Below are positions 1 through 64,000 of a stretch of 64,000 nt of DNA, piece by piece (the stretch's first letter is position 1; each line of letters opens with the position of its first letter). This DNA is from Photorhabdus luminescens subsp. luminescens (GTDB lineage: Bacteria > Pseudomonadota > Gammaproteobacteria > Enterobacterales > Enterobacteriaceae), in assembly GCF_001083805.1 (NCBI RefSeq), contig NZ_JXSK01000003.1, positions 124,001-188,000 on the forward strand, given 5' to 3'. Made by a program: the position numbers and the translations under genes. The notes under the pieces are model-generated. The model worked only from the letters and a program-made list of their open reading frames with translations. It was not told the DNA's origin and searched no databases.

Positions 1-330
1 ACTTATTGTTTTAAAAGCCTCTCTCTTTCCAAAAGAGAATTCAGCATCAGAATCAGTTTTAATGATAACAAATTTTTCATTGTTTTCTTCTCTTTGAGTT
101 AAACAAACGTAGGCGTCATTTGAATATGTAACTTTAATACTAATAAACTCTAAAAAAGCAAATCTAATAAAGTCACAATTAGCTACATTCGCTATAATAT
201 GAATTAGGGTTGATTTTCCCGTGCCATTTTTTCCATACAAAATATTTAAAGATTCATTAAAATCAATTTCTAAATCGTAACGTTTGTGAATTCCTTCTAA
301 TTCAACTTTTTTTATATAGATTTCTTTCAT
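1..330 (-). CDS. AAA/ABC-type ATPase, N-terminal part (cut by window edge)
   Basis: An open frame begins with ATG at 330-328 and runs off the left edge; the 110 residues visible start MKEIYIKKVELEGIHKRYDL. A short beta-hairpin lead is followed by a Walker A motif GKNGTGKST at residues 33-41. This is the layout of OLD/RecF/SMC-like ATPases that act in DNA repair or anti-phage systems. Only the N-terminal lobe is inside the window, so signature motif, Walker B and any fused nuclease cannot be seen and the function stays open. The gene is AT-rich and lies next to a P4-satellite relic, which suggests accessory DNA. Confidence 0.7.
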   Translation of the reverse strand, partial: MKEIYIKKVELEGIHKRYDLEIDFNESLNILYGKNGTGKSTLIHIIANVANCDFIRFAFLEFISIKVTYSNDAYVCLTQREENNEKFVIIKTDSDAEFSFGKREAFKTIS

Positions 331-783
331 AATTGATCCTTACCTTATTCTCTTTTGATAACGATAATTAACTACTCGTCGAAGCTATTTTTGAAGTTAT
401 AATACTTTGAAAAGTAATAGATTGCTATATCAGATGCACTCTGGTAAAGAGCATAGATCAACCATATCAAAAGTGTGATATTGGGCTTTTAGCTAATTCC
501 AGAATATGATTATAGTGAATTATGGGTAAATCAAAGAAATTCATCTGGGGGCATTACAGGGGGCATGCAAGATAATTGAACTAAATAAAATCATTTAAAA
601 ACAATATAATAAGAATTATTATCGAATCCTGTAGGGCTACCGAAGTCCATTAAACCCAGTAAATACAAGACACTACTACAGTTCATATTCTTTCTACGTC
701 CACTATAGTTTGTTGAAATCCATCCTATTTTGGGGGTACGTTCAGGTTCAATGAAGTGAGATACCCCAGATGAAACTAACAAC
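331..783. other. intergenic, no convincing gene
   Basis: AT-rich spacer between the ATPase start and the primase relic. Homology-like primase sequence begins abruptly near 784, so this interval probably contains the breakpoint of the deleted prophage. A 72-codon minus-strand frame (591-809) overlaps the relic and has no recognisable features. Confidence 0.4.
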
Positions 784-1424
784 CCAACAGGTGGGGATGA
801 AGTTGCCATTGACCCGAAGCATAAACAGCCTTATTCAACCCGCATTCCTGCTGTGGTGCTGGCAGTGAACAATAACGCCATGAGCTTCAGTGATCGCAGT
901 GGCGGAGTGTCGCGGCGTCGGGTGATTTTCAACTTCTCCGAAGTCGTGCCGGAAAACGAACGTGATCCGCTTCTGCGGGATAAAATCTCGGCGGAATTGC
1001 CTGTGATTATCCGGCAACTGCTTCATTGGTTTACTGATCCTCAAAAAGCACGGCAACTGTTGGCGGAGCAACAAAAATCCGAAGAAGCACTGGATATTAA
1101 ACGCGGTACAGATCTGCTAGTTGATTTTTGCGGCTATCTGATTGGCTTCCCATGAAGCCGATGGCCTGTTAATCGGCAATGCGGAAATCACCCCGTAAAT
1201 ACCTCTATCACGCCTACCTTGCTTATATGAAAGGCAACAACCTGAGCAAACCGGTTTCCGTGACCCAATTCGGTATGGATATGCCCGGAGTACTGACGGA
1301 GTACAACCAGCATTACCTGCGCAAGAAAAGCAAACAGGGCATTCGCAGCAATCTGGATCTGAATATCGACATCGCCATCGAATGGCTGCCAAAACTGACA
1401 GAGAATAGCCTGCCAGAAGAATAA
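784..1424 (+). pseudogene. P4-type DNA primase/helicase (alpha protein), C-terminal relic with frameshifts
   Basis: The translation from about 784 (TGGDEVAIDPKHKQPYST, then VLAVNNN and GGVSRRRVIF) follows the superfamily 3 helicase part of satellite-phage P4 alpha-type primases. It reaches LVDFCGYL and stops at 1153-1155. The continuation EADGLLIGNAEITP is in the next frame (from 1154), and RKYLYHAYLAYMKGN onward is in the third frame, ending at 1424. At least two indels and the loss of the whole N-terminal primase and Walker A half make it non-functional. It marks a decayed P4-like satellite prophage. Assignment is by recall of the family, not by alignment. Confidence 0.75.
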
Positions 1425-1971
1425 TTTTTTCACACGAATAGCGATTTTCTAAAAAATAGTAAAAAGTGTTCACTCTATAATTTAAATAAGATATATCAAT
1501 GTATTGTAGGGTGAATGGTTATTTTTAAACTGTTCACAAGTCTTCACCTCTGTTCACCTTTTTCTGATTTAAAGATGAAGGGTTGAGTGAAGAGTAGTGA
1601 TGAGTTTAATTTCAAGTCATCATCCTTCAATGGTACGAATTTAAATGAAAATATTTAAAGGTGAATAGGGTGAACAGTTTTATCCCTAATTCTTTAATAG
1701 GGAGGGGTTAAATAAAAATGATTTTTCTGGCGGGTGATTTTTAAATATATTGACTTAAACAAAATGTAACATGGGTAACTATATCCATTTGATTGATATG
1801 CAATATTAATCACAAATTTCTCTCTTTACTGTCACTAATACTAGAATATATAAATATTTTTGGTATATCCTGTCCCGCAATGTATCACAAGTGTGCAATT
1901 ACCATAGATAATATAAAGAATTTTCTAATTAGGCTGGTTTTTGTACTGAAAAAAACGATAGGGAGGAATTA
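1425..1971. repeat. P4-like iteron region (possible remnant crr/ori) in a gene-free stretch
   Basis: No gene is visible here. The stretch after the primase relic repeats a 9-mer related to GGTGAACAG: GGTGAACAG at 1669-1677 in tandem with GGTGAATAG at 1660-1668, its complement CTGTTCACC at 1550-1558, and degenerate copies at 1465-1474, 1510-1518, 1530-1537 and 1541-1548. P4 alpha protein is known to bind GGTGAACAG-type repeats at ori and crr, so these are probably its replication sites, left behind after decay. The rest (1680-1970) is AT-rich with a Shine-Dalgarno sequence just before the next gene. Confidence 0.6.
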
Positions 1972-2397
1972 ATGTGGATTAAGTCATTACTCAATATACT
2001 GATAATAATAATTTTATTTATTTTTAGTAATATAGGATTTATTTCTATTGATTTAACTATAAAAGAAGTAATAACTCTGTGGACAAACAAGGAGTACACT
2101 CCATCTGAATTGTCTTTTTTTATTCAAATCACCGATTATGCAATGCTGGCTAACAATTTTCTATTTGTTTTGTGTGCCACAATATTCTTTTTCCGAAATA
2201 AGTTCAAATACAGTTTGAGAATGATTTTTTCTGTCTTATTAATTACCCTAATAAATAATATATCTACGCTTATTTACGTCTTAAATTTTTCGAGTTTTTT
2301 TAAGTTAATTAAAAATCATGATATACATTTGATACTAGTTTCATTTCCTGTTTCAATGGTTATTATTTATATTCTTGCAAGGATAAAAAACAAATGA
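1972..2397 (+). CDS. small multi-pass membrane protein, possible immunity partner
   Basis: 141 residues with a strong Shine-Dalgarno (GGGAGGAATTA) before ATG. Hydrophobic stretches at about residues 5-25, 57-75, 82-105 and 117-136 predict about four membrane helices joined by short polar loops; no enzyme motif is seen. Its TGA overlaps the ATG of the next gene (ATGA), so the two are translationally coupled. The partner looks like a papain-fold hydrolase, and small membrane proteins coded beside peptidoglycan or lipid hydrolases are often immunity proteins; that role is inference only. Composition is very AT-rich. Confidence 0.6.
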   Translation: MWIKSLLNILIIIILFIFSNIGFISIDLTIKEVITLWTNKEYTPSELSFFIQITDYAMLANNFLFVLCATIFFFRNKFKYSLRMIFSVLLITLINNISTLIYVLNFSSFFKLIKNHDIHLILVSFPVSMVIIYILARIKNK

Positions 2398-3206
2398 ACA
2401 ATAGAGACATAATCAGACAATCAAGAATTTTGGATAAACTTGATACACATACATTAAATATGTATGACACTACCTGTCGATGGCTTCCTAAGGGTATTTT
2501 TTTATGGGTAGAAACAAAAGGTACAGGGCATACATTTATTTCTGTTCATACAGAACAAGGAATAAATGTGTTTACCTATGGTCGTTATGCTGATACCGGA
2601 CCATTAGGAATAACTGGCGATGGTGTTTTAATTTGGTTGCAGGATAATGAAGCAATTGAATATATGTCAACCGAACTTTATAGAATGGAAGCTCAAGTTT
2701 ATAACATCAGAGATGCCAATATTTTCGCAATAATGGGATATTTTAAAAGTTTATGGCATACAGGTAAAAAAATAGGTGGTACTTCCGTATCTGAGTCGAC
2801 CAAAAAATTTGGGAAAGTCATTGATGTTTATGATGTAACTGGAACTAACTGTACAACGCATTCTGTCAAGGCGCTTAATTATGCAGGTAGCTCGGTCTTT
2901 CAAAAGAAGAATATATTTTCTGTAAACTATACCGAAGATTTTACTATTCCATATTCATTAAGAATATACATGAATGATATTGATACGCTTAAGAAAAGCA
3001 TGATTATTACTGATGTTACCTGGAGTTTTAGGCAACAAATGAGGAATACGAAGGAATTAGTTCCTTTAAATGGAACAGGAAAAGTGCAAGGAGTACTTGG
3101 TGTTGGCGCTAAATTTTCGGGTACGCTAGGTACTCAAAGTAGTGGTTATGGTGGTGCAACTTTTGGAGGTTCGTCTGGTTGGAATTACACTCCGAAAGAA
3201 GAATAA
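2394..3206 (+). CDS. putative permuted papain-fold (NlpC/P60-like) hydrolase, effector-like
   Basis: 270 residues, coupled to the membrane protein upstream by a 4-base overlap. A GHTFISV segment (His46) is followed by a glycine- and tyrosine-rich strand region (FTYGRYADTG) and, about 100 residues later, NCTTHS with Cys153. A histidine before the cysteine, set in short beta strands, resembles circularly permuted papain-like amidases (YiiX/YaeF class), several of which are type VI effectors or lipid/peptide hydrolases. The last 40 residues are Gly/Ser-rich and probably disordered. There is no signal peptide and no PAAR or VgrG nearby. An IS982 copy sits directly behind the stop codon without damaging it. 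Function is inferred from the motif pattern only. Confidence 0.45.
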   Translation: MNNRDIIRQSRILDKLDTHTLNMYDTTCRWLPKGIFLWVETKGTGHTFISVHTEQGINVFTYGRYADTGPLGITGDGVLIWLQDNEAIEYMSTELYRMEAQVYNIRDANIFAIMGYFKSLWHTGKKIGGTSVSESTKKFGKVIDVYDVTGTNCTTHSVKALNYAGSSVFQKKNIFSVNYTEDFTIPYSLRIYMNDIDTLKKSMIITDVTWSFRQQMRNTKELVPLNGTGKVQGVLGVGAKFSGTLGTQSSGYGGATFGGSSGWNYTPKEE

Positions 3207-3208
3207 TT

Positions 3209-4199
3209 AACCTGAACTCTGGATAAAAAAATGGAACTCAGTGCCTGTTCCAAGATCAAAATTTTCGACCAAGAAAAAAACGATCTTATTAGGAACAGGC
3301 ATGGATAAACTAGTTGAACTCTTCTGCGATGTCGATGATTTTTGCCGTGTATTCATTCCACTCTGGGAACAACAGGGTATCGAGGAAGGACATCGTCAAC
3401 GCAGACGTCATGGCCGCATGAGCGCCAGCGAGATTATGACCATTGTGATTGCTTTTCATATGTCACATTATCGCGATTTCAAAAATTTCTACTTTGGATT
3501 AGTCCGACGATACCCTCAACAAGACTTTCCCACCCTGCTCAGCTATACCCGGTTCTTAGGCGTCGTTTCCTCAGTTTTAGGACCGCTTTGTAGCTATTTG
3601 ACGCAGGTGAAAGGGAAACCCACAGGACTCGCTTTTGTCGATTCCACAAGTATTCGTGTTTGTCATAACATTCGTATCCCTCGCCATAAGGTGTTTGACG
3701 GCATAGCGAAACGAGGAAAAGGGTCAATGGGAGGGTTTTTCGGTTTTAAGCTGCATCTGATAGTCAATCATCAAGGAGAAATTGTGTCAGCTAAACTCAC
3801 TCCGGGTAATGTCGATGATCGGGAGCCTGTCCGTGAGTTAGCCGCAGGATTAACAGGAACGCTTTACGGCGACAAGGGATATATCAGTCAGGCTCTGTTT
3901 GATGATTTAAACGCGACAGGGGTGACATTGATAACGGATACGCGCAGTAACATGAAGGCCAAAGCGCTCTCAGTGTGGGATAAGGTAATGTTATCAAAAC
4001 GTTTCATCATAGAAACCATCCATGCTCAGTTAAAGAATATTTCTCAGATAGAGCACTCACGACACCGTAGTCTACAGGGATTCATGTTGAATGTGTTAGG
4101 AGGGCTAATCGCTTATTGTTTCAAAGAGAACAAACCATCACTGAATATCTCCCGCTCAGAAATGGACATATTAGTGACGGCTTAACCAGAACTCAGGTT
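3209..4199 (+). mobile_element. IS982-family insertion sequence
   Basis: About 1 kb. The left end AACCTGAACTCTGG (3209-3222) and the inverted right end CCAGAACTCAGGTT (4186-4199) match at 12 of 14 positions. An AT-rich palindromic TAATTA adjoins both ends and is the likely target duplication; because it also extends the inverted repeats, the exact border is ambiguous by a few bases. One transposase fills the element, and it appears complete and potentially active. Confidence 0.8.
3301..4185 (+). CDS. IS982-family DDE transposase
   Basis: 294 residues from ATG 3301 (MDKLVELFCDVDDFCR), the usual N-terminus of IS982 transposases. DDE-fold landmarks: FVDSTSIRVC with the first Asp, GGFFGFKLHLIVN, LTPGNVDDRE, LYGDKGYIS with the second Asp, and the C-terminal KRFIIETIHAQLKN with the catalytic Glu. 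The frame is also open upstream to a GTG at 3241, but ATG 3301 fits the family length. The element's only gene. A long inverted repeat (3243-3251 with 3292-3300) ends one base before the ATG and could fold over the start in read-through transcripts. Confidence 0.88.
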   Translation: MDKLVELFCDVDDFCRVFIPLWEQQGIEEGHRQRRRHGRMSASEIMTIVIAFHMSHYRDFKNFYFGLVRRYPQQDFPTLLSYTRFLGVVSSVLGPLCSYLTQVKGKPTGLAFVDSTSIRVCHNIRIPRHKVFDGIAKRGKGSMGGFFGFKLHLIVNHQGEIVSAKLTPGNVDDREPVRELAAGLTGTLYGDKGYISQALFDDLNATGVTLITDTRSNMKAKALSVWDKVMLSKRFIIETIHAQLKNISQIEHSRHRSLQGFMLNVLGGLIAYCFKENKPSLNISRSEMDILVTA

Positions 4200-4207
4200 A
4201 ATTATTT

Positions 4208-4777
4208 TTATACAATATTAGTGCTGTTTCCCTTACCTGATCGATTTAAATAATCAGAAAGCTCCCATTCTTTATATTGCTGATTAATTTCTTTCACTGA
4301 CATGAGTTTTATCTTGGGAATTGACAAGCTTTCGTAGATTTCAGTATGACGTTTTTTGTTTTTGGGTATGGCGAAAATAATGTGATGTATCATCTCCCAT
4401 TTTATGCGTTCTTTAGCTCCAGAAAGACCACCATGTCGATGACTTTGGAGTAAAGTCCTATTCATATATCGAGATAAACTTAGCAAAGTAGGGATATCTA
4501 ATAAAATTAATCCAGTAGCTCTGGAAAGACGCTGCGGAAGCACTTTTTTATAGTTTCCATCTATAACCCATTTATCTTCATTTATTACTTTATCATGTAA
4601 CGTAATAAATTCATCATAAGGGCGAGGTTGCCAATCTGAATCAGCCAAATGAAAAAGTTGGTCCAAATGCGTAGCTTTCAGATTGAGTTTTTTCGAAATT
4701 GCATTAGCCAATGTGGATTTCCCGCTATTTGATGGTCCTATGATACATATTCTGCAACCAAGATCTGAGAGTTTCAT
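4208..4777 (-). CDS. P-loop nucleotide kinase-like protein (adenylate kinase/FlaR-like)
   Basis: 189 residues. Walker A GPSNSGKST at residues 14-22 sits after a short beta strand, followed by THLDQLFH and a DGNYKKVLPQRL segment, as in the 'topology modulation'/FlaR-like family of P-loop kinases whose substrate is unknown. The later RYMNRTLLQSHRHGGLSGAKERIKWEM region matches the arginine-rich lid of that family. It is a single gene transcribed toward the IS982 copy, whose right end lies 8 bases past the stop. The gene may have been part of the same unit as flanking accessory genes before the IS arrived. Biochemical role unknown. Confidence 0.65.
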   Translation of the reverse strand: MKLSDLGCRICIIGPSNSGKSTLANAISKKLNLKATHLDQLFHLADSDWQPRPYDEFITLHDKVINEDKWVIDGNYKKVLPQRLSRATGLILLDIPTLLSLSRYMNRTLLQSHRHGGLSGAKERIKWEMIHHIIFAIPKNKKRHTEIYESLSIPKIKLMSVKEINQQYKEWELSDYLNRSGKGNSTNIV

Positions 4778-5068
4778 TGTGGCTCCGTTATAAATATACC
4801 CTCTTGTCAGCTACATGAGAATGACCAGAGCTAGTAATTCGAGAGGGTGGAAATTTTATCAACTATTTCTGTCGAAAGGAAATCTCGGAGACCTCAACTT
4901 TGGAGCAGATTTCTTGTCTGTAGGCACGTAAAATCATTACGACATCACCAAACCGATGAATGAAGCGAGTATAAATTAGGTATTCAAGCACATTGGCAAC
5001 CAATACAGAGCTACGAGTCACATCAAAATGTCTAGATAGTTGATATCTGCAACACAAATCAACTTTAT

Positions 5069-5941
5069 TTATGTCTTAAACACCTGCGTCTGGTGCCATT
5101 CAATAAATCTATCTGCCGGGTAATACTGACGATTACGCGGCAGATAAAGGCTTTCGCCATCTCTGGCCCAAAACAGTTGCTCAACAACCGGACTACGATT
5201 GACCCCATCAGAGATTTTGATCCTCAGGTGCTCATCTATACCAATTGCCCCTCTGTCAAAAGCGGAATGATGAAGTGTGCAAAGTGCCAGACCATTTTCC
5301 ACCAGGCAGGGACCGCCAAACTGTTTCCATTTGATGTGGGCAGCTTCCAGACCGACCAGTGAGCCATCCAGACGTAAATCATAGCCACAAACGGCACATC
5401 GGTAGTGATAAGCGCGTAAAACCACATCACGAAAACGTGGATCACGGCTATTTAATTTCTTATTAATATCAAAACCTAGTCGTTCAGCCAGACTTACCTG
5501 AACGCTTTCCGGGAAATGTTCATTAAGGATCTGTTGTGCCAGTTTATCAATAAGCGCAGGCCGACGGCGCAGTAAATGGAAACTGGCTGAATCAAAACCT
5601 CCGGCAACCTGATACTCAATCAGCTCTCGTTTTGGCGGTTCCTTACTTCCCAAGCGCGGAGTGCAGTGTTCTGCATTTTTCAGCTCCCAGAAACCATCTC
5701 TTCGTAAACGCCAGAAAGGCATTGAAGGATAGTGTTCTTTGCGACTGGGACCGAAATCGGTGAGTAATTGTAATAGTGGTTGGTGGATTTCATCACCGTA
5801 ATTAAACAGTTGCCCATGCCCTTTTTTGTACTCAGACAACACATACAACAGCAGTAGTGGCTTATGTGGTGCGCGTTGATCGCCTTTACGCCAGACGGTG
5901 AGTTTTGATATCGCTGCTTGTAATGTTATGAGTGAGGTCAT
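5069..5941 (-). CDS. sulfur-binding-domain HNH endonuclease (type IV restriction)
   Basis: 290 residues. The N-terminal part carries RAPHKPLLLLYVLSE, a hallmark of the domain that binds phosphorothioate-modified DNA (ScoMcrA/SprMcrA type). The C-terminal HNH module shows CAVCGYDL, LEAAHIKWKQFGG and NGLALCTLHHSAFDRG, giving Cys pairs and the catalytic His. Such enzymes cut incoming DNA carrying Dnd-type sulfur modification. No dnd genes are in the window, in line with a stand-alone modification-dependent restriction role; a host with Dnd modification would be incompatible with it. It is transcribed alone, with ATG at 5941. The 64-codon frame just downstream is not convincing. Confidence 0.82.
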   Translation of the reverse strand: MTSLITLQAAISKLTVWRKGDQRAPHKPLLLLYVLSEYKKGHGQLFNYGDEIHQPLLQLLTDFGPSRKEHYPSMPFWRLRRDGFWELKNAEHCTPRLGSKEPPKRELIEYQVAGGFDSASFHLLRRRPALIDKLAQQILNEHFPESVQVSLAERLGFDINKKLNSRDPRFRDVVLRAYHYRCAVCGYDLRLDGSLVGLEAAHIKWKQFGGPCLVENGLALCTLHHSAFDRGAIGIDEHLRIKISDGVNRSPVVEQLFWARDGESLYLPRNRQYYPADRFIEWHQTQVFKT

Positions 5942-7801
<1,860 letters not shown>

Positions 7802-7921
7802 GCTGTTCTGAAGGAGTTAAAAGCCATGCTGTGATAGGCAGTTTTTAACAAAACAAGAAACGATAGCTCCAGGTTCACCATGAAATGAGTGAGCCTGTAT
7901 GTTTTACAGAGAGGAAAAAGA

Positions 7922-8770
7922 ATGGAGAGGATTGAACGCCACACTTGTTTTGGGGGATGGCAGGATGTTTATCAGCATGAATCGGCCGTGCTTGGCTGCA
8001 CCATGAATTTTGCAGTCTACCTCCCTCCTCAGGCTGAACATCAGAAATTACCCGTGCTGTATTGGCTCTCAGGCCTAACCTGTAATGAGCAGAATTTCAT
8101 CACTAAAGCGGGAGCTCAACGCTACGCTGCCGAACAGGGTATTATTCTTGTCACCCCAGATACCAGCCCTCGTGGTGAGAAAGTTGCAGATGATGACGCT
8201 TATGATTTAGGTCAGGGCGCCGGTTTTTACCTCAACGCAACACAGGAACCTTGGGCGCCGCACTATCGCATGTATGATTATGTGGTGTCAGAGCTACCGG
8301 CGCTGATCGAAACACACTTCCCGGTAACAACAACACGAGCCATTAGTGGTCATTCTATGGGCGGTCATGGCGCACTGATGATCGCACTACGCAATCCAGA
8401 TCGTTACCACAGCGTATCGGCCTTTTCACCGATTGTTGCTCCCTCTCAGGTTCCTTGGGGAGAAAAAGCTTTTCGCACTTATTTGGGCGAAGATCGTGAC
8501 ACATGGAAAACCTATGACACAATCGAGCTGCTAACCAATAGCGCCAAATCATTGCATATGCTAATTGATATCGGTACCGACGACCCATTTCTTAAAGAAC
8601 AATTACGTCCTGAGCTGTTGAAGGATGTATGCGAAAACAGCGGGCATCCCTACACGCTGAACCTGCGCACTGGTTATGATCATAGCTACTATTTCGTCGC
8701 CAGTTTTATCGGCGAGCATATCGCATATCATGCCAATGTATTGAAGGGAACTTGTTCTGATAATCAATAA
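7922..8770 (+). CDS. frmB: S-formylglutathione hydrolase
   Basis: 282 residues of the esterase D family. It hydrolyses S-formylglutathione to formate and glutathione, completing the FrmA pathway. The nucleophile elbow [22 protein letters not shown] (oxyanion hole region) and the late GYDHSYYF segment with the catalytic His are present. ATG 7922 follows GAGGAAAAAG and matches the usual N-terminus [13 protein letters not shown]; an in-frame start at 7889 would add 11 unusual residues. Likely co-transcribed with frmA, despite a 120-base spacer. Confidence 0.95.
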
Positions 8771-9624
8771 ATTACATACGAATCCATCAATATTTTTACG
8801 ATAAAGGGTGACCAAATCAATACAAGTTCAGATAAAAAGCCCGACATTAAAAGACATTAAGGAAATTTTTTCACCACATGTATCTTGGGTCAATCCTGTA
8901 AAGTAGGCCGCTGGCTTGAAGTGAATTCTCCAGCGGCATCCTGCCAAATCCTGCAACAACTTTATGCCGAATCACTTGAATAACTTATTAAAAGGCAAAA
9001 GATATAGGAAACAAACTTTTTATCGGTGACAAAATAAAAAATAAGATTCGTCATAAATAAATTGAATAATCTCCCATGTAAGATATTAGAGTGCAAAACA
9101 CTCAATACACTATTTTTAAATAAAAAAATTATCTTATAGTATAGATAAAATCATTTTCACTTATTATACGAATATACAAAATTTAATAAATCATTTTCCC
9201 AATATAATAAATCTTGGTCATAAACCTATTAGATAATCGACTACGAAAAAATCAGGATGGAAAAACATCTAATGAATTATTAAAAAAACACGAAATTATT
9301 TACTCACAGTGTAATTATGTTGCAATTATTACTAATTAAAATAATAAAGTCATTATTGTATAGAAATAATCATCTCATTAGATTATATTGCAAAGAAAAA
9401 ACAGGAACCATATTACATATCTGATGAAATAAAATCGCTTATTTTGGCACTTATCAAAATAATTTTTGTTTTTTCTAAAATACATATAATAATTATTTGT
9501 TATAGTAGTTTTAATGTGTTATTTATCTCACTTGTTAAGATTTATTTTTTATTTAACACATCTTATACGACTTATGTAGTTGAATAGCTAAATGTTATTA
9601 ATTTTTTCTCAAAAGGAGACTATG
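8771..9624. other. long AT-rich intergenic region with a coding-like remnant
   Basis: No intact gene. A perfect 8-base inverted repeat GCCGCTGG/CCAGCGGC (8907-8914, 8930-8937) may end frmB transcription, though no T-run follows. The frame ending at about 8982 reads as plausible protein (VGRWLEVNSPAASC, then QILQQLYAESLE) and is probably the tail of a lost gene. From 9000 on the DNA is strongly AT-rich; GTAATTATGTTGCAATTAT at 9311-9329 resembles the repeat upstream of frmA. Confidence 0.35.
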
Positions 9625-9954
9625 ATGACATTGCAAGAAATTGGCAAGATGAGTCTTAAAAATTCAGGTGGATTTGTTGCTAGAATCCAATTCAGTTATA
9701 TGGATGGCGATGGTGAAAAGCATTTAAGTAAACAAGGTAATAATATTACTCTTGGATTAACAGATACTGTTGACCCAGGCGATCTTGGCGTTCCTGATGG
9801 CTCAATAGTTTTTATGCATGTATTTGTAGTATGGGGAAATGATAATGAAGCCCGTAAAGCTTTTTTATACAAAAAAGGAAGCCAAATACTTGCTAGCTAC
9901 GATATCAGTGGTACGACATTAAGCAATGATCTTGGTTTAATCGATATTTCGTAA
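9625..9954 (+). CDS. small beta-rich protein of unknown function
   Basis: 109 residues (two adjacent ATGs at 9622 and 9625; AAAGGAG spacing favours the second). The sequence alternates short polar and hydrophobic strands (VARIQFSYMDGDGEKHL, ITLGLTDTVDPGDLGV, SIVFMHVFVVWGNDNEARKA), without cysteine, signal peptide or catalytic motif, which suggests a compact beta-sandwich such as small lectin-like or aegerolysin-like secreted proteins. That comparison is by impression only. It is isolated, with about 850 bases of AT-rich DNA upstream and an ERIC directly behind the stop codon. I do not recognise the family. Confidence 0.6.
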   Translation: MTLQEIGKMSLKNSGGFVARIQFSYMDGDGEKHLSKQGNNITLGLTDTVDPGDLGVPDGSIVFMHVFVVWGNDNEARKAFLYKKGSQILASYDISGTTLSNDLGLIDIS

Positions 9955-9960
9955 TACATA

Positions 9961-10086
9961 TATACCCTATGGATTTCAGGATACATCGCGAAGTCAAGGG
10001 AGTGCCCCCCGGGAGCATAGCTAACTATGTGACCGGGGTGAGCGAGCGCAGCCAACAAAGAGGCAATTTGAAAGATAACGGGTATA
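9961..10086 (+). repeat. ERIC element, copy A
   Basis: 126-base imperfect palindrome with ends TATACCC and GGGTATA. The core GGGAGCATAGC to GTGACCGGGGTGAGCG corresponds to the ERIC consensus (known from enterobacteria, about 127 bp). It begins 6 bases after the stop of the small beta-rich gene, so its hairpin would lie in that transcript. Confidence 0.88.
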
Positions 10087-10150
10087 AACTTTCCATTTTT
10101 AAACTGCCTCCCTATGTACGGATTGGCGTCCAACATTTGGGGGACAGTTC

Positions 10151-10318
10151 ATGCTTGCACTCTCTCATGTTCCTAACCTAAGAACACGTTTATCAGGCAT
10201 TGTTCCTAATATTTCAGTCACTCTTCTACATGTACGCCATCACACCAAAAGTGTGTTAGTTAGTAACGGAATTCTTTTTTGTGATTTCAGTTATAAAAAT
10301 CCATTTGAAAAAAAATAG
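10151..10318 (+). CDS. possible 55-residue small protein upstream of the carotenoid operon
   Basis: Short frame starting MLALSHVPNLRTRLSG at an ATG preceded by GGGGGA seven bases upstream, a good Shine-Dalgarno, and ending in the lysine-rich tail NPFEKK. It lies between an ERIC and the carotenoid oxygenase gene, and a perfect hairpin overlaps its stop codon. No similarity is recognised. It might equally be the remnant of a larger gene or chance; the ribosome-binding site and the hairpin are the only support. Confidence 0.3.
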   Translation: MLALSHVPNLRTRLSGIVPNISVTLLHVRHHTKSVLVSNGILFCDFSYKNPFEKK

Positions 10319-10343
10319 TACTGTTCATCTCCAGCACAGTACT
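10317..10343 (+). promoter_or_regulatory. perfect inverted repeat upstream of the carotenoid operon
   Basis: AGTACTGT, 11 bases, ACAGTACT. It is not followed by a T-run, and the spacing does not fit a LexA box (CTGT-N8-ACAG). It lies 87 bases before the oxygenase start and could be an operator or a mRNA hairpin. Confidence 0.4.
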
Positions 10344-10429
10344 GTTACTTTAGTGTCGCTGTATCTTCTTATAGTGCTCCGGTATTAAATCATTACCTAT
10401 TATTCGGTTGAAAATATAGAGGTGAAGGC

Positions 10430-11863
10430 TTGAGCGATTTTGTATTCTCGAAAAACCATCTGAATCCTTTTCAATCTCAGTTGGAGGAACTTGATGCAAA
10501 ATTAGTTCCTATTGAGGGAGAGGTTCCTTCAAAGTTAAAAGGTACCTTCTTTAGAATTGGTCCCGGTCGCCTGCACAGGGGAGACGAATATTATAATCAT
10601 CCATTTGATGGGGATGGGATGATATTTAAAGTAACGTTCAGTGATAATGGGGTATTCTATAGAAACAGACATGTATTAACAAAAGAATACTTAAGAGAGG
10701 AAAAAGCGCAAAGGTTACTGTATCGCTCAGTTGGAACCGTCCCCAGAAAAATAAAATTCAGGATGAGATTTTTCATTATTAAAAATCCAGCAAATACAAA
10801 TATTGTGTATCATTCTCATAAACTTCTGGCGTTATGGGAAGGAGGGATGCCACATTTAATTAATCCGGTAACTCTTGAGACAATTTCAAAATTTGATTTT
10901 TCTGGAAAGCTAAGAACACGATTTTCTTTCCTCCCCAAACTTAACCTTTGTGAAGCACCATTTACAGCACATCCTAAAAAAATACCAGATGATGATAATT
11001 TATATGGATTTGGTGTGACATATGGTATTGGTTCTAAATTGACGCTATACAAAATAGACAGTGCCGGCGACCTGACGGTTATACACAATATTCGGTTTAA
11101 GAAAAGGTACTTAATTCACGATTTCATAGTGACAAAAAATTACTTTTTATTTTTTTTAGGTGGACCGCATATAAAGCTTACGTTAAGGAATATAATTGGC
11201 AATGAAAGCATCCTTGCATCCATGAATTCACGTGAAAGTGAAGATGGCAGGATTCTTTTAGTTTCAAGAAAATGCCATGATGCGAAATTCTATGATGCAG
11301 TTCCTGGATTTATTTTTCACTTCGTAAATGGCTATGAAAATGCCAATGGGAATGTGATTTTTGATGCCTCATTTTGGAGGTCATTCCCAGTATTTACACA
11401 CAATATATTTGAAAATAATAGTTCAGAGCTTTGTCGTTTTACTTTATACACTGCATCCGGGAATGTCGATAAAGAAATTTTATTCAGGGGAAATACTGAT
11501 TTTCCAGCCATAAACCCTATAGTTTGTGGTAGAAAGCACAGATATGCCTGGTTCGTTTGCTGGGGGGATTCTGAAAGTGAAGAGAGATCAATAATTAAAT
11601 TTGATTTTTTTAACAAGAGTGTATTAAGCCACAGTTTTGATAATGATTTGCCTGAAGAGCCTGTTTTTGTCGCCAAAGAGGATTCTGTTAAAGAAGATGA
11701 TGGTTGGCTTATTTTCAAGGTTTATGTCGAAAAATTACACTGTACAGATATCGTGGTTTTAAATGCTGATGATCTCTCAATGGCGTGCAGATTACGTTTG
11801 CCGCACCATATCCCAATGGGAATGCATCACTGCTGGATAAATGAAGTTATGCTAGAAACCTAA
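10430..11863 (+). CDS. carotenoid cleavage oxygenase (RPE65/CCD family)
   Basis: 477 residues. Four iron-binding histidines expected for the seven-bladed propeller family are visible: His181 (FTAHPKK), His230 (LIHDFIVT), His297 (FIFHFVNGYE) and His466 (IPMGMHHCW). Family signatures HPFDGDGMI near residue 57 and LALWEGGMP near 133 are also present. Members split conjugated double bonds of carotenoids with O2 to give aldehydes such as retinal or apocarotenals; the cleavage position cannot be read from sequence. The start is TTG 10430 behind AGAGGTGAAGG. It heads the crt cluster, 75 bases before crtE, and is more AT-rich than the crt genes, suggesting a separate origin. No signal peptide, so cytosolic or membrane-associated. 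Confidence 0.9.
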   Translation: MSDFVFSKNHLNPFQSQLEELDAKLVPIEGEVPSKLKGTFFRIGPGRLHRGDEYYNHPFDGDGMIFKVTFSDNGVFYRNRHVLTKEYLREEKAQRLLYRSVGTVPRKIKFRMRFFIIKNPANTNIVYHSHKLLALWEGGMPHLINPVTLETISKFDFSGKLRTRFSFLPKLNLCEAPFTAHPKKIPDDDNLYGFGVTYGIGSKLTLYKIDSAGDLTVIHNIRFKKRYLIHDFIVTKNYFLFFLGGPHIKLTLRNIIGNESILASMNSRESEDGRILLVSRKCHDAKFYDAVPGFIFHFVNGYENANGNVIFDASFWRSFPVFTHNIFENNSSELCRFTLYTASGNVDKEILFRGNTDFPAINPIVCGRKHRYAWFVCWGDSESEERSIIKFDFFNKSVLSHSFDNDLPEEPVFVAKEDSVKEDDGWLIFKVYVEKLHCTDIVVLNADDLSMACRLRLPHHIPMGMHHCWINEVMLET

Positions 11864-11938
11864 AACCAATAGCAATATAAACTAGTCATTGTTTTTCAAA
11901 TGATTAGTGAAATTATTTACGTGATTCGGGAAATATTT

Positions 11939-12841
11939 ATGAACGTTAATACTGCATGCGTTATGAATTACGAAGAGACATTACTGGAGCTACAGAGTGC
12001 GCTACAACAGCACCTAGAACTGGTACTTCCTTCAGGAGTCCCGGATGACAAAGTCTGCGCAGCCATGCGAGAAAGTACACTGGTGTCTGGAAAACGTATC
12101 CGCCCCCTCTTATTGCTGCTCATAATCCTGGATCTTGGAGAAAACCCCAAGAAGACTGACTTTCTACAACTGGCATCTGCAATTGAAATAGTGCATGCAG
12201 CCTCATTAATTTTAGACGATCTTCCCTGTATGGATAATGCTGAGCATCGGCGCGGACACCCAGCTATTCATCGACAGTATGGCGAAAGTGTAGCGATCCT
12301 AGCGGCTGTAGCCTTGCTGAGCCGGGCTTTTGGCCTCATTGTAGAAACAAACCTTCCTGAATACGATAAATCTGCTGTTGTCGCCATACTTTCCCATGCA
12401 ATTGGTTTAAACGGTCTTGTCCAGGGGCAGTTTCGCGATCTGAATAATACATTCTGTACTGGCAATTATCATACCATTGCGACCACCAACGATTTAAAAA
12501 CCGGTTTGCTTTTCGACGCAACATTTCAATTAGCGGCAATTGCGGTGAATGCACCTGATATAACTCGTCAGGCATTGCGCCATATATCACAACATTTGGG
12601 GCAAGCGTTTCAATTACTGGATGACTTGAACGATGACCAGAATAATACAGGGAAAGATATGTATCAGGATAAGGAAAAGTTAACAATGGTTACACTGCTC
12701 GGAAAATCTAAAGTGCATGAGCATTTACGCAGGCACATCAGATACATTGATAAATATTTGGCGGTAGTGGGTCGCAGAAATTTAGCCTCACAATATTTTA
12801 TACGATACTGGTTTGATAAAAATATTGCGATGTTTAATTAA
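11939..12841 (+). CDS. crtE: geranylgeranyl diphosphate synthase
   Basis: About 300 residues of the trans-prenyltransferase family. It extends FPP or DMAPP with IPP to the C20 precursor of carotenoids. The first aspartate motif DDLPCMDN with the following RRGHPAIH, and the second motif LLDDLNDD, are intact; GKRIRPLL near the N-terminus binds IPP. Closest in style to Pantoea/Erwinia CrtE, including the C-terminal YFIRYWFDKNI. ATG 11939 is chosen because GGGA lies at useful spacing; the frame is open to 11900 and a further ATG occurs at 11963. First gene of the classical crt order crtE-(idi)-crtY-crtI-crtB. Confidence 0.92.
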   Translation: MNVNTACVMNYEETLLELQSALQQHLELVLPSGVPDDKVCAAMRESTLVSGKRIRPLLLLLIILDLGENPKKTDFLQLASAIEIVHAASLILDDLPCMDNAEHRRGHPAIHRQYGESVAILAAVALLSRAFGLIVETNLPEYDKSAVVAILSHAIGLNGLVQGQFRDLNNTFCTGNYHTIATTNDLKTGLLFDATFQLAAIAVNAPDITRQALRHISQHLGQAFQLLDDLNDDQNNTGKDMYQDKEKLTMVTLLGKSKVHEHLRRHIRYIDKYLAVVGRRNLASQYFIRYWFDKNIAMFN

Positions 12842-12863
12842 TTTCAGCCTTGGCACGAAAAAA

Positions 12864-13118
12864 ATGAAAAAGATCGATCACACTCATCGTAAAAATGAGC
12901 ATCTGGATATTATATCCCATTCTCCTCAAACTAAGGCCCAAGTAAGAACGGGGTTTGCTGAGTGGCGATTTTCGCATTGTGCTCATGCGATTAATCACCA
13001 TCTTGCAGAGGCAGCCAAAATTCGTGGCGAACGTGGGTTTAATTATGCTCTGCGTACAGCCGTTCTGTTACCAACGATTGCCGGAGGATCAACAAAATGG
13101 TGTACGACTGGGATCTGA
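12864..13118 (+). pseudogene. idi: type 2 isopentenyl-diphosphate isomerase, internally deleted remnant
   Basis: The frame begins MKKIDHTHRKNEHLDI and continues to GFAEWRFSHCA, which is the N-terminal signature of FMN-dependent type 2 IPP isomerase (Fni/Idi-2) as found in Pantoea crt clusters. It then jumps directly to INHHLAEAAK, which in the intact enzyme follows after roughly 40 more residues, and ends after about 35 unplaced residues. The FMN-binding barrel is missing. About 85 codons remain of some 350, so it cannot be functional. Its end overlaps the crtY start, and its last bases supply the GGAGG of crtY, which may be why this end persists. Isomerase activity must come from another locus or be limiting. 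Confidence 0.75.
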
Positions 13119-14272
13119 TTTTGGTGGGAGGAGGATTAGCCAACGGACTGATCGCAATGCGTCTTCAGCAGTGTAAACCACATTTGAGAGTGTTGCTTAT
13201 TGAAAACACAGAAACAATAGGAGGCAATCACACGTGGTCATTTCATCAACACGATCTCACTGAGGCGGAACATGGATGGATAGCACCGCTGATCACCTAT
13301 CGCTGGTCAGGTTACGACGTAATCTTTCCAGCATGTCAACGCACATTGCCACATTCATATTTCAGTGTCACGTCCCAACACTTTGCAAACATACTCCATG
13401 CATATTTGGGCGAGCGTATACAGACTCGTTTATTGGTACAAGAGCTGACTCCACAGAAAGTTTACTTACAGGACGGCTCAGCTCTAAGCGCAGGCGCAGT
13501 CATTGATGGGAGAGGCTGGCGACCGGGGCCATTTATGGGGTGTGGTACCCAGGCATTTTTTGGTCAGGAATGGGAACTGGAAGAAGCGCACTCTTTAACC
13601 CACCCGATTTTAATGGATACCAGCGTGGGACAGAATACAGGTTATCGATTTGTCTATGTCCTACCGTTTTCCTCAACTCGTCTGCTGATAGAGGACACTC
13701 ACTACGTTGATCGGGGACCACCGGATAAGACCTTGTCACAGGCAACTATCGCAGAGTACGCGAAGAGGCATGGCTGGAAACTGGGTAAACTAATTCGAGA
13801 AGAGAGCGGTTGTCTCCCGATTACACTTACAGGGGATTTTACCTCTTTCTGGGCACAACTAGCAGGCCAGCCCACCTGCGGGTTACGCGCAGCTTTGTTT
13901 CACCCCACAACAGGCTACTCTCTGCCACACGCCGTTCGGTTAGCAGATCGTATCGTTGCTCTGCCAGAGCTTACCGATACCTCCTTATTCATTACCCTCA
14001 GGGATTACGCACGACAGCAGTGGCAACACCAGCGCTTTTTCCGTCTTCTAAATCGCATGCTCTTCCTAGCTGGGGAACCACAACAACGTTGGAAAGTGAT
14101 GCAACGTTTTTATCAACTTTCCCCAAATCTGATTGCGCGTTTTTATGCAGAACAACTTAATTCCGTCGATAAGGCCCGGATTCTCATAGGTAAACCGCCG
14201 GTGCCGATCAAGGGCGCCCTAAAGGCAATGTTTAAACAACACAAGAAGCTTCAGGGTTTTTATCATGATTAA
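13097..14272 (+). CDS. crtY: lycopene beta-cyclase
   Basis: 391 residues, ATG 13097 after CCGGAGGATC. It cyclises both ends of lycopene to give beta-carotene. Landmarks: N-terminal dinucleotide fold LILVGGGLANGLIA, GGNHTWSFH, IDGRGW, GYRFVYVLPFSSTRLLIEDTHY and FHPTTGYSLP, all characteristic of proteobacterial CrtY flavoproteins. Length is typical. The stop overlaps crtI by 8 bases, giving translational coupling. The gene shows no damage. Confidence 0.95.
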   Translation: MVYDWDLILVGGGLANGLIAMRLQQCKPHLRVLLIENTETIGGNHTWSFHQHDLTEAEHGWIAPLITYRWSGYDVIFPACQRTLPHSYFSVTSQHFANILHAYLGERIQTRLLVQELTPQKVYLQDGSALSAGAVIDGRGWRPGPFMGCGTQAFFGQEWELEEAHSLTHPILMDTSVGQNTGYRFVYVLPFSSTRLLIEDTHYVDRGPPDKTLSQATIAEYAKRHGWKLGKLIREESGCLPITLTGDFTSFWAQLAGQPTCGLRAALFHPTTGYSLPHAVRLADRIVALPELTDTSLFITLRDYARQQWQHQRFFRLLNRMLFLAGEPQQRWKVMQRFYQLSPNLIARFYAEQLNSVDKARILIGKPPVPIKGALKAMFKQHKKLQGFYHD

Positions 14273-15746
14273 AGCGCTGGTAATTGGTGCTGGTTTTGGT
14301 GGGCTGGCGCTGGCAATAAGGCTCCAGTCCGCGGGGATTCCGACATCTATTTTGGAACAACGGGATAAACCAGGTGGACGCGCCTATGTTTATCAGGAAC
14401 AGGGGTTCACCTTTGATGCCGGCCCCACCGTAATCACCGCTCCCAATGCCATTGAAGAATTGTTCACACAGGCTGGCAAACGTATGGCTGATTACGTCGA
14501 TTTACTTCCCGTACGCCCTTTTTATCGGCTCTGTTGGGAGTCGGGCAAGATATTTGATTACGACAATGACCAGCAACATCTGGAAGCACAAATCCATACG
14601 TTCAACCCAGGTGATGTTAACGGGTATCGACGCTTTCTGGACTATTCCCGGGAGGTCTTTGATAAAGGCTACCTGAAACTTGGGACAGTGCCCTTCCTCT
14701 CTTTTCGCGACATGCTGAGTGCGGCGCCACAGTTGGTACGTCTACACGCATGGCGTAGTGTTTATAGTCAGGTGGCACGCTATATCAAGGATGAGAGTCT
14801 GCGCCAGGCATTTTCATTTCACTCGCTACTGATAGGCGGCAACCCCTTTGCTGTATCTTCTATCTATACTTTGATCCACGCACTGGAACGAGAATGGGGA
14901 GTCTGGTTTCCGCGTGGAGGAACCAGCGCCTTGGTCGAGGCAATGGTGAAATTGTTTACTGATATTGGTGGAAAAATTGAGCTTAATGCAAAGGTAAAAC
15001 GCCTCACCACTCATGGTAATCGGATCACAGGCGTGCAATTGACTGATGGACGAAATATGACATGTGACGTTGTGGCCTCAAATGCCGATGTCGTGCATAC
15101 CTATAAGCATCTGTTGGGTCAGCATCCGGTCGGAATAACCCGCGCCCGAACACTGGCGCGTAAACGAATGAGCAACTCACTGTTCGTGCTTTATTTCGGT
15201 CTGAACCACCATCATGCTCAATTAGCCCATCATACAGTTTGCTTTGGCCCGCGCTATAAGGAACTCATTGAAGATATTTTTTATCATGACCGACTGGCGG
15301 AGGATTTTTCGCTCTATCTCCATGCCCCCTGTGTTACTGATCCATCCCTTGCGCCCCCGGGATGCGCAAGTTACTACGTTCTGGCCCCTGTACCACACTT
15401 GGGGACAGCTAATCTCAACTGGGATATAGAGGGGCCGCGCTTACGCGACCATATTTTCGCGTATCTGGAAAAGTACTATATGCCCGGTCTGCTCAAGCAA
15501 TTAGTCGTTCATCGTATCTTTACCCCATTTGATTTTCGTGACCAGCTAAATGCCCATCTAGGTTCGGCCTTCTCCTTTGAACCGTTGCTGACACAAAGCG
15601 CCTGGTTCCGACCACACAATCGGGACAACCGCATTGATAATCTGTACCTCGTCGGCGCAGGCACACATCCTGGAGCGGGTATTCCCGGCGTAATTGGATC
15701 AGCAAAAACCACAGCCACATTGATGTTAGGGGATATAGCCAGATGA
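14265..15746 (+). CDS. crtI: phytoene desaturase (lycopene-forming)
   Basis: 493 residues, the usual CrtI size. FAD-binding ALVIGAGFGGLALAIRL at the N-terminus, GGRAYVYQEQGFTFDAGPTVI, and the C-terminal carotenoid-dehydrogenase signature NLYLVGAGTHPGAGIPGV are intact. It carries out four desaturations from phytoene to lycopene at the membrane surface. Overlaps crtY by 8 bases and crtB by 4, so the three form a tight operon. Confidence 0.96.
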   Translation: MIKALVIGAGFGGLALAIRLQSAGIPTSILEQRDKPGGRAYVYQEQGFTFDAGPTVITAPNAIEELFTQAGKRMADYVDLLPVRPFYRLCWESGKIFDYDNDQQHLEAQIHTFNPGDVNGYRRFLDYSREVFDKGYLKLGTVPFLSFRDMLSAAPQLVRLHAWRSVYSQVARYIKDESLRQAFSFHSLLIGGNPFAVSSIYTLIHALEREWGVWFPRGGTSALVEAMVKLFTDIGGKIELNAKVKRLTTHGNRITGVQLTDGRNMTCDVVASNADVVHTYKHLLGQHPVGITRARTLARKRMSNSLFVLYFGLNHHHAQLAHHTVCFGPRYKELIEDIFYHDRLAEDFSLYLHAPCVTDPSLAPPGCASYYVLAPVPHLGTANLNWDIEGPRLRDHIFAYLEKYYMPGLLKQLVVHRIFTPFDFRDQLNAHLGSAFSFEPLLTQSAWFRPHNRDNRIDNLYLVGAGTHPGAGIPGVIGSAKTTATLMLGDIAR

Positions 15747-16732
15747 ATCCCGCGTTGCTTAAACACGTTACTCAGATAATGGAGCAAGGCTCAAAAAGTT
15801 TTGCCAGTGTCACCCGACTTTTCGATACGGCAACACGGCACAGCACAATGATGTTGTACGCTTGGTGTCGTTATTGTGATGATATAATAGACGGGCAAGA
15901 GCTGGGGAGACAAATAAGCAATGTTGATAAGTATGACGCCCGTGAGAAACTTGAAATGCTGCAACATCTGACGAGGCAGGCTTATGACGGCTTGCCGATG
16001 ACCGAACCTGCTTTTGCAGCTTTTCAGACAGTCGCTCTGAGTCATGAAATCCCTCAGCAACAGGCCTTCGAACATCTGGAGGGATTCGCGATGGATGTAC
16101 GCGGCGATCCTTGCAGAACGTTAGATGACACTCTGAGATATTGTTACCATGTCGCGGGAGTAGTTGGGCTGATGATGGCAAAGGTGATGGGGGTTCGCGA
16201 GGCGAGTGTGCTGGATCGGGCCTGTGATCTAGGAATTGCTTTTCAGTTAACTAACATTGCTCGGGATATTATAGAGGACGCGAAGGTCAAGCGTTGCTAC
16301 CTTCCGCTAGAATGGCTTTACCAAGAAGGGCTAATGCCGGACACACTTATTTATACCGAAAACCGTCCTGCGCTAGCTCGGGTGGCATCCCAATTGATTG
16401 TGGAAGCAGAGTCTTATTATACCTCTGCTTTGACAGGGCTTGCTGGTTTACCTTTGCGTTCAGCCTGGGTCATAGCTTCTGCTCATAGTATCTATCGGGA
16501 AATCGGCATTAAGGTGCAGCAAGCAGGGGTACAAGCCTGGGAGTGCAGACAAAGAACTAACCGTAGAGAGAAAGTTACCTTATTAATGGCCGGCGCAATG
16601 CAGGCGCTTATGTCTCGGATGGCAATAATAACGCCTCGCGATCCCAAATTGTGGCAGCGGCCTCATGAAAAATTAACTCCACTTTGTTGTGTGGCACCAC
16701 CCTGTATTTCGTCATCTGAACAGAGATGTTAA
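15743..16732 (+). CDS. crtB: phytoene synthase
   Basis: 329 residues. Head-to-head condensation of two GGPP molecules to phytoene. The aspartate-rich motifs YCDDIIDG (near residue 45) and NIARDIIEDA (near 172) are intact, as is FAMDVRGDP. It starts inside the crtI stop (ATGA). In Pantoea-type clusters crtZ (beta-carotene hydroxylase) follows convergently; here no trace of crtZ is seen, and the next gene belongs to a retron system, so the pathway is predicted to end at beta-carotene or its cleavage products. Confidence 0.95.
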   Translation: MNPALLKHVTQIMEQGSKSFASVTRLFDTATRHSTMMLYAWCRYCDDIIDGQELGRQISNVDKYDAREKLEMLQHLTRQAYDGLPMTEPAFAAFQTVALSHEIPQQQAFEHLEGFAMDVRGDPCRTLDDTLRYCYHVAGVVGLMMAKVMGVREASVLDRACDLGIAFQLTNIARDIIEDAKVKRCYLPLEWLYQEGLMPDTLIYTENRPALARVASQLIVEAESYYTSALTGLAGLPLRSAWVIASAHSIYREIGIKVQQAGVQAWECRQRTNRREKVTLLMAGAMQALMSRMAIITPRDPKLWQRPHEKLTPLCCVAPPCISSSEQRC

Positions 16733-16853
16733 CTATGAATGTCAATAATGGGTTAAAAATGGACCTTCCACATTTTTAGTGTAAGTGTCCAGCCAGCGCC
16801 GTCTCTCATGTCTGAACTCTTGTCTATAACTTAGACGTCAACCTAATAACGGT

Positions 16854-17504
16854 TTATATAAATTGTTTGTTATACAGCCATGCATGCCTCAGGGCAGTAC
16901 TAAACTCTTCAGTCTTAAGTTCCTCCAGTTGCTCGTGAAGCAACAGAGTCCATTCTTCTTCCTCAAGCTCCTCAAAGGTCAAGTAAAAATATTCAACTTC
17001 TTTTATCACATTTTGCAGAGCAGTCCTTCTTCTACCGAATAATTTTGCATCACCATTCAAATTAAAAACACGAATGGTTTCCTCTGCCTTCTTTAATGCT
17101 TGACCTTGAAGTCCGGATGCAGGTATTACCCTTCCTGTCGTAAGAAACAACAAAAAATCGTCAGGGTTCTCTACGTCAGGCTTGATAAGCTGGTTTACAT
17201 CGTATGCCCCTGCACCATGATCTTTGTAAATCCCGCACCGTTCCCAGCCACCTGATTTTGAACTGTCCCCACAGGAACCAAACAAATTTTCCCAATCAAA
17301 TGTCAGAGCAGAAAACTTCCCCCTAGGCCTGAAATGTTCAATATGTTTGCGATTCAATCGACATTCACAGTATGCGCAGAACGCACCCTGCATTTCTTCA
17401 AGATGTGGCCAAATCTCCGTTTGGTCTATTTCCATCCAAGTATTCTGACCCGCTTTAAACTGGTTAAGTACATGCGGCTTGGGCGGACGAGTTAATGCTT
17501 TCAT
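16854..17504 (-). CDS. ptuB: PtuB-like HNH nuclease of the retron system
   Basis: 216 residues. HNH-type metal site: [20 protein letters not shown] near residues 43-62, with Cys43, Cys46 and the IEHFRP histidine, then [11 protein letters not shown]. This matches the TIGR02646-like HNH family, which is the effector of Septu and of Ec78-type retrons. The start overlaps the stop of the ATPase gene (ATGA). Last gene of the retron operon; believed to cleave tRNA or DNA once the RT-msDNA guard is disturbed (known for Ec78-like systems, inferred here). Confidence 0.85.
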
Positions 17505-19159
17505 CCTTGCTTATCCTTCTCCGATTTTAATTTATTGATTTTATTTTTCATTTGATGGACTCGAATGAGGCTGTCAGCTTTCTTAAGTTCAGGACTATCA
17601 TTGCCAAAATGCTTTTTTATGTTGTCGTAAAGTGTACGAGTTTGCACGCTAATTTCCTCACCATCGGCAATCAAGGATTGCTCAAAGTTACCGACCCAAT
17701 GGGATTCTTTGATCCTGGGAGGAGTGGAAAATACGCCCATCACTTGTTCGAGAATATGCACATTTTCGCTGCCTTTGGTTTGCATCTGTGGTAATTGTAG
17801 GAACTGCATGCCACTTTCATCAATATCAGCAAACTCACGGATGCATCGTCTTTCAATCGTGGATAGCACTATTGGGCTGTGCGTAGTAATGATAAACTGG
17901 ATATTCGGGAAAACCTTTTGAAGGTCAGTGATCACATCCTGCTGCCATTTCGGATGGAGATGAAGCTCAATTTCATCAATTAATACAATGCCACTCCCTT
18001 CTAGAGGGTTTTTCAGGAGAGGATTAAGCATCACCATACGGCGCGCAAGGTCAGCAATCAATCCAAGAAAAACACGTTGTCCATCTGATAGCTGCTCAAT
18101 AGTCACGTCCTGACCATCATTAGTGACCTTCACAACATCTATTCCTGACTCCGTCTCAACCCAAATATGACTGATGCTTGGTACGACCAAGGTAATGGCT
18201 TGTTCCACGATTTTTTTCTGAAGAGATTCAGCCAGTAGCCTCTTTGACAGGGCTAAATTATATTTCGCGGTTGCCGATTCCAGCTTACTTTTCATATCTT
18301 CAAGCAATGGCGCCACTGAAACCATACCATTATCAACGGACTTCTGTAGATCACAAACCTGTTGTCTAAGCGTCTCAATTGACGAAGAAACATCCCCGGC
18401 TGTTCGCTTATGAAGATAAACGTACCATTCAATAAAGTGGTCGAAGCGGCCTGCGCCTGTTAGCGAATGATTATAGGCATCAAACCGGTCTTCCCTTCTT
18501 TCATTACTATCCTTTTGAAACTTAGTGAATGGGTGCGACCGTTCAACCGTGTACAGCGCGAATGTGGGTAAATTTATTGTCCTGGCCTCATTCACAACAC
18601 GCCAGACATCAGCCAAATCTTTTGCAGGTTTAATCCGGCTATCCCTTCGTTCTGAAACACCAAGAGCCGACCGGGATAACCGAAGCGCTAAGCTCTTCAG
18701 CCCTTTCCCAAAGAAAAAATTCGTGGTGATATCTGCATATTTGTTCACAGAATCATTCCTGATATCTGTAAATTCACTCAGACGCTGACCACTACCATCT
18801 TCTTTCAGTATGTTTGCACTAAACCAGCTTAGTGATTTAGCAATAGCCGAAAGAATGCTCGTTTTACCTTTTCCATTATTGCCAATAATAACCGTCAGAT
18901 CTTTTTCAAGGTTCACTTTCAGATGTGAAAAACGACGAAAATCACTTAAATCCAGCTGGCGAAGGAACAAGGGGTTAGTAGGTCGAAATGTCTCTGAGCT
19001 ATCTATGTAACCACCTTGCAAATAGTCCCAACAAAGTTCCAACCATTCGTCAGCTTGTTTTTCATCCAATTCACGCTCAACTTGCAAACTACGCTGATAA
19101 AGTTCGAATGCAGACAGTAAATTTCCACCTTTTGCTTTTCTTTCTAATTGTCTGGTCAT
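17501..19159 (-). CDS. ptuA: PtuA-like ABC-type ATPase of the retron system
   Basis: 552 residues. A 65-residue leader is followed by [15 protein letters not shown] and Walker [10 protein letters not shown] at about 93-101, a coiled-coil middle, the signature-like [12 protein letters not shown], Walker [18 protein letters not shown] and the switch ITTHSP. This is the RecF/SMC-like ATPase arrangement of PtuA. It overlaps the RT stop (TAATG) and ptuB (ATGA), so all three are coupled. In Ec78 retrons PtuA and PtuB form the toxic complex held inactive by RT and msDNA. Confidence 0.88.
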
Positions 19160-20091
19160 TACGGTCTCCTCAAACGTTCCATTAACTCTATAGAATATTT
19201 ATTGTTCACCCGACCAATGAAGTCGGGTTCAATATGGTTCGCAAACGCCAACAACCCTCTCAGGTAAGCTATATCCGCCTCATCCAGTAAGCCATATTTA
19301 TACTGATTAATGAGATGTTTAATGAACCGTTTTCTCTCGCGCCCTAACGACAGATTTCCTTCATTGCTCAGTGTAACGCCTGTTACGTGACGATTATGAG
19401 CTTTAGAGGAAGATACTGTTTTACCGTGGTTTATCTTGAGTGCTTTGTTGAATATTTTTTTTAACAAAGCTTCAATCATAACCGGAACCGTTCTCAACAC
19501 ATCACGCATGTCGCAAGAAAAGGTCAGGTCATCAGCGTAACGGGTATAAGTAATACCTAAGTTTTGACAATCTTCGCTGAGTTTTCGATCGAATTCATAG
19601 AGACAGAAGTTGGAAATGTCAGGTGAGGATGGCGCACCGACACTCAACATCAATCTTTTCTTGCTTTTTTTTACAGGTTGCCAAAAGAGAATGCGTTCAA
19701 CATAGGGTCTATCCTGAACTGAAAACTTTGGTGTCTCGATCGATGACGTATCAATGCATCGCCAAAAAATATCAGGAGTGATCGAATTGAAGAAATCTTC
19801 TAGATCAGTTTTAAGTAAGTACGGGTTGTTAACGTGAGCCAAGGCGTTGTCACGTATACTTTTACCTTTCCTGTATGCCATAGACGTTTCGTGCACAGGG
19901 AAGGAATAGAGTTGTAGGAATGCTCTTTGAAGTGCTTTAAGCTCCTTTGCGGGCTGGGCGATTATCCTGAATCCAGTGGTACGTTTTGGAATTCTGTAGA
20001 CTTTGTACTTTCTGGGGGCATTTTCCAGAAACGACCTAACATCAGCTTCACTCCGATGCAGTACCGTCGCTAACCCATTGATAATCGACAT
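19159..20091 (-). CDS. retron reverse transcriptase (Ec78-like)
   Basis: 310 residues from ATG 20091 ([18 protein letters not shown]). The frame stays open to 20208 but that part is the msd hairpin region and is not used. Retron-specific features: NALAH (residues 82-86, the NAxxH motif of region X), the catalytic YADD at 185-188, [13 protein letters not shown], and RHVTGVTLS holding the VTG triplet of region Y. It synthesises msDNA from the RNA coded directly upstream. A strong hairpin (20108-20132) lies between the RNA and the start codon. First gene of RT-ptuA-ptuB. Confidence 0.93.
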
Positions 20092-20136
20092 AGCTATACC
20101 TATAAACCGCCCGGCACATGTAACCTGCCGGGCATG

Positions 20137-20280
20137 ACTCTTTACTAGAGGAAGCGAAAGTGTCGCAACCCGAGGGAGGAACGAGAGAGGGTTGCGACAC
20201 TTTCGCAACCCTTAATGCGTTCAATAAGTTAGAGTCTGGCTAATCACCCGACTAGACGTAAACGTCCAACGCTAAAGAGT
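20137..20280 (-). ncRNA. retron msr-msd RNA (Ec78-like)
   Basis: Read on the minus strand. The a1 strand ACTCTTTA (20280-20273) pairs perfectly with a2 TAAAGAGT (20144-20137). The a1 end runs into TTTAGCG, matching the conserved TTAGC context whose G carries the 2'-5' branch. The msr follows with small stems, then the msd: an 18-base perfect stem GCGAAAGTGTCGCAACCC pairing across 20154-20171 and 20189-20206 with a 17-base loop. The position just before the RT gene and the polarity are as expected. The exact 5' end of the transcript and of the msDNA are not determinable here. Confidence 0.88.
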
Positions 20281-20616
20281 GTGTCAAGCTTATCTTACTC
20301 AGTGGTACTAAACAACTTTGTCTTAATTTTTCGGTTCATAATGAAAGGAACAAACCCCGTTATTTTTAATGAGGTTTGTCAACGGTCTGGTCTGAAAACC
20401 CTGCCGGAGCAGGATTTTCTGGTTCTTAGTTAACAATTCTAAAAAATGAACTCTAGAATGGCAGTTCACATAAAGTATGCAAAAAGCCATTCAATCTATT
20501 AAAAGTATTGGTTTTTATTGTAACAAAAGCCAAACTTGTTAAGTTAATCCCAAATATTGTCAACGATTTGGGCAAGAACTATGGAGGTGTTAGCCGCTAA
20601 GCGTAAAGATAGCATC
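20281..20616. other. intergenic, retron promoter side
   Basis: AT-rich DNA that must hold the retron promoter (minus strand). It contains a stem-loop CCTGC-CGGA-GCAGG near 20398-20412 flanked by A- and T-rich arms, which could be a terminator for either direction. No gene seen. Confidence 0.35.
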
Positions 20617-20645
20617 TTGACACTTTCAGCGACAGCACCTAATCA
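20617..20645 (+). promoter_or_regulatory. sigma70-like promoter for the structured segment
   Basis: TTGACA (20617-20622), 17-base spacer, TAATCA (20640-20645). The -35 is perfect and the -10 is partial. It points rightwards into a stretch without genes. Confidence 0.45.
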
Positions 20646-20651
20646 ACAAAA

Positions 20652-20845
20652 CGCCGACCGGATCTTGGAATACCCAGTTGGTCATGCTTATCTCCTGTGA
20701 TTATGGAGGAGTACCTTGAGAGATAGCCTCCCGAGGGTAAGGTATTGCTGTTTGGGGCCAGCTACCGTTATAGCCAGCGAGCGCTGACAATGAGTAAAGA
20801 GTATGACAGGCGCCGAAAAGGGTAAAACTCTGTAATTGCCCTTTT
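20652..20845 (+). ncRNA. candidate structured small RNA of unknown family
   Basis: About 190 bases with a promoter-like sequence upstream, no open frame, higher GC than the flanks and serial inverted repeats: CTCC/GGAG (20692/20705), TACCTT/AAGGTA (20712/20739), GCTA/TAGC (20761/20771), then AAAAGGG/CCCTTTT (20816/20839) as a terminator-like hairpin at the end, though without a pure T-run. It lies between the retron and the HigA-like gene. I do not recognise the family; it might be an antitoxin RNA, a leader for the downstream genes or an unannotated regulatory RNA. Evidence is structural inspection only. Confidence 0.4.
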
Positions 20846-20960
20846 GAGGTGCAAAAGAAAAAGTTGACCACTACAGTTCTCCTGAGCGAGGGATAGGATG
20901 AGAAGTATGATGATTCACTTGTGAGTGGGTTAAACTATCCAAACATAAGGATCTAGGAAA

Positions 20961-20980
20961 AACTTTCACATGTGAAAGTT
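20961..20980. promoter_or_regulatory. perfect 20-bp palindrome, likely operator
   Basis: AACTTTCACATGTGAAAGTT, 28 bases before ATG 21009. The identical sequence recurs at 25008-25027 beside the broken gene copy. The position fits autoregulation by a HigA-type antitoxin. Confidence 0.65.
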
Positions 20981-21008
20981 TTTCGGCTCAACCCAAAAGG
21001 TGCAAAAG

Positions 21009-21269
21009 ATGGGCAGAAAACTAGAAGATATTATTGCAGATCAACCTCAAAATCTCGTTGATTCTGCTAAGGAAATAGCTTCAAAACAGCTAATCCATAT
21101 CCATTTAATCCAGTTACTAGAACATATCGGGACTGATGCAGGTTGCCACATTGATAACTGCACAATCGATAGCTTACAGCGATTAAAGCAGCTTGTTGAA
21201 TCAGGTGGAGGAAAACTTCGCCTTCATGTTGACCTACCAGACGGCTCACATCACGGTTTTAAGCTGTGA
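21009..21269 (+). CDS. HigA-like antitoxin/regulator lacking its helix-turn-helix
   Basis: 86 residues from ATG 21009. The N-terminus MGRKLEDIIADQPQNLVDSA and the C-terminus LQRLKQLVESGGGKLRLHVD both follow a common family of XRE-type antitoxins (MGRKLED... with ...TLRRYVEALGGELEL). The central helix-turn-helix, normally about 40 residues, is reduced to about 17 unrelated residues around CHIDNC. A perfect palindrome sits just upstream. So the gene appears to be an in-frame deletion derivative that may still dimerise but is unlikely to bind DNA in the usual way. No toxin gene adjoins. A degenerate second copy lies at 24840-25002, on the far side of the ABC-3C genes. Confidence 0.6.
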   Translation: MGRKLEDIIADQPQNLVDSAKEIASKQLIHIHLIQLLEHIGTDAGCHIDNCTIDSLQRLKQLVESGGGKLRLHVDLPDGSHHGFKL

Positions 21270-21477
21270 CCTGAATACTCAAGAGTACCACTTTAAAACA
21301 AGAAACTTGGGAAGCTACTTCTTTTCTCGGATTTCAATTCTAGTTGTACTTAGGAGCAGTAATGCGTGCTATAGCCCAACCAAGTAATCTCAGGCTTCCA
21401 AATCTTTCGTAACTATTCACATTGAGCATTTTTTGTTTTAGTCTCAATTCGTTATTAGCGCTTATAGATGGAAACTA

Positions 21478-22509
21478 ATGAGCACACCTGTTTATCACCC
21501 TGGACCAGAGCAGCCGACACCGGAACAACGACTACTTTTATTCAATGATGAGAAGTGGGAGATGTTTATAGAACAGTGCGCTAGACAGTTGCAAGTAGAG
21601 GGAAAATATACTCATGTGCATCGACTTGGTGGTGCGGGTGATAAAGGCAGAGACGTGTGCGGCTATTTACATCCATTGCCTGAGGAGTCTACTTGGGACC
21701 TATATCAGGGGAAATACTATGCAGGAACGCTATCTCCAAGCGCTTTTGCACCTGATCTTGCAAAATTCTTATGGTACGTCTTCTCGGAGGAGTACACGCG
21801 CCCTTTAAATTACTATATATGTGCACTCAAAGTAGGCCCCTCACTGCTTGATTACACGCTAAATCCTGAAAGGTTTAAAGCTTGGATGCTTAAGGAATGG
21901 AAAGATAAGTCCGGAAATTTCGTAACATTTAAAAAAGAGCTCACACCAGAATTAAATAAATTTATCCAAAACTTCCCTTTTGAGGTTATCAAGGTCAAGC
22001 CTTCAGCTGATCTGTTAGAAATACACTCTCGATCATGCAAGCACTGGGAGATGTTTGGCGTGTTACCCGCGCGACAGCCCGATCCAATTATGCCAGAAAA
22101 TCCTGACACCAATGAGCATCAATTCGTCAAAGCACTTCTTGATGTTTATCAGGAGTTAGATCAAATTGAACTCTCCCATCTGACTGACATTCCTAAAAAA
22201 TATCAAAAACATTTTAAAGCACAGCGAATGCTTTTTTACAGCGCGGAAGGTCTTAACCGTTTTAGCAGAGACAAGCTTCCAGGAGCATTTGATGATTTGA
22301 AGAATCAAGTCGAGGTAGGGATAGGTAGCTCCTTAAATTATCCCCATGCAAATGGCCTCACAAGACTAAAAGAAGTTTTAGATACTGCAAACGTATTACA
22401 GGTAACCGCTAACCCTTTAAGTGGACGATTACAAGCAGGCGACCTCGGAGGAACCTGCCATCATCTTGCGAATCAGGGTAGAGTAAAATGGGTGGATGAA
22501 GATGAGTGA
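21478..22509 (+). CDS. ABC-3C system effector with restriction-endonuclease-like N-terminus
   Basis: 343 residues. The N-terminal part shows RLGGAGDKGRDVCGYL followed by DLYQGKYY, giving an Asp59 ... Gln77-x-Lys79 pattern typical of Mrr-like PD-(D/E)xK nucleases. The C-terminal half (from about residue 200) looks like the all-alpha domain that ABC-3C effectors share. First gene of a three-gene unit with the middle component and an SMC-like ATPase; it overlaps the next gene by 14 bases. ABC-3C systems (Krishnan, Aravind and colleagues) are predicted conflict systems in which the ATPase activates the effector; inferred job here is cutting invader DNA. Confidence 0.7.
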   Translation: MSTPVYHPGPEQPTPEQRLLLFNDEKWEMFIEQCARQLQVEGKYTHVHRLGGAGDKGRDVCGYLHPLPEESTWDLYQGKYYAGTLSPSAFAPDLAKFLWYVFSEEYTRPLNYYICALKVGPSLLDYTLNPERFKAWMLKEWKDKSGNFVTFKKELTPELNKFIQNFPFEVIKVKPSADLLEIHSRSCKHWEMFGVLPARQPDPIMPENPDTNEHQFVKALLDVYQELDQIELSHLTDIPKKYQKHFKAQRMLFYSAEGLNRFSRDKLPGAFDDLKNQVEVGIGSSLNYPHANGLTRLKEVLDTANVLQVTANPLSGRLQAGDLGGTCHHLANQGRVKWVDEDE

Positions 22510-22978
22510 TGTATTTAATACTCCATTTGAGCTTGGACTCAGAATGGTTCATTTGTTGATGGCTCTTTATCCTAGAAAAGTTGATTTACAACGCCTAGTT
22601 TATTTCGATTATGCCGCTATCTACTCGGCAGATCTAAACGGTCCAGAAAGCCTACATACGCCAGTCCCCCTGCGAGGTGGAGAATATGCCAGCAGGAGAG
22701 AGATAATTGAAGCAGGGTTATATTTGATGGCGCAACGCTCATTCATTGATGTCCAGGCTGATAATGGTGGTATTAGTTTCCAGCTTGGTGAGAATGGTCC
22801 AGCCTTAGTTGGTCTGATTGGTGGAGAATACTCGCGAGAATTATACAAGCGCTGTGAATGGGTAGCTTCTGCGCTAGGTGATATGGATGAAAAAAATCTC
22901 GAAAAAGTATTTGGAATGCGCGGTACCTTATGGGGAGCAGAGTTCCTTCCGGCAACAAACACAGGAACTGCTCTATGA
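22496..22978 (+). CDS. ABC-3C middle component
   Basis: 160 residues, small helical protein without catalytic motif (FNTPFELGLRMVHLLMALYPRKVDLQRLVYFDYAAIYSADL). The size, the LVYFDYAAIYSADL-like segment and the position between effector and ATPase fit the 'middle component' of ABC-3C systems, thought to link the other two subunits. It overlaps the effector gene by 14 bases and its TGA overlaps the ATG of the ATPase gene. A second in-frame ATG at 22502 is an alternative start. Confidence 0.65.
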   Translation: MKMSDVFNTPFELGLRMVHLLMALYPRKVDLQRLVYFDYAAIYSADLNGPESLHTPVPLRGGEYASRREIIEAGLYLMAQRSFIDVQADNGGISFQLGENGPALVGLIGGEYSRELYKRCEWVASALGDMDEKNLEKVFGMRGTLWGAEFLPATNTGTAL

Positions 22979-24780
22979 CAATTAGTATTCATGAACTGGT
23001 GGTGACTGGGCCGGGTAAAGTTCCAGCAAAACTTACACTAAATGGAAAATCCCATTTAGTTTTTGGTCCCACTGATACCGGGAAATCGTACATTGTCGAG
23101 TGTTTTAGATACTGCTTTGGTGGAGGTCAAAAGCCTAAAGGTGTTGGCTTCTCGGATGGATATACTCGGGCAGCCGTTCAAATTTCACTCTCCAATGGCG
23201 ACTGTTTCACATTATTTCGAGACCTACTTAATGGTGAAGAAGCTGTGTATGAGGGCTTTCATGAGAATCCTCCTCAAAGTGAGATTGCACTTGAAAAAAA
23301 TATAAGTGAGCTGCTTCAGACATGGTGTGGGGCTGCGGGAGTAAAGATACTGACTAAGTCAGGAAAGCTTGGCAATTTGACGGCCGGGGATCTTCGTCGC
23401 GTTAGCATATTTGATGAGATTGAAACATTGGACAATGTTTCATTTGAAGGTAAAGATACCAATCTAAAAACTCGAAATAAGTCTGCCCTAGCTATGATCC
23501 TAAGCGGTTCAGATGATTCCGAAATGGTTCTTCCTGCATCAACAAACGATCGGAATATTGCAAAAGGACATACAGAGGCAATTAATGAACAGATCAACAG
23601 CTTACTTGCAGACATACCTGATGGCCTATCACTGAAAGATGCTCAGGAAAGTTTACTTAAAGTGACAGCTGAGATTGAGATCATCAACCGTCATATAAGA
23701 AGTCATGCCTCCGAACTTGCAGAGCTTAGAAATACCCGCTTGATAATTGATAAAGAAAGGCGACAACTATCTCAAGAGTTAGCGGCATTAAAAGAGGCAG
23801 AAAATAGATTCCAGTTGCTTGATAAAAAATATGTAAGCGATCAACAACGACTGCAAGCTATATCTACAGCCGCTTCAATCGCTGATAGTTTTGAAATTCG
23901 ACCATGTCCTCTTTGCTATACAGATATCCAACACCAGTTACGTCACAAAGATCAAGATACTCAAACACCTATGCTTCGCTTGGCTGCACATGCTGAGAAT
24001 GAAAAAATCTCAGGATTACGTGAAGGATTGAAGGAGGCTTTAAATGATGTTCTCATTAGCCTTGATGAAATATCTAACGCACTGAAAAAAAATGCGAGAG
24101 AAGCTCTAGAGAATGAGCAAAAGCAAGAAGCACTTCTATCGCCACAAAGTATCAATATAAAGTACGGCTTAGAGACTCTTTCCGATCGTAAAGTAACACT
24201 GTCCATGGCGGTTGCTGATTTATTAAGGGTGGAAAACCTTAAGATTCGATTGGCTGAGATGAAAGAAAAAAGTAAGCGAAAAAAGCAAACTGTTAACAGG
24301 GATATGTCAGAAAGTTCGACTGTGTTATGCAAAAGAGTAAAAGCACTATTAGATACTTGGGGAGTCCCTAGCGTGGATTCTGTTTATTTTGATGATAGCA
24401 TTTCTGACATTGATATTAATCAGCGTAAGCGTACATCTTATGGAAAAGGAAAGAGAGGTATTTTTCTAACAGCTTATATGGTTGCATTAATGGAGAGAGC
24501 TACTGTGAACGGACATCCGCATCTGGGTTTTACCATTATTGACTCTCCAGTGGTGACGTATAAAGATCCCAAGCATGGAACTAACAGTGACGGTGAAGAA
24601 CTTCTTGATGAAAGTGTTAAAGACCGCTTTTATACTTGGTTAGCGAACCGCACCGAACCGGGACAAATTCTCATTTTAGAGAATGAAGAGCCGAATTTAG
24701 AGACCTTAAATACATTGAATTTTACTGAATTTGTTGGTCCCAAAGGTGTCCCTGGCCGGTTAGGTTTTTTCCCCGTATAA
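22975..24780 (+). CDS. ABC-3C SMC/Rad50-like ATPase
   Basis: 601 residues from ATG 22975, which overlaps the previous stop (ATGA); a start at 22930 would overlap far into the neighbour. Walker A GPTDTGKS at residues 31-38, long coiled coils (about 200-300 and 345-440) separated by a CPLC motif (RPCPLCYTDIQ) that resembles a Rad50 zinc hook, and a Walker B-like LGFTIIDSPVV followed by KDP near the C-terminus. It is probably a DNA- or complex-sensing ATPase that controls the nuclease encoded two genes upstream. Confidence 0.75.
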   Translation: MTISIHELVVTGPGKVPAKLTLNGKSHLVFGPTDTGKSYIVECFRYCFGGGQKPKGVGFSDGYTRAAVQISLSNGDCFTLFRDLLNGEEAVYEGFHENPPQSEIALEKNISELLQTWCGAAGVKILTKSGKLGNLTAGDLRRVSIFDEIETLDNVSFEGKDTNLKTRNKSALAMILSGSDDSEMVLPASTNDRNIAKGHTEAINEQINSLLADIPDGLSLKDAQESLLKVTAEIEIINRHIRSHASELAELRNTRLIIDKERRQLSQELAALKEAENRFQLLDKKYVSDQQRLQAISTAASIADSFEIRPCPLCYTDIQHQLRHKDQDTQTPMLRLAAHAENEKISGLREGLKEALNDVLISLDEISNALKKNAREALENEQKQEALLSPQSINIKYGLETLSDRKVTLSMAVADLLRVENLKIRLAEMKEKSKRKKQTVNRDMSESSTVLCKRVKALLDTWGVPSVDSVYFDDSISDIDINQRKRTSYGKGKRGIFLTAYMVALMERATVNGHPHLGFTIIDSPVVTYKDPKHGTNSDGEELLDESVKDRFYTWLANRTEPGQILILENEEPNLETLNTLNFTEFVGPKGVPGRLGFFPV

Positions 24781-24839
24781 CAAATGAACCCTGCTAAAAA
24801 ATTTAATAACCCCCAACAATTAGAGAACATGTCCAAAGT

Positions 24840-25002
24840 TTGAGAAGACATCATTGCAGAGCAACCTCAAGATATCGTCGACTCTGCCTAGTCTATTGCG
24901 TCAAAGCAGTTTGTTAGAACAGGTGGAGGCAAACTCCACCTTTCTGATGACCTACCATGCGGCTCACATGTACTAGCTCGCATCAGGGTTTTAAGCTGTG
25001 AC
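24840..25002 (+). pseudogene. degenerate second copy of the HigA-like gene
   Basis: The DNA parallels 21020-21271: GAGCAACCTCAAGATATCGT corresponds to codons DQPQNLV, and GGTGGAGGCAAACT and GGTTTTAAGCTGTGAC correspond to the gene's end. Internal deletions, an insertion and an in-frame stop (TAG near 24890) destroy the frame. The copy of the 20-bp palindrome follows it directly at 25008. It lies 55 bases past the ABC-3C ATPase stop, so the three-gene module is bracketed by two related sequences. Confidence 0.65.
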
Positions 25003-25007
25003 TCTAT

Positions 25008-25027
25008 AACTTTCACATGTGAAAGTT
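25008..25027. repeat. second copy of the 20-bp palindrome
   Basis: Identical in all 20 positions to 20961-20980, about 4 kb away. The spacer to the next gene (25028-25208) shows nothing else. Confidence 0.7.
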
Positions 25028-25208
25028 AATACTTCTCTAGTTTAAGCACCAGTCAAGCTGGCGTTGCTTCCTAAATCCGACAAAGTGTACAGATCTGGTT
25101 ATCACCTGACTTCGGCCAAGGCTTCGACAACTTTGCCGATATAGCAGTGCAAACTCAGCATAGGGCTAAAGAGTTACTTACTCTATGATGCGATGTGAGT
25201 CATATAAA

Positions 25209-28200
25209 TCAACATATAAAAAACTCAATCTCTTGTTCATTAAATTCCCTAAAGTTATCTCCAGCTGTAAGCAGAATGGCTTTACATAAGTAACAGCTCT
25301 TATGCTCTGTTTCACTTGAGCTATGCCATTCTTCAATTCTTTCCTTGCTTACTGCGGTATAAGAGCCACAAAAAGAACGAATCCCTCTGGGATGAATAGG
25401 TTGCCAATAGTTGTACCAGAACGATGAAAAACCAACTTTAGAACCATCGACAGAGTAAATAAACAAACCATCGGAAGATGAACCGACAATCTTTTTACCA
25501 TCAATGGTACATTTGGGAATGTAGAACCCTCGTGATTCGAGATCGGAGTGCCAGTGTCCATATCTCATAAATGGATACGAAGTGCCAGCCATTGTAGGAG
25601 CTTTGGGCATCTGACTATCACCAAACTCATAAGACAGCTCCTTATCCAAAAGATTACCAACGGCCAAACAACCGGAACGCTCTTTTACCTGCATGTCAGG
25701 CGTCAGCTCAATTTCAGTGCTCACCTTTACAACAGTCAGATCAATCCAGTTATTGTCATCAATCTTTATGGGTAATGAAAATGCTAAAAGGTCATTACTG
25801 TCATCTGTTTGTGTAAAGTTGGCTAATCCTTCTTTAACATAGCTGATTAAATTAGCTTCATTCGGGGAATTATTACCATTCCAAACCGGTAACCATTTAG
25901 GTTTTTGAGGGCGAAGCTCCATATACGCAGGTTCGATAGGTAGTGCTGGTATGGATAAATATTTCGCGTAAGAATCCGGCATGCCGTAAAATTCTTTGGC
26001 TAGGTCTATTGTCCTAAGATATGCAGAACGGCCTCGATGACTTGCTTGCGTATAGAATTGCCCAGTAGATCTTTGCCTATCGCTGCTAAAAAAGTAATCA
26101 ATGGTTGTTGCTGTTGATGGTTGATATTCGAATGTATTGTTCCACTCAGTTTGATAATGATCTGTAAAGGGTAAACGGGTTCTTTTTGTTTCTTTTTTCA
26201 GCCAAGAATAGTACACACGAGGAACATGGCTGCCCTGATAATACTCGAATCTATTATTGTCATGACCCAAAATAATAAAAGGAGAAAATGGATAAGCATA
26301 CTCCCCGAATTCTACTGAGGTCGATAGCAATTCCGATAGTATTAGATCTGACAGTACGGACCTTGCCCTTATGTAGTGCCCCAGATCATTTGGGCAGACA
26401 TAACCCTTAGACTTCGCAATAAAAAATACACACAATACTTCTACGCACTCAGACTCTTGCTTCCTACCTGCTAAGTCTTCCTTTAATAATTCTTCAACTC
26501 TTGGATGCTGAGCTATTAAAAGTAGTGAAAGCTGATCTACTACCCGCAACTTTACAGAGGGTATAGGCAGCTTAAGCCTTGAAACTAACGTCTTGAGCAT
26601 TGCTTCCTCGAGAGAGTCATCTTGACGCCAATCCCAGACCGGTCTTGCAAGTTGAAGATTGCGGACGCTTTCTTCTAAGCTTGTAACCATCTCTAACGTG
26701 AGCTTAAGCGCCTCATCTTTCCTGCCACCATGAGAAAGCAAAAAAACCAGCTTATCATTCGGAATAATTAAGTTGCCAAACTTATCTTTCCAATTATCCG
26801 GTTGTGATGTTGTTAATTTAATAAATTCGTCAATTTTTTTAGGGTATTGCTCTGCAACCATCTTAAGCCGATTGAGGCTATTTTCTGAACGCTCATACCA
26901 ATCAGACCACCCTCCCATTGCCTTGTGAGCCGCAACCAAAAGATCAAAGGCTTTCGTTTTACCGTCTAATTTTTTAACACTGAAAAAAAGAAGATCTAAC
27001 AAGTATCGTTTATCATCAAAACGATCAATAAACTTCGACACCTGTGGAATTAGCAGTTGTAATAAATCAGGTTCCTTACCTTGGGTACACCAATATGTGT
27101 ACCAGGTTTTCCAAAATTCACTGGTACTATATTTTTCTTTGAGCAATACAGTCAGTTCTTCGAACTTTTCAGGCGGATAATCCGATGGCTGCAACGAAAT
27201 TTTTTCATCAAGTTCATTAGCTGACGGTTGCTTTTCTTCAACCATATTTTGAACATTAATATCAAGAAGGTTCTCTATTTCATCGGCAATACAAATGGCA
27301 TGAGGTTCTCCTTTCTCAATCTTTTCTCTGAGCACTTGGTAGCAGCTAGAGTGCAAACCTGTAAGATATAAATATTTTGTAATCGGCGAAGCAAAATCAC
27401 ACCTTTTAAGCAACCTAGAAATTGTCTCTTCAGCATAATACCATTCGCCATCGCTGAGCTCCTGCTCATAAACTGAAGCAGCTGTTTGCGGGTTTAATTT
27501 TGCTAATAATGAAGATATTGAATGCTTAGAGTGCCTAGTTTCATCCCCATCAGTAAAGTCGGATATATTGAAAACTATCGGTGATATTCGTTCTAATATT
27601 TCCAAGGCAGAACTTGGATCAGATTCAGAAAGGTATCCCACAGCTTTCAATACATCAAAGATGGTGGGGTCTTTGTGATGTCCGTAACCAAGCACAAAGT
27701 CCCATGTCTTTCTCAAACATTTTTCAAAAAGAGCTAATTTATCATGTTGAAATGCTATTTGAGCTAGCTCAAGATAAGCATTAGAATTTTCAATTGTTTG
27801 CTCTAACTCATTTAATTGTCGATTATCTTCAAGCTCGATAAGTAGCTCAGCGGCATCATCGTCTAATAACTTAAGACCTGCGTCCTTATACCATAGCCTT
27901 AGCCAGTCAACTCTAAATAAACCATCGTTAACTGTTTGCTTTAGTTCATCACGCGAAATTTCAGATTTGGTTGTTATCAGGTGACAATCGGCTGCAATTT
28001 CAATCCAATCACGCTTTAAAGCTATGTCGGCTCTCCGTGTTTCCCATTGGATCTCATCTAATATTGGAACACGCGGAAACATCGCACAAACTACGTCAAA
28101 GTTCAGTGTATTTCCTGCGATAAGTTCATTTGCGACTAAATCTGCCAACTCATTGAGTAAATCATAATGAGCTGACACATTCGCTCTATCTGAGGTTGCA

Positions 28201-30977
28201 CTTACTGGTAACCAAGAATAGTCACCTTCTGCATTTAACCTGACACAAAGTGAAGAAAAAAACCAGCAATGGTAGCTGCCCGCAGCTTCAACTTTGAAGG
28301 CTTTCGACGACTGACCATGAAAATAATGAGTCTCAATATTGGTGAAGATTTTCTTAGAAAAAATATCTATGAACTGAGATAGCTGCTGCGAGGAAAAAGA
28401 GCCATACTCTGGCCTATAGGCAATATCAGCCCCCTCTACTATGCTTAATCTAATTGCATCAAGTTCGATTTGACCAATATGATTTGAATCAGGGGGCAAG
28501 CACTGCCGTGCCCTAAAGAGCAGGCCAAGTTCTTTTTTTGTGCGGCATGCACGTCTAAAGCTAGCCACATATCCATCAGGCCAATTAGAGAATTTTCCTT
28601 CTTCAAAAATCGCATCACAGTTAAGACTGTCAGTTAATACTCCTGCTTTTATCAATGCAGTTGCTTCAGCTTCATTATCTTGAGAGTGTCGTGAAGACAA
28701 GAGTTTGGTTTTAGCCCGATATCGATCAATTGCCTTCTGCGATAATAGCTCTGCTTGAGCAACCGCCCCTCTATACCATAATGCAATTGCCAATATAGAT
28801 AACTTGGTTGGTGAATACTCGTTTTGTCCTGAGATTATTTCGTTCAGAGACTGCTCATCAGCGATCAGTAGCGAGAGCATCTCCAAGTTAGTGGAGTCCC
28901 ATGTCTGAAATTCAGGGCCATTGATAAGCCTAGTTTTTAGAGCTCTATGTCGATATGCCTCCGCATAATCAAGCGCCTGGAAAGCATAAGTTTCAGCCTC
29001 AGATAACAGTCGAATACATGATCTAACAGGCATGCCAATTATAAGCCTATCAAGCACCCAATCTCGAGTAACCCCCTGTCGCAACTTGGAAGAGTCGCCA
29101 CCTCGAGCCAAACTAGACCAAAGCCAATTATCTTTGAGATGTGTTGGGGCGCTAGAACTAAGCCATTCACATACAGGTGGTAACAACGCATTTATTCGCT
29201 CTTGGTGCTCTTCCTTATTTCGAACAAATACAACTAGGCTTTCGTGGAAAGGTCTTACGCCACAAATTCCCTCCGAGAGCATATGTGCAACCGCATCTAC
29301 ACTCGGTGCATATTCATGATTGTCTTTTACAACGGCACCAATCGCCTGTCTCGGCCACGCAAACTGAAAGCCACTGCATAGGTGAAGAACATCTTTTTGT
29401 CTATAGTTAAGGTTACGCCAAAGCTCAGAATAGTAAGTAGTAATATTGCCATCGGAGCACGGAGGAAGCTTCTCAATTTGCCAAGAAGAAAGTGCTAATC
29501 CATGATGAGACAGATACTCAGATGAGTAAATTACATGCAGAGGGTAGCCATTTGTTATTTCTAATAAAGCGCCAGCACTGTTCTGAATCTCTTCATCAAC
29601 TTGATTTTCATGACAGTTTAAGAACAATCGACCAGATTCAATATGAAGTTTTAAAAATTCGTATATCGAATTTCCAGACATCTCAGGCAACCAATGCCAT
29701 TCATTCTTAGGAGAGTAAGTAAGCAATGTGTAAGGAAGCAATTCATCATCAACTGGTTGCGTTCCGACAAGTACCACTAAGTTGTCTGTTGTAGGAAGCA
29801 ATTGCCTGAAGGTTTCATCCAATGGATTTTTATTTTTAGCATTATCTCGCCAAACATGATCCAGCCCATCAATCAATACAACAAATGGTTTTCCCTTACC
29901 TTTGTAGTAATTTGCGCAGGTTAACAATGCATCACGCAAATTTTCCGGTTGGGATGTACTAGCATTTGACTCTTTATGAAAGCTATCGATTTGATGTAAC
30001 AGAGATTCAGCAACAACCCTTGGGCTTAGCCTGTCTTCAGTTGTGTCTCCCAACGACAAGAAATAGTGGTGACGTATTAACGGAACCTCCTGATCTTCCA
30101 GTTCTTGGCATAAAAACGATAGATACGTACTTTTTCCAACACCAGGCTTGCCCGTTAGAGTTATGACTTCACCATTGGAGCGGTTAATTTGAGCAAGTAA
30201 CTCATTGTGAAAGTCTGAGTCGGGGAGGCAGTAGTCATCAGGCACAGAGAATATTTCAGGTATAGGCTCTGGTCTTTTGGGTGATAAGACTTCTCTAACA
30301 TGATGAAGATAAATCCAACCATGCTCTGGTGGATTATCCTTAAACATTGCCCATTCACGTGCTCTTGCTACAAGCCGTTCGACGCCTGTATCGTCGGAAA
30401 ATTTCAGAAGCTCAGCTCGAAGACTACGTTTTATCGCAAGATAGTCACCATCACTATGCTGGACAGTCAATTTCGAAAAAAGAAAAATGGCAGCTTCTTT
30501 ATTTCCTAGTTGGCGAGTAATCTCAAGCTGTGAGTCATCATCAATTTGACTAAATTCTACTTTCGAACCGTGCAGGCAGGACTCCATCGACCTGTCCGGC
30601 CGTTTGTTGGTCAAAAGAATAACATCCCCGAGTTTTTCAGCAGGCACAACACTAATAGCATCATAGAGCTTTTTAAGAATGGAACGAGACCTAGCTGTTT
30701 TGCCTGAGATCTTCAACAGCCAATCCCACGTAAGGCGGTTTTCATCCTTCTCTGGGGAGGGGGTGAATTTTACTTGCCAATAATCTCTAACACCATCTGG
30801 TCGCTCACAGACAACATCGTCTATTCCTTCAGGCGTTTCATTACTATCCGTATCGGCTTCAAATGCCACCCTGACATACTTAGTCGAACTATGAAGCCAT
30901 TCAGCAAGTAGTTTTACTCCCTGCAAAGTCTGATAATCATAGCCTGTATAGATAATCGCAGAATTTTTAACTTTCAT
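25209..30977 (-). CDS. Avs-like STAND NTPase with N-terminal nuclease domain
   Basis: 1922 residues from ATG 30977; a GTG five codons earlier sits too close to AAGGA. The N-terminal part (GYDYQTLQGVKLLAEWL, GIDDVVCE, YWQVKFT) has the Asp ... Gln-x-Lys pattern of Cap4/DUF4297-type PD-(D/E)xK nucleases. A STAND module follows: Walker A GKPGVGKST near residue 276, Walker B FVVLIDGLDHV near 365. The remaining 1,400 residues are helical repeat-like, as in sensor arms. This domain order and size fit antiviral Avs proteins, which bind a phage protein such as terminase or portal, tetramerise and activate the nuclease. Which Avs subtype, and which phage protein it senses, cannot be told. Transcribed alone on the minus strand, 74 bases before the recombinase operon end. 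Confidence 0.75.
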   Translation of the reverse strand: MKVKNSAIIYTGYDYQTLQGVKLLAEWLHSSTKYVRVAFEADTDSNETPEGIDDVVCERPDGVRDYWQVKFTPSPEKDENRLTWDWLLKISGKTARSRSILKKLYDAISVVPAEKLGDVILLTNKRPDRSMESCLHGSKVEFSQIDDDSQLEITRQLGNKEAAIFLFSKLTVQHSDGDYLAIKRSLRAELLKFSDDTGVERLVARAREWAMFKDNPPEHGWIYLHHVREVLSPKRPEPIPEIFSVPDDYCLPDSDFHNELLAQINRSNGEVITLTGKPGVGKSTYLSFLCQELEDQEVPLIRHHYFLSLGDTTEDRLSPRVVAESLLHQIDSFHKESNASTSQPENLRDALLTCANYYKGKGKPFVVLIDGLDHVWRDNAKNKNPLDETFRQLLPTTDNLVVLVGTQPVDDELLPYTLLTYSPKNEWHWLPEMSGNSIYEFLKLHIESGRLFLNCHENQVDEEIQNSAGALLEITNGYPLHVIYSSEYLSHHGLALSSWQIEKLPPCSDGNITTYYSELWRNLNYRQKDVLHLCSGFQFAWPRQAIGAVVKDNHEYAPSVDAVAHMLSEGICGVRPFHESLVVFVRNKEEHQERINALLPPVCEWLSSSAPTHLKDNWLWSSLARGGDSSKLRQGVTRDWVLDRLIIGMPVRSCIRLLSEAETYAFQALDYAEAYRHRALKTRLINGPEFQTWDSTNLEMLSLLIADEQSLNEIISGQNEYSPTKLSILAIALWYRGAVAQAELLSQKAIDRYRAKTKLLSSRHSQDNEAEATALIKAGVLTDSLNCDAIFEEGKFSNWPDGYVASFRRACRTKKELGLLFRARQCLPPDSNHIGQIELDAIRLSIVEGADIAYRPEYGSFSSQQLSQFIDIFSKKIFTNIETHYFHGQSSKAFKVEAAGSYHCWFFSSLCVRLNAEGDYSWLPVSATSDRANVSAHYDLLNELADLVANELIAGNTLNFDVVCAMFPRVPILDEIQWETRRADIALKRDWIEIAADCHLITTKSEISRDELKQTVNDGLFRVDWLRLWYKDAGLKLLDDDAAELLIELEDNRQLNELEQTIENSNAYLELAQIAFQHDKLALFEKCLRKTWDFVLGYGHHKDPTIFDVLKAVGYLSESDPSSALEILERISPIVFNISDFTDGDETRHSKHSISSLLAKLNPQTAASVYEQELSDGEWYYAEETISRLLKRCDFASPITKYLYLTGLHSSCYQVLREKIEKGEPHAICIADEIENLLDINVQNMVEEKQPSANELDEKISLQPSDYPPEKFEELTVLLKEKYSTSEFWKTWYTYWCTQGKEPDLLQLLIPQVSKFIDRFDDKRYLLDLLFFSVKKLDGKTKAFDLLVAAHKAMGGWSDWYERSENSLNRLKMVAEQYPKKIDEFIKLTTSQPDNWKDKFGNLIIPNDKLVFLLSHGGRKDEALKLTLEMVTSLEESVRNLQLARPVWDWRQDDSLEEAMLKTLVSRLKLPIPSVKLRVVDQLSLLLIAQHPRVEELLKEDLAGRKQESECVEVLCVFFIAKSKGYVCPNDLGHYIRARSVLSDLILSELLSTSVEFGEYAYPFSPFIILGHDNNRFEYYQGSHVPRVYYSWLKKETKRTRLPFTDHYQTEWNNTFEYQPSTATTIDYFFSSDRQRSTGQFYTQASHRGRSAYLRTIDLAKEFYGMPDSYAKYLSIPALPIEPAYMELRPQKPKWLPVWNGNNSPNEANLISYVKEGLANFTQTDDSNDLLAFSLPIKIDDNNWIDLTVVKVSTEIELTPDMQVKERSGCLAVGNLLDKELSYEFGDSQMPKAPTMAGTSYPFMRYGHWHSDLESRGFYIPKCTIDGKKIVGSSSDGLFIYSVDGSKVGFSSFWYNYWQPIHPRGIRSFCGSYTAVSKERIEEWHSSSETEHKSCYLCKAILLTAGDNFREFNEQEIEFFIC

Positions 30978-31050
30978 AAGACTCGAAAACACTCCTTATT
31001 CAATAAATCATCCTCTCCACCCCAAAAGTACACCTCATCAACAGTTAACA

Positions 31051-31527
31051 TTATGCTCTTCCTGAAGGAGGCATTTCTTTGTCAAAAGGCCGTAATATTC
31101 GAGCTACCTCAGTATTTGAAGGCAGGTCTGCCCCTTTTGGCGGAGTTTTATCAACGCTAGCCATCTGTATGCCTTTCTGCCGCACGTGGAAGGCGATTTG
31201 CTGCCAGCGGCGCAGCCATTGAGCTTCTTTTCGCTTGTAGGCCTCTAGCTCCGCTTTAAGGCGATCCACCTCTACCTGAAGCTCCTCCGATTCTTTGGTT
31301 GCCTGCGCTTTGGTTTTCACGAGACCACCCGACAGTGCTTGTTTAGCATTGTCATAAGCGGCTTTAATTTCAGACTTGGCTTGGAGTGACTGACGACTAA
31401 AGCCAAAGCGTTCTTCTAGAACAGCCCAGGTGAGTTTTGATCCAAGCTCGCCCAGCGCCCAGCGGTCCAAATCGGCAACGATTGTATTGATGTCACTGTC
31501 GGACATACGTCTGAAGCGCTTAACCAT
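31051..31527 (-). CDS. gmtX: GmtX/TnpC-like accessory protein of the recombinase operon
   Basis: 158 residues. An N-terminal helical DNA-binding-like part (INTIVADLDRWALGELGSKLTWAVLEERFGFSR) is followed by a coiled coil at about residues 70-110 (KESEELQVEVDRLKAELEAYKRKE). Size, form and last position behind three tyrosine recombinases match TnpC of Tn554-like elements and the third protein of gamma-mobile-trio systems. It has no catalytic motif; probable role is assisting strand exchange or target choice. It overlaps the preceding gene by 8 bases. The symbol is assigned from context. Confidence 0.55.
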   Translation of the reverse strand: MVKRFRRMSDSDINTIVADLDRWALGELGSKLTWAVLEERFGFSRQSLQAKSEIKAAYDNAKQALSGGLVKTKAQATKESEELQVEVDRLKAELEAYKRKEAQWLRRWQQIAFHVRQKGIQMASVDKTPPKGADLPSNTEVARILRPFDKEMPPSGRA

Positions 31528-33529
31528 GCTCTACCTCGTTTAAATATTGTTCGGGATCAAAGTGCTCCACCCCGTTGTCGGCCAGTTGCACAGCCAGCGT
31601 TTTGAGTTTTTTATCGTTATGAGCTAACCAGTCAGCGCTCTTTTTGGACTTGTTGCTACTTAACTGTTTCTCAGCATTTTTTCGGGCCAGTGCGGTAAGG
31701 GCATATTGGCGCTTCTGCTCATCCAGCCTACCCTTATCATCCTTGACCCACACGTAGTCTTTGCAGTCTGCCGAACATTGTAAATGGCGCTCGCAGGGCG
31801 TTTGAGAAAAGTTGTGAACGCAGATACCCGTACCGACATCATGCACAGCCTGAATTCGTGCTTTAAGAATGGCATCCTGTACTTCTACCGGAACTACTTT
31901 GATTTGCTCAGCCAACAGGCCACCGACCAAGCCTTTTTTGATGTCTTCGCGGAGCATCAGCGCACGTTTTTCGCGGGATGTATGCTGATAGGCTTTGGTG
32001 TCTCTGGGATTGGTTCGACCAAACCATTCGGTTTGCAGAAGATCACTTAACCCACCTTCATCAAGTAAAGTATTGAGCGTGTGGCGGAAGTGGTGACTGG
32101 TAAAATCTACCTCGATACTACTGGAAGCGTATTCATCTGCAAGAGCGGGTAAATAACGGAGAAATGTAGAGAACATAGACTGACTACAGCTTGTAGCCAA
32201 CCAGTGAGCGTAGCTCCCAGTAGAAAGTCCCAATGGGCGAATAAATAAAAGATCTTTTAGATAGTATTCTTTACCAAATTGATCGATATGGAATGGTCGT
32301 AGTAATTTTTCAGAAAAGTCTCGAAAACAATACGCTTTGACAGCATCCTTATTTGTGTAGCAAATAGGGTTATTAGGCTTTTTTCCTTGCTTGGTAAGTC
32401 GCTCATGGTCCTGCCAAACAAGACCAATCTTTCGAATCCATCCAGTAGAACAAATTGTATTGCTACTTACCCCAATCTTTAGCAGGTCATCGATGTATAA
32501 CTTTCTTTTCTCTGGAATTTTATTCAAAAAACGAAGATCTGGGCCGCGAGAACGATGCATTTCCTCTGCGGTAATTCTCACCGAGTCTGTTGCCGCACGT
32601 ACCTCATCAAGTACATCTCTAACTATTGTTACAACCTCTGACGGTAAGTAGAGGTTTCTTTTAGGTGTAAATAGATCACCGAGACTAGCCTTTCGAGGGA
32701 AGTATTGTATAAAGGCTTTTTGGTCTTCGTCTAACGTAACTTCTTGAAGCGGAAGCAATGAAATCTCACTAAAGCGGCGGCCAGTACAAGCAAGCAGAGT
32801 CAAAATCAGGATATAGAACCGGTACTTATGGTCTTTGGAAACATTTAAATAAAGCTCGCCTATAACTCGAAACACGGCAGGAGCAACAAGCTTCTCGGAT
32901 TTGGTCTCCAGAACTTCAGGATCATCCAGCCTTTTATGATTCAGACCTCCTGTATTCACTGGGCGTACCATCTTGGAATATTTGTACTGCAACAGCACCC
33001 TGCACAAACCATTAGCATCACAGTGTGCAGCGAACTCTGCAACATGCTTGTGAAGGTTATAGGCCGAGCTTTGACTGTAATGCTTTAAGATTAAAGAACA
33101 TGCATTATCAAGAGCTTCTGGCGTTAAACTTACTAACACCAGCCCCAGTTTTGAAGCTGAATAATGGATGTAACCTATTGCTGTAATGAAGTTGCGTTGA
33201 TTAGGGCTTGCCTGGTTTTTCCTATGAAACCGAAGAATTAATAACGCTTTGGCAACCTCCTGCCAATCACTATCTAAAGCATCAGAGCCCAGTTTCGGAG
33301 GAAGCGAAAAATGGAGAGATACGGATTTTACGTTCTTGCCAGTAAGCTTAACTAGGCAGCCAGCCTTGACCTGCCAAATATCATCACCCCATGTAATCGC
33401 CTCAAAACCTTCCAACTTCATCAGCTTTGCTTTTCTGACTAAAGTCTTAAGATTTACCTTTCTATCGCGCTCAATACGATCAATAAAGGGAATAACCTTG
33501 GCTTTACGATTAGAACGGCCGTCAGACAT
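31520..33529 (-). CDS. gmtZ: large tyrosine recombinase (GmtZ/TnpB-like)
   Basis: 669 residues from ATG 33529; another ATG lies at 33547. Tyrosine-recombinase catalytic core: LLACTGRRFSEISLLPL with the first Arg, SHHFRHTLNTLL with the His-x-x-Arg-His box, EWFGRTNPRDTKAYQH with the Tyr nucleophile. The C-terminal extension holds a cysteine cluster GICVHNFSQTPCERH ... CSADC, a zinc-finger-like element typical of TnpB of Tn554-type transposons, and a basic tail. Overlaps its neighbours on both sides, so it acts with them in one complex. Confidence 0.75.
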   Translation of the reverse strand: MSDGRSNRKAKVIPFIDRIERDRKVNLKTLVRKAKLMKLEGFEAITWGDDIWQVKAGCLVKLTGKNVKSVSLHFSLPPKLGSDALDSDWQEVAKALLILRFHRKNQASPNQRNFITAIGYIHYSASKLGLVLVSLTPEALDNACSLILKHYSQSSAYNLHKHVAEFAAHCDANGLCRVLLQYKYSKMVRPVNTGGLNHKRLDDPEVLETKSEKLVAPAVFRVIGELYLNVSKDHKYRFYILILTLLACTGRRFSEISLLPLQEVTLDEDQKAFIQYFPRKASLGDLFTPKRNLYLPSEVVTIVRDVLDEVRAATDSVRITAEEMHRSRGPDLRFLNKIPEKRKLYIDDLLKIGVSSNTICSTGWIRKIGLVWQDHERLTKQGKKPNNPICYTNKDAVKAYCFRDFSEKLLRPFHIDQFGKEYYLKDLLFIRPLGLSTGSYAHWLATSCSQSMFSTFLRYLPALADEYASSSIEVDFTSHHFRHTLNTLLDEGGLSDLLQTEWFGRTNPRDTKAYQHTSREKRALMLREDIKKGLVGGLLAEQIKVVPVEVQDAILKARIQAVHDVGTGICVHNFSQTPCERHLQCSADCKDYVWVKDDKGRLDEQKRQYALTALARKNAEKQLSSNKSKKSADWLAHNDKKLKTLAVQLADNGVEHFDPEQYLNEVEHG

Positions 33530-35105
33530 TCTGATGCTCCTGCCCACAAAGCTGAGCCATTTGTGCGACGGCAGCTATCACCTCATCAAGCTGTATACCC
33601 AGCCGTGCATTCTCATATTTCTTTAAGCGTTCCTCTCGTCCAGCAAGCAGACATTCCAGAACATGCTCATGATCAGAATGCCGATAAGGCTGAAATTTAG
33701 GACACAAATAACAGGAATAAGGAGGATCAAGGTGGCATACACTGGATTCGCCACACACACCAATATCAGACTGATCAGCTGGATTTTGCTCATCGACAAA
33801 CGTCAAGTGCTTGTCATCTCGCTCACCATTGATAGCGTCTTCATCACTATCAACAAGCTTACCTTTGAAGAAGTTGAGGTACTTCGAGAATCCTTTTACC
33901 ATTGACTTGTCGAGATGCTCAACAACTTTTCCCGCAACATCAAAATATACCCCCACATGCTGGGTATCCGTATGATCCAATATTCTAGCCAGTTCACGTC
34001 TGCTAATTCCCTCAGCTGCTAGGCCTGTAGCCAAGGTGTATCGTAACCTCCTTGGTGTGACATGCATGAGTTCACCAGTAAGAGGGGAAATTATGTTATG
34101 GCGCTTTATAAAGGCTGTAATTAAACGAGATATATCCCCGCTCGTCATATTGAAAATATTCTCTGCATCTAGAGAAAACATGGCAACGCGGTTACCACCT
34201 GTTCTTATTAGAAGTGGTCGATTCTCAGGGGTAGAGAAGTCTCTACCTTTAAAGCTAAGAGGCACTGAGTTATTTTGCTCAACAAGATTTTCTAGAATTC
34301 TTCCGAAATGGGGATCTAAATATTCATCCATCAGGTCGTCACGAGGATTAACAAATCTCTTCTTAATACGCGGCATCCGAATGAGATAACAGGGGTCTTC
34401 GTTCGACGGATCAAGCTTAACGAGATCGCCTTCCCTGAGGTATGTCAGGTTTGCGGGGTTTCGACCGAAAGCTAGTGACAAAGCCATAACAGCCTTCTGC
34501 TGGAGATGCTCAAACTCTAGACTTTTGTCCTCTTTTAGCGCAGCAATCAAAAGAGGGAGCTCTAATGATTTATGTAATGGTCCCATATCGGGATCGGACA
34601 TCCTAACTGCCTCTCCCTTTGGACCACTGGGTATAACCATTGCCTCAAGCTCAGCGGCATACGCATCTGAAAATGTACTGTCTGAAATGTTCTCAGAGCA
34701 CCAGATATACCACCTAATTGGCTCGTACATCATCCAAAGCTTGTGCCGAGAACGCTGAGAATTGATAGATTTTTCAAATAAATCAATAAGATGATCTTTA
34801 ATAATTGACGATTGAATATCCTTTTCCCAATTCCTAAGAACTTGCCTCCATACCTCATGAAACACTTTGTATCCAGCAGATGTTGAAATACGCCTCATCT
34901 GGTCAGACACATAGTGCTTCAAAGCATTTCTCAGCTGTAAATTTGAAATCTTGCCAAAATCGAGCGTTGAGTGGTGGCGAATCACTATGGGGAGCACCCA
35001 TTTATCGCCTGATATATTAACTTTTTTCCCTTCTCGGGTAACCAGGATCTGCATCTCAGACCAAGACTGTTCTACAGCTTGTGCTTTCGATAATTTTGTG
35101 TTCAC
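33522..35105 (-). CDS. gmtY: second tyrosine recombinase (GmtY-like)
   Basis: 527 residues. Core motifs are partly substituted: LAFGRNPANLTYLRE (first Arg), RRLRYTLATGLAAEG where the usual His after Arg is Tyr, LDHTDTQHVGVYFD with His and the Tyr nucleophile. A cysteine/histidine cluster (CGESSVCHLDPPYSCYLCPKF) near residue 450 probably binds zinc. Starts 5 bases after the stop of the smaller integrase. Membership of the gamma-mobile-trio is inferred from size and order. Confidence 0.65.
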   Translation of the reverse strand: MNTKLSKAQAVEQSWSEMQILVTREGKKVNISGDKWVLPIVIRHHSTLDFGKISNLQLRNALKHYVSDQMRRISTSAGYKVFHEVWRQVLRNWEKDIQSSIIKDHLIDLFEKSINSQRSRHKLWMMYEPIRWYIWCSENISDSTFSDAYAAELEAMVIPSGPKGEAVRMSDPDMGPLHKSLELPLLIAALKEDKSLEFEHLQQKAVMALSLAFGRNPANLTYLREGDLVKLDPSNEDPCYLIRMPRIKKRFVNPRDDLMDEYLDPHFGRILENLVEQNNSVPLSFKGRDFSTPENRPLLIRTGGNRVAMFSLDAENIFNMTSGDISRLITAFIKRHNIISPLTGELMHVTPRRLRYTLATGLAAEGISRRELARILDHTDTQHVGVYFDVAGKVVEHLDKSMVKGFSKYLNFFKGKLVDSDEDAINGERDDKHLTFVDEQNPADQSDIGVCGESSVCHLDPPYSCYLCPKFQPYRHSDHEHVLECLLAGREERLKKYENARLGIQLDEVIAAVAQMAQLCGQEHQNV

Positions 35106-35110
35106 TTTGG

Positions 35111-36283
35111 CTACCTCTCAGACATCATATCAGCCTGATACCGCCTCAATGACTTAACTGCCAGCTCCTCCACTTCTTGGGCGATATAAGTGTCTTGTGA
35201 CTCCAAACTACTATCGCCACGCAGAAAGGCCAGCGCTTCTCGTCTGCGCTGCTCATCCATTCCTGAAGCCCTAAGAACCCTCTCAAGCCGGGATGAGAAT
35301 GTGTGTCTAAGAGACTTGGCCGTTAAGTTTTCGGGAAGATGGTCAGCATATTGCGATCGCAATAACTGGAAAAACTGTGTAATTGAGGATTGTGACAAGG
35401 GCGCTCCCTCATCACTCAAGATTAAATAGTCTGATTCATGGTTACTTTTGCTTTCAAGCACTTCACGCCAGGTAACAATGTACTCATTTAATGCAAAAGC
35501 AAACTGCCTACTCTCAATCGGAATAAGTCTACCATTACGTTTTATTTGAGGCCTCGGCCGCCTCACATCCAATGGGTCTGCTGGTCTACGCTCAACCTTT
35601 ATCGCCGAAATCGCACCAACCTGGACATCTTCTACCCTGAGGCTAAGCAGCTCACCTGGCCTTAAACCACAAAATAGCATCAGCCCAACAGATACATAAT
35701 TTCTGAACTTTACAGCTGTATCTCGTCCAAATCCTTGCTTGGCATCGGGATGCAACACGGCAAGCAGGAAGTCAACTTCTACCTCATTTAAACCCTTACG
35801 AAGGCTTTTTTTCATTGGTGTGGCAGACATAAAGCTACCATCCAGCATTTTTAGAAAAAATGACTTTCGCTCTCTCAAACGTTCATAGTCCAGGGAAGAC
35901 AAAGGCAACTGACTTGTCAGTACGTCCATGCACCAACTAATAAATTGTCGGATAGTTGTTAACCGTTGATTGAAGGTATTAGGCGCTACTACACTTATAC
36001 GTTCATTGGCCTGATCAATTCTTAACGCTTCGACCAAGCCACCTTTTAATTCTGCTTCGTTGAATGAGTTCTGAGCCAGTAATTTCGCAGATAGGTCACA
36101 ATTCGATTTATCCAGCCAACGATAGAGCACTGATAGTTCTCTCAAATTCCGAACTAATGTATTTGTACTAAGGGCTCGTCTGGCAAGAATAAACTCATTA
36201 GGTAAGACAACTGGCATACCAGAAGCATCCAGCATCATTGGTATCTGCTCGCCCGTTTTGTGTGTGACTAGCTCTATTTTCAT
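35111..36283 (-). CDS. site-specific tyrosine recombinase/integrase, first of the operon
   Basis: 390 residues from ATG 36283 (MKIELVTHKTGEQIPM), behind AAGGGTGG; a GTG- or ATG-extended frame reaches 36328 but lacks support. SAM-like N-terminal DNA-binding part, then LMLFCGLRPGELLSL with the first catalytic Arg, AKSLRHTFSSRL with Arg-His, and DTYIAQEVEEL with the likely Tyr nucleophile. Closest to the ssb terminator, it marks the right edge of the island. Four recombination genes follow one another with overlaps or tiny gaps, so they form one operon. Confidence 0.8.
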   Translation of the reverse strand: MKIELVTHKTGEQIPMMLDASGMPVVLPNEFILARRALSTNTLVRNLRELSVLYRWLDKSNCDLSAKLLAQNSFNEAELKGGLVEALRIDQANERISVVAPNTFNQRLTTIRQFISWCMDVLTSQLPLSSLDYERLRERKSFFLKMLDGSFMSATPMKKSLRKGLNEVEVDFLLAVLHPDAKQGFGRDTAVKFRNYVSVGLMLFCGLRPGELLSLRVEDVQVGAISAIKVERRPADPLDVRRPRPQIKRNGRLIPIESRQFAFALNEYIVTWREVLESKSNHESDYLILSDEGAPLSQSSITQFFQLLRSQYADHLPENLTAKSLRHTFSSRLERVLRASGMDEQRRREALAFLRGDSSLESQDTYIAQEVEELAVKSLRRYQADMMSER

Positions 36284-36382
36284 TGCACCACCCTTATTGA
36301 CAAAATAAGAGTAGCTACAAACTTCCATCTTTACAACTTTTCAAATTATACGACTTTATAAAAGTACAAAGTCACATAAAAC

Positions 36383-36421
36383 AAAAAAGCCCTTCAAATG
36401 TTTACACACTTAAAGGGCTTT
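36383..36421 (-). terminator. ssb terminator (bidirectional form)
   Basis: Stem AAAGCCCTT (36386-36394) with AAGGGCTTT (36413-36421); read on the minus strand it ends in TTTTTTGTTTT. It separates ssb from the recombinase operon and so places the island border between 36284 and 36383. Confidence 0.8.
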
Positions 36422-36502
36422 ATTTCTCATTTATAGCTCGTAAAACCAATCAGTTAATTAGACTAGATCAAGAATTACTTAACAATAATTACTTTATGTC
36501 AT

Positions 36503-37045
36503 TCAAAACGGAATATCGTCATCAAAATCCATTGGCGGCTCATTGCTCTGCGGAGCAAAAGATTGAGCAGGACGTGAAGGAGCGCCGCCGCCGCTGAACT
36601 GCTGAGGTTGTTGCTGAGATTGTTGCTGTGGTTGTGGCTGCTGTGGCTGTCCCCAACCGCTGCCTTGTGGTTGGCTATCCTGGAAACTACCACCAGCGCG
36701 GCTTCCCATCATTTGCATGGTGCCGCCCATGTTTACCACCACTTCTGTGGTGTAACGCTCCTGACCGTTCTGATCCTGCCATTTACGGGTTTGAAGAGAA
36801 CCTTCAATATAAACCTGTGAACCTTTACGCAGGTATTCACCCGCAACTTCCGCCAATTTGCCAAACAAAACAACCCGGTGCCATTCAGTCTTCTCTTTCA
36901 TCTCACCGGTCTGTTTATCGCGCCAGCTTTCAGAAGTCGCCAGAGTAATGTTAGTCACTGCGCCGCCGTTTGGCATATAGCGGACTTCCGGGTCTTGCCC
37001 CAGGTTACCGATTAAAATAACTTTGTTTATGCCTCTGCTGGCCAT
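36503..37045 (-). CDS. ssb: single-stranded DNA-binding protein
   Basis: 180 residues. OB-fold N-terminus [23 protein letters not shown] through YTTEVVVNM, a Gly/Gln/Pro-rich linker (about 115-165), and the acidic partner-binding tip DDDIPF. Binds ssDNA as a tetramer and recruits replication and repair proteins. Diverges from uvrA across about 370 bases holding a LexA box, the arrangement seen in E. coli. Confidence 0.98.
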
Positions 37046-37205
37046 TGGGAATACTCCTGATGAAATGAATTTCTACAATTATTAAGTAACGCAGTTTAAC
37101 ATGCGACACTAAAAATGAAACGCGGCCGCTTTAAAGCGGACTTTGCGAAGCTCACCGTACTTTCATACTGTCATACTGTACTTATTACATTATTTCACTT
37201 AAATA

Positions 37206-37221
37206 CTGTATATCTAATCAG
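37206..37221. promoter_or_regulatory. LexA (SOS) box between ssb and uvrA
   Basis: CTGTATATCTAATCAG keeps the CTG-N10-CAG rule and closely resembles the E. coli uvrA operator. It would place uvrA, and possibly ssb, under SOS control. Confidence 0.85.
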
Positions 37222-37255
37222 TCAACTCTGTGTAATAATAACTCACTTATTATTA

Positions 37256-37382
37256 TATACCCTATGGATTTCAAGATGAATCGCGGCGGCAAGGGAGTGA
37301 ATCCCCGGGAGCATAGCAAACTATGTGACCGGGGTGAGCGAGTGCAGCCAACAAAGAGGCAACTTGAAAGATAACGGGTATA
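37256..37382 (+). repeat. ERIC element, copy B (uvrA leader)
   Basis: 127 bases, TATACCC to GGGTATA, with the ERIC core GTGAATCCCCGGGAGC and GTGACCGGGGTGAGCG. It lies between the LexA box and the uvrA start, ending 30 bases before the ATG, so it is probably transcribed in the uvrA leader. Confidence 0.92.
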
Positions 37383-37412
37383 TGCACGTATGAATAATCC
37401 GGGAAATGGTTC

Positions 37413-40247
37413 ATGGATAACATCGAAGTTCGGGGCGCACGTACCCACAATCTCAAAAATATCAATCTGATAATTCCCCGAGACAAGCTGATCGTTATCA
37501 CGGGCTTGTCCGGCTCAGGTAAGTCTTCTCTGGCATTTGATACGCTTTATGCCGAGGGACAGCGTCGTTATGTGGAATCGCTTTCAGCTTATGCGCGCCA
37601 ATTTCTGTCACTGATGGAGAAACCCGATGTTGACCATATTGAAGGATTATCCCCGGCCATTTCCATCGAGCAAAAATCTACTTCCCATAATCCACGTTCA
37701 ACCGTGGGGACTATTACCGAAATTCATGATTATCTACGTTTGCTGTTTGCCCGCGTAGGTGAACCACGTTGCCCAGAGCACGATGTTCCATTGGCGGCAC
37801 AGACGGTTAGTCAAATGGTAGATAATGTGCTAACACTGCCAGAAGGCCATCGTCTGATGTTGCTGGCGCCGATCGTCAAAGAGCGAAAAGGCGAGCATAC
37901 TAAATTGTTGGATAATCTGGCGGCACAAGGTTATATCCGCGCTCGTATTGATGGTGAAGTCTGTGATCTATCTGATCCACCAAGGCTAGAATTACAGAAA
38001 AAACATACCATTGAAGTCGTTATTGATCGCTTTAAAGTTCGCGCCGATCTGGCGCAACGTCTGGCGGAATCTTTTGAAACAGCGCTGGAACTTTCAGGCG
38101 GTACCGCTATTGTCGCCAATATCGATGATAATACAGCCGAAGAGCTGATTTTCTCTGCTAACTTTGCGTGTCCTGCATGTGGCTATAGCATGAGTGAGCT
38201 GGAACCTCGCCTGTTCTCTTTTAATAATCCAGCCGGGGCTTGCCCAACTTGTGATGGTTTAGGTATTCAGCAATTTTTTGATCCTGATAGAGTCATTCAG
38301 AATGGTGATATCTCTCTAGCCGGTGGAGCAATTCGTGGCTGGGATCGTCGTAATTTCTACTATTTCCAAATGCTGTGTTCATTGGCGGAACATTATAAAT
38401 TCGATATCGAAGCTCCCTTTAATTCCCTTAGCGCCAATATTCAGAAAGTGGTGTTGTACGGTTCCGGTAAACAATCCATCGAATTTAAATACATCAATGA
38501 CCGTGGCGATACCACGGTACGCCACCATCCGTTCGAAGGTGTACTGCATAATATGGAACGCCGTTATAAAGAGACGGAATCCACCGCCGTTCGGGAGGAA
38601 CTGGCAAAATATATTAGTAATCGCTCGTGTATTTCCTGCCACGGAACCCGCTTACGTAAAGAAGCCCGTTACGTATTTATTGAGAATACCACTCTGCCGG
38701 AGATCTCAGATTTCAGTATCGGCCATGCAATGGATTTCTTTCAAAACATTAAACTCAGTGGTCAACGTGCGCAAATTGCTGAAAAAGTATTGAAAGAGAT
38801 CCGCGACCGTCTGAAATTCCTGGTTAATGTCGGTCTGAATTATCTGACTCTCTCTCGTTCTGCCGAAACTCTGTCCGGCGGCGAAGCTCAACGTATCCGC
38901 CTTGCCAGCCAGATTGGCGCAGGTTTAGTGGGCGTGATGTATGTACTTGATGAACCTTCTATCGGGTTGCACCAGCGGGATAATGAACGCCTGCTGGAAA
39001 CGCTAATCCACTTGCGCAATCTGGGAAATACCGTGATTGTGGTTGAACATGATGAGGACGCCATCCGGGCTGCCGACCATATCATTGATATCGGCCCCGG
39101 CGCAGGTGTGCATGGCGGTGAAATCGTCGCGGAAGGCACAGTTAAAGACATTATGGTGAGCAAAGCGTCACTGACAGGTCAATTTCTGAGTGGCAAACGG
39201 GAAATTGCCATCCCAGAAAAGCGTATCCCGGCTGATCCGAAAAAAGTGCTGAAACTGATCGGAGCGAAAGGCAATAACCTGAAAAATGTGACGTTCAATC
39301 TGCCGGTTGGGTTATTTACTTGTATTACCGGGGTTTCTGGTTCCGGTAAATCGACGCTAATCAATGATACCCTGTTCCCCATTGCCCAACGTCAGTTAAA
39401 TGGCGCGACCAATATCACCCCTGCACCTTATATCGATATTCAAGGGTTAGAGCACTTCGATAAAGTGATTGATATTGACCAGAGCCCGATTGGCCGAACT
39501 CCCCGCTCTAACCCGGCAACTTATACCGGCGTATTCACACCCGTCCGTGAATTATTCGCTGGCGTACCTGAATCACGCGCCCGCGGTTATACACCCGGAC
39601 GATTCAGTTTTAACGTCAAAGGTGGGCGCTGTGAAGCTTGCCAAGGTGATGGCGTTATTAAGGTAGAAATGCACTTCTTGCCTGATATTTATGTCCCTTG
39701 TGATCAGTGCAAAGGTAAGCGTTATAACCGTGAAACACTGGAAGTAAAATATAAGGGCAAGAATATCAATGAAGTATTGAATATGACGATCGAAGAAGCT
39801 CGTGAATTCTTTGATGCGGTTCCTGCTCTGGCCCGTAAACTACAAACTCTCATGGACGTTGGTCTTTCTTACATCCGTCTGGGTCAGTCAGCAACAACGT
39901 TATCAGGCGGTGAAGCGCAGCGAGTAAAACTGGCACGCGAACTATCCAAACGCGGCACTGGGCAGACGTTATATATTCTCGATGAGCCAACAACAGGTTT
40001 GCATTTTGCTGATATTCAGCAGCTATTAGCGGTTCTGCATCAATTACGCGATCAAGGGAATACCATTGTGGTTATTGAACATAACCTTGATGTGATTAAA
40101 ACCGCTGATTGGATCGTGGATCTTGGCCCAGAAGGAGGTAGCGGCGGCGGCGAAATCCTGATTTCTGGTACACCAGAAGAGGTTGCCGAATGTGAGACAT
40201 CACATACTGCGCGTTTCCTGAAACCGATATTGAAAAAAGAAGCATAA
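37413..40247 (+). CDS. uvrA: excinuclease ABC subunit A
   Basis: 944 residues, near the usual 940. Two ABC modules: first Walker [10 protein letters not shown] near residue 31, second GVSGSGKST near 640, signatures [12 protein letters not shown] and [12 protein letters not shown]. Zinc fingers [12 protein letters not shown] ... CPTCDG and CEACQGDG ... CDQCKGK are intact. Damage recognition in nucleotide excision repair with UvrB and UvrC. An SOS box precedes it; a stem-loop terminator follows. Confidence 0.98.
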
Positions 40248-40256
40248 TTCGCAAAC

Positions 40257-40282
40257 AAGGGGCAATTTAAGCCCCTTTATTT
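40257..40282 (+). terminator. uvrA terminator
   Basis: AAGGGGC (40257-40263), GCCCCTT (40271-40277), followed by TATTT. Confidence 0.75.
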
Positions 40283-40362
40283 CTGACGACGATTTCTCAA
40301 ACCTTTGAGGTAGAACCCCTTTAACCAACTAAGGATGGAACTTAAAGCATAACGCAGTTGTT

Positions 40363-41301
40363 TTACCCACGGCTTTCCCAATAATGGCAAGCAATTTTCG
40401 CTGCCAGTTCAGCGTTATTAAGTACTAACTGAATATTGGCAGATAGGCTATCACCCCCAGTTAACTCAGCCACTCTGGATAACAAAAACGGCGTACACGC
40501 TTTTCCATTTACTCTCTGTTCTATGGATTCGCGTACTGCCTGTTCGATAGCAGCGTTGATCTCCGCTTCCGGCATAGCGTATGGCTCAGGGATAGGATTG
40601 GCAATCACCAAACCGCCCTGTAATCCAGTATCCCATTTTACTGCCATCGCCTGAGCTATCTGTTCTGGAGAATCCAAACGAATATTGACGGGAAATGGAC
40701 TGGTACGACAGAAAAACGCCGGTAAAGAGTGAGTCTGATAGCCAATTAGTGGTACACCGTGAGTTTCAAGATATTCTGTTGTCAGGCCAAGATCCAGAAT
40801 GGATTTAGCGCCAGCACAGACTACCGCGACACTGGTTTTCGCTAACTCCTGTAAATCGGCAGAGATATCAAAAGTCTGTTCCGCGCCACGGTGCACACCA
40901 CCAATACCGCCGGTAGCGAAGATTCTAATCCCGGCCATTGCAGCAATAATCATGGTAGAAGCAACCGTCGTCGCGCCATTTTTTCCTGCCGCTATAACAA
41001 AGGGTAAATCACGACGACTAACTTTAGTTATCTTGTCACCTTCTCTACCTAAAAACTCTATTTCTTCATGCGACAGACCTGCTTTCATAATCCCATTGAT
41101 AATAGCAATTGTTGCAGGAACAGCGCCATTTTCCCTGATTTTCCGCTCAACTTGTCGCGCAGTGTTTACATTTTGCGGATAAGGCATTCCATGAGCAATA
41201 ATGGTAGATTCCAATGCCACAACTGGTCGGTTATTCGCTAAAGCCTCTGTAACTTCTGGGGAAATATCCAAATATTCATTGCTAATAGCATAATTTTTCA
41301 T
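40363..41301 (-). CDS. psuG: pseudouridine-5'-phosphate glycosidase
   Basis: 312 residues from ATG 41301 (MKNYAISNEYLDISPEV); the open frame upstream to 41409 belongs to psuK. Splits pseudouridine 5'-phosphate to uracil and ribose 5-phosphate, in pseudouridine salvage. Signatures: VALESTIIAHGMPYPQN, ATIAIINGIMKAG, VSRRDLPFVIA, GATTVASTM, FATGGIGGVHRGAE and DISADLQEL, typical of the PsuG (IndA) family. It overlaps the end of psuK by 20 bases, so both are made from one mRNA. Confidence 0.95.
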   Translation of the reverse strand: MKNYAISNEYLDISPEVTEALANNRPVVALESTIIAHGMPYPQNVNTARQVERKIRENGAVPATIAIINGIMKAGLSHEEIEFLGREGDKITKVSRRDLPFVIAAGKNGATTVASTMIIAAMAGIRIFATGGIGGVHRGAEQTFDISADLQELAKTSVAVVCAGAKSILDLGLTTEYLETHGVPLIGYQTHSLPAFFCRTSPFPVNIRLDSPEQIAQAMAVKWDTGLQGGLVIANPIPEPYAMPEAEINAAIEQAVRESIEQRVNGKACTPFLLSRVAELTGGDSLSANIQLVLNNAELAAKIACHYWESRG

Positions 41302-42391
41302 GAGATTGTAATTCCAACAGTTTTTGGACACTGCCATTTGACAGATTTGGATTATTGGTAAATTCACAAGAGAGCGTGAGTGCAGAGCACCCTTGGGCAA
41401 AGCGAACACTTTCTGCTAGTGTCATATTTTCTAGCCAGCAGTTCACCAGTCCAGCCATCATGGCATCTCCGGCGCCCGTTACATTGACAATCTTGATACT
41501 AACGGGAAGTGACCACCCCGCCACGCCATTACTTTCACTAAAGTAGACACCCTCTACGCCCATGCTGAGTACTAACCGCTGCACACCTTGATCGTGAAAC
41601 CACCGCGCCACTGCCGGAACATCGGTAAGTTGGGTAATTTTCATTCCACTCAGCGCTTCCGCTTCCAGACAATTAGGTTTTAAGGTGTGGATATAGGAAA
41701 GCCAGTTTTTAATCTTAGGTGCTTTAAATGCGGATACTGTATCCACAAATACCGGCACCGTTCCGGCATTAGTCAACAACCAAACCAAAGTTTCTTCAGA
41801 TAAATTGCAATCAATAACCAGTACGCCGGCGTGCTGAATAAGATCACAATGATTCGCTAACAACGATGGCGTCAGTTTTTCCAAAATATGCATGTCATTG
41901 ATGGCGACTAACATCTCACCACCGTCATCTAATAAGGAGACATATGTCGAGGTATTTTCACCATAAAGCTTATAGCAGTAGTCGATATTAACGCCTGCGC
42001 ATCTGGCCTGATCCAGTAAAGTGCTACCATAGAAATCATCGCCAACAACAGAAATAAGATGACATTCTTTACCTAATAACGTGATATTTTGGGCAATATT
42101 TCTGCCTACACCACCAGGGGTACATTTTATTTTTCCTGGGTTAGAATCTTGATAAATGAGTTTATTTGATGTATAACCGCAAACATCCATATTAATAGAG
42201 CCAACCGCTACTACATAATTGTGGTCAGATAAAATATAACCTTTCCCTTTTATATATCCCTTATTCATTAAATTCATAATATGACCAGCAACCCCCGAGC
42301 GACTTATACCTAAAACGTCGGCAATTTCCTGCTGTGGAATCAACGGATCTCGTCTCAGAAGTTGCAATATTTGTTTTTCCCGATTCGTCAT
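41282..42391 (-). CDS. psuK: pseudouridine kinase with N-terminal winged helix
   Basis: 369 residues from ATG 42391 (MTNREKQILQLLRRDP). Residues 1-55 form a winged helix-turn-helix (IPQQEIADVLGISRSGVAGHIMNLMNKGYIKGKG); the rest is a PfkB-type sugar kinase with GGVGRNIAQNI and the ATP/anion-hole motif NVTGAGDAMMAGL. It phosphorylates pseudouridine for PsuG. The fused DNA-binding domain suggests that the kinase itself senses substrate and regulates its operon, as in YeiC-like proteins; that is inference. Confidence 0.9.
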   Translation of the reverse strand: MTNREKQILQLLRRDPLIPQQEIADVLGISRSGVAGHIMNLMNKGYIKGKGYILSDHNYVVAVGSINMDVCGYTSNKLIYQDSNPGKIKCTPGGVGRNIAQNITLLGKECHLISVVGDDFYGSTLLDQARCAGVNIDYCYKLYGENTSTYVSLLDDGGEMLVAINDMHILEKLTPSLLANHCDLIQHAGVLVIDCNLSEETLVWLLTNAGTVPVFVDTVSAFKAPKIKNWLSYIHTLKPNCLEAEALSGMKITQLTDVPAVARWFHDQGVQRLVLSMGVEGVYFSESNGVAGWSLPVSIKIVNVTGAGDAMMAGLVNCWLENMTLAESVRFAQGCSALTLSCEFTNNPNLSNGSVQKLLELQSHEKLCY

Positions 42392-42397
42392 TTTTAG

Positions 42398-42430
42398 ACA
42401 CTTGTTTGTTCTTAAACACACGTTTGTTTT
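42398..42430. promoter_or_regulatory. tandem repeats upstream of psuK, possible operator
   Basis: ACACTTGTTTGTT (42398-42410) and ACACGTTTGTTTT (42418-42430), 20 bases apart, that is two helix turns, just before the psuK start on the minus strand. Candidate binding site for the winged helix of PsuK. Confidence 0.35.
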
Positions 42431-42867
42431 ATGTGTTAAAAGCAAAACAGTAAAGCGGGATTTTTTATTTTACAATGAAGTTGGGATAACGATCGTAAGA
42501 GTATATGACTGGATTACCAACACTATTTTATGTGATAACCATCAAGTTAAATCCTACTGGAATAACCCTTCCTCCAGCATATTAAGAATCGGCTAGTGTT
42601 TTATACTAGAAATAGATTTAATAAAACAAAGAAATAAGAAAAATCTTATTGGAAGCTAACAAATGTTTGGGTATACCTTGAAATGATGAAAATTACTTTT
42701 CGCCATCTGAAACATGTTTCATTAAAAAGTGATCTGTTTCACATTAAAAAATATACTTCATAGCCGAAAATATCCGCGAACAAATTATATATGCTGAGAT
42801 TAGAACAATTCTCACATTAAACTTCACCCTATAAGGAATAAATACAAATAGTTTAACGTTATTACGC
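42431..42867. other. intergenic region between psuK and hicAB
   Basis: AT-rich, no convincing frame of protein-like content. It holds the psuK promoter (minus strand) and leads into the hicAB operators. Confidence 0.3.
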
Positions 42868-42922
42868 TTATAAACAAAAATGCTTATAAACCTCTTGCTC
42901 ATATAAACAAAAATGTTTATAT
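42868..42922 (+). promoter_or_regulatory. twin hicAB operators
   Basis: Two near-palindromes, TTATAAACAAAAATGCTTATAA (42868-42889) and ATATAAACAAAAATGTTTATAT (42901-42922; perfect arms ATATAAACA/TGTTTATAT), 33 bases apart, directly before hicA. HicB antitoxins repress their promoter, so these are its likely binding sites. Confidence 0.65.
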
Positions 42923-42954
42923 TTATTTTCAAGTTAAACAAACAGGAGGAGGCA

Positions 42955-43131
42955 GTGAAGCAAAGCGAGTTTCGCCGGTGGCTTAAAGCTCAAGGAGCAG
43001 AATTTAAAGATGGGACTAACCATTTGAAAGTTTTCTTGAACGGTAAGCAAACCACGATGCCAAGGCACCCTAGTCAAGAAATCCCAGAACCTCTGAGGAA
43101 AGCAATATTAAAACAGCTAGGCATCAAATGA
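42955..43131 (+). CDS. hicA: HicA mRNA interferase toxin
   Basis: 58 residues from GTG 42955 after AGGAGGAGGCA; an upstream ATG at 42913 lies in the operator and is rejected. KQSEFRRWLKAQGAEFKDGTNHLKVF carries the dsRBD-like fold with the catalytic His in GTNHLK, and ends with the conserved PRHPSQEIPEPLRKAILKQL. It cleaves mRNA until HicB binds it. Close in sequence to E. coli HicA. Confidence 0.94.
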   Translation: MKQSEFRRWLKAQGAEFKDGTNHLKVFLNGKQTTMPRHPSQEIPEPLRKAILKQLGIK

Positions 43132-43181
43132 CAGACCGGCCCTAAGGGGCTGGTTACTCGCATAACTTCACTGAGTAAAAT

Positions 43182-43589
43182 ATGCGATACCCAGTAAAAT
43201 TCGAACATGACGAAACAGGTTGGGCTGTGATGTTCCCAGATATCCCAGAAGCCTTAACAGGCGGAGATACCAGAGAAGAAGCGTTAGCTATGGCACAGGA
43301 TGCTCTGATTACTGCGTTTGATTTCTACTTTGAAGACCGGCGCGAAATACCAACACCATCCACTGAAGGAGAAGCTTTTGTCGAAGTACCAGCCAGTATA
43401 GCGGCTAAAGTTTTACTGTTGAATACGATGCTTCAAACAAGAACAAGCAACGCAGAGCTTGCGCGGTTATTGGGAACCCGACCGCAAGAAATTCAACGTA
43501 TAGTGTCATTAGGTCATAGCACTAAAATTGACACCATCGCGAATGCGTTAAATGCCTTGGGAAAACATCTAGAACTTGTTGCCATTTAA
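43182..43589 (+). CDS. hicB: HicB antitoxin
   Basis: 135 residues. N-terminal partial RNase H-like fold (MRYPVKFEHDETGWAVMFPDIPEALTGGDTREEAL) that covers the toxin, and a C-terminal helix-turn-helix (TSNAELARLLGTRPQEIQRIVSL) for operator binding. 50 bases behind hicA; forms a complete type II module with it. Confidence 0.94.
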   Translation: MRYPVKFEHDETGWAVMFPDIPEALTGGDTREEALAMAQDALITAFDFYFEDRREIPTPSTEGEAFVEVPASIAAKVLLLNTMLQTRTSNAELARLLGTRPQEIQRIVSLGHSTKIDTIANALNALGKHLELVAI

Positions 43590-43664
43590 ACATCACCATC
43601 AAATAGTCTTAAACCTTGCCACAGCAAGGTTTAAGTACATGACTAAATTTAAATTACGGCCTCA

Positions 43665-43919
43665 CTACCATTTATCTCGATAGTCAAATGATATTTGATA
43701 CCAATATTTATCTGTTTCAATTTTATTTCTAAAATATGATTCAAGTGTTGGCACCCATTCTTTTTTTACATCGAATGCGCCATTATTAATATTATCTTCA
43801 ATAGGAAGCCCTAATTTTTCTATTACTGAACCATCATCTCCTAGATCTCTAGAATATTCCTCACCAATAAACTCTTCCTTTTTTATATTAAACCACGCAA
43901 TGTTTAACTTTAATCCCAT
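43665..43919 (-). CDS. colicin E3/cloacin-type immunity protein, orphan
   Basis: 84 residues, the length of ImmE3. MGLKLNIAWFNIKKEEFIGEEYSRDLGDDGS, LGLPIEDNINNGAFDVKKEWVP and the ending ISFDYRDKW track the colicin E3 and cloacin DF13 immunity proteins almost position by position (known ImmE3 begins MGLKLDLTWFDK). Such proteins neutralise the 16S rRNA-cutting domain of their bacteriocin. No E3-type nuclease gene is upstream; only a short coding-like frame without recognised motif overlaps its start. It may protect against bacteriocins of kin strains, or be the last piece of a lost toxin locus. Confidence 0.88.
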   Translation of the reverse strand: MGLKLNIAWFNIKKEEFIGEEYSRDLGDDGSVIEKLGLPIEDNINNGAFDVKKEWVPTLESYFRNKIETDKYWYQISFDYRDKW

Positions 43920-44012
43920 AACTTACCTTATAAAAATTTTTTAATGCTACGTCATGATCATCCTCTGCTAATGACTCACCTGTTTTATTAAACAAAAAGT
44001 ACACATTAATAC

Positions 44013-44103
44013 TATAAATAAGATTCCAAAATAGTGCTACGCCTTATACCACTCACAACTCTATATATACAATGGGTTGAATAGGACTATGTGTAGCAGA
44101 GTT
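44013..44103 (-). repeat. 91-bp dispersed repeat, copy 1
   Basis: The reverse complement matches 54251-54343 closely (about 85-90% by eye), including TTCAACCCATTGT, GAGTGGTATAAG and CTATTTTGGAATCTTATTT. Not an ERIC or IS end. Confidence 0.75.
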
Positions 44104-44159
44104 ACGAAACGTTATTTATAAACACAGACAATTAAAGTAGAAACAGATCGATCTCAAGT

Positions 44160-44179
44160 AACAATGATTATCATTATTT
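44160..44179. promoter_or_regulatory. Fur-box-like site
   Basis: Core ATGATTATCATT at 44164-44175 within AACAATGATTATCATTATTT, close to the 19-bp Fur consensus GATAATGATAATCATTATC. On the minus strand it would control transcription toward the orphan immunity gene; no plus-strand gene starts nearby. Confidence 0.5.
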
Positions 44180-44297
44180 ATGTAATAGTAAACGCTATTT
44201 AAGATTAGTGATATCAGTTACTAGTTTCACTAATAATTGCGAGCTGAAAAAACATAAGAATAAAAACATTAAAAATAAATTAATTGAAGCATAAAGC

Positions 44298-44322
44298 AAG
44301 CGCACCATATTATGGGGCGCTT
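44298..44322 (-). terminator. probable tyrB terminator
   Basis: AAGCGCACCATA/TATGGGGCGCTT forms an imperfect stem; on the minus strand it follows tyrB by about 80 bases and leads into GCTTTAT. The T-tract is weak. Confidence 0.4.
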
Positions 44323-44399
44323 CTAAGAAGGGATATACTGCTATTCTACAAAATTGTCGATCATTATCATCAATAGCAGATTATTTATATTAGAATCCA

Positions 44400-45596
44400 T
44401 TATTTATTTACCGCCGCAAATGTCTCAGCAATACGTGCCACATTACGATGGTTAACACCTGCCATGCAGACTCGGCCATTACCGACCAGATAAACAGCGA
44501 ATTCTTGACGCAAGCGATCCACCTGTTTCTGGCTAAAACCGGTATAGCTGAACATCCCGCGCTGTTTCATAAAATACTCAAAGTTTTTCTCTGGTAATGC
44601 TGTTTTCAGAGCATCCACCAGCACCGTGCGCATTTCCAAAATACGCAAGCGCATATGTTCAACTTCTGTCAACCATTGTGCCTTCAAAGCAGGATCAGTC
44701 AGTACTTTCGCCACAACCTGCGCGCCAAAATTCGGTGGGGTAGAGTAGACGCGACGTACACCCGCTTTTAACTGCCCAAATACCCGCTCTTTGGTCTGTT
44801 CATCATCACAGATGACAGACAAGCCACCCACACGCTCACCATACATAGAAAATATCTTGGAGAAAGAGTTACTCACCAGACAAGGCAAACCGGCTGTCGC
44901 CATAGCACGAATGGCATAAGCATCTTTTTCCATACCATCCCCAAACCCCTGATAAGCAATATCAAGGAATGGCAGTAATTCTCTCTCTTTAACAATCTGA
45001 ACAACTTGATCCCATTGATCATAGGTCAGATCCGATCCGGTTGGGTTATGGCAACAAGGGTGCATCACAATAATGCTTTTTGCCGGCAACTTCCTGAATG
45101 TTTCCAGCATTTCATTGAATTTTACCCCTTTAGTCTGGGTATCAAAATAAGGGTAATAATTCACCTTGATACCAGCCCCCGCAAAAATAGCGGCGTGGTT
45201 TTCCCAAGTTGGATCACTGCACCACACTTCTGAATCAGGGAAATAACGACGCAGAAAATCAGCACCAATTTTAAGGGCGCCAGAACCGCCCAATGATTGA
45301 ATCGTTGCCACTATCCGCTGTTTCAACACCGGATGATCTTTACCAAATAACAGTTCCTGAACCGCAAGACGATATGATTCCAATCCCTCCATCGGCAGAT
45401 AAAGAGAAGCCGTCTGTGACAACGCTCTAAGTTGTTCTTCTGCGGTAGCCACTGCCTGCAATTGCGGAGTCACACCCTGCTCATCGTAATACAGCCCGAT
45501 ACTCAGATTAATTTTTTCCGCACGAGGATCTTTTGTAAACTCTTCCGCCATCGAAAGAATAGGATCACCAGCATAAACATCAACATTCTGGAACAT
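44400..45596 (-). CDS. tyrB: aromatic amino acid aminotransferase
   Basis: 398 residues. Class I PLP aminotransferase that makes tyrosine and phenylalanine (and leucine) from their keto acids. [18 protein letters not shown] contains the PLP lysine; [24 protein letters not shown] and the C-terminal [15 protein letters not shown] are family marks. It lies next to alr and dnaB as in E. coli, where the order is dnaB-alr-tyrB; all three run on the minus strand here. Confidence 0.95.
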
Positions 45597-45649
45597 CAGG
45601 CTCTACTCCTTATCAATCTGTTAATTAATAAACAATATAACCTACAACA

Positions 45650-46729
45650 TCATTCGTCCAGGTATTCCATCACCACTCTGGAAGTGAGTTTGGTCACCAG
45701 TTCATAAGTAATGATACCAGTGCATTCAGCAATCCGTTCCACTGGCAGCACATCTCCCCAGAGCACCACTTCATCACCCACTTTATCTGTCGCATCTGGA
45801 CCTAAATCAACAGAAATCATGTCCATTGAGACACGACCAGCAATCGGCACTTCACGGCCATTAATATGTATTGGCGTTCCCGAAGGCGCACTACGCGGAT
45901 AACCATCACCATAACCAATAGCTACAACACCAAGATAAGTATCACGTTCACTGACCCAAATCCCACCATAGCCAACCGACTCACCAGCTTTATGCTTACG
46001 AACAGCAATTAAGCTCGACTTTAAGGTCATTGCTGGGATCAGGTTAAAATCCGTGGCTGTTTTATCAGACAATGGCGATACACCATACATTATCAGCCCG
46101 GGACGCACCCAATCTTGATGGACTTCCGGCCACAACAGGATACCTCCCGATGCATCAATGGATTTTTCTCCCGGTTTGCCAGCACAGAAAGCCTGAAAAC
46201 AGGCTATCTGCTGGCAAGTGGTATCTACCGCTGGCTCATCAGCTCTGCCAAAATGGCTGACAATATTGACGGGCTGTTGCACATTTTTACAACGACTTAG
46301 CCGTTGATAAAATTCTTCGGCATCTTCCGGCCTCACACCTAAACGATGCATCCCGCTATCCAATTTCATCCATACTTTTACCGGATGAGATAATTTAGCC
46401 TGTTCCAGCGCTTCCAACTGTTCAATGCTGTGAACCACGGTTTCAATATGGTTAGCAACCAGTACTGGCAAATCAGCCGCACCAAAGCATCCTTCCAATA
46501 ACAGAATCGGTTTGACGATACCACCATGACGCAACGTCAATGCTTCACCAATTCGCGCTACACCGAAACAATCGGCATCTTCCAGCGTATGTGCTGTCTC
46601 CAGTAAACCGTGGCCATAAGCGTTTGCTTTCACAACTGCAATCAGATTGCTTTTAGGGGCGATCTCCCTTACCCGTTGCAAGTTATGTCGCAGAGCGCGG
46701 CGGTCAATAACTGCGGTTGCCGCTTTCAT
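45650..46729 (-). CDS. alr: alanine racemase
   Basis: 359 residues. Fold-type III PLP enzyme producing D-alanine for peptidoglycan. PLP lysine in [11 protein letters not shown] (Lys34), catalytic Tyr in [11 protein letters not shown], substrate Arg in GMHRLGVRP, and [10 protein letters not shown] near the C-terminus. Follows dnaB by about 40 bases. Confidence 0.97.
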
Positions 46730-46768
46730 TCTATTCCTTAAATTTATTGATTCTTTGGTGGTTAATAC

Positions 46769-48178
46769 TTATTCGTCGTCATAACTTGGTCCGGCATAGT
46801 TATCGAACCGCGACCATTGACCATTAAACGTCAGGCGAACTGTACCGATTGGACCGTTACGTTGCTTACCAAGAATGATTTCAGCCACACCTTTCATGTC
46901 GCTGCTCTCATGGTAAACCTCGTCACGATAGATAAACATAATGAGGTCGGCATCCTGCTCAATAGAGCCGGATTCACGTAAATCAGAGTTAACTGGACGC
47001 TTATCTGCCCGCTGTTCAAGGCTACGGTTGAGCTGAGAAAGTGCGACTACCGGCACTTGAAGCTCTTTAGCCAAGGCTTTTAGTGAACGGGAAATCTCCG
47101 CAATTTCCAAAGTACGATTATCAGATAAGGCCGGAACCCGCATTAATTGCAGGTAGTCGATCATGATCAGACTTAATCCGCCATTTTCGCGGAAGACACG
47201 CCGAGCGCGGGAACGAACTTCGGTAGGCGTCAGGCCAGATGAGTCGTCAATATACATATTGCGTTTTTCCAGCAATATCCCCATCGTACTGGAGATCCGC
47301 GCCCAATCCTCATCATCAAGCTGACCGGTACGGATACGGGTTTGATCCACCCGTGAAAGGGATGCCAGCATACGCATCATGATCTGGTTGCCGGGCATCT
47401 CAAGACTGAAAATCAAAACCGGCTTATCCTGCATCATGGCTGCGTTTTCACACAGGTTCATGGCGAAAGTGGTTTTACCCATAGAAGGACGCGCAGCCAC
47501 AATGATCAAGTCTGATTTTTGTAAGCCTGCGGTTTTCTTATCCAGATCCTGATAACCGGTTGAAACACCGGTTACACCATCGTGAGGACGTTGATAAAGT
47601 TGCTCAATCCGCTCGACGGTTTCTTCAAGGATCTGCTCTATTCCTTTCGGCCCTTCATCTTTACTAGCACGATTTTCAGCGATCTGGAACACCCGTGATT
47701 CGGCCAGATCCAATAATTCTTCGCTACTCCTGCCTTGAGGATCATAACCGGCATCTGCAATTTCATTTGCAACTGCGATCATCTCGCGGACAACAGCACG
47801 TTCGCGGACAATATCCGCATAAGCATTAATGTTAGCCGCGCTTGGCGTATTTTTGGATAATTCGGCCAGATAAGCAAAACCGCCTACATTATTCAGTTCC
47901 CCACTCTGCTCAAGGGATTCCGATAATGTAATCAGGTCGATAGGATTGCCCATCTCCAGCAAGCGCTGCATTTCAGCAAAAATGCGCCGATGTGGACGAC
48001 TGAAAAAATCATTGCTAGTAACACGTTCGGAAACATTATCCCAACGTTCATTATCTAGCATTAAACCGCCTAACACAGACTGCTCTGCTTCCAAAGAGTG
48101 TGGCGGAAGTTTCAGCCCTTCCATTTGGCGATCTTTCGGTTCAGCCATTTTGTTGTGAGTTGATTTTTTTCCCGCCAT
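46769..48178 (-). CDS. dnaB: replicative DNA helicase
   Basis: 469 residues, standard for DnaB. N-terminal DnaG-binding helices (PPHSLEAEQSVLGGLMLDNERWD), linker, RecA-like motor with Walker A ARPSMGKTTFAM and Walker B LIMIDYLQLM, and SREKTRG-type C-terminal segments LRESGSIEQDADLIMFIYRDEVY. Hexameric fork helicase moving 5' to 3'. Diverges from qor. Confidence 0.98.
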   Translation of the reverse strand: MAGKKSTHNKMAEPKDRQMEGLKLPPHSLEAEQSVLGGLMLDNERWDNVSERVTSNDFFSRPHRRIFAEMQRLLEMGNPIDLITLSESLEQSGELNNVGGFAYLAELSKNTPSAANINAYADIVRERAVVREMIAVANEIADAGYDPQGRSSEELLDLAESRVFQIAENRASKDEGPKGIEQILEETVERIEQLYQRPHDGVTGVSTGYQDLDKKTAGLQKSDLIIVAARPSMGKTTFAMNLCENAAMMQDKPVLIFSLEMPGNQIMMRMLASLSRVDQTRIRTGQLDDEDWARISSTMGILLEKRNMYIDDSSGLTPTEVRSRARRVFRENGGLSLIMIDYLQLMRVPALSDNRTLEIAEISRSLKALAKELQVPVVALSQLNRSLEQRADKRPVNSDLRESGSIEQDADLIMFIYRDEVYHESSDMKGVAEIILGKQRNGPIGTVRLTFNGQWSRFDNYAGPSYDDE

Positions 48179-48350
48179 GAATCCCGCAATAATCTACTGA
48201 TAAATCTGCAACAGCACATGAGTATACGCTATGAAGCGCCTTGAGTAATTACATATAGTTTGTAATTATTTCTGACACATTAAAGCCCGTTTACAATCAG
48301 TTCAACTACTACGTGCACACACATTCCCCTTATATTGATGAGGTTGAGTC

Positions 48351-49334
48351 ATGGCAAAACATATCGAATTTTCCTCTATTGGCGGCCCTGAAGTTCTCCA
48401 ATATTGCGAATTCACCCCCAAAGCTCCTGCTGACGATGAAGTACAAGTAGAAAATAGAGCGATTGGCATCAATTACATCGACACTTATATTCGTAGCGGG
48501 CTATACCCACCGGCACAATTACCGAGCGGTCTTGGCACTGAGGCCGCTGGAGTAGTCACCAAAGTGGGCTCGGCTGTCACTACCATAAAAGTGGGTGATC
48601 GTGTAGTTTATGCTCAATCAACTTTAGGCGCTTACAGTGAAGTGCATAATGTCGCGGAAAGCAAAGTCGCTGTTCTGCCGGATACCATCTCTTTCGAACA
48701 AGCCGCTGCTTCTTTTCTAAAAGGGCTGACGGTTTACTATCTTCTACGCCGTACCTACAAAATCCAGTCAGGCGAACCCTTTTTGTTTCATGCCGCCGCC
48801 GGGGGCGTTGGGCTAATTGCCTGCCAATGGGCAAAAGCTTTGGGGGCAAAACTGATCGGAACAGTTGGCTCTGATGAGAAAGCACAACGCGCTAAAGATG
48901 CCGGTGCATGGCAGGTCATTAACTATAGCCGTGAAAATATTGTCGAACGGGTTTATCAAATCACCAACGGTGAAAAAGTCGGTGTAGTTTATGATTCTGT
49001 TGGTAAATCGACCTGGCTGGATTCACTGGACTGCCTGAAACGCCACGGGTTAATGGTCAGCTTTGGCAATGCATCCGGGCCAGTTACCGGTGTCGATTTA
49101 GGGATTTTAAATCAGAAAGGCTCGCTGTTTGTTACCCGCCCCTCTATCGCTGGCTATATTTCAACTCGCGAAGAGTTAGATGAGGCGAGTAAAGAACTGT
49201 TTGATCTGATTGCCAGCGGCAAAATTAATGTGGATGTACCAGAAAATCAGAAGTTCCCGTTAAGTAAGGCGACAAGAGCACACCAGATTCTGGAAAGCCG
49301 AGCAACGCAAGGATCAAGTTTACTGATCCCTTAA
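48351..49334 (+). CDS. qor: NADPH:quinone oxidoreductase
   Basis: 327 residues, medium-chain dehydrogenase family without zinc. GINYIDTYIRSGLYP, FLFHAAAGGVGLIACQWAKALGA (NADPH fold) and GLMVSFGNASGPV are typical of Qor. Next to dnaB as in E. coli. A hairpin ATACCCCT/AGGGGTAT follows at 49462. Confidence 0.95.
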   Translation: MAKHIEFSSIGGPEVLQYCEFTPKAPADDEVQVENRAIGINYIDTYIRSGLYPPAQLPSGLGTEAAGVVTKVGSAVTTIKVGDRVVYAQSTLGAYSEVHNVAESKVAVLPDTISFEQAAASFLKGLTVYYLLRRTYKIQSGEPFLFHAAAGGVGLIACQWAKALGAKLIGTVGSDEKAQRAKDAGAWQVINYSRENIVERVYQITNGEKVGVVYDSVGKSTWLDSLDCLKRHGLMVSFGNASGPVTGVDLGILNQKGSLFVTRPSIAGYISTREELDEASKELFDLIASGKINVDVPENQKFPLSKATRAHQILESRATQGSSLLIP

Positions 49335-49461
49335 CAGTAAAATGAGCGGGTTATTAACTAAGCCATCAAGCCTAATACCTTAATATGCTGTAATTACCTG
49401 TACGAATAACTTTAAGCTAGAGAGTAGCCTTGGCCGAATATATAGGAGATAGAACAGAGCA

Positions 49462-49483
49462 ATACCCCTCTTGGTAGGGGTAT
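49462..49483 (+). terminator. stem-loop behind qor
   Basis: Perfect 8-base arms ATACCCCT and AGGGGTAT with a 6-base loop; no T-run, so terminator function is uncertain. The rest of 49335-49598 holds nothing recognisable. Confidence 0.4.
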
Positions 49484-49598
49484 CACACCTCAGATATTAA
49501 AATAAAAATCAACTTATTAAATCAAACGGAGTTCTATACTACCCTGCATTTTACTTCCATTCGGTAACATGAAAATGTTCTGAATGCTCTACTGATAT

Positions 49599-51974
49599 CT
49601 AAAAAAGAGCATCTAAACTTTCATCAGAGTAAGATTTTTTAAATGAAACAGGAAGAAATTGTGGTGGTGTATTACAAATCGTATTGAGATCATTGCCCCA
49701 GATAGGTATTTCGCGTACCTCCCCGCCAATCATGCTATCTCCTGAAAGGTTTTCTTTACAATAAATATCACCTTGAGCATCAACCCCAACCATATATATA
49801 TCGTTTGGTTTCACAGGCTCTAGCTTACCCACTCCATTAATTTCAAAAAATGCTTTAGTAAGAAGTAAAGAACCACTAGCTCCCCATAATTTAGTCGGCT
49901 CGTTATTATCCCTTCCAATCCAAGAAAGCACTACTTTTTCTCCGTCAATCCCAGTAAACCAGCTATCGCGCAAGCCACTGGAAGATCCCGTTTTCCCTGC
50001 AAGAGCATATTTTTTAAATCCAGCCCCTAATCTTTTTGATGTGCCTGAGCGAACAGACTCCTGCATAGCATAAAGCGTGAGCCAAGCAGCTTCTTCTGGA
50101 ACGACTTGTGCTAGAGCCTCGGTTCTATGGTAAATTTCTTTCCCATATTTGTCTTGAATTGAAATTAACGTGTAAACACCCGTATGCTTTCCAAGATTAG
50201 ATATCGTCTGAATCCCTTCAACAAGTTCTACTGGCGCCATATCAAGTGTGCCTAACAGAATAGATGGAACCATTACTATTCTATCAGAAGGAATTCCTAT
50301 TGATTTTAGTGTTTTTGCGACATTATCAATTCCTACAGACATACCCAAATTTACTGTAGCTACATTAATAGAATGAGCAAGAGCATCTAAAAGCATTACT
50401 CGCCCCCTGTACGTTCTTGTAGGGTTTTTTGGCGACCACGAGTTTTTTTCACCAACATCTATACTGAGAGGTTCATCCTCAATCCAAGTATTTAAATTAA
50501 AACGGTAAGGAGAAGTTAGTGCAGACAGGTAGACTGCCGGCTTAATCAGTGAACCGACTTGTCTTTTAGTATCTGAAGCTCTGTTGAACCCGTTATAGTC
50601 TACATTTCTATCTCCCACAATAGCCAATAGCGCCCCCGATTTTCTATCAACAACTAAAATTACAGATTGCAAATCTTTTAAACCTGTTTTCTTATCTAAC
50701 ATTGGCATGGTTTTTTTTACTGCATTCTCTGCATCTTCTTGTGACACAGGATCAAAAGTGGAAAACACTCTTGCTCCGGACAAATCATTAAGGACAATAT
50801 TTTTATTATTCCTAATCTCTTTTTTTAACATGCTAATGAAAGAAGGATGTTTAGTGAAAACAGAACCTTTTTCCTGGACATTGAGACCTTCTTTCATTGA
50901 AGATAAGTAGTCGTCTTTATTAATAACTCCACTCTCCGATGACAACTTTAAAACGAGATTACGTCTCTCCATAGCTACTGTCGGTTTAGTCCACGGGTTA
51001 TACAATGAAGCTCCTTTAGCCATCCCTATTAATAATGCTTGCTGCTCTAAAGATATTTCATTGATTGGCCTACCAAAGTAATAAATGCTAGCAAGTGGAA
51101 ACCCATAAATCCCGAACGAACTGTTCTGTCCCAGATAGATTTCATTCAGATAAAGCTCAAGAATTTTATCCTTGTTAAACTTAAACTCCAAGACCAAAGA
51201 CATAATAGCCTCAGTCAACTTACGACTCATTGTCCTATCCCGGGACAAGAACATATTTTTCACAACCTGCTGTGTTATCGTACTTCCACCCTGAATTCGC
51301 TTTCCAGCTTTAATATTTTTGTACAAGGCTCTGGCTATAGAATAAGGATTAAGACCATGATGATTATAAAACTCTCGATCCTCTGTGGAAATCAACATAT
51401 TAATCATATCATTAGGGAAGTTTTCCAACGGCATGAATATCCGTTGCTCATCACCGGGTGAATATATAATTTCCACTAACCTCGGTTCAATGAGTATGTT
51501 ATTAACAGCCAGTCCTAAATCTAAATCCACTATCTTTTTAATTATATTTTTGTCAAACTCAACTTCCACTTTAACTGACTTAGATAAATGGTCTGGATAA
51601 GAGAACTCCCGTAAGTAAATAAAAACCTTATCTCTATCTTCATGAAAGTCGCCAGGACTTCTTATCGAGTCAACGTGATGGTATCTGGCGCCATTTAATA
51701 TCTTTATTACATTTCCTTTGTTTTTATACTCCCCAAGCTTCAACGTATATGTCTTGCCATAAACCTGAGCTGGCATATCCCAGAATCCATTACTTACTCT
51801 CTCATTTATCATAGTATCGATTCTTTCTGCCAGATTATATATGTAGAGAAATGCAAAACAGAACACTAAAAATAAAACGGCTAATATAATCTTAAAAAGG
51901 AAACTTAATTTTATCTTTTTATTTTTTTTCTTCTTTCTTCTTCCTAAAGGTTCCGTTGCATTAATTTCTTTCAT
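49599..51974 (-). CDS. PBP1B-like bifunctional peptidoglycan synthase (accessory paralogue)
   Basis: 791 residues from ATG 51974; a TTG start at 52013 is unlikely. Basic cytoplasmic tail (GRRKKKKNKK), one membrane helix at about 25-45, UB2H-like domain (VYGKTYTLKLGEY), transglycosylase with STEDREFYNHHGLN and GGSTITQQVVKN, and transpeptidase with SxxK in GSLIKPAVY, SxN in HSINVATVNLG and KTG in AGKTGSSSG. All catalytic residues are intact. It is AT-rich and shorter than E. coli PBP1B (844), and the genome must hold the core mrcB elsewhere, so this is probably an acquired second copy. Possible roles: special cell-wall synthesis in a host, or a target less sensitive to beta-lactams. Confidence 0.88.
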   Translation of the reverse strand: MKEINATEPLGRRKKKKNKKIKLSFLFKIILAVLFLVFCFAFLYIYNLAERIDTMINERVSNGFWDMPAQVYGKTYTLKLGEYKNKGNVIKILNGARYHHVDSIRSPGDFHEDRDKVFIYLREFSYPDHLSKSVKVEVEFDKNIIKKIVDLDLGLAVNNILIEPRLVEIIYSPGDEQRIFMPLENFPNDMINMLISTEDREFYNHHGLNPYSIARALYKNIKAGKRIQGGSTITQQVVKNMFLSRDRTMSRKLTEAIMSLVLEFKFNKDKILELYLNEIYLGQNSSFGIYGFPLASIYYFGRPINEISLEQQALLIGMAKGASLYNPWTKPTVAMERRNLVLKLSSESGVINKDDYLSSMKEGLNVQEKGSVFTKHPSFISMLKKEIRNNKNIVLNDLSGARVFSTFDPVSQEDAENAVKKTMPMLDKKTGLKDLQSVILVVDRKSGALLAIVGDRNVDYNGFNRASDTKRQVGSLIKPAVYLSALTSPYRFNLNTWIEDEPLSIDVGEKNSWSPKNPTRTYRGRVMLLDALAHSINVATVNLGMSVGIDNVAKTLKSIGIPSDRIVMVPSILLGTLDMAPVELVEGIQTISNLGKHTGVYTLISIQDKYGKEIYHRTEALAQVVPEEAAWLTLYAMQESVRSGTSKRLGAGFKKYALAGKTGSSSGLRDSWFTGIDGEKVVLSWIGRDNNEPTKLWGASGSLLLTKAFFEINGVGKLEPVKPNDIYMVGVDAQGDIYCKENLSGDSMIGGEVREIPIWGNDLNTICNTPPQFLPVSFKKSYSDESLDALF

Positions 51975-52376
51975 ATAAACCAACCCGTAATGTATACTCA
52001 AAGGCAACTTCAATGTTACGTCTTAACACTCTTGATTACTGCATATAAATCCACTTGAAGAAATCATTAATCGCTAAAACATAGCTAGAATATTATTTTA
52101 AATATAATAACCAATCACACTCTAATAAGATAAAACTCAATATTAAAAATTTTCATAACGCGCAGATTTCAGTATTCAACGATTAAGATGGAACAGGTTA
52201 CCTAACACAAGCACTATTAATCAATCTTGTTATTAATATAACTAAAATAAATCGTATTTATATCAGAAATCCACACCATCTTGTTATTGATTCGCTACAC
52301 GTAACTCTCACGATTTATTCGAAGCAAGATAGCCAATTTTATGCCCATAAAAATATTTTCAACAACGAAATGACTA
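51975..52376. other. intergenic region between the PBP gene and ERIC copy C
   Basis: AT-rich, no gene. The promoter of the PBP-like gene must lie here; no recognisable operator. Confidence 0.3.
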
Positions 52377-52497
52377 TATACCCTATGGATTTCAAGATGT
52401 ATCGCGACGGCAAGGGAGCGAATCCCCGGGAGCATAGCGAACCATGTGACCGGGGTGAGTGAGTGCAGCCAACAAAGAGGCAATTTGAAAGATAACG
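52377..52497 (+). repeat. ERIC element, copy C
   Basis: Starts TATACCCTATGGATTTCAAG and keeps the core GCGAATCCCCGGGAGC and GTGACCGGGGTGAG. The right end has decayed after GATAACG. It sits just beyond the stop of the LysR gene. Confidence 0.88.
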
Positions 52498-52521
52498 AGC
52501 CTGTAGCATTCATACCAATGC

Positions 52522-53433
52522 TCATGACAAAAAACCGGGTGTTTGACATATCTTCACTATAATAGATTTTAATTCATGCAGAACTTTATCATGTCTGCTC
52601 CCCACCCGTGTGCCTATTTCGAGTTCATAGGGTGGCATGCTAACGGGGCATGGGAATATTTGTAGCGATGTGTTCTTCTCCATTGCTCGTGCTGCATGTG
52701 ATGGCACCGTAGTGATTAAATCAGTTTCAATCAGCAAAAATGGCACTGCCGCAAAATGTGTAGTAGAAACCTTGACACTGCGTTTATAGCCAACAGCATT
52801 TAATGCTTCATCTACCACACCTACGAACCCACCTGAGGAAACTAATAAATGAGGGCGTTGTGCGTAGTCATCCACCGTTACCGGCACCGAAGTATTTTTG
52901 TCGGCTATGCACAAGTAATTCCCCTTTCCTAAACGGTGACTTTTAACTAAGTGAGATGATAAACCACCAGCGGTGATAGCAAGGTCAATTTGATGACGCA
53001 TCAACATATCCTGAGCCAAGCCACTATGAGTTTGCCGAAAAATGATATGCAAACCAGGGAGATGCTCGTCAACTTTTTTCAGTATCTTTTGCCCTAAAGC
53101 AATTTCACTGTCATCTGATAAACCCACAGTCACCGTGCGACCCTTTATTTCTTTTCCAGCAGTGGTTAAAGCTAGTGCCTGTCGGCATTGCGTCAGTGCC
53201 TCTTCGACGAGAGGTGCTAACTCATTAGCTCTAACCGTAGGACGTAGCCCGCGCCCCGTCCGTTCGAACAGCGGGTCGGAGTATACGCGTCTTAAACGCC
53301 CAAGAGCTGCGCTTACCGCGGGTTGCGTTAATCCAAGCCGAATAGCGGCACGACTCGCCCCACCTTCCTCGATCAAAGCCTCAAACACCCTGAGCAAATT
53401 GAGGTCAATATTCTCAATATCAATATAATTCAT
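52522..53433 (-). CDS. LysR-family transcriptional regulator
   Basis: 303 residues. N-terminal winged helix (LNLLRVFEALIEEGGASRAAIRLGLTQPAVSAALGRLRRVYSDPLFER) of LysR/NodD-like type, then a periplasmic-binding-protein-like ligand domain (VTVGLSDDSEIALG onward). It diverges from a small unknown gene with 88 bases between starts, the classic arrangement for a LysR regulator and its target. Ligand unknown. Confidence 0.88.
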   Translation of the reverse strand: MNYIDIENIDLNLLRVFEALIEEGGASRAAIRLGLTQPAVSAALGRLRRVYSDPLFERTGRGLRPTVRANELAPLVEEALTQCRQALALTTAGKEIKGRTVTVGLSDDSEIALGQKILKKVDEHLPGLHIIFRQTHSGLAQDMLMRHQIDLAITAGGLSSHLVKSHRLGKGNYLCIADKNTSVPVTVDDYAQRPHLLVSSGGFVGVVDEALNAVGYKRSVKVSTTHFAAVPFLLIETDLITTVPSHAARAMEKNTSLQIFPCPVSMPPYELEIGTRVGSRHDKVLHELKSIIVKICQTPGFLS

Positions 53434-53521
53434 AACAGATAGTCCTTTTCAAATATTGATTGATATTAGACGTATCTACACTATTACGCATCAGAAACAT
53501 CTTGAGAAGAAGGAAACACCT

Positions 53522-53848
53522 ATGAGCAAGATATCAGTTGCTGCGCTTCCGATCGGTACATCTCCTGAATGGAAAGTCGCCAAATTACCTCATATCATTG
53601 ATTTTAAAAATAAAAAAATCAACAACAGAGCACAATTAGTTGCTATGCCCGAGTCTCCGTTAGGCGGGTATCCTAGAGGCAATTTTTTCGGTAATTATAT
53701 GGGATATAGACAACTAGAGGGGAGGCAAGAGTTTGCTAACTGTTATAATAATGCTGTCGATCTTAAGGGGCCGGAAGTAAAGGCGCTAGCCGCGCTGTCC
53801 AGACGAACAAAAGCATCACACGATATCAAAATCCCTATATTTTCTTAA
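53522..53848 (+). CDS. small protein of unknown function, divergent from lysR
   Basis: 108 residues from ATG 53522, behind GAAGAAGGAA. No signal peptide, no membrane helix, no cysteine pair or catalytic motif; polar, with a GGYPRGNFFGNYMGYRQLEG stretch near the middle. It is probably controlled by the LysR protein and lies 27 bases before a small exported protein. I do not recognise it. Confidence 0.6.
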   Translation: MSKISVAALPIGTSPEWKVAKLPHIIDFKNKKINNRAQLVAMPESPLGGYPRGNFFGNYMGYRQLEGRQEFANCYNNAVDLKGPEVKALAALSRRTKASHDIKIPIFS

Positions 53849-53875
53849 AAAACAAATCATATGGACAAAAACATT

Positions 53876-54220
53876 ATGAAATATATCGTTATTTTATTTA
53901 TTTTCAGATCATGTCCAGTTAACGCTATGAAGCAGTATACTTTAAACTGTCAAGGCCGTAGTGAAATGACCGTCATGCATACAAATTATAGGATAACGAC
54001 TTTGAAGTGGGATGATGATTTTATTGTATCACCATCTCCCACTAAACTATTTAATAAGAACGGAAAGAAACTTGTATATCAGTTTATGAATGGAGATATG
54101 ATGATTGTAAATTCTGAAAATGAAAAACATTATTTTATTTACAATCAAAAGAAAGCGGTTGAATGTCACAAAGGGCCAGATAAAAATGTTTTCCCTGTTA
54201 TTTTAGGTATAACACATTAG
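53876..54220 (+). CDS. small exported protein of unknown function
   Basis: 114 residues from ATG 53876 (MKYIVILFIFRSCPVNAMKQY); an ATG five codons earlier is possible. The first 17 residues are a hydrophobic signal peptide with likely cleavage after VNA. The mature part is beta-rich with two cysteines (LNCQGR and VECHKG) that could form a disulfide. Probably in an operon with the preceding gene. A dispersed 91-bp repeat follows the stop. Confidence 0.6.
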   Translation: MKYIVILFIFRSCPVNAMKQYTLNCQGRSEMTVMHTNYRITTLKWDDDFIVSPSPTKLFNKNGKKLVYQFMNGDMMIVNSENEKHYFIYNQKKAVECHKGPDKNVFPVILGITH

Positions 54221-54250
54221 TTTTTATTAAAACGTATAAATAACTTTTCA

Positions 54251-54343
54251 CAATTCTGCTACACATTCCCCCATTCAACCCATTGTTATATATAGAGTTA
54301 TGAGTGGTATAAGATGTAGCGCTATTTTGGAATCTTATTTATA
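54251..54343 (+). repeat. 91-bp dispersed repeat, copy 2
   Basis: Inverted counterpart of 44013-44103; shares CTGCTACACAT, TTCAACCCATTGT, GAGTGGTATAAG and CTATTTTGGAATCTTATTT in the same order. The remainder up to 54657 shows only AT-rich DNA with a doubtful 32-codon frame. Confidence 0.75.
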
Positions 54344-54657
54344 TTCACGGAGGGATATGCTTAAACTATCCGATGCAGGGCAAATACAGTAATGATCTCG
54401 AAAATAAGTTATTGGCACTTTATAACGATAACATCATATACTTTAATCTAAATAGCAGTTCAATAAAATAAATCTACTTAGGTAAATAGAATTCATGGGT
54501 AGATTCATATCCGGTAGTTTTTGGCTATAAGGAATAAACCAAGAAATGGAATAGACGTGCCGTGTTTGAATTTCCAGAGTTTCAGGACTAAACGTTTTCT
54601 AAAGTTCAAATAAAATAGATTGGCTTAATAATTTTATAATAGACATTTGGTTTTTTT

Positions 54658-55875
54658 ATGAAAGATATCACCTTTTTTACATGGAAAGTCCAGTTTGTGG
54701 CTACATTTTTACTGTTTCTCAATGCTCCATTAATTCAAGCTGAAGAAGCTCTAGCTACTCCACAAGTGGACTCACAAGCTTGGATCTTAATGGACTACAA
54801 CAGTGGAAAAGTTCTGGCAGAAGGTAATGCGGATGAAAAGATAGATCCGGCGAGCTTAACTAAACTCATGACCAGTTATGTTGTAGGACAAGCAATTAAG
54901 TTAGGTACAATTCATCTGACCGATACTGTAACCATTGATAAAAATGCTTGGGCTACAGGCAATCCCGTTCTACGCGGGTCTTCTGTCATGTTTCTTAAAC
55001 CTAGGGACAGGGTTTCAGTGGAAGACCTTAACAAAGGAATTGTTATTCAATCCAGTAATGATGCCTGTGTTGCACTAGCTGATTATATAGCTGGCAGTCA
55101 GGACGCATTCATAAGTCTTATGAACGGCTATGGACAAAAAATGGGGCTTAACAATACAACGTTTAAAACAGTGCATGGTTTAGATGCTCCTGGGCAATTT
55201 AGTACAGCACGAGACATGGCATTGTTAGCTCGCTCCCTCATTCATGATGTCCCGGATGAATATGCAATTCATAAAGAGAAAGAATTCACATTTAATAAGA
55301 TTCGTCAATACAATCGTAACCGACTGTTATGGAACAGCAACCTCAATATAGATGGCATGAAAACCGGAACTACCTCTGAGGCCGGTTATAACTTAGTTGC
55401 ATCAGCAACCTTGGGTGATATGCGCTTAATTTCTATTATTCTGGGCGCAAAGACGGATTCTGTTCGTTTCCAGGAATCAGAAAAACTTCTGACATGGGGA
55501 TTTCGCTTCTTTGAAACAGTGACACCTATTAAATCTGAAGATACTTTTATTACTCAACGTATATGGTTTGGAAATAAAAAAGAAGTCAAACTCAATGTGG
55601 GTAAACAAGGTTCTATTACCATACCTCGTGACCAACTTAAAAAATTAAAAACCAGCTATATTCTTAATACCCCTCAGATTACTGCCCCAATAAAGAAAGA
55701 CCAAGTAGTCGGCACCATAACTTTTAAGATTGGCAGTAAAACCATTGAGGAAAGACCACTTATTGTAATGGAAACGATTGAAGAAGGTGGATTCATTAGC
55801 CGTATGTGGGATTTCGTCTTGATGAAAATATACCAATGGTCTGGCATTTGCTTCCCTTGCTCCATAAATAGCTAA
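54658..55875 (+). CDS. D-alanyl-D-alanine carboxypeptidase, PBP5/PBP6-like (accessory paralogue)
   Basis: 405 residues. Signal peptide (residues 1-28, ending IQA), then the SxxK motif in SLTKLMTSYVVG, SxN in QSSNDACVAL and KTG in MKTGTTSEAGYNL, followed by the beta-sandwich domain and an amphipathic C-terminus for membrane anchoring (FISRMWDFVLMKIYQW). It trims the terminal D-Ala of muropeptides in the periplasm. AT-rich like the PBP1B-like gene 2.7 kb away; a core dacA is expected elsewhere. The C-terminal CFPCSINS is unusual for the family. Confidence 0.9.
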   Translation: MKDITFFTWKVQFVATFLLFLNAPLIQAEEALATPQVDSQAWILMDYNSGKVLAEGNADEKIDPASLTKLMTSYVVGQAIKLGTIHLTDTVTIDKNAWATGNPVLRGSSVMFLKPRDRVSVEDLNKGIVIQSSNDACVALADYIAGSQDAFISLMNGYGQKMGLNNTTFKTVHGLDAPGQFSTARDMALLARSLIHDVPDEYAIHKEKEFTFNKIRQYNRNRLLWNSNLNIDGMKTGTTSEAGYNLVASATLGDMRLISIILGAKTDSVRFQESEKLLTWGFRFFETVTPIKSEDTFITQRIWFGNKKEVKLNVGKQGSITIPRDQLKKLKTSYILNTPQITAPIKKDQVVGTITFKIGSKTIEERPLIVMETIEEGGFISRMWDFVLMKIYQWSGICFPCSINS

Positions 55876-56146
55876 TGCTTTTTTTGAATTTACATCAATG
55901 CATTACGTTTCTTAGCTTAAAATTTTTTCGATGGCTATTTAAGATCATCATTATCTTAAATACCTCAAGCCTGTTATTTAATATTTAATCACATATGTAA
56001 GGCCCGGTATGAGATCTAAAGAATATTTTTAAACTTCAGGTCTCAACCATTTTACTTTCCATAATGATACAATGGAAAAAATAATTGGTATCTTAGGTGA
56101 CATTGGGCCAGGAGCTGTAAGTGCCACGGATAGAATTCTTATAGCA

Positions 56147-56174
56147 GTAAAACGAGCGGATATTACATCCGCTC
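56147..56174 (-). terminator. dusA terminator overlapping the stop codon
   Basis: GAGCGGAT (56154-56161) pairs with ATCCGCTC (56167-56174); on the minus strand GTTTTACT follows. The stop codon of dusA lies in the loop. Confidence 0.7.
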
Positions 56175-57200
56175 AGTCACCATAGCTAACGCCTGTTCCA
56201 CAACAGAAATATCCGCTCCCGATTTGTGTGCATTCTCACTAAGATGACGACGCCACTGACGCGCCCCCGGAATCCCTTGAAAAATACCTAAAATATGGCG
56301 GGTAATATGACCCAGATATGTTCCTTTTGATAGTTCTTGCTCTATATAAGGATAAAGTGCTTTGACCACCGCAACAGTATCAACCACCGGCATTGAAGCA
56401 TCAAATAATTCATGATCAACCTGTGCCAGAATAGACGGGTTTTGATAAGCCTCACGCCCAATCATAATTCCATCTACATGTTGTAGATGCTGTTTCGCTT
56501 CTTCCAACGATTTAACACCGCCATTAATAGCAATCGTCAATTGAGGGAAATCTTTTTTCAATTGATAAACTCGTGGGTAATCCAACGGTGGAATCTCACG
56601 GTTTTCTTTTGGACTCAAACCAGAAAGCCACGCTTTACGAGCATGAATGGTAAATATATTGCAACCACTACGTCGCACAACGGTATCAATAAAATCACAC
56701 AGGAATTGGTAACTGTCTTGTTCATCAATACCGATACGGGTTTTAACTGTCACCGGCACATTAACCACATCCTGCATGGCTTTGACGCAATCAGCGACCA
56801 GTTCCGCTTCTCCCATCAAGCAAGCGCCAAAACGACCATTTTGTACCCGGTCAGAAGGGCAACCGACATTTAGGTTAATTTCATCATAACCACGTTCTTG
56901 AGCAATCTTCGCACAATGCGCCAACGCTTGCGGATCACTGCCACCCAGTTGTAATGCTATCGGATGTTCTTCTTCGCTATATGCCAGATAATCGCCTTTA
57001 CCATGAATAATCGCCCCGGTTGTCACCATTTCGGTATATAACAGCGTTTGCTGACTTAATAAACGATGGAAATAACGGCAGTGACGATCTGTCCAGTCCA
57101 ACATCGGGGCGACGGAGAAACGGTTAAGGCTATATTTAACCGTTTCTTTATCTTTTTCATTGAATTTAAAAGTTTTTTCAATTTCTTTACTTTGGTGCAT
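56163..57200 (-). CDS. dusA: tRNA-dihydrouridine synthase A
   Basis: 345 residues. FMN-dependent reduction of U20/U20a in t[42 protein letters not shown] with the catalytic Cys, [24 protein letters not shown] and INGGVKS are DusA marks. The 5' end of dusA is a known insertion site for genomic islands; here an integrase relic lies 80 bases from the start. Confidence 0.97.
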
Positions 57201-57278
57201 TGCTATACTTTTTAGATTATTTTGACATTCTCAGTACCCCATAAATAGGGGGCCTAACACAGAGAATAATATTAAATT

Positions 57279-57366
57279 ATGGCCTACTATAGCATAGAGA
57301 AACGTCTCCGTACTGATGGCAGTATCAAGTATCGTTGACAATTGACGCAAAGAAGTATCGCAGGTG
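57279..57366 (+). pseudogene. phage-type integrase N-terminus, relic
   Basis: Reads MAYYSIEKRLRTDGSIKYR and then TGA; restoring one lost base gives CTIDAKK, as in the arm-binding N-terminus of phage tyrosine integrases (MxYYxIEKRLRxDGSxRYRCxV). An ERIC begins four bases later and the rest of the gene is gone. Confidence 0.65.
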
Positions 57367-57369
57367 ATT

Positions 57370-57496
57370 TATACCCTTCATCTTTCAAGCTGCTGCTTTG
57401 TTGGCTGCTTTCACTCACCCCAGTCACATCGTTATCTATGCTCCTGGGGATTCGTTCACTTGCCGCCGCGCTGCAACTCGAAATCTATTGGGTATA
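57370..57496 (-). repeat. ERIC element, copy D
   Basis: Inverted orientation, 127 bases from TATACCC to GGGTATA. The core in reverse complement shows CGAATCCCCAGGAGCATAG and GTGACTGGGGTGAG. The most diverged of the four. Confidence 0.85.
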
Positions 57497-57614
57497 ATGT
57501 AGAACCGTACAGTTTGCTATCAGGAATATTTTGGGGAAAGCGCGGAGTACGTTTACTACTTTAGTATAATTATTTCGGCTTTAAGGGATAAACGGGACCA
57601 AAGTCCCATGCCTT

Positions 57615-57899
57615 TTACTGATATTGAACGTTGAAGTTAATAACCGCGCCACACGCTGCTGCATAACGTTCCAAAGTCTTCATACTTGCGCCAAGAGGAT
57701 TTTTTTCAAGCCTATTGATACCTGATGGTTTGATACCAATTTTCTCTGCCAGCTCAGTCTTTGACATGCCAGAACGTTCACGCATCTCAAATAATATCTG
57801 TATCAGTTCCAACTCCTTGTCGGCTTCCTTATACGCAGCGATAGACTCCGCGTCATTCAACATCAACTCCTTCAATTCGTTCAGTGATACTGGTTTCAT
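57615..57899 (-). CDS. XRE-type antitoxin (HigA-like)
   Basis: 94 residues. Helix-turn-helix ERSGMSKTELAEKIGIKPSGINRLEKNPLGASMKTLERYAAACG in the C-terminal half. The start overlaps the stop of the toxin gene by 4 bases. Represses its own promoter and neutralises the toxin (family knowledge). Confidence 0.88.
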   Translation of the reverse strand: MKPVSLNELKELMLNDAESIAAYKEADKELELIQILFEMRERSGMSKTELAEKIGIKPSGINRLEKNPLGASMKTLERYAAACGAVINFNVQYQ

Positions 57900-58207
57900 T
57901 TGAACTCCTTAAGCCTCATATGGGCTGTCTTGATGGCTGCTGCCGGGGTTTTCTCAGTCTTCTTCACGAATGCATGTAGTAGATAGATCTTCTGACCTCT
58001 CGCAAATGCATACAGTGACCGGGCAATGTCTTTATCTCCTACCCTTAGTTCAAATATACCACCGCCGATAACTCGGCTATGTGGCATCCTGAGAGCATTG
58101 CCTTCAATTGCCAGACGTTCTATTAACCTAAACATCCTACCACGTATCTGAGATGGCAATGTGGCAAGTTCAGTAGCAGCGGCTTCATGAGTAAGTATAG
58201 TATACAT
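57896..58207 (-). CDS. RelE/HigB-like toxin (Gp49 family)
   Basis: 103 residues. Fold of phage-derived Gp49-like HigB toxins: RMPHSRVIGGGIFELRVGDKDIARSLYAFARGQKIYLLHAFVKKTEKTP, with the basic strand-end residues expected for mRNA cutting on the ribosome. Toxin first, antitoxin second, in the host-inhibition-of-growth order. Complete module. Confidence 0.88.
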   Translation of the reverse strand: MYTILTHEAAATELATLPSQIRGRMFRLIERLAIEGNALRMPHSRVIGGGIFELRVGDKDIARSLYAFARGQKIYLLHAFVKKTEKTPAAAIKTAHMRLKEFK

Positions 58208-58357
58208 TTATTTTCCTCCATTAAGGAAATTATATTATAAAAGAAATAATATTTAAAAAATAAAAATTACTCTAAAAGAGAAATAAAAGAGTGGGGGCGT
58301 ATAGACAACAGAATTACTGCCTGTTCCAATAAAACAACAGACTAAAGGAATATAATC

Positions 58358-58688
58358 ATGACCATACAGACAGCAAAAACCAAGCTGATGACTGACACCT
58401 GATGTTCAGGACATTTTCGGTTATGCCCTACATGTTGCACAGACTGGGGGAAAACATTCTCAGGCCAAGCCATTGAAAGGATTTGGTGGTGCTGGTGTAC
58501 TAGAAGTCGTAGAAGACTACATTGGCGACACTTACCGGGAGGTATATACCGTTAAATTTGGAACTGCTATCTATGTTCTACATGTATTTCAGAAAAAATC
58601 ATCGACAGAGATAGCAACACCTAAGCCAGATATGGATAAAATTCGCGAACGATTGAAAATCGCAGAAGACCATGCCAGAGGAAGATAA
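58358..58688 (+). pseudogene. RelE/HigB-like toxin with damaged 5' end
   Basis: The coding-like sequence PDVQDIFGYALHVAQTGGKHSQAK joins in frame to MKGFGGAGVLEVVEDYIGDTYREVYTVKFGTAIYVLHVFQKKS, a full Gp49-like toxin core. The apparent original start (ATG 58358, MTIQTAKTKLMTD) is in another frame and hits TGA at 58399-58401, and no start codon is available between that stop region and ATG 58473. Translation from 58473 would give only 71 residues missing the first helices. So the toxin is probably inactive through a small indel, or uses a non-standard start. Confidence 0.6.
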
Positions 58689-58689
58689 T

Positions 58690-59010
58690 ATGAACCACAA
58701 TATCGAAGTCAGTAGCGGTAACATTTATACCGATCTCGGTATGGAGGATGCCGAAGAAATGCAAGTCAAAGCACAACTTGCTACTACTATTATCGGCAAT
58801 ATCATTAAAAGCCGTCGCCTAACACAAGAAAAAGCCGCTCAATTGTTAGGCATGACTCAACCCCGTTTATCTAACATGCTACGTGGGCAATTCCGAGGTA
58901 TCAGCGAGGCAAAAATGTTAGATTGCCTGAATCGACTAGGGCGTGACGTTCAGATTGTGATCGGGAAACCGCGCCGGACACCCGGTAGCCTTAAAGTCGT
59001 TTTTTCTTAA
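58690..59010 (+). CDS. XRE-type antitoxin of the second toxin-antitoxin locus
   Basis: 106 residues from ATG 58690, one base past the toxin stop. Helix-turn-helix RRLTQEKAAQLLGMTQPRLSNMLRGQFRGISEAKMLDCLNRLGRDVQIVIG, characteristic of HigA-like antitoxins that follow Gp49-type toxins. Intact while its toxin is damaged. A terminator follows. Confidence 0.88.
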   Translation: MNHNIEVSSGNIYTDLGMEDAEEMQVKAQLATTIIGNIIKSRRLTQEKAAQLLGMTQPRLSNMLRGQFRGISEAKMLDCLNRLGRDVQIVIGKPRRTPGSLKVVFS

Positions 59011-59022
59011 TACAACTTTCAC

Positions 59023-59050
59023 AATAGCCCAATCTTCTGGGCTATTTTTT
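59023..59050 (+). terminator. terminator of the second toxin-antitoxin operon
   Basis: AATAGCCCA (59023-59031), TGGGCTATT (59038-59046), continuing into TTTT. Confidence 0.85.
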
Positions 59051-59160
59051 ACCTGCTGTAAAAAAACTTAAACCTGACTCTTATCAACAGCTCCAGCTAA
59101 TGCGGAACTGTGAGACCTTTATTCTAGCCAGTAGATCGGCAAATAATTATTAAGTACTAC

Positions 59161-59739
59161 CTAATCAGTGCCAATATCATCATGCCCTTCTTCAAATTCC
59201 CATTGAATATTATATTTGTCTATAAAATAAAAATATCTGATCTTACCTATAATCTCACAAGTTTCTTGTTTTAAAACAGCGTTTTTTTCATCCTCTTCGT
59301 TAAAAAAGATAAATTCATCACTGGTGATTTCATCTATTTTGTATGGCTTATATAATGGCGATGAATTTATTAATTTTACATCAGGCGAGTTTTTTATATG
59401 CTCGAATACACTATCTATGTTTTGTACTCTAAGACAAATATGACCAATACCACCAATATCATTGCCTTCTTTTATTTCAATCCTTTTTGTTCCAGTTGGA
59501 TTGTGATATTCCATTAATTCAATAAAAACCCTAGCTCCAGGAATTTCCAGAAATGCTATTGATACATCTACCTGCTCAGGGTTATCGATAAAACCTGCTG
59601 ATTTTGCAAAACCCTTATTTTTAAAATGAGGAAAGAGTTGCCTAGGTATTGCACCAAATAGATTTCTATAAAAATCTATTGCCGACATCACATCATCTAC
59701 AACAATATTAATATGACCTAATCCTTTAAAGTTTATCAT
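59161..59739 (-). CDS. VOC-superfamily protein (glyoxalase/dioxygenase-like)
   Basis: 192 residues. Two beta-alpha-beta-beta-beta repeats: GLGHINIVVDDVMSAIDFYRNLFGA at the N-terminus and GIGHICLRVQNIDSVFEHIKNS in the middle, each offering a possible metal-binding His, with Glu in VFIELMEY and WEFEEG. The family covers lyases, dioxygenases, and drug-binding resistance proteins; substrate unknown. Single gene, AT-rich. Confidence 0.75.
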   Translation of the reverse strand: MINFKGLGHINIVVDDVMSAIDFYRNLFGAIPRQLFPHFKNKGFAKSAGFIDNPEQVDVSIAFLEIPGARVFIELMEYHNPTGTKRIEIKEGNDIGGIGHICLRVQNIDSVFEHIKNSPDVKLINSSPLYKPYKIDEITSDEFIFFNEEDEKNAVLKQETCEIIGKIRYFYFIDKYNIQWEFEEGHDDIGTD

Positions 59740-59938
59740 TATCTTTCTCCATCAATTTATATAGAGTATAATCTCATCCAAAATAATAGAATAATTGTTA
59801 CATAAAATTATCAATCAAATTTAAATGATTTAATCAATTGAGAAATAATCAACAATTAAGATTTAAGTTTAAATCCTGATATTTCCCCAAAAATCAAACA
59901 GATCAATTTTTGGGGTAAATTAAATAAATTGCGTCTAT

Positions 59939-60364
59939 TTATCTCTCTGGTTTTTCAGGCCAATCAATATCTATTGCCTGTGAAACATCTATCCGATTAA
60001 GTATTACCCTGTATTCTTTCCATGCCAATAAAGCCATTTTCTCTTCCTCAATCGCAATACCTAAATCAACAGCGTCTTGCAGTGGCGCAATTTGATTTGT
60101 TGCCTCAGCGATGAGTTGTTGTTTTTGGAATTCAGCATATTGCCGTAATGCATCTTCCGCTGGCGGGGGAATATCTGCCCACTCCGGCAAACCTTTTTTA
60201 TTGGCTACACGGTGTTTTCCTTCTGGCGCATGATTAGCAGCATATTCCTGATAAATATCATTACTGACTTCTATAATATCATCCGGCAATGAACCAGCAG
60301 TAATATAATTTTGTTTCAATTCTACCGGGTAGAAAGCATTCGTTTTTGCACTGTAATAATACAT
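59939..60364 (-). CDS. phage tail fibre assembly chaperone
   Basis: 141 residues from ATG 60364 (MYYYSAKTNAFYPVELK), two bases after the fibre gene stop. FYP at the N-terminus, DDIIEVSNDIYQEYAA, and the C-terminal LLAWKEYRVILNRIDVSQAIDIDWPEKP are typical of the Tfa/Caudo_TAP family that helps tail fibres trimerise. It works on the fibre coded immediately upstream. Confidence 0.9.
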   Translation of the reverse strand: MYYYSAKTNAFYPVELKQNYITAGSLPDDIIEVSNDIYQEYAANHAPEGKHRVANKKGLPEWADIPPPAEDALRQYAEFQKQQLIAEATNQIAPLQDAVDLGIAIEEEKMALLAWKEYRVILNRIDVSQAIDIDWPEKPER

Positions 60365-60366
60365 AA

Positions 60367-61203
60367 TTAATATCCTATCGCTATCCAAAAGAATGGGCTA
60401 TCCCATTTGGCATTTACCCAAGAATTTAATAAATCGAAAGATGAGTGATCAATTACATTTACATAGCCAACAGATGCCCCCATAAAACCCATTTTACTTT
60501 GAATAGAATTAATATTGACGGCATAATGCGTATTGGAAAAACTAATTGGCAATTGAATACGTTCTATACGGCCAGCATCAATGACCTTAGTACGCCCCCA
60601 TTGATAGATAACGCCGGTATCTCCACATTTCCACCAACCATTAATCGCTTTACTGGCAGAATTTTTATTACCTTTAGCATTAACTTGGTTATCTACTTCT
60701 TCTTTTGTGTATACCCCAATATCCACGGCATCCAGATCAATATTCTCAGATAATTCCTTACCATTTACTTGCCGAATATTGGGCACTCTGCCATTAATAT
60801 TTTCACTCAACGAATTTACTATTCCTTGAGCAAGCTTTTGCGTAACAGCTAACATGTCACTATCACCAAGTACATCTGTAAGTTGAATAACACCTTTTTG
60901 TGTTAATGAAGCACTTGGAATTTCTATTAAAGCTTTTTTCTCTAAAGCGGTATTTAATTGGGTAGTGAGCTTATCTATATCGCCATCATCCAAAACATCA
61001 TCACTACATTGTGTAGAGATAAAATTAGCTACCACCGATGACATAGTTGACGATTGACGCAAGACCTTATTTAATAAATCAATGGAAATAACATTGGGAA
61101 GAATCCCTATATTCAGTTCCTGACTTTCTTCATATTCTTCCTGAGAAACAATATTAGCATCCGGGCTAATAGAAAAGGCTTTAAAATCATTCTTATTACT
61201 CAT
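60367..61203 (-). CDS. phage-type tail fibre protein, short orphan
   Basis: 278 residues. N-terminal part (FKAFSISPDANIVSQEEYEES, then LNKVLRQSSTMSSVVANFIS) with the tail-collar-like repeat SLTQKGVIQLTDVLGDSD in the middle, and a C-terminal tip (GWWKCGDTGVIYQWG, SVGYVNVIDHSSF) resembling receptor-binding tips of T4/P2-like fibres in Photorhabdus prophages. No baseplate, sheath or other structural genes are in the window. Either the last piece of a prophage or R-type bacteriocin, or a spare fibre cassette. Confidence 0.82.
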   Translation of the reverse strand: MSNKNDFKAFSISPDANIVSQEEYEESQELNIGILPNVISIDLLNKVLRQSSTMSSVVANFISTQCSDDVLDDGDIDKLTTQLNTALEKKALIEIPSASLTQKGVIQLTDVLGDSDMLAVTQKLAQGIVNSLSENINGRVPNIRQVNGKELSENIDLDAVDIGVYTKEEVDNQVNAKGNKNSASKAINGWWKCGDTGVIYQWGRTKVIDAGRIERIQLPISFSNTHYAVNINSIQSKMGFMGASVGYVNVIDHSSFDLLNSWVNAKWDSPFFWIAIGY

Positions 61204-61701
61204 GAGTTCTCCTTAAAGAAAAAACTTATGCTTTCATTAAATAAGACTTTGAGTTAATGAAAATTTAAATATCCACCTGTTCATCGCATATAATTTTAGA
61301 TCGCATTTCAATAATAGCCTTTTTCTGATAAGTAATGATGAAATATTTTTATAACTTAGTAAAATTAACTATTTTTTTATAATTGATGCAGATAATAATT
61401 CAATATTTGAAACCAAATTTATAGCCAATTTTCTCATTTATATTCAACATCCAAAGCCTCTCGGTTTGAACTGTTCCCCAAAAACTCAGGTAAGCGAATA
61501 AAATAAGCTAACATATCTTAATCTGAATTTTGTGATGTTGCTCTCACAACAAAGAATCTCCAGTTCCAATAGGCTTTGCCAGCTTATAAAAACATTCTTA
61601 AGGATTTATTAGCTTGAATTATCCAGAATCGGTCTATTCTTAATATGTGGACAAATTCTATTGTCAATACTTATTAAACCTACTAAGTAAGGGAAAATTA
61701 T
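61204..61701. other. intergenic region between tail-fibre cassette and oxidase gene
   Basis: AT-rich, no gene. It must hold divergent promoters for the fibre operon and the oxidase; no clear operator seen. Confidence 0.3.
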
Positions 61702-62892
61702 ATGCCATCAAGAAGAGACGTCATAGTTGGAGGATTAAGTCTTGCTGCTGCCGGTACGCTATCCGCTGTATCCTCAGCCAACGCCGCAACTGCTAACATA
61801 AAGCTGACAGGAGCCTACAAAACAAATAGTGCAGAAAAATCCCTTGATATTATTAATCTTTACGACCTGGAAGAAGAAGCGCGTAAATTGATTCCTGCCC
61901 CTCAATTCGGCTATATCAGCGGCGGTTCAGGCGATGAATGGACTTTACGTGAAAACACCAGAGCGTTTGACGATTTTCAAATTATTCCCCGCTATCTCGC
62001 AGGAATAAAAGAGCCTGACACAACAACCGAATTGCTCGGCAGTAAAGTGGATATGCCTATTTTCATTCCCCCAATGGCAGCACATGGGCTATCTCATACT
62101 ACCGCTGAATTGGGAACGGCAAGAGGCGCTGCCGCTGCCGGCACACTGTTTACCGCGCAAACTCTAGCTAATTCACCTCTTGAAGAAATAGCAAAGGTGA
62201 GTAATGGCCCCAAATGGTTCCAAATTTATTTTACCAAAGATATGGGCATTAACCGCGAAATGATACGTCGAGCCAAAGCTATGGGGGCAACCGCAATCGT
62301 CTTTACCGTCGATTTAGAGTGGAGTGGTAATAGAGAAACCGATAAACGTAATAAATTTGTTTTCCCACATTCATTACCATTTCCTAATATTCCAGGCGTT
62401 CCCGCAGGAGCAAGCTTATCAGAGATTACAGCGCTATTTAAACGGGATCTTGATTTTAATGACCTGGAGTTTCTCGCCAAAGAATCAGGTCTTCCAATCA
62501 TCGTAAAAGGGATTCAATCCGCCGAAAATGCTAAAGAATGTGTTGAACACGGCGCCGCAGCGATTCAAGTTTCTAATCACGGCGGCCGTCAGTTAGATAC
62601 TGTCCCGGCAGCAATCGCTTCATTACCGCACATTGTTGAAGCGGTTGGATCTAAAATTCCAGTCTATCTGGATGGAGGCATCCGCCGCGGCACCCACGTG
62701 TTTAAAGCTCTCGCATTAGGCGCCAAAGCTGTCGCTATCGGTAGGCCCATTTTGTATGCGCTGGCATTGGGTGGGGCGCCAGGCGTCACTTCCGTTTTAA
62801 ACCTACTTAAGGATGAGTTGAAACTTAGCATGAAACTGGCAGGATGTGCGGCCATTAAAGATATAGAGAGAAAATTTATTAACTTGATTTAA
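61702..62892 (+). CDS. Tat-exported FMN-dependent alpha-hydroxy-acid oxidase/dehydrogenase
   Basis: 396 residues. A twin-arginine signal (PSRRDVIVGGLSLAAAG, cleavage near ANA at about residue 28) precedes an (S)-2-hydroxy-acid oxidase barrel: FGYISGGSGDEWTLRENTRAFDDFQIIPR, MPIFIPPMAAHGL, WFQIYFTKD, IIVKGIQSAE and VSNHGGRQLDTVPA with the active-site His-Gly-Gly-Arg, then LDGGIRRGTHVFKALALGAKAVAIGRP for FMN phosphate. Related to lactate oxidase and LldD. Export with folded FMN to the periplasm is unusual; it would oxidise lactate or another hydroxy acid outside the cytoplasm, passing electrons to oxygen (making H2O2) or to a carrier. Confidence 0.88.
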   Translation: MPSRRDVIVGGLSLAAAGTLSAVSSANAATANIKLTGAYKTNSAEKSLDIINLYDLEEEARKLIPAPQFGYISGGSGDEWTLRENTRAFDDFQIIPRYLAGIKEPDTTTELLGSKVDMPIFIPPMAAHGLSHTTAELGTARGAAAAGTLFTAQTLANSPLEEIAKVSNGPKWFQIYFTKDMGINREMIRRAKAMGATAIVFTVDLEWSGNRETDKRNKFVFPHSLPFPNIPGVPAGASLSEITALFKRDLDFNDLEFLAKESGLPIIVKGIQSAENAKECVEHGAAAIQVSNHGGRQLDTVPAAIASLPHIVEAVGSKIPVYLDGGIRRGTHVFKALALGAKAVAIGRPILYALALGGAPGVTSVLNLLKDELKLSMKLAGCAAIKDIERKFINLI

Positions 62893-62984
62893 CCCATTAA
62901 CTAATAAAGTAAATATTGGCCCCGTTTCATTTGAAACAGGTGATTTCAGGAAACGGGGTAAATTATGTTACTTTTTAATAAATC

Positions 62985-63125
62985 CGAATATTGAAAGCAG
63001 AAACTTGTGGTAGAGATTTACAAACTCCAATAGACCATCTTCAATGGGGAATGAATTTCGTAGTGACAGACAATATCAGCAAACAAGTCGAACTTTACAT
63101 TCAAGTTGAAACCACAAAAAAATAA
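62985..63125 (+). pseudogene. possible C-terminal remnant of an unknown gene
   Basis: A frame reading LKAETCGRDLQTPIDHLQW, GMNFVVTDNISKQVELYIQ, ending TTKK has protein-like composition but no start codon or ribosome-binding site. Family unknown. It may be a relic or chance. Confidence 0.3.
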
Positions 63126-63156
63126 TTAAGCCACTATTTTCTATATTAATTACTTA

Positions 63157-63185
63157 TTTCCCCTTGAAATGTTCTTCAAGGGGAA
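63157..63185 (-). terminator. bidirectional stem-loop terminator
   Basis: Perfect 12-base arms TTTCCCCTTGAA (63157-63168) and TTCAAGGGGAAA (63174-63185). It lies just past the stop of the DUF1266 gene. Confidence 0.7.
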
Positions 63186-63201
63186 ACATTTCATGTAAAT
63201 A

Positions 63202-64000
63202 TTAATGAAGTACACGAGACGCTGACAGCTCAGTAATATCAAATTCATAACTTTGTTGTTCTTCCATGTTACTACGTACAACATCTTCTACTAATGCAGA
63301 AAAACCTGTCATCATCTGCCTTTCCATGATAACGCCTTTTGGTTCAGGCCACGGTAAACTAGCAATTGGCCAGTCACAATGTGACTTATAATAATTAAAT
63401 TGTTCCAGCCGTTCTTTAGACCGGTTAAAATCATTACTCCAGTAAGCATTTCCTAGCCGGAAATTTGTATAAAACTCATCAAAATTACCGAAGATTTCAT
63501 AAACATAATCCGCGGTTTTCAACATATCTTTCCATGCCATTTCTTCACTAATATAACCGGCACAAAAACAGTTACGACTTAAAACAATTGCAAGCCACAA
63601 ATCAAACCCCCACACTAATGCAGGAGGGCGTTCATTAATAGGTTTGGAGCATTTATGAATATAGTCAGGCGTTACTTCAACTAATTTAGCAAGCACTTTA
63701 AACATTTTCCCATCACTAAGAGCAACATCAATAGCAAAATGTTTTGAATGTACCCCTTCCCACAAACCCGTTAGCATTTTCATATACCCGTCTTCATCAA
63801 TAATTCCCCAGTCGCTATATAATTGGGATTGATGTTCCTGAGTCAGAGATAATGGGAGCAGGCAGTAACGATAGTTATCATGGGCAACTCGTGACTGTAA
63901 AGGATAATGCTCTAGAGTTTCACTCCAAAAACCTAGCCAATAGTCACTAACAATATTTAACCGTAATGCCTGGCGCTTCTCTTCTGGTAAAAGAGATAAA
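63202..64000 (-). CDS. DUF1266-family protein (cut by window edge)
   Basis: The frame from stop 63202 stays open to the window end: 72 codons lie upstream of ATG 63783 without a stop and read as good protein (PEEKRQALRLNIVSDYWLGFW), so the real start is outside. The segment ALVWGFDLWLAIVLSRNCFCAGYISEEMAWKDML, then FYTNFRLGNAYW, is the DUF1266 signature of YbeU/YbeR-like proteins, of unknown function and often beside Rhs or type VI loci. No signal peptide in the visible part. Confidence 0.7.
   Translation of the reverse strand, partial: LSLLPEEKRQALRLNIVSDYWLGFWSETLEHYPLQSRVAHDNYRYCLLPLSLTQEHQSQLYSDWGIIDEDGYMKMLTGLWEGVHSKHFAIDVALSDGKMFKVLAKLVEVTPDYIHKCSKPINERPPALVWGFDLWLAIVLSRNCFCAGYISEEMAWKDMLKTADYVYEIFGNFDEFYTNFRLGNAYWSNDFNRSKERLEQFNYYKSHCDWPIASLPWPEPKGVIMERQMMTGFSALVEDVVRSNMEEQQSYEFDITELSASRVLH

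Follow-up and report, generated by a model that had tools for sequence, protein, structure and literature searches.

A carotenoid-type cleavage oxygenase heads a putative beta-carotene operon in Photorhabdus luminescens

RESULTS

A putative beta-carotene operon begins with an RPE65/CCD-family oxygenase

A locus of the light-emitting insect pathogen Photorhabdus luminescens at positions 10430 to 16732 of the window, the 64,000-nucleotide stretch analyzed here, is probably a beta-carotene operon headed by a carotenoid-type cleavage oxygenase that would act on beta-carotene, with 15,15' cleavage the likeliest reaction. The end product is likely an apocarotenoid, for which retinal is our best guess; the exact cleavage site lies beyond sequence evidence.

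Open reading frame calls and profile searches place an RPE65/CCD-family oxygenase first (10430 to 11863, 477 amino acids), followed by crtE, crtY, crtI, and crtB, all on the + strand and with family matches far above chance, as an earlier note on this DNA had described. CrtY, the lycopene beta-cyclase (13097 to 14272; TIGR01789, 476.5 bits), CrtI, the phytoene desaturase (14265 to 15746; TIGR02734, 760.9 bits), and CrtB, the phytoene synthase (15743 to 16732; NF042419, 503 bits), all score above the cut-offs of these models, and the Pfam scores for CrtY (Lycopene_cycl, 271.3 bits) and CrtB (SQS_PSY, 215.5 bits) are far beyond chance. The stop that follows crtB codon 308 in six of seven relatives is lost in the window copy and in L016, adding 21 codons. 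The reading frame of the crtE-type prenyl diphosphate synthase runs from 11900, with a likely ATG start at 11939, to 12841, and is 90 to 93% identical in seven relatives, of which L017 retains only residues 1 to 164. CrtE matches the polyprenyl synthetase family (PF00348) at 140.4 bits, above the Pfam cut-off. Since all of its NCBIfam matches fall under cut-off, with farnesyl diphosphate synthase best (180.5 versus 275) and the CrtE model second (142.3 versus 460), we infer its chain length, that of GGPP, from the operon.

The earlier note had the crt genes in tight overlap, which is true of crtY-crtI (8 bp) and crtI-crtB (4 bp) and fails elsewhere: a 75-bp gap separates the oxygenase from crtE, and a remnant of idi, encoding type 2 IPP isomerase, lies between crtE and crtY (12864 to 13118, overlapping the start of crtY). 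This remnant had been missed on first reading. The genes would be transcribed together; a promoter and terminator scan of the locus gave counts inside the range of shuffled sequence.

The oxygenase matches Pfam RPE65 at 371.7 bits (cut-off, 27) over profile positions 1 to 468 of 469. Its TTG start, preceded by GAGGTGA, is identical in the seven carrier relatives. The four iron-binding histidines are H181, H230, H297, and H466, aligned to what we take to be the iron ligands of Synechocystis apocarotenoid 15,15'-oxygenase (ACO), H183, H238, H304, and H484. Enzymes of the RPE65/CCD superfamily have three second-shell glutamates; E137 and E410 are kept here, and the third position is D357, an aspartate found there in 5 of 118 aligned sequences, three of them from Photorhabdus. 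The predicted model (pLDDT, 87.1; pTM, 0.89) aligns to ACO with a TM score of 0.88 to 0.89, and sequence and predicted fold both point to ACO.

The oxygenase gene travels with the carotenoid genes within the genus

The description of the host as an insect-associated enterobacterium fits: a full-profile match to LuxC, which we take to be a mark of Photorhabdus, is present in 12 of 12 genus genomes, with only weak matches in the single other genus tried. Eight of these 12 genomes carry both the CCD gene and crtB, and the other four carry neither; CCD lies immediately upstream of crtE in all eight carriers. Because none of the 12 genomes has one of the two genes without the other and CCD precedes crtE in 8/8, we reject the explanation that they are neighbors by chance.

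A rival explanation is that the operon is decaying and mostly silent, with strains today yielding little or no product, or beta-carotene only. Consistent with this, besides the four genomes that lack both genes, CCD is broken in one of the eight carriers (G008) and crtE is truncated in another (G009). The idi gene is intact in just five of the eight; it is whole in the relative L012 (343 codons; TIGR02151, 378.8 bits), while the window retains 84 codons, with several internal deletions that preserve the reading frame and no family match of its own. In strain TT01 the presumably corresponding cluster is called silent: transcripts are reported, with translation lacking in part or altogether (PMC9177418, in excerpt). 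Against this explanation, mean dN/dS values of 0.12 to 0.21 for intact copies of CCD, crtE, crtY, crtI, and crtB (0.21 for the oxygenase, over seven intact genus copies) indicate purifying selection, and crtY, crtI, and crtB are free of internal stops in all seven relatives. We consider a silent operon unlikely.

Among 394 genomes of the order, 26 carry CCD and 13 carry crtB, and both are found only in the window genome and in G318, where they lie on different contigs; the other 25 CCD matches are 25 to 37% identical to the Photorhabdus enzyme. A close bacterial donor was not found among the best 80 of 579 confirmed matches, the best being 37% identical; that search gave no match from Photorhabdus, and records of the genus may be excluded from it. 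In a plasmid search, all 102 matches were under 60% (best listed, 32.5%). Beside those 80 nearest CCD loci, within flanks of up to 9 kb, a CrtE-like match was detected at two and a CrtY, CrtI, or CrtB match (E, 1e-6) at none.

The oxygenase is a divergent enzyme outside the stilbene-cleaving clade

The Photorhabdus CCD sits alone on a long branch (1.58 and 1.45 changes per column), and its identity to CCDs from outside the genus reaches no more than 37% among the matches listed, so that function is not safely transferable to it. In the maximum-likelihood tree it falls outside the cyanobacterial ACO clade, and placement inside that clade was not rejected (p-AU, 0.079); a clade with L032 alone was weakly rejected (p-AU, 0.031).

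Photorhabdus produces isopropylstilbene (PMC9177418, in excerpt), and some CCD-family enzymes cut stilbenes (PMC8191317, in excerpt), raising the possibility that the oxygenase cleaves isopropylstilbene and stands before crtE by chance. However, clustering with the lignostilbene dioxygenases (LSD/NOV), the outcome that the earlier note had named as telling against a cleaved-carotenoid product, was rejected by the clade test (p-AU, 9.7e-5). Furthermore, Tyr101 and Lys134, which bind the 4-hydroxyl in stilbene cleavers (PMC8191317, in excerpt), are replaced by V101 and W136, and CCD tracks crtB through the same 8 of 12 genomes, whereas stl/bkd are reported as core to all Photorhabdus (PMC9177418, in excerpt). 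A stilbene-cleaving role is thus highly improbable, and we reject it on the clade test and the active-site residues.

Beta-carotene is the predicted substrate and retinal the likeliest product

In the proposed pathway, based on family membership, CrtE would supply GGPP, which CrtB would convert to phytoene, CrtI to lycopene, and CrtY to beta-carotene. The oxygenase, a predicted non-heme iron(II) enzyme, would then use O2 to split the polyene into one or more apocarotenals. The earlier statement that crtZ and crtX are lacking was borne out: a CrtZ query matched 0 of 11 genus genomes, with no positive control inside that search, and none of the carriers, and crtX gave only chance matches (E, >3) in the window and the fetched relatives. 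Run by tblastn, the same CrtZ query does detect crtZ next to the crt genes in two genomes of the same family. No second CCD was found in the genome of the window strain, and Brp/Blh (PF15461) was found in none of the eight carriers, in a search in which G065 was positive. Since beta-carotene is the sole predicted carotenoid and neither a second CCD nor Brp/Blh was found, the oxygenase most likely uses beta-carotene itself.

The most similar CCD outside the genus, among the matches listed, is encoded in the Myxococcales MAG JANXMC010000154.1 (37% identity), where its gene overlaps a rhodopsin gene. Because ACO is the nearest solved relative and this most similar relative is rhodopsin linked, central 15,15' cleavage to retinal would be the single most likely reaction. 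Alternatively, eccentric cleavage of beta-carotene or lycopene (e.g., 9',10', 13,14, or 7,8) could yield beta-ionone, beta-apo-carotenals, or cyclocitral-type volatiles rather than retinal. The long isolated branch is compatible with this alternative, as is a clade with NdCCD/NinaB, which was not rejected (p-AU, 0.061). In addition, cleavage sites differ among bacterial CCDs (PMC5133782, in excerpt), and the best NCBIfam match of the oxygenase is the 8'-apo-carotenoid 13,14-cleaving dioxygenase NF052295, yet at 171.8 bits, far under the cut-off of 675; no ACO model appears among the NCBIfam matches. The enzyme closest in sequence and fold that has been solved nonetheless cuts at 15,15', and the rhodopsin linkage of the myxococcal relative also argues against eccentric cleavage, which we regard as rather unlikely.

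The predicted cleaved end product of the pathway, retinal or otherwise, is supported by the co-occurrence of CCD and crtB in 8 of 12 genomes, the adjacency to crtE in 8 of 8, the nonstilbene, carotenoid type of the enzyme, and its rhodopsin-overlapping relative (among the matches listed). The accompanying proposal that the product serves as an opsin chromophore is not supported; the other role suggested for it in the earlier note is that of a candidate signal. The window contains no rhodopsin gene, as had been noted, and this extends to the whole genome: Bac_rhodopsin was found in none of the eight Photorhabdus carriers, while two other genomes in the same 16-genome search were positive. A heliorhodopsin search (0/8 carriers) had no positive control and so is uninformative. 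The cleavage product would serve no rhodopsin.

DISCUSSION

Tentatively, we suggest as one possibility that retinal or a close apocarotenal is made without a rhodopsin, as a diffusible retinoid for the nematode or insect, and that a xanthophyll operon of the Pantoea type became rerouted when it lost crtZ and crtX and acquired, from an unknown source, a divergent oxygenase of the 15,15' type. If so, this much-studied nematode symbiont and pathogen of insects would produce a retinoid while lacking a photoreceptor, which would provide a clean test of whether bacterial apocarotenoids act among bacterium, nematode, and insect. Enzymology would also gain a divergent carotenoid-type CCD, and there would be a candidate product for a genus-widespread cluster whose chemistry is not identified in the excerpted sections of PMC9177418.

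The pigment cluster of the genus is already known. Shi et al. 2022 (PMC9177418, in excerpt) catalogue it as plu4334-4343 and name it, at 81%, as the most widespread of the terpene clusters specific to Photorhabdus, and the TT01 cluster is presumably the same operon as the window locus. The excerpted sections of that account do not discuss the cleavage oxygenase, its type, or the decay of idi. Our searches of open-licence papers on Photorhabdus carotenoids and carotenoid oxygenases found no report discussing the Photorhabdus enzyme.

Synechocystis ACO (Diox1; PDB 2biw) resembles the Photorhabdus oxygenase as the closest solved sequence and fold, with the four Fe-His ligands and a conserved Trp149. 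The two differ in that identity is about 32%, one second-shell Glu is Asp in Photorhabdus, and ACO cleaves apo-beta-carotenals (PMC5133782, in excerpt), whereas beta-carotene alone is the predicted substrate here. The myxococcal CCD, although the most similar outside the genus among the matches listed, is paired with rhodopsin, and the stretch fetched around it gave no match to a crt gene. The Fusarium car cluster (carX-carRA-carB-carO) likewise groups a CCD with beta-carotene genes and yields retinal, but it includes a rhodopsin gene (PMC5133782, in excerpt), and none was found in Photorhabdus. Pantoea-type operons (L147 and the same-family genomes G378 and G274) share the order crtE-...-crtY-crtI-crtB, at identities of 75 to 76% for CrtI, 59 to 63% for CrtB, and 54 to 56% for CrtY, and in G378 an idi gene likewise separates crtE from crtY. 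These operons carry crtZ (L147 and G274 also crtX) but lack a CCD within the stretch fetched, whereas the Photorhabdus operon, without crtZ or crtX, has a CCD in front.

A cleavage oxygenase heads the carotenoid operon

The earlier note had described a carotenoid operon headed by a cleavage oxygenase, and this observation was confirmed, with corrections. Open reading frames for the RPE65/CCD-family oxygenase (CCD), crtE, crtY, crtI, and crtB are present at 10430 to 16732 of the window, with family matches far above chance; an idi relic between crtE and crtY had been overlooked. The CCD gene (10430 to 11863) begins with a TTG codon preceded by a GAGGTGA motif, identically in 7/7 carrier relatives, and by alignment its product retains all four iron histidines. 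CrtE is a polyprenyl synthetase by profile, with NCBIfam scores below the cut-offs and farnesyl diphosphate synthase as top model; we infer GGPP as its predicted product from operon context and from the gene in crtE position in a Pantoea crt operon, with which it shares ∼53% identity.

The idi relic (12864 to 13118, plus strand) keeps 84 codons versus 343 in the gene of a relative's locus (L012), which scores 378.8 bits against the type 2 IPP isomerase model (cut-off, 281.3). Its deletions are internal and preserve the reading frame, with short direct repeats at their ends when inspected by eye. The relic still overlaps the crtY start, an arrangement perhaps retained for translational coupling. 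Eroded in the window, idi is intact in five of the eight carriers (L012, L014, L015, L016, and L020), interrupted by a DDE transposase open reading frame in L013, and without a match in L017.

Mean dN/dS values were 0.21 for CCD (seven copies), 0.18 for CrtE, 0.12 for both CrtY and CrtI, and 0.17 for CrtB, with 0.11 for the neighboring FghA. The counterpoint is the idi losses, a broken CCD in genome G008 (L020), and a crtE match in G009 (L017) that ends at about residue 165. The crtB stop after codon 308, present in 6/7 relatives, is gone in the window (16667 to 16732), where a 21-residue tail results, and in L016.

Distribution and origin of the operon

CCD was found in 8/12 genus genomes (as two pieces in G008), crtB in the identical eight, and CCD lies immediately upstream of crtE in every carrier. 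A full-profile LuxC match was obtained in 12/12 genus genomes, and only a weak one in G012, the sole other genus tried; together with the published Photorhabdus-specific carotenoid cluster, this points to Photorhabdus as the source genus. The fghA-ssb distance in noncarriers, covering L151 and L148 since ssb lies outside the fetched stretch in the remaining two, is 0.2 and 1.5 kb, respectively. Following crtB, ssb occurs within the fetched stretch in five of the eight carriers and is absent from it in two; in the window, part of a 5.46-Mb genome, ∼20 kb separates them. This interval is defense rich: a Retron Ec78-type system immediately follows crtB (16854 to 20208; PtuB, PtuA, and reverse transcriptase, each above an NCBIfam cut-off), and PADLOC identified Lamassu-type LmuA, LmuC, and LmuB at 21478 to 24777. 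Large genes of 1922, 158, 669, 510, and 405 amino acids occupy 25212 to 36328; PADLOC gave weak matches for the first and none for the other four. Upstream, a 120-residue protein (9592 to 9951), present in two copies near the operon locus in 5/8 carriers, had no Pfam or NCBIfam match.

In a sample of 394 genomes of the order, CCD occurred in 26 and crtB (E threshold, 1e-20) in 13, together only in the window genome and G318, where they are on separate contigs. The G318 crtB-like gene shares its contig (L169, 6430 to 10391) with a rhodopsin gene and crtE- and crtI-like genes.

In a plasmid collection and two same-family genomes, the closest genes to the crt genes were Pantoea type. Same-family G378 carries crtE, idi, crtY, crtI, and crtB, then crtZ in reverse, and neither CCD nor crtX was matched across the 20 kb retrieved. 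In the Photorhabdus genus, crtZ was found in 0/11 genomes drawn (all but G011). Photorhabdus may therefore have lost crtZ and acquired CCD. GC content is 35 to 38% in the CCD kilobases versus 49 to 50% across crtY-crtI-crtB; because it ranges from 27 to 50% window-wide, this contrast is weak evidence of possibly separate sources.

Predicted product and comparison with known systems

The note's interpretation stood in part: an apocarotenoid end product is supported and retinal is plausible, but a role for that product as opsin chromophore is not supported, and a signaling role is hypothetical. Among the CCD matches listed, the most similar one outside the genus (37% identity; L032, from a Myxococcales metagenome-assembled genome) directly follows a Bac_rhodopsin gene (117.8 bits) with a 4-bp overlap (L154, 8571 to 10846); Brp/Blh had no match in that possibly incomplete assembly. 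Among the best 80 of 579 CCD matches, L032 was the only one whose retrieved flanking sequence contained a rhodopsin match, so the retinal-supply link of the closest relative rests on one example. In a Halioglobus contig (L076), rhodopsin lies ∼13 kb from CCD, and rhodopsin was found in 2/8 non-Photorhabdus genomes searched.

Excerpts of PMC9177418 describe the carotenoid cluster plu4334-4343 as Photorhabdus specific and silent, being transcribed yet partly or wholly untranslated, and excerpts of three further papers name a carotenoid cluster found through genome mining; the cleavage oxygenase is not discussed in these excerpts. Apocarotenoid 15,15'-oxygenases cut apo-beta-carotenals at 15,15', according to review excerpts, which also describe a retinal-forming CCD of Fusarium clustered with beta-carotene genes and rhodopsin (PMC5133782). 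The Fusarium cluster so described resembles the Photorhabdus operon in placing CCD beside beta-carotene genes, whereas a rhodopsin within the cluster is a feature of Fusarium.
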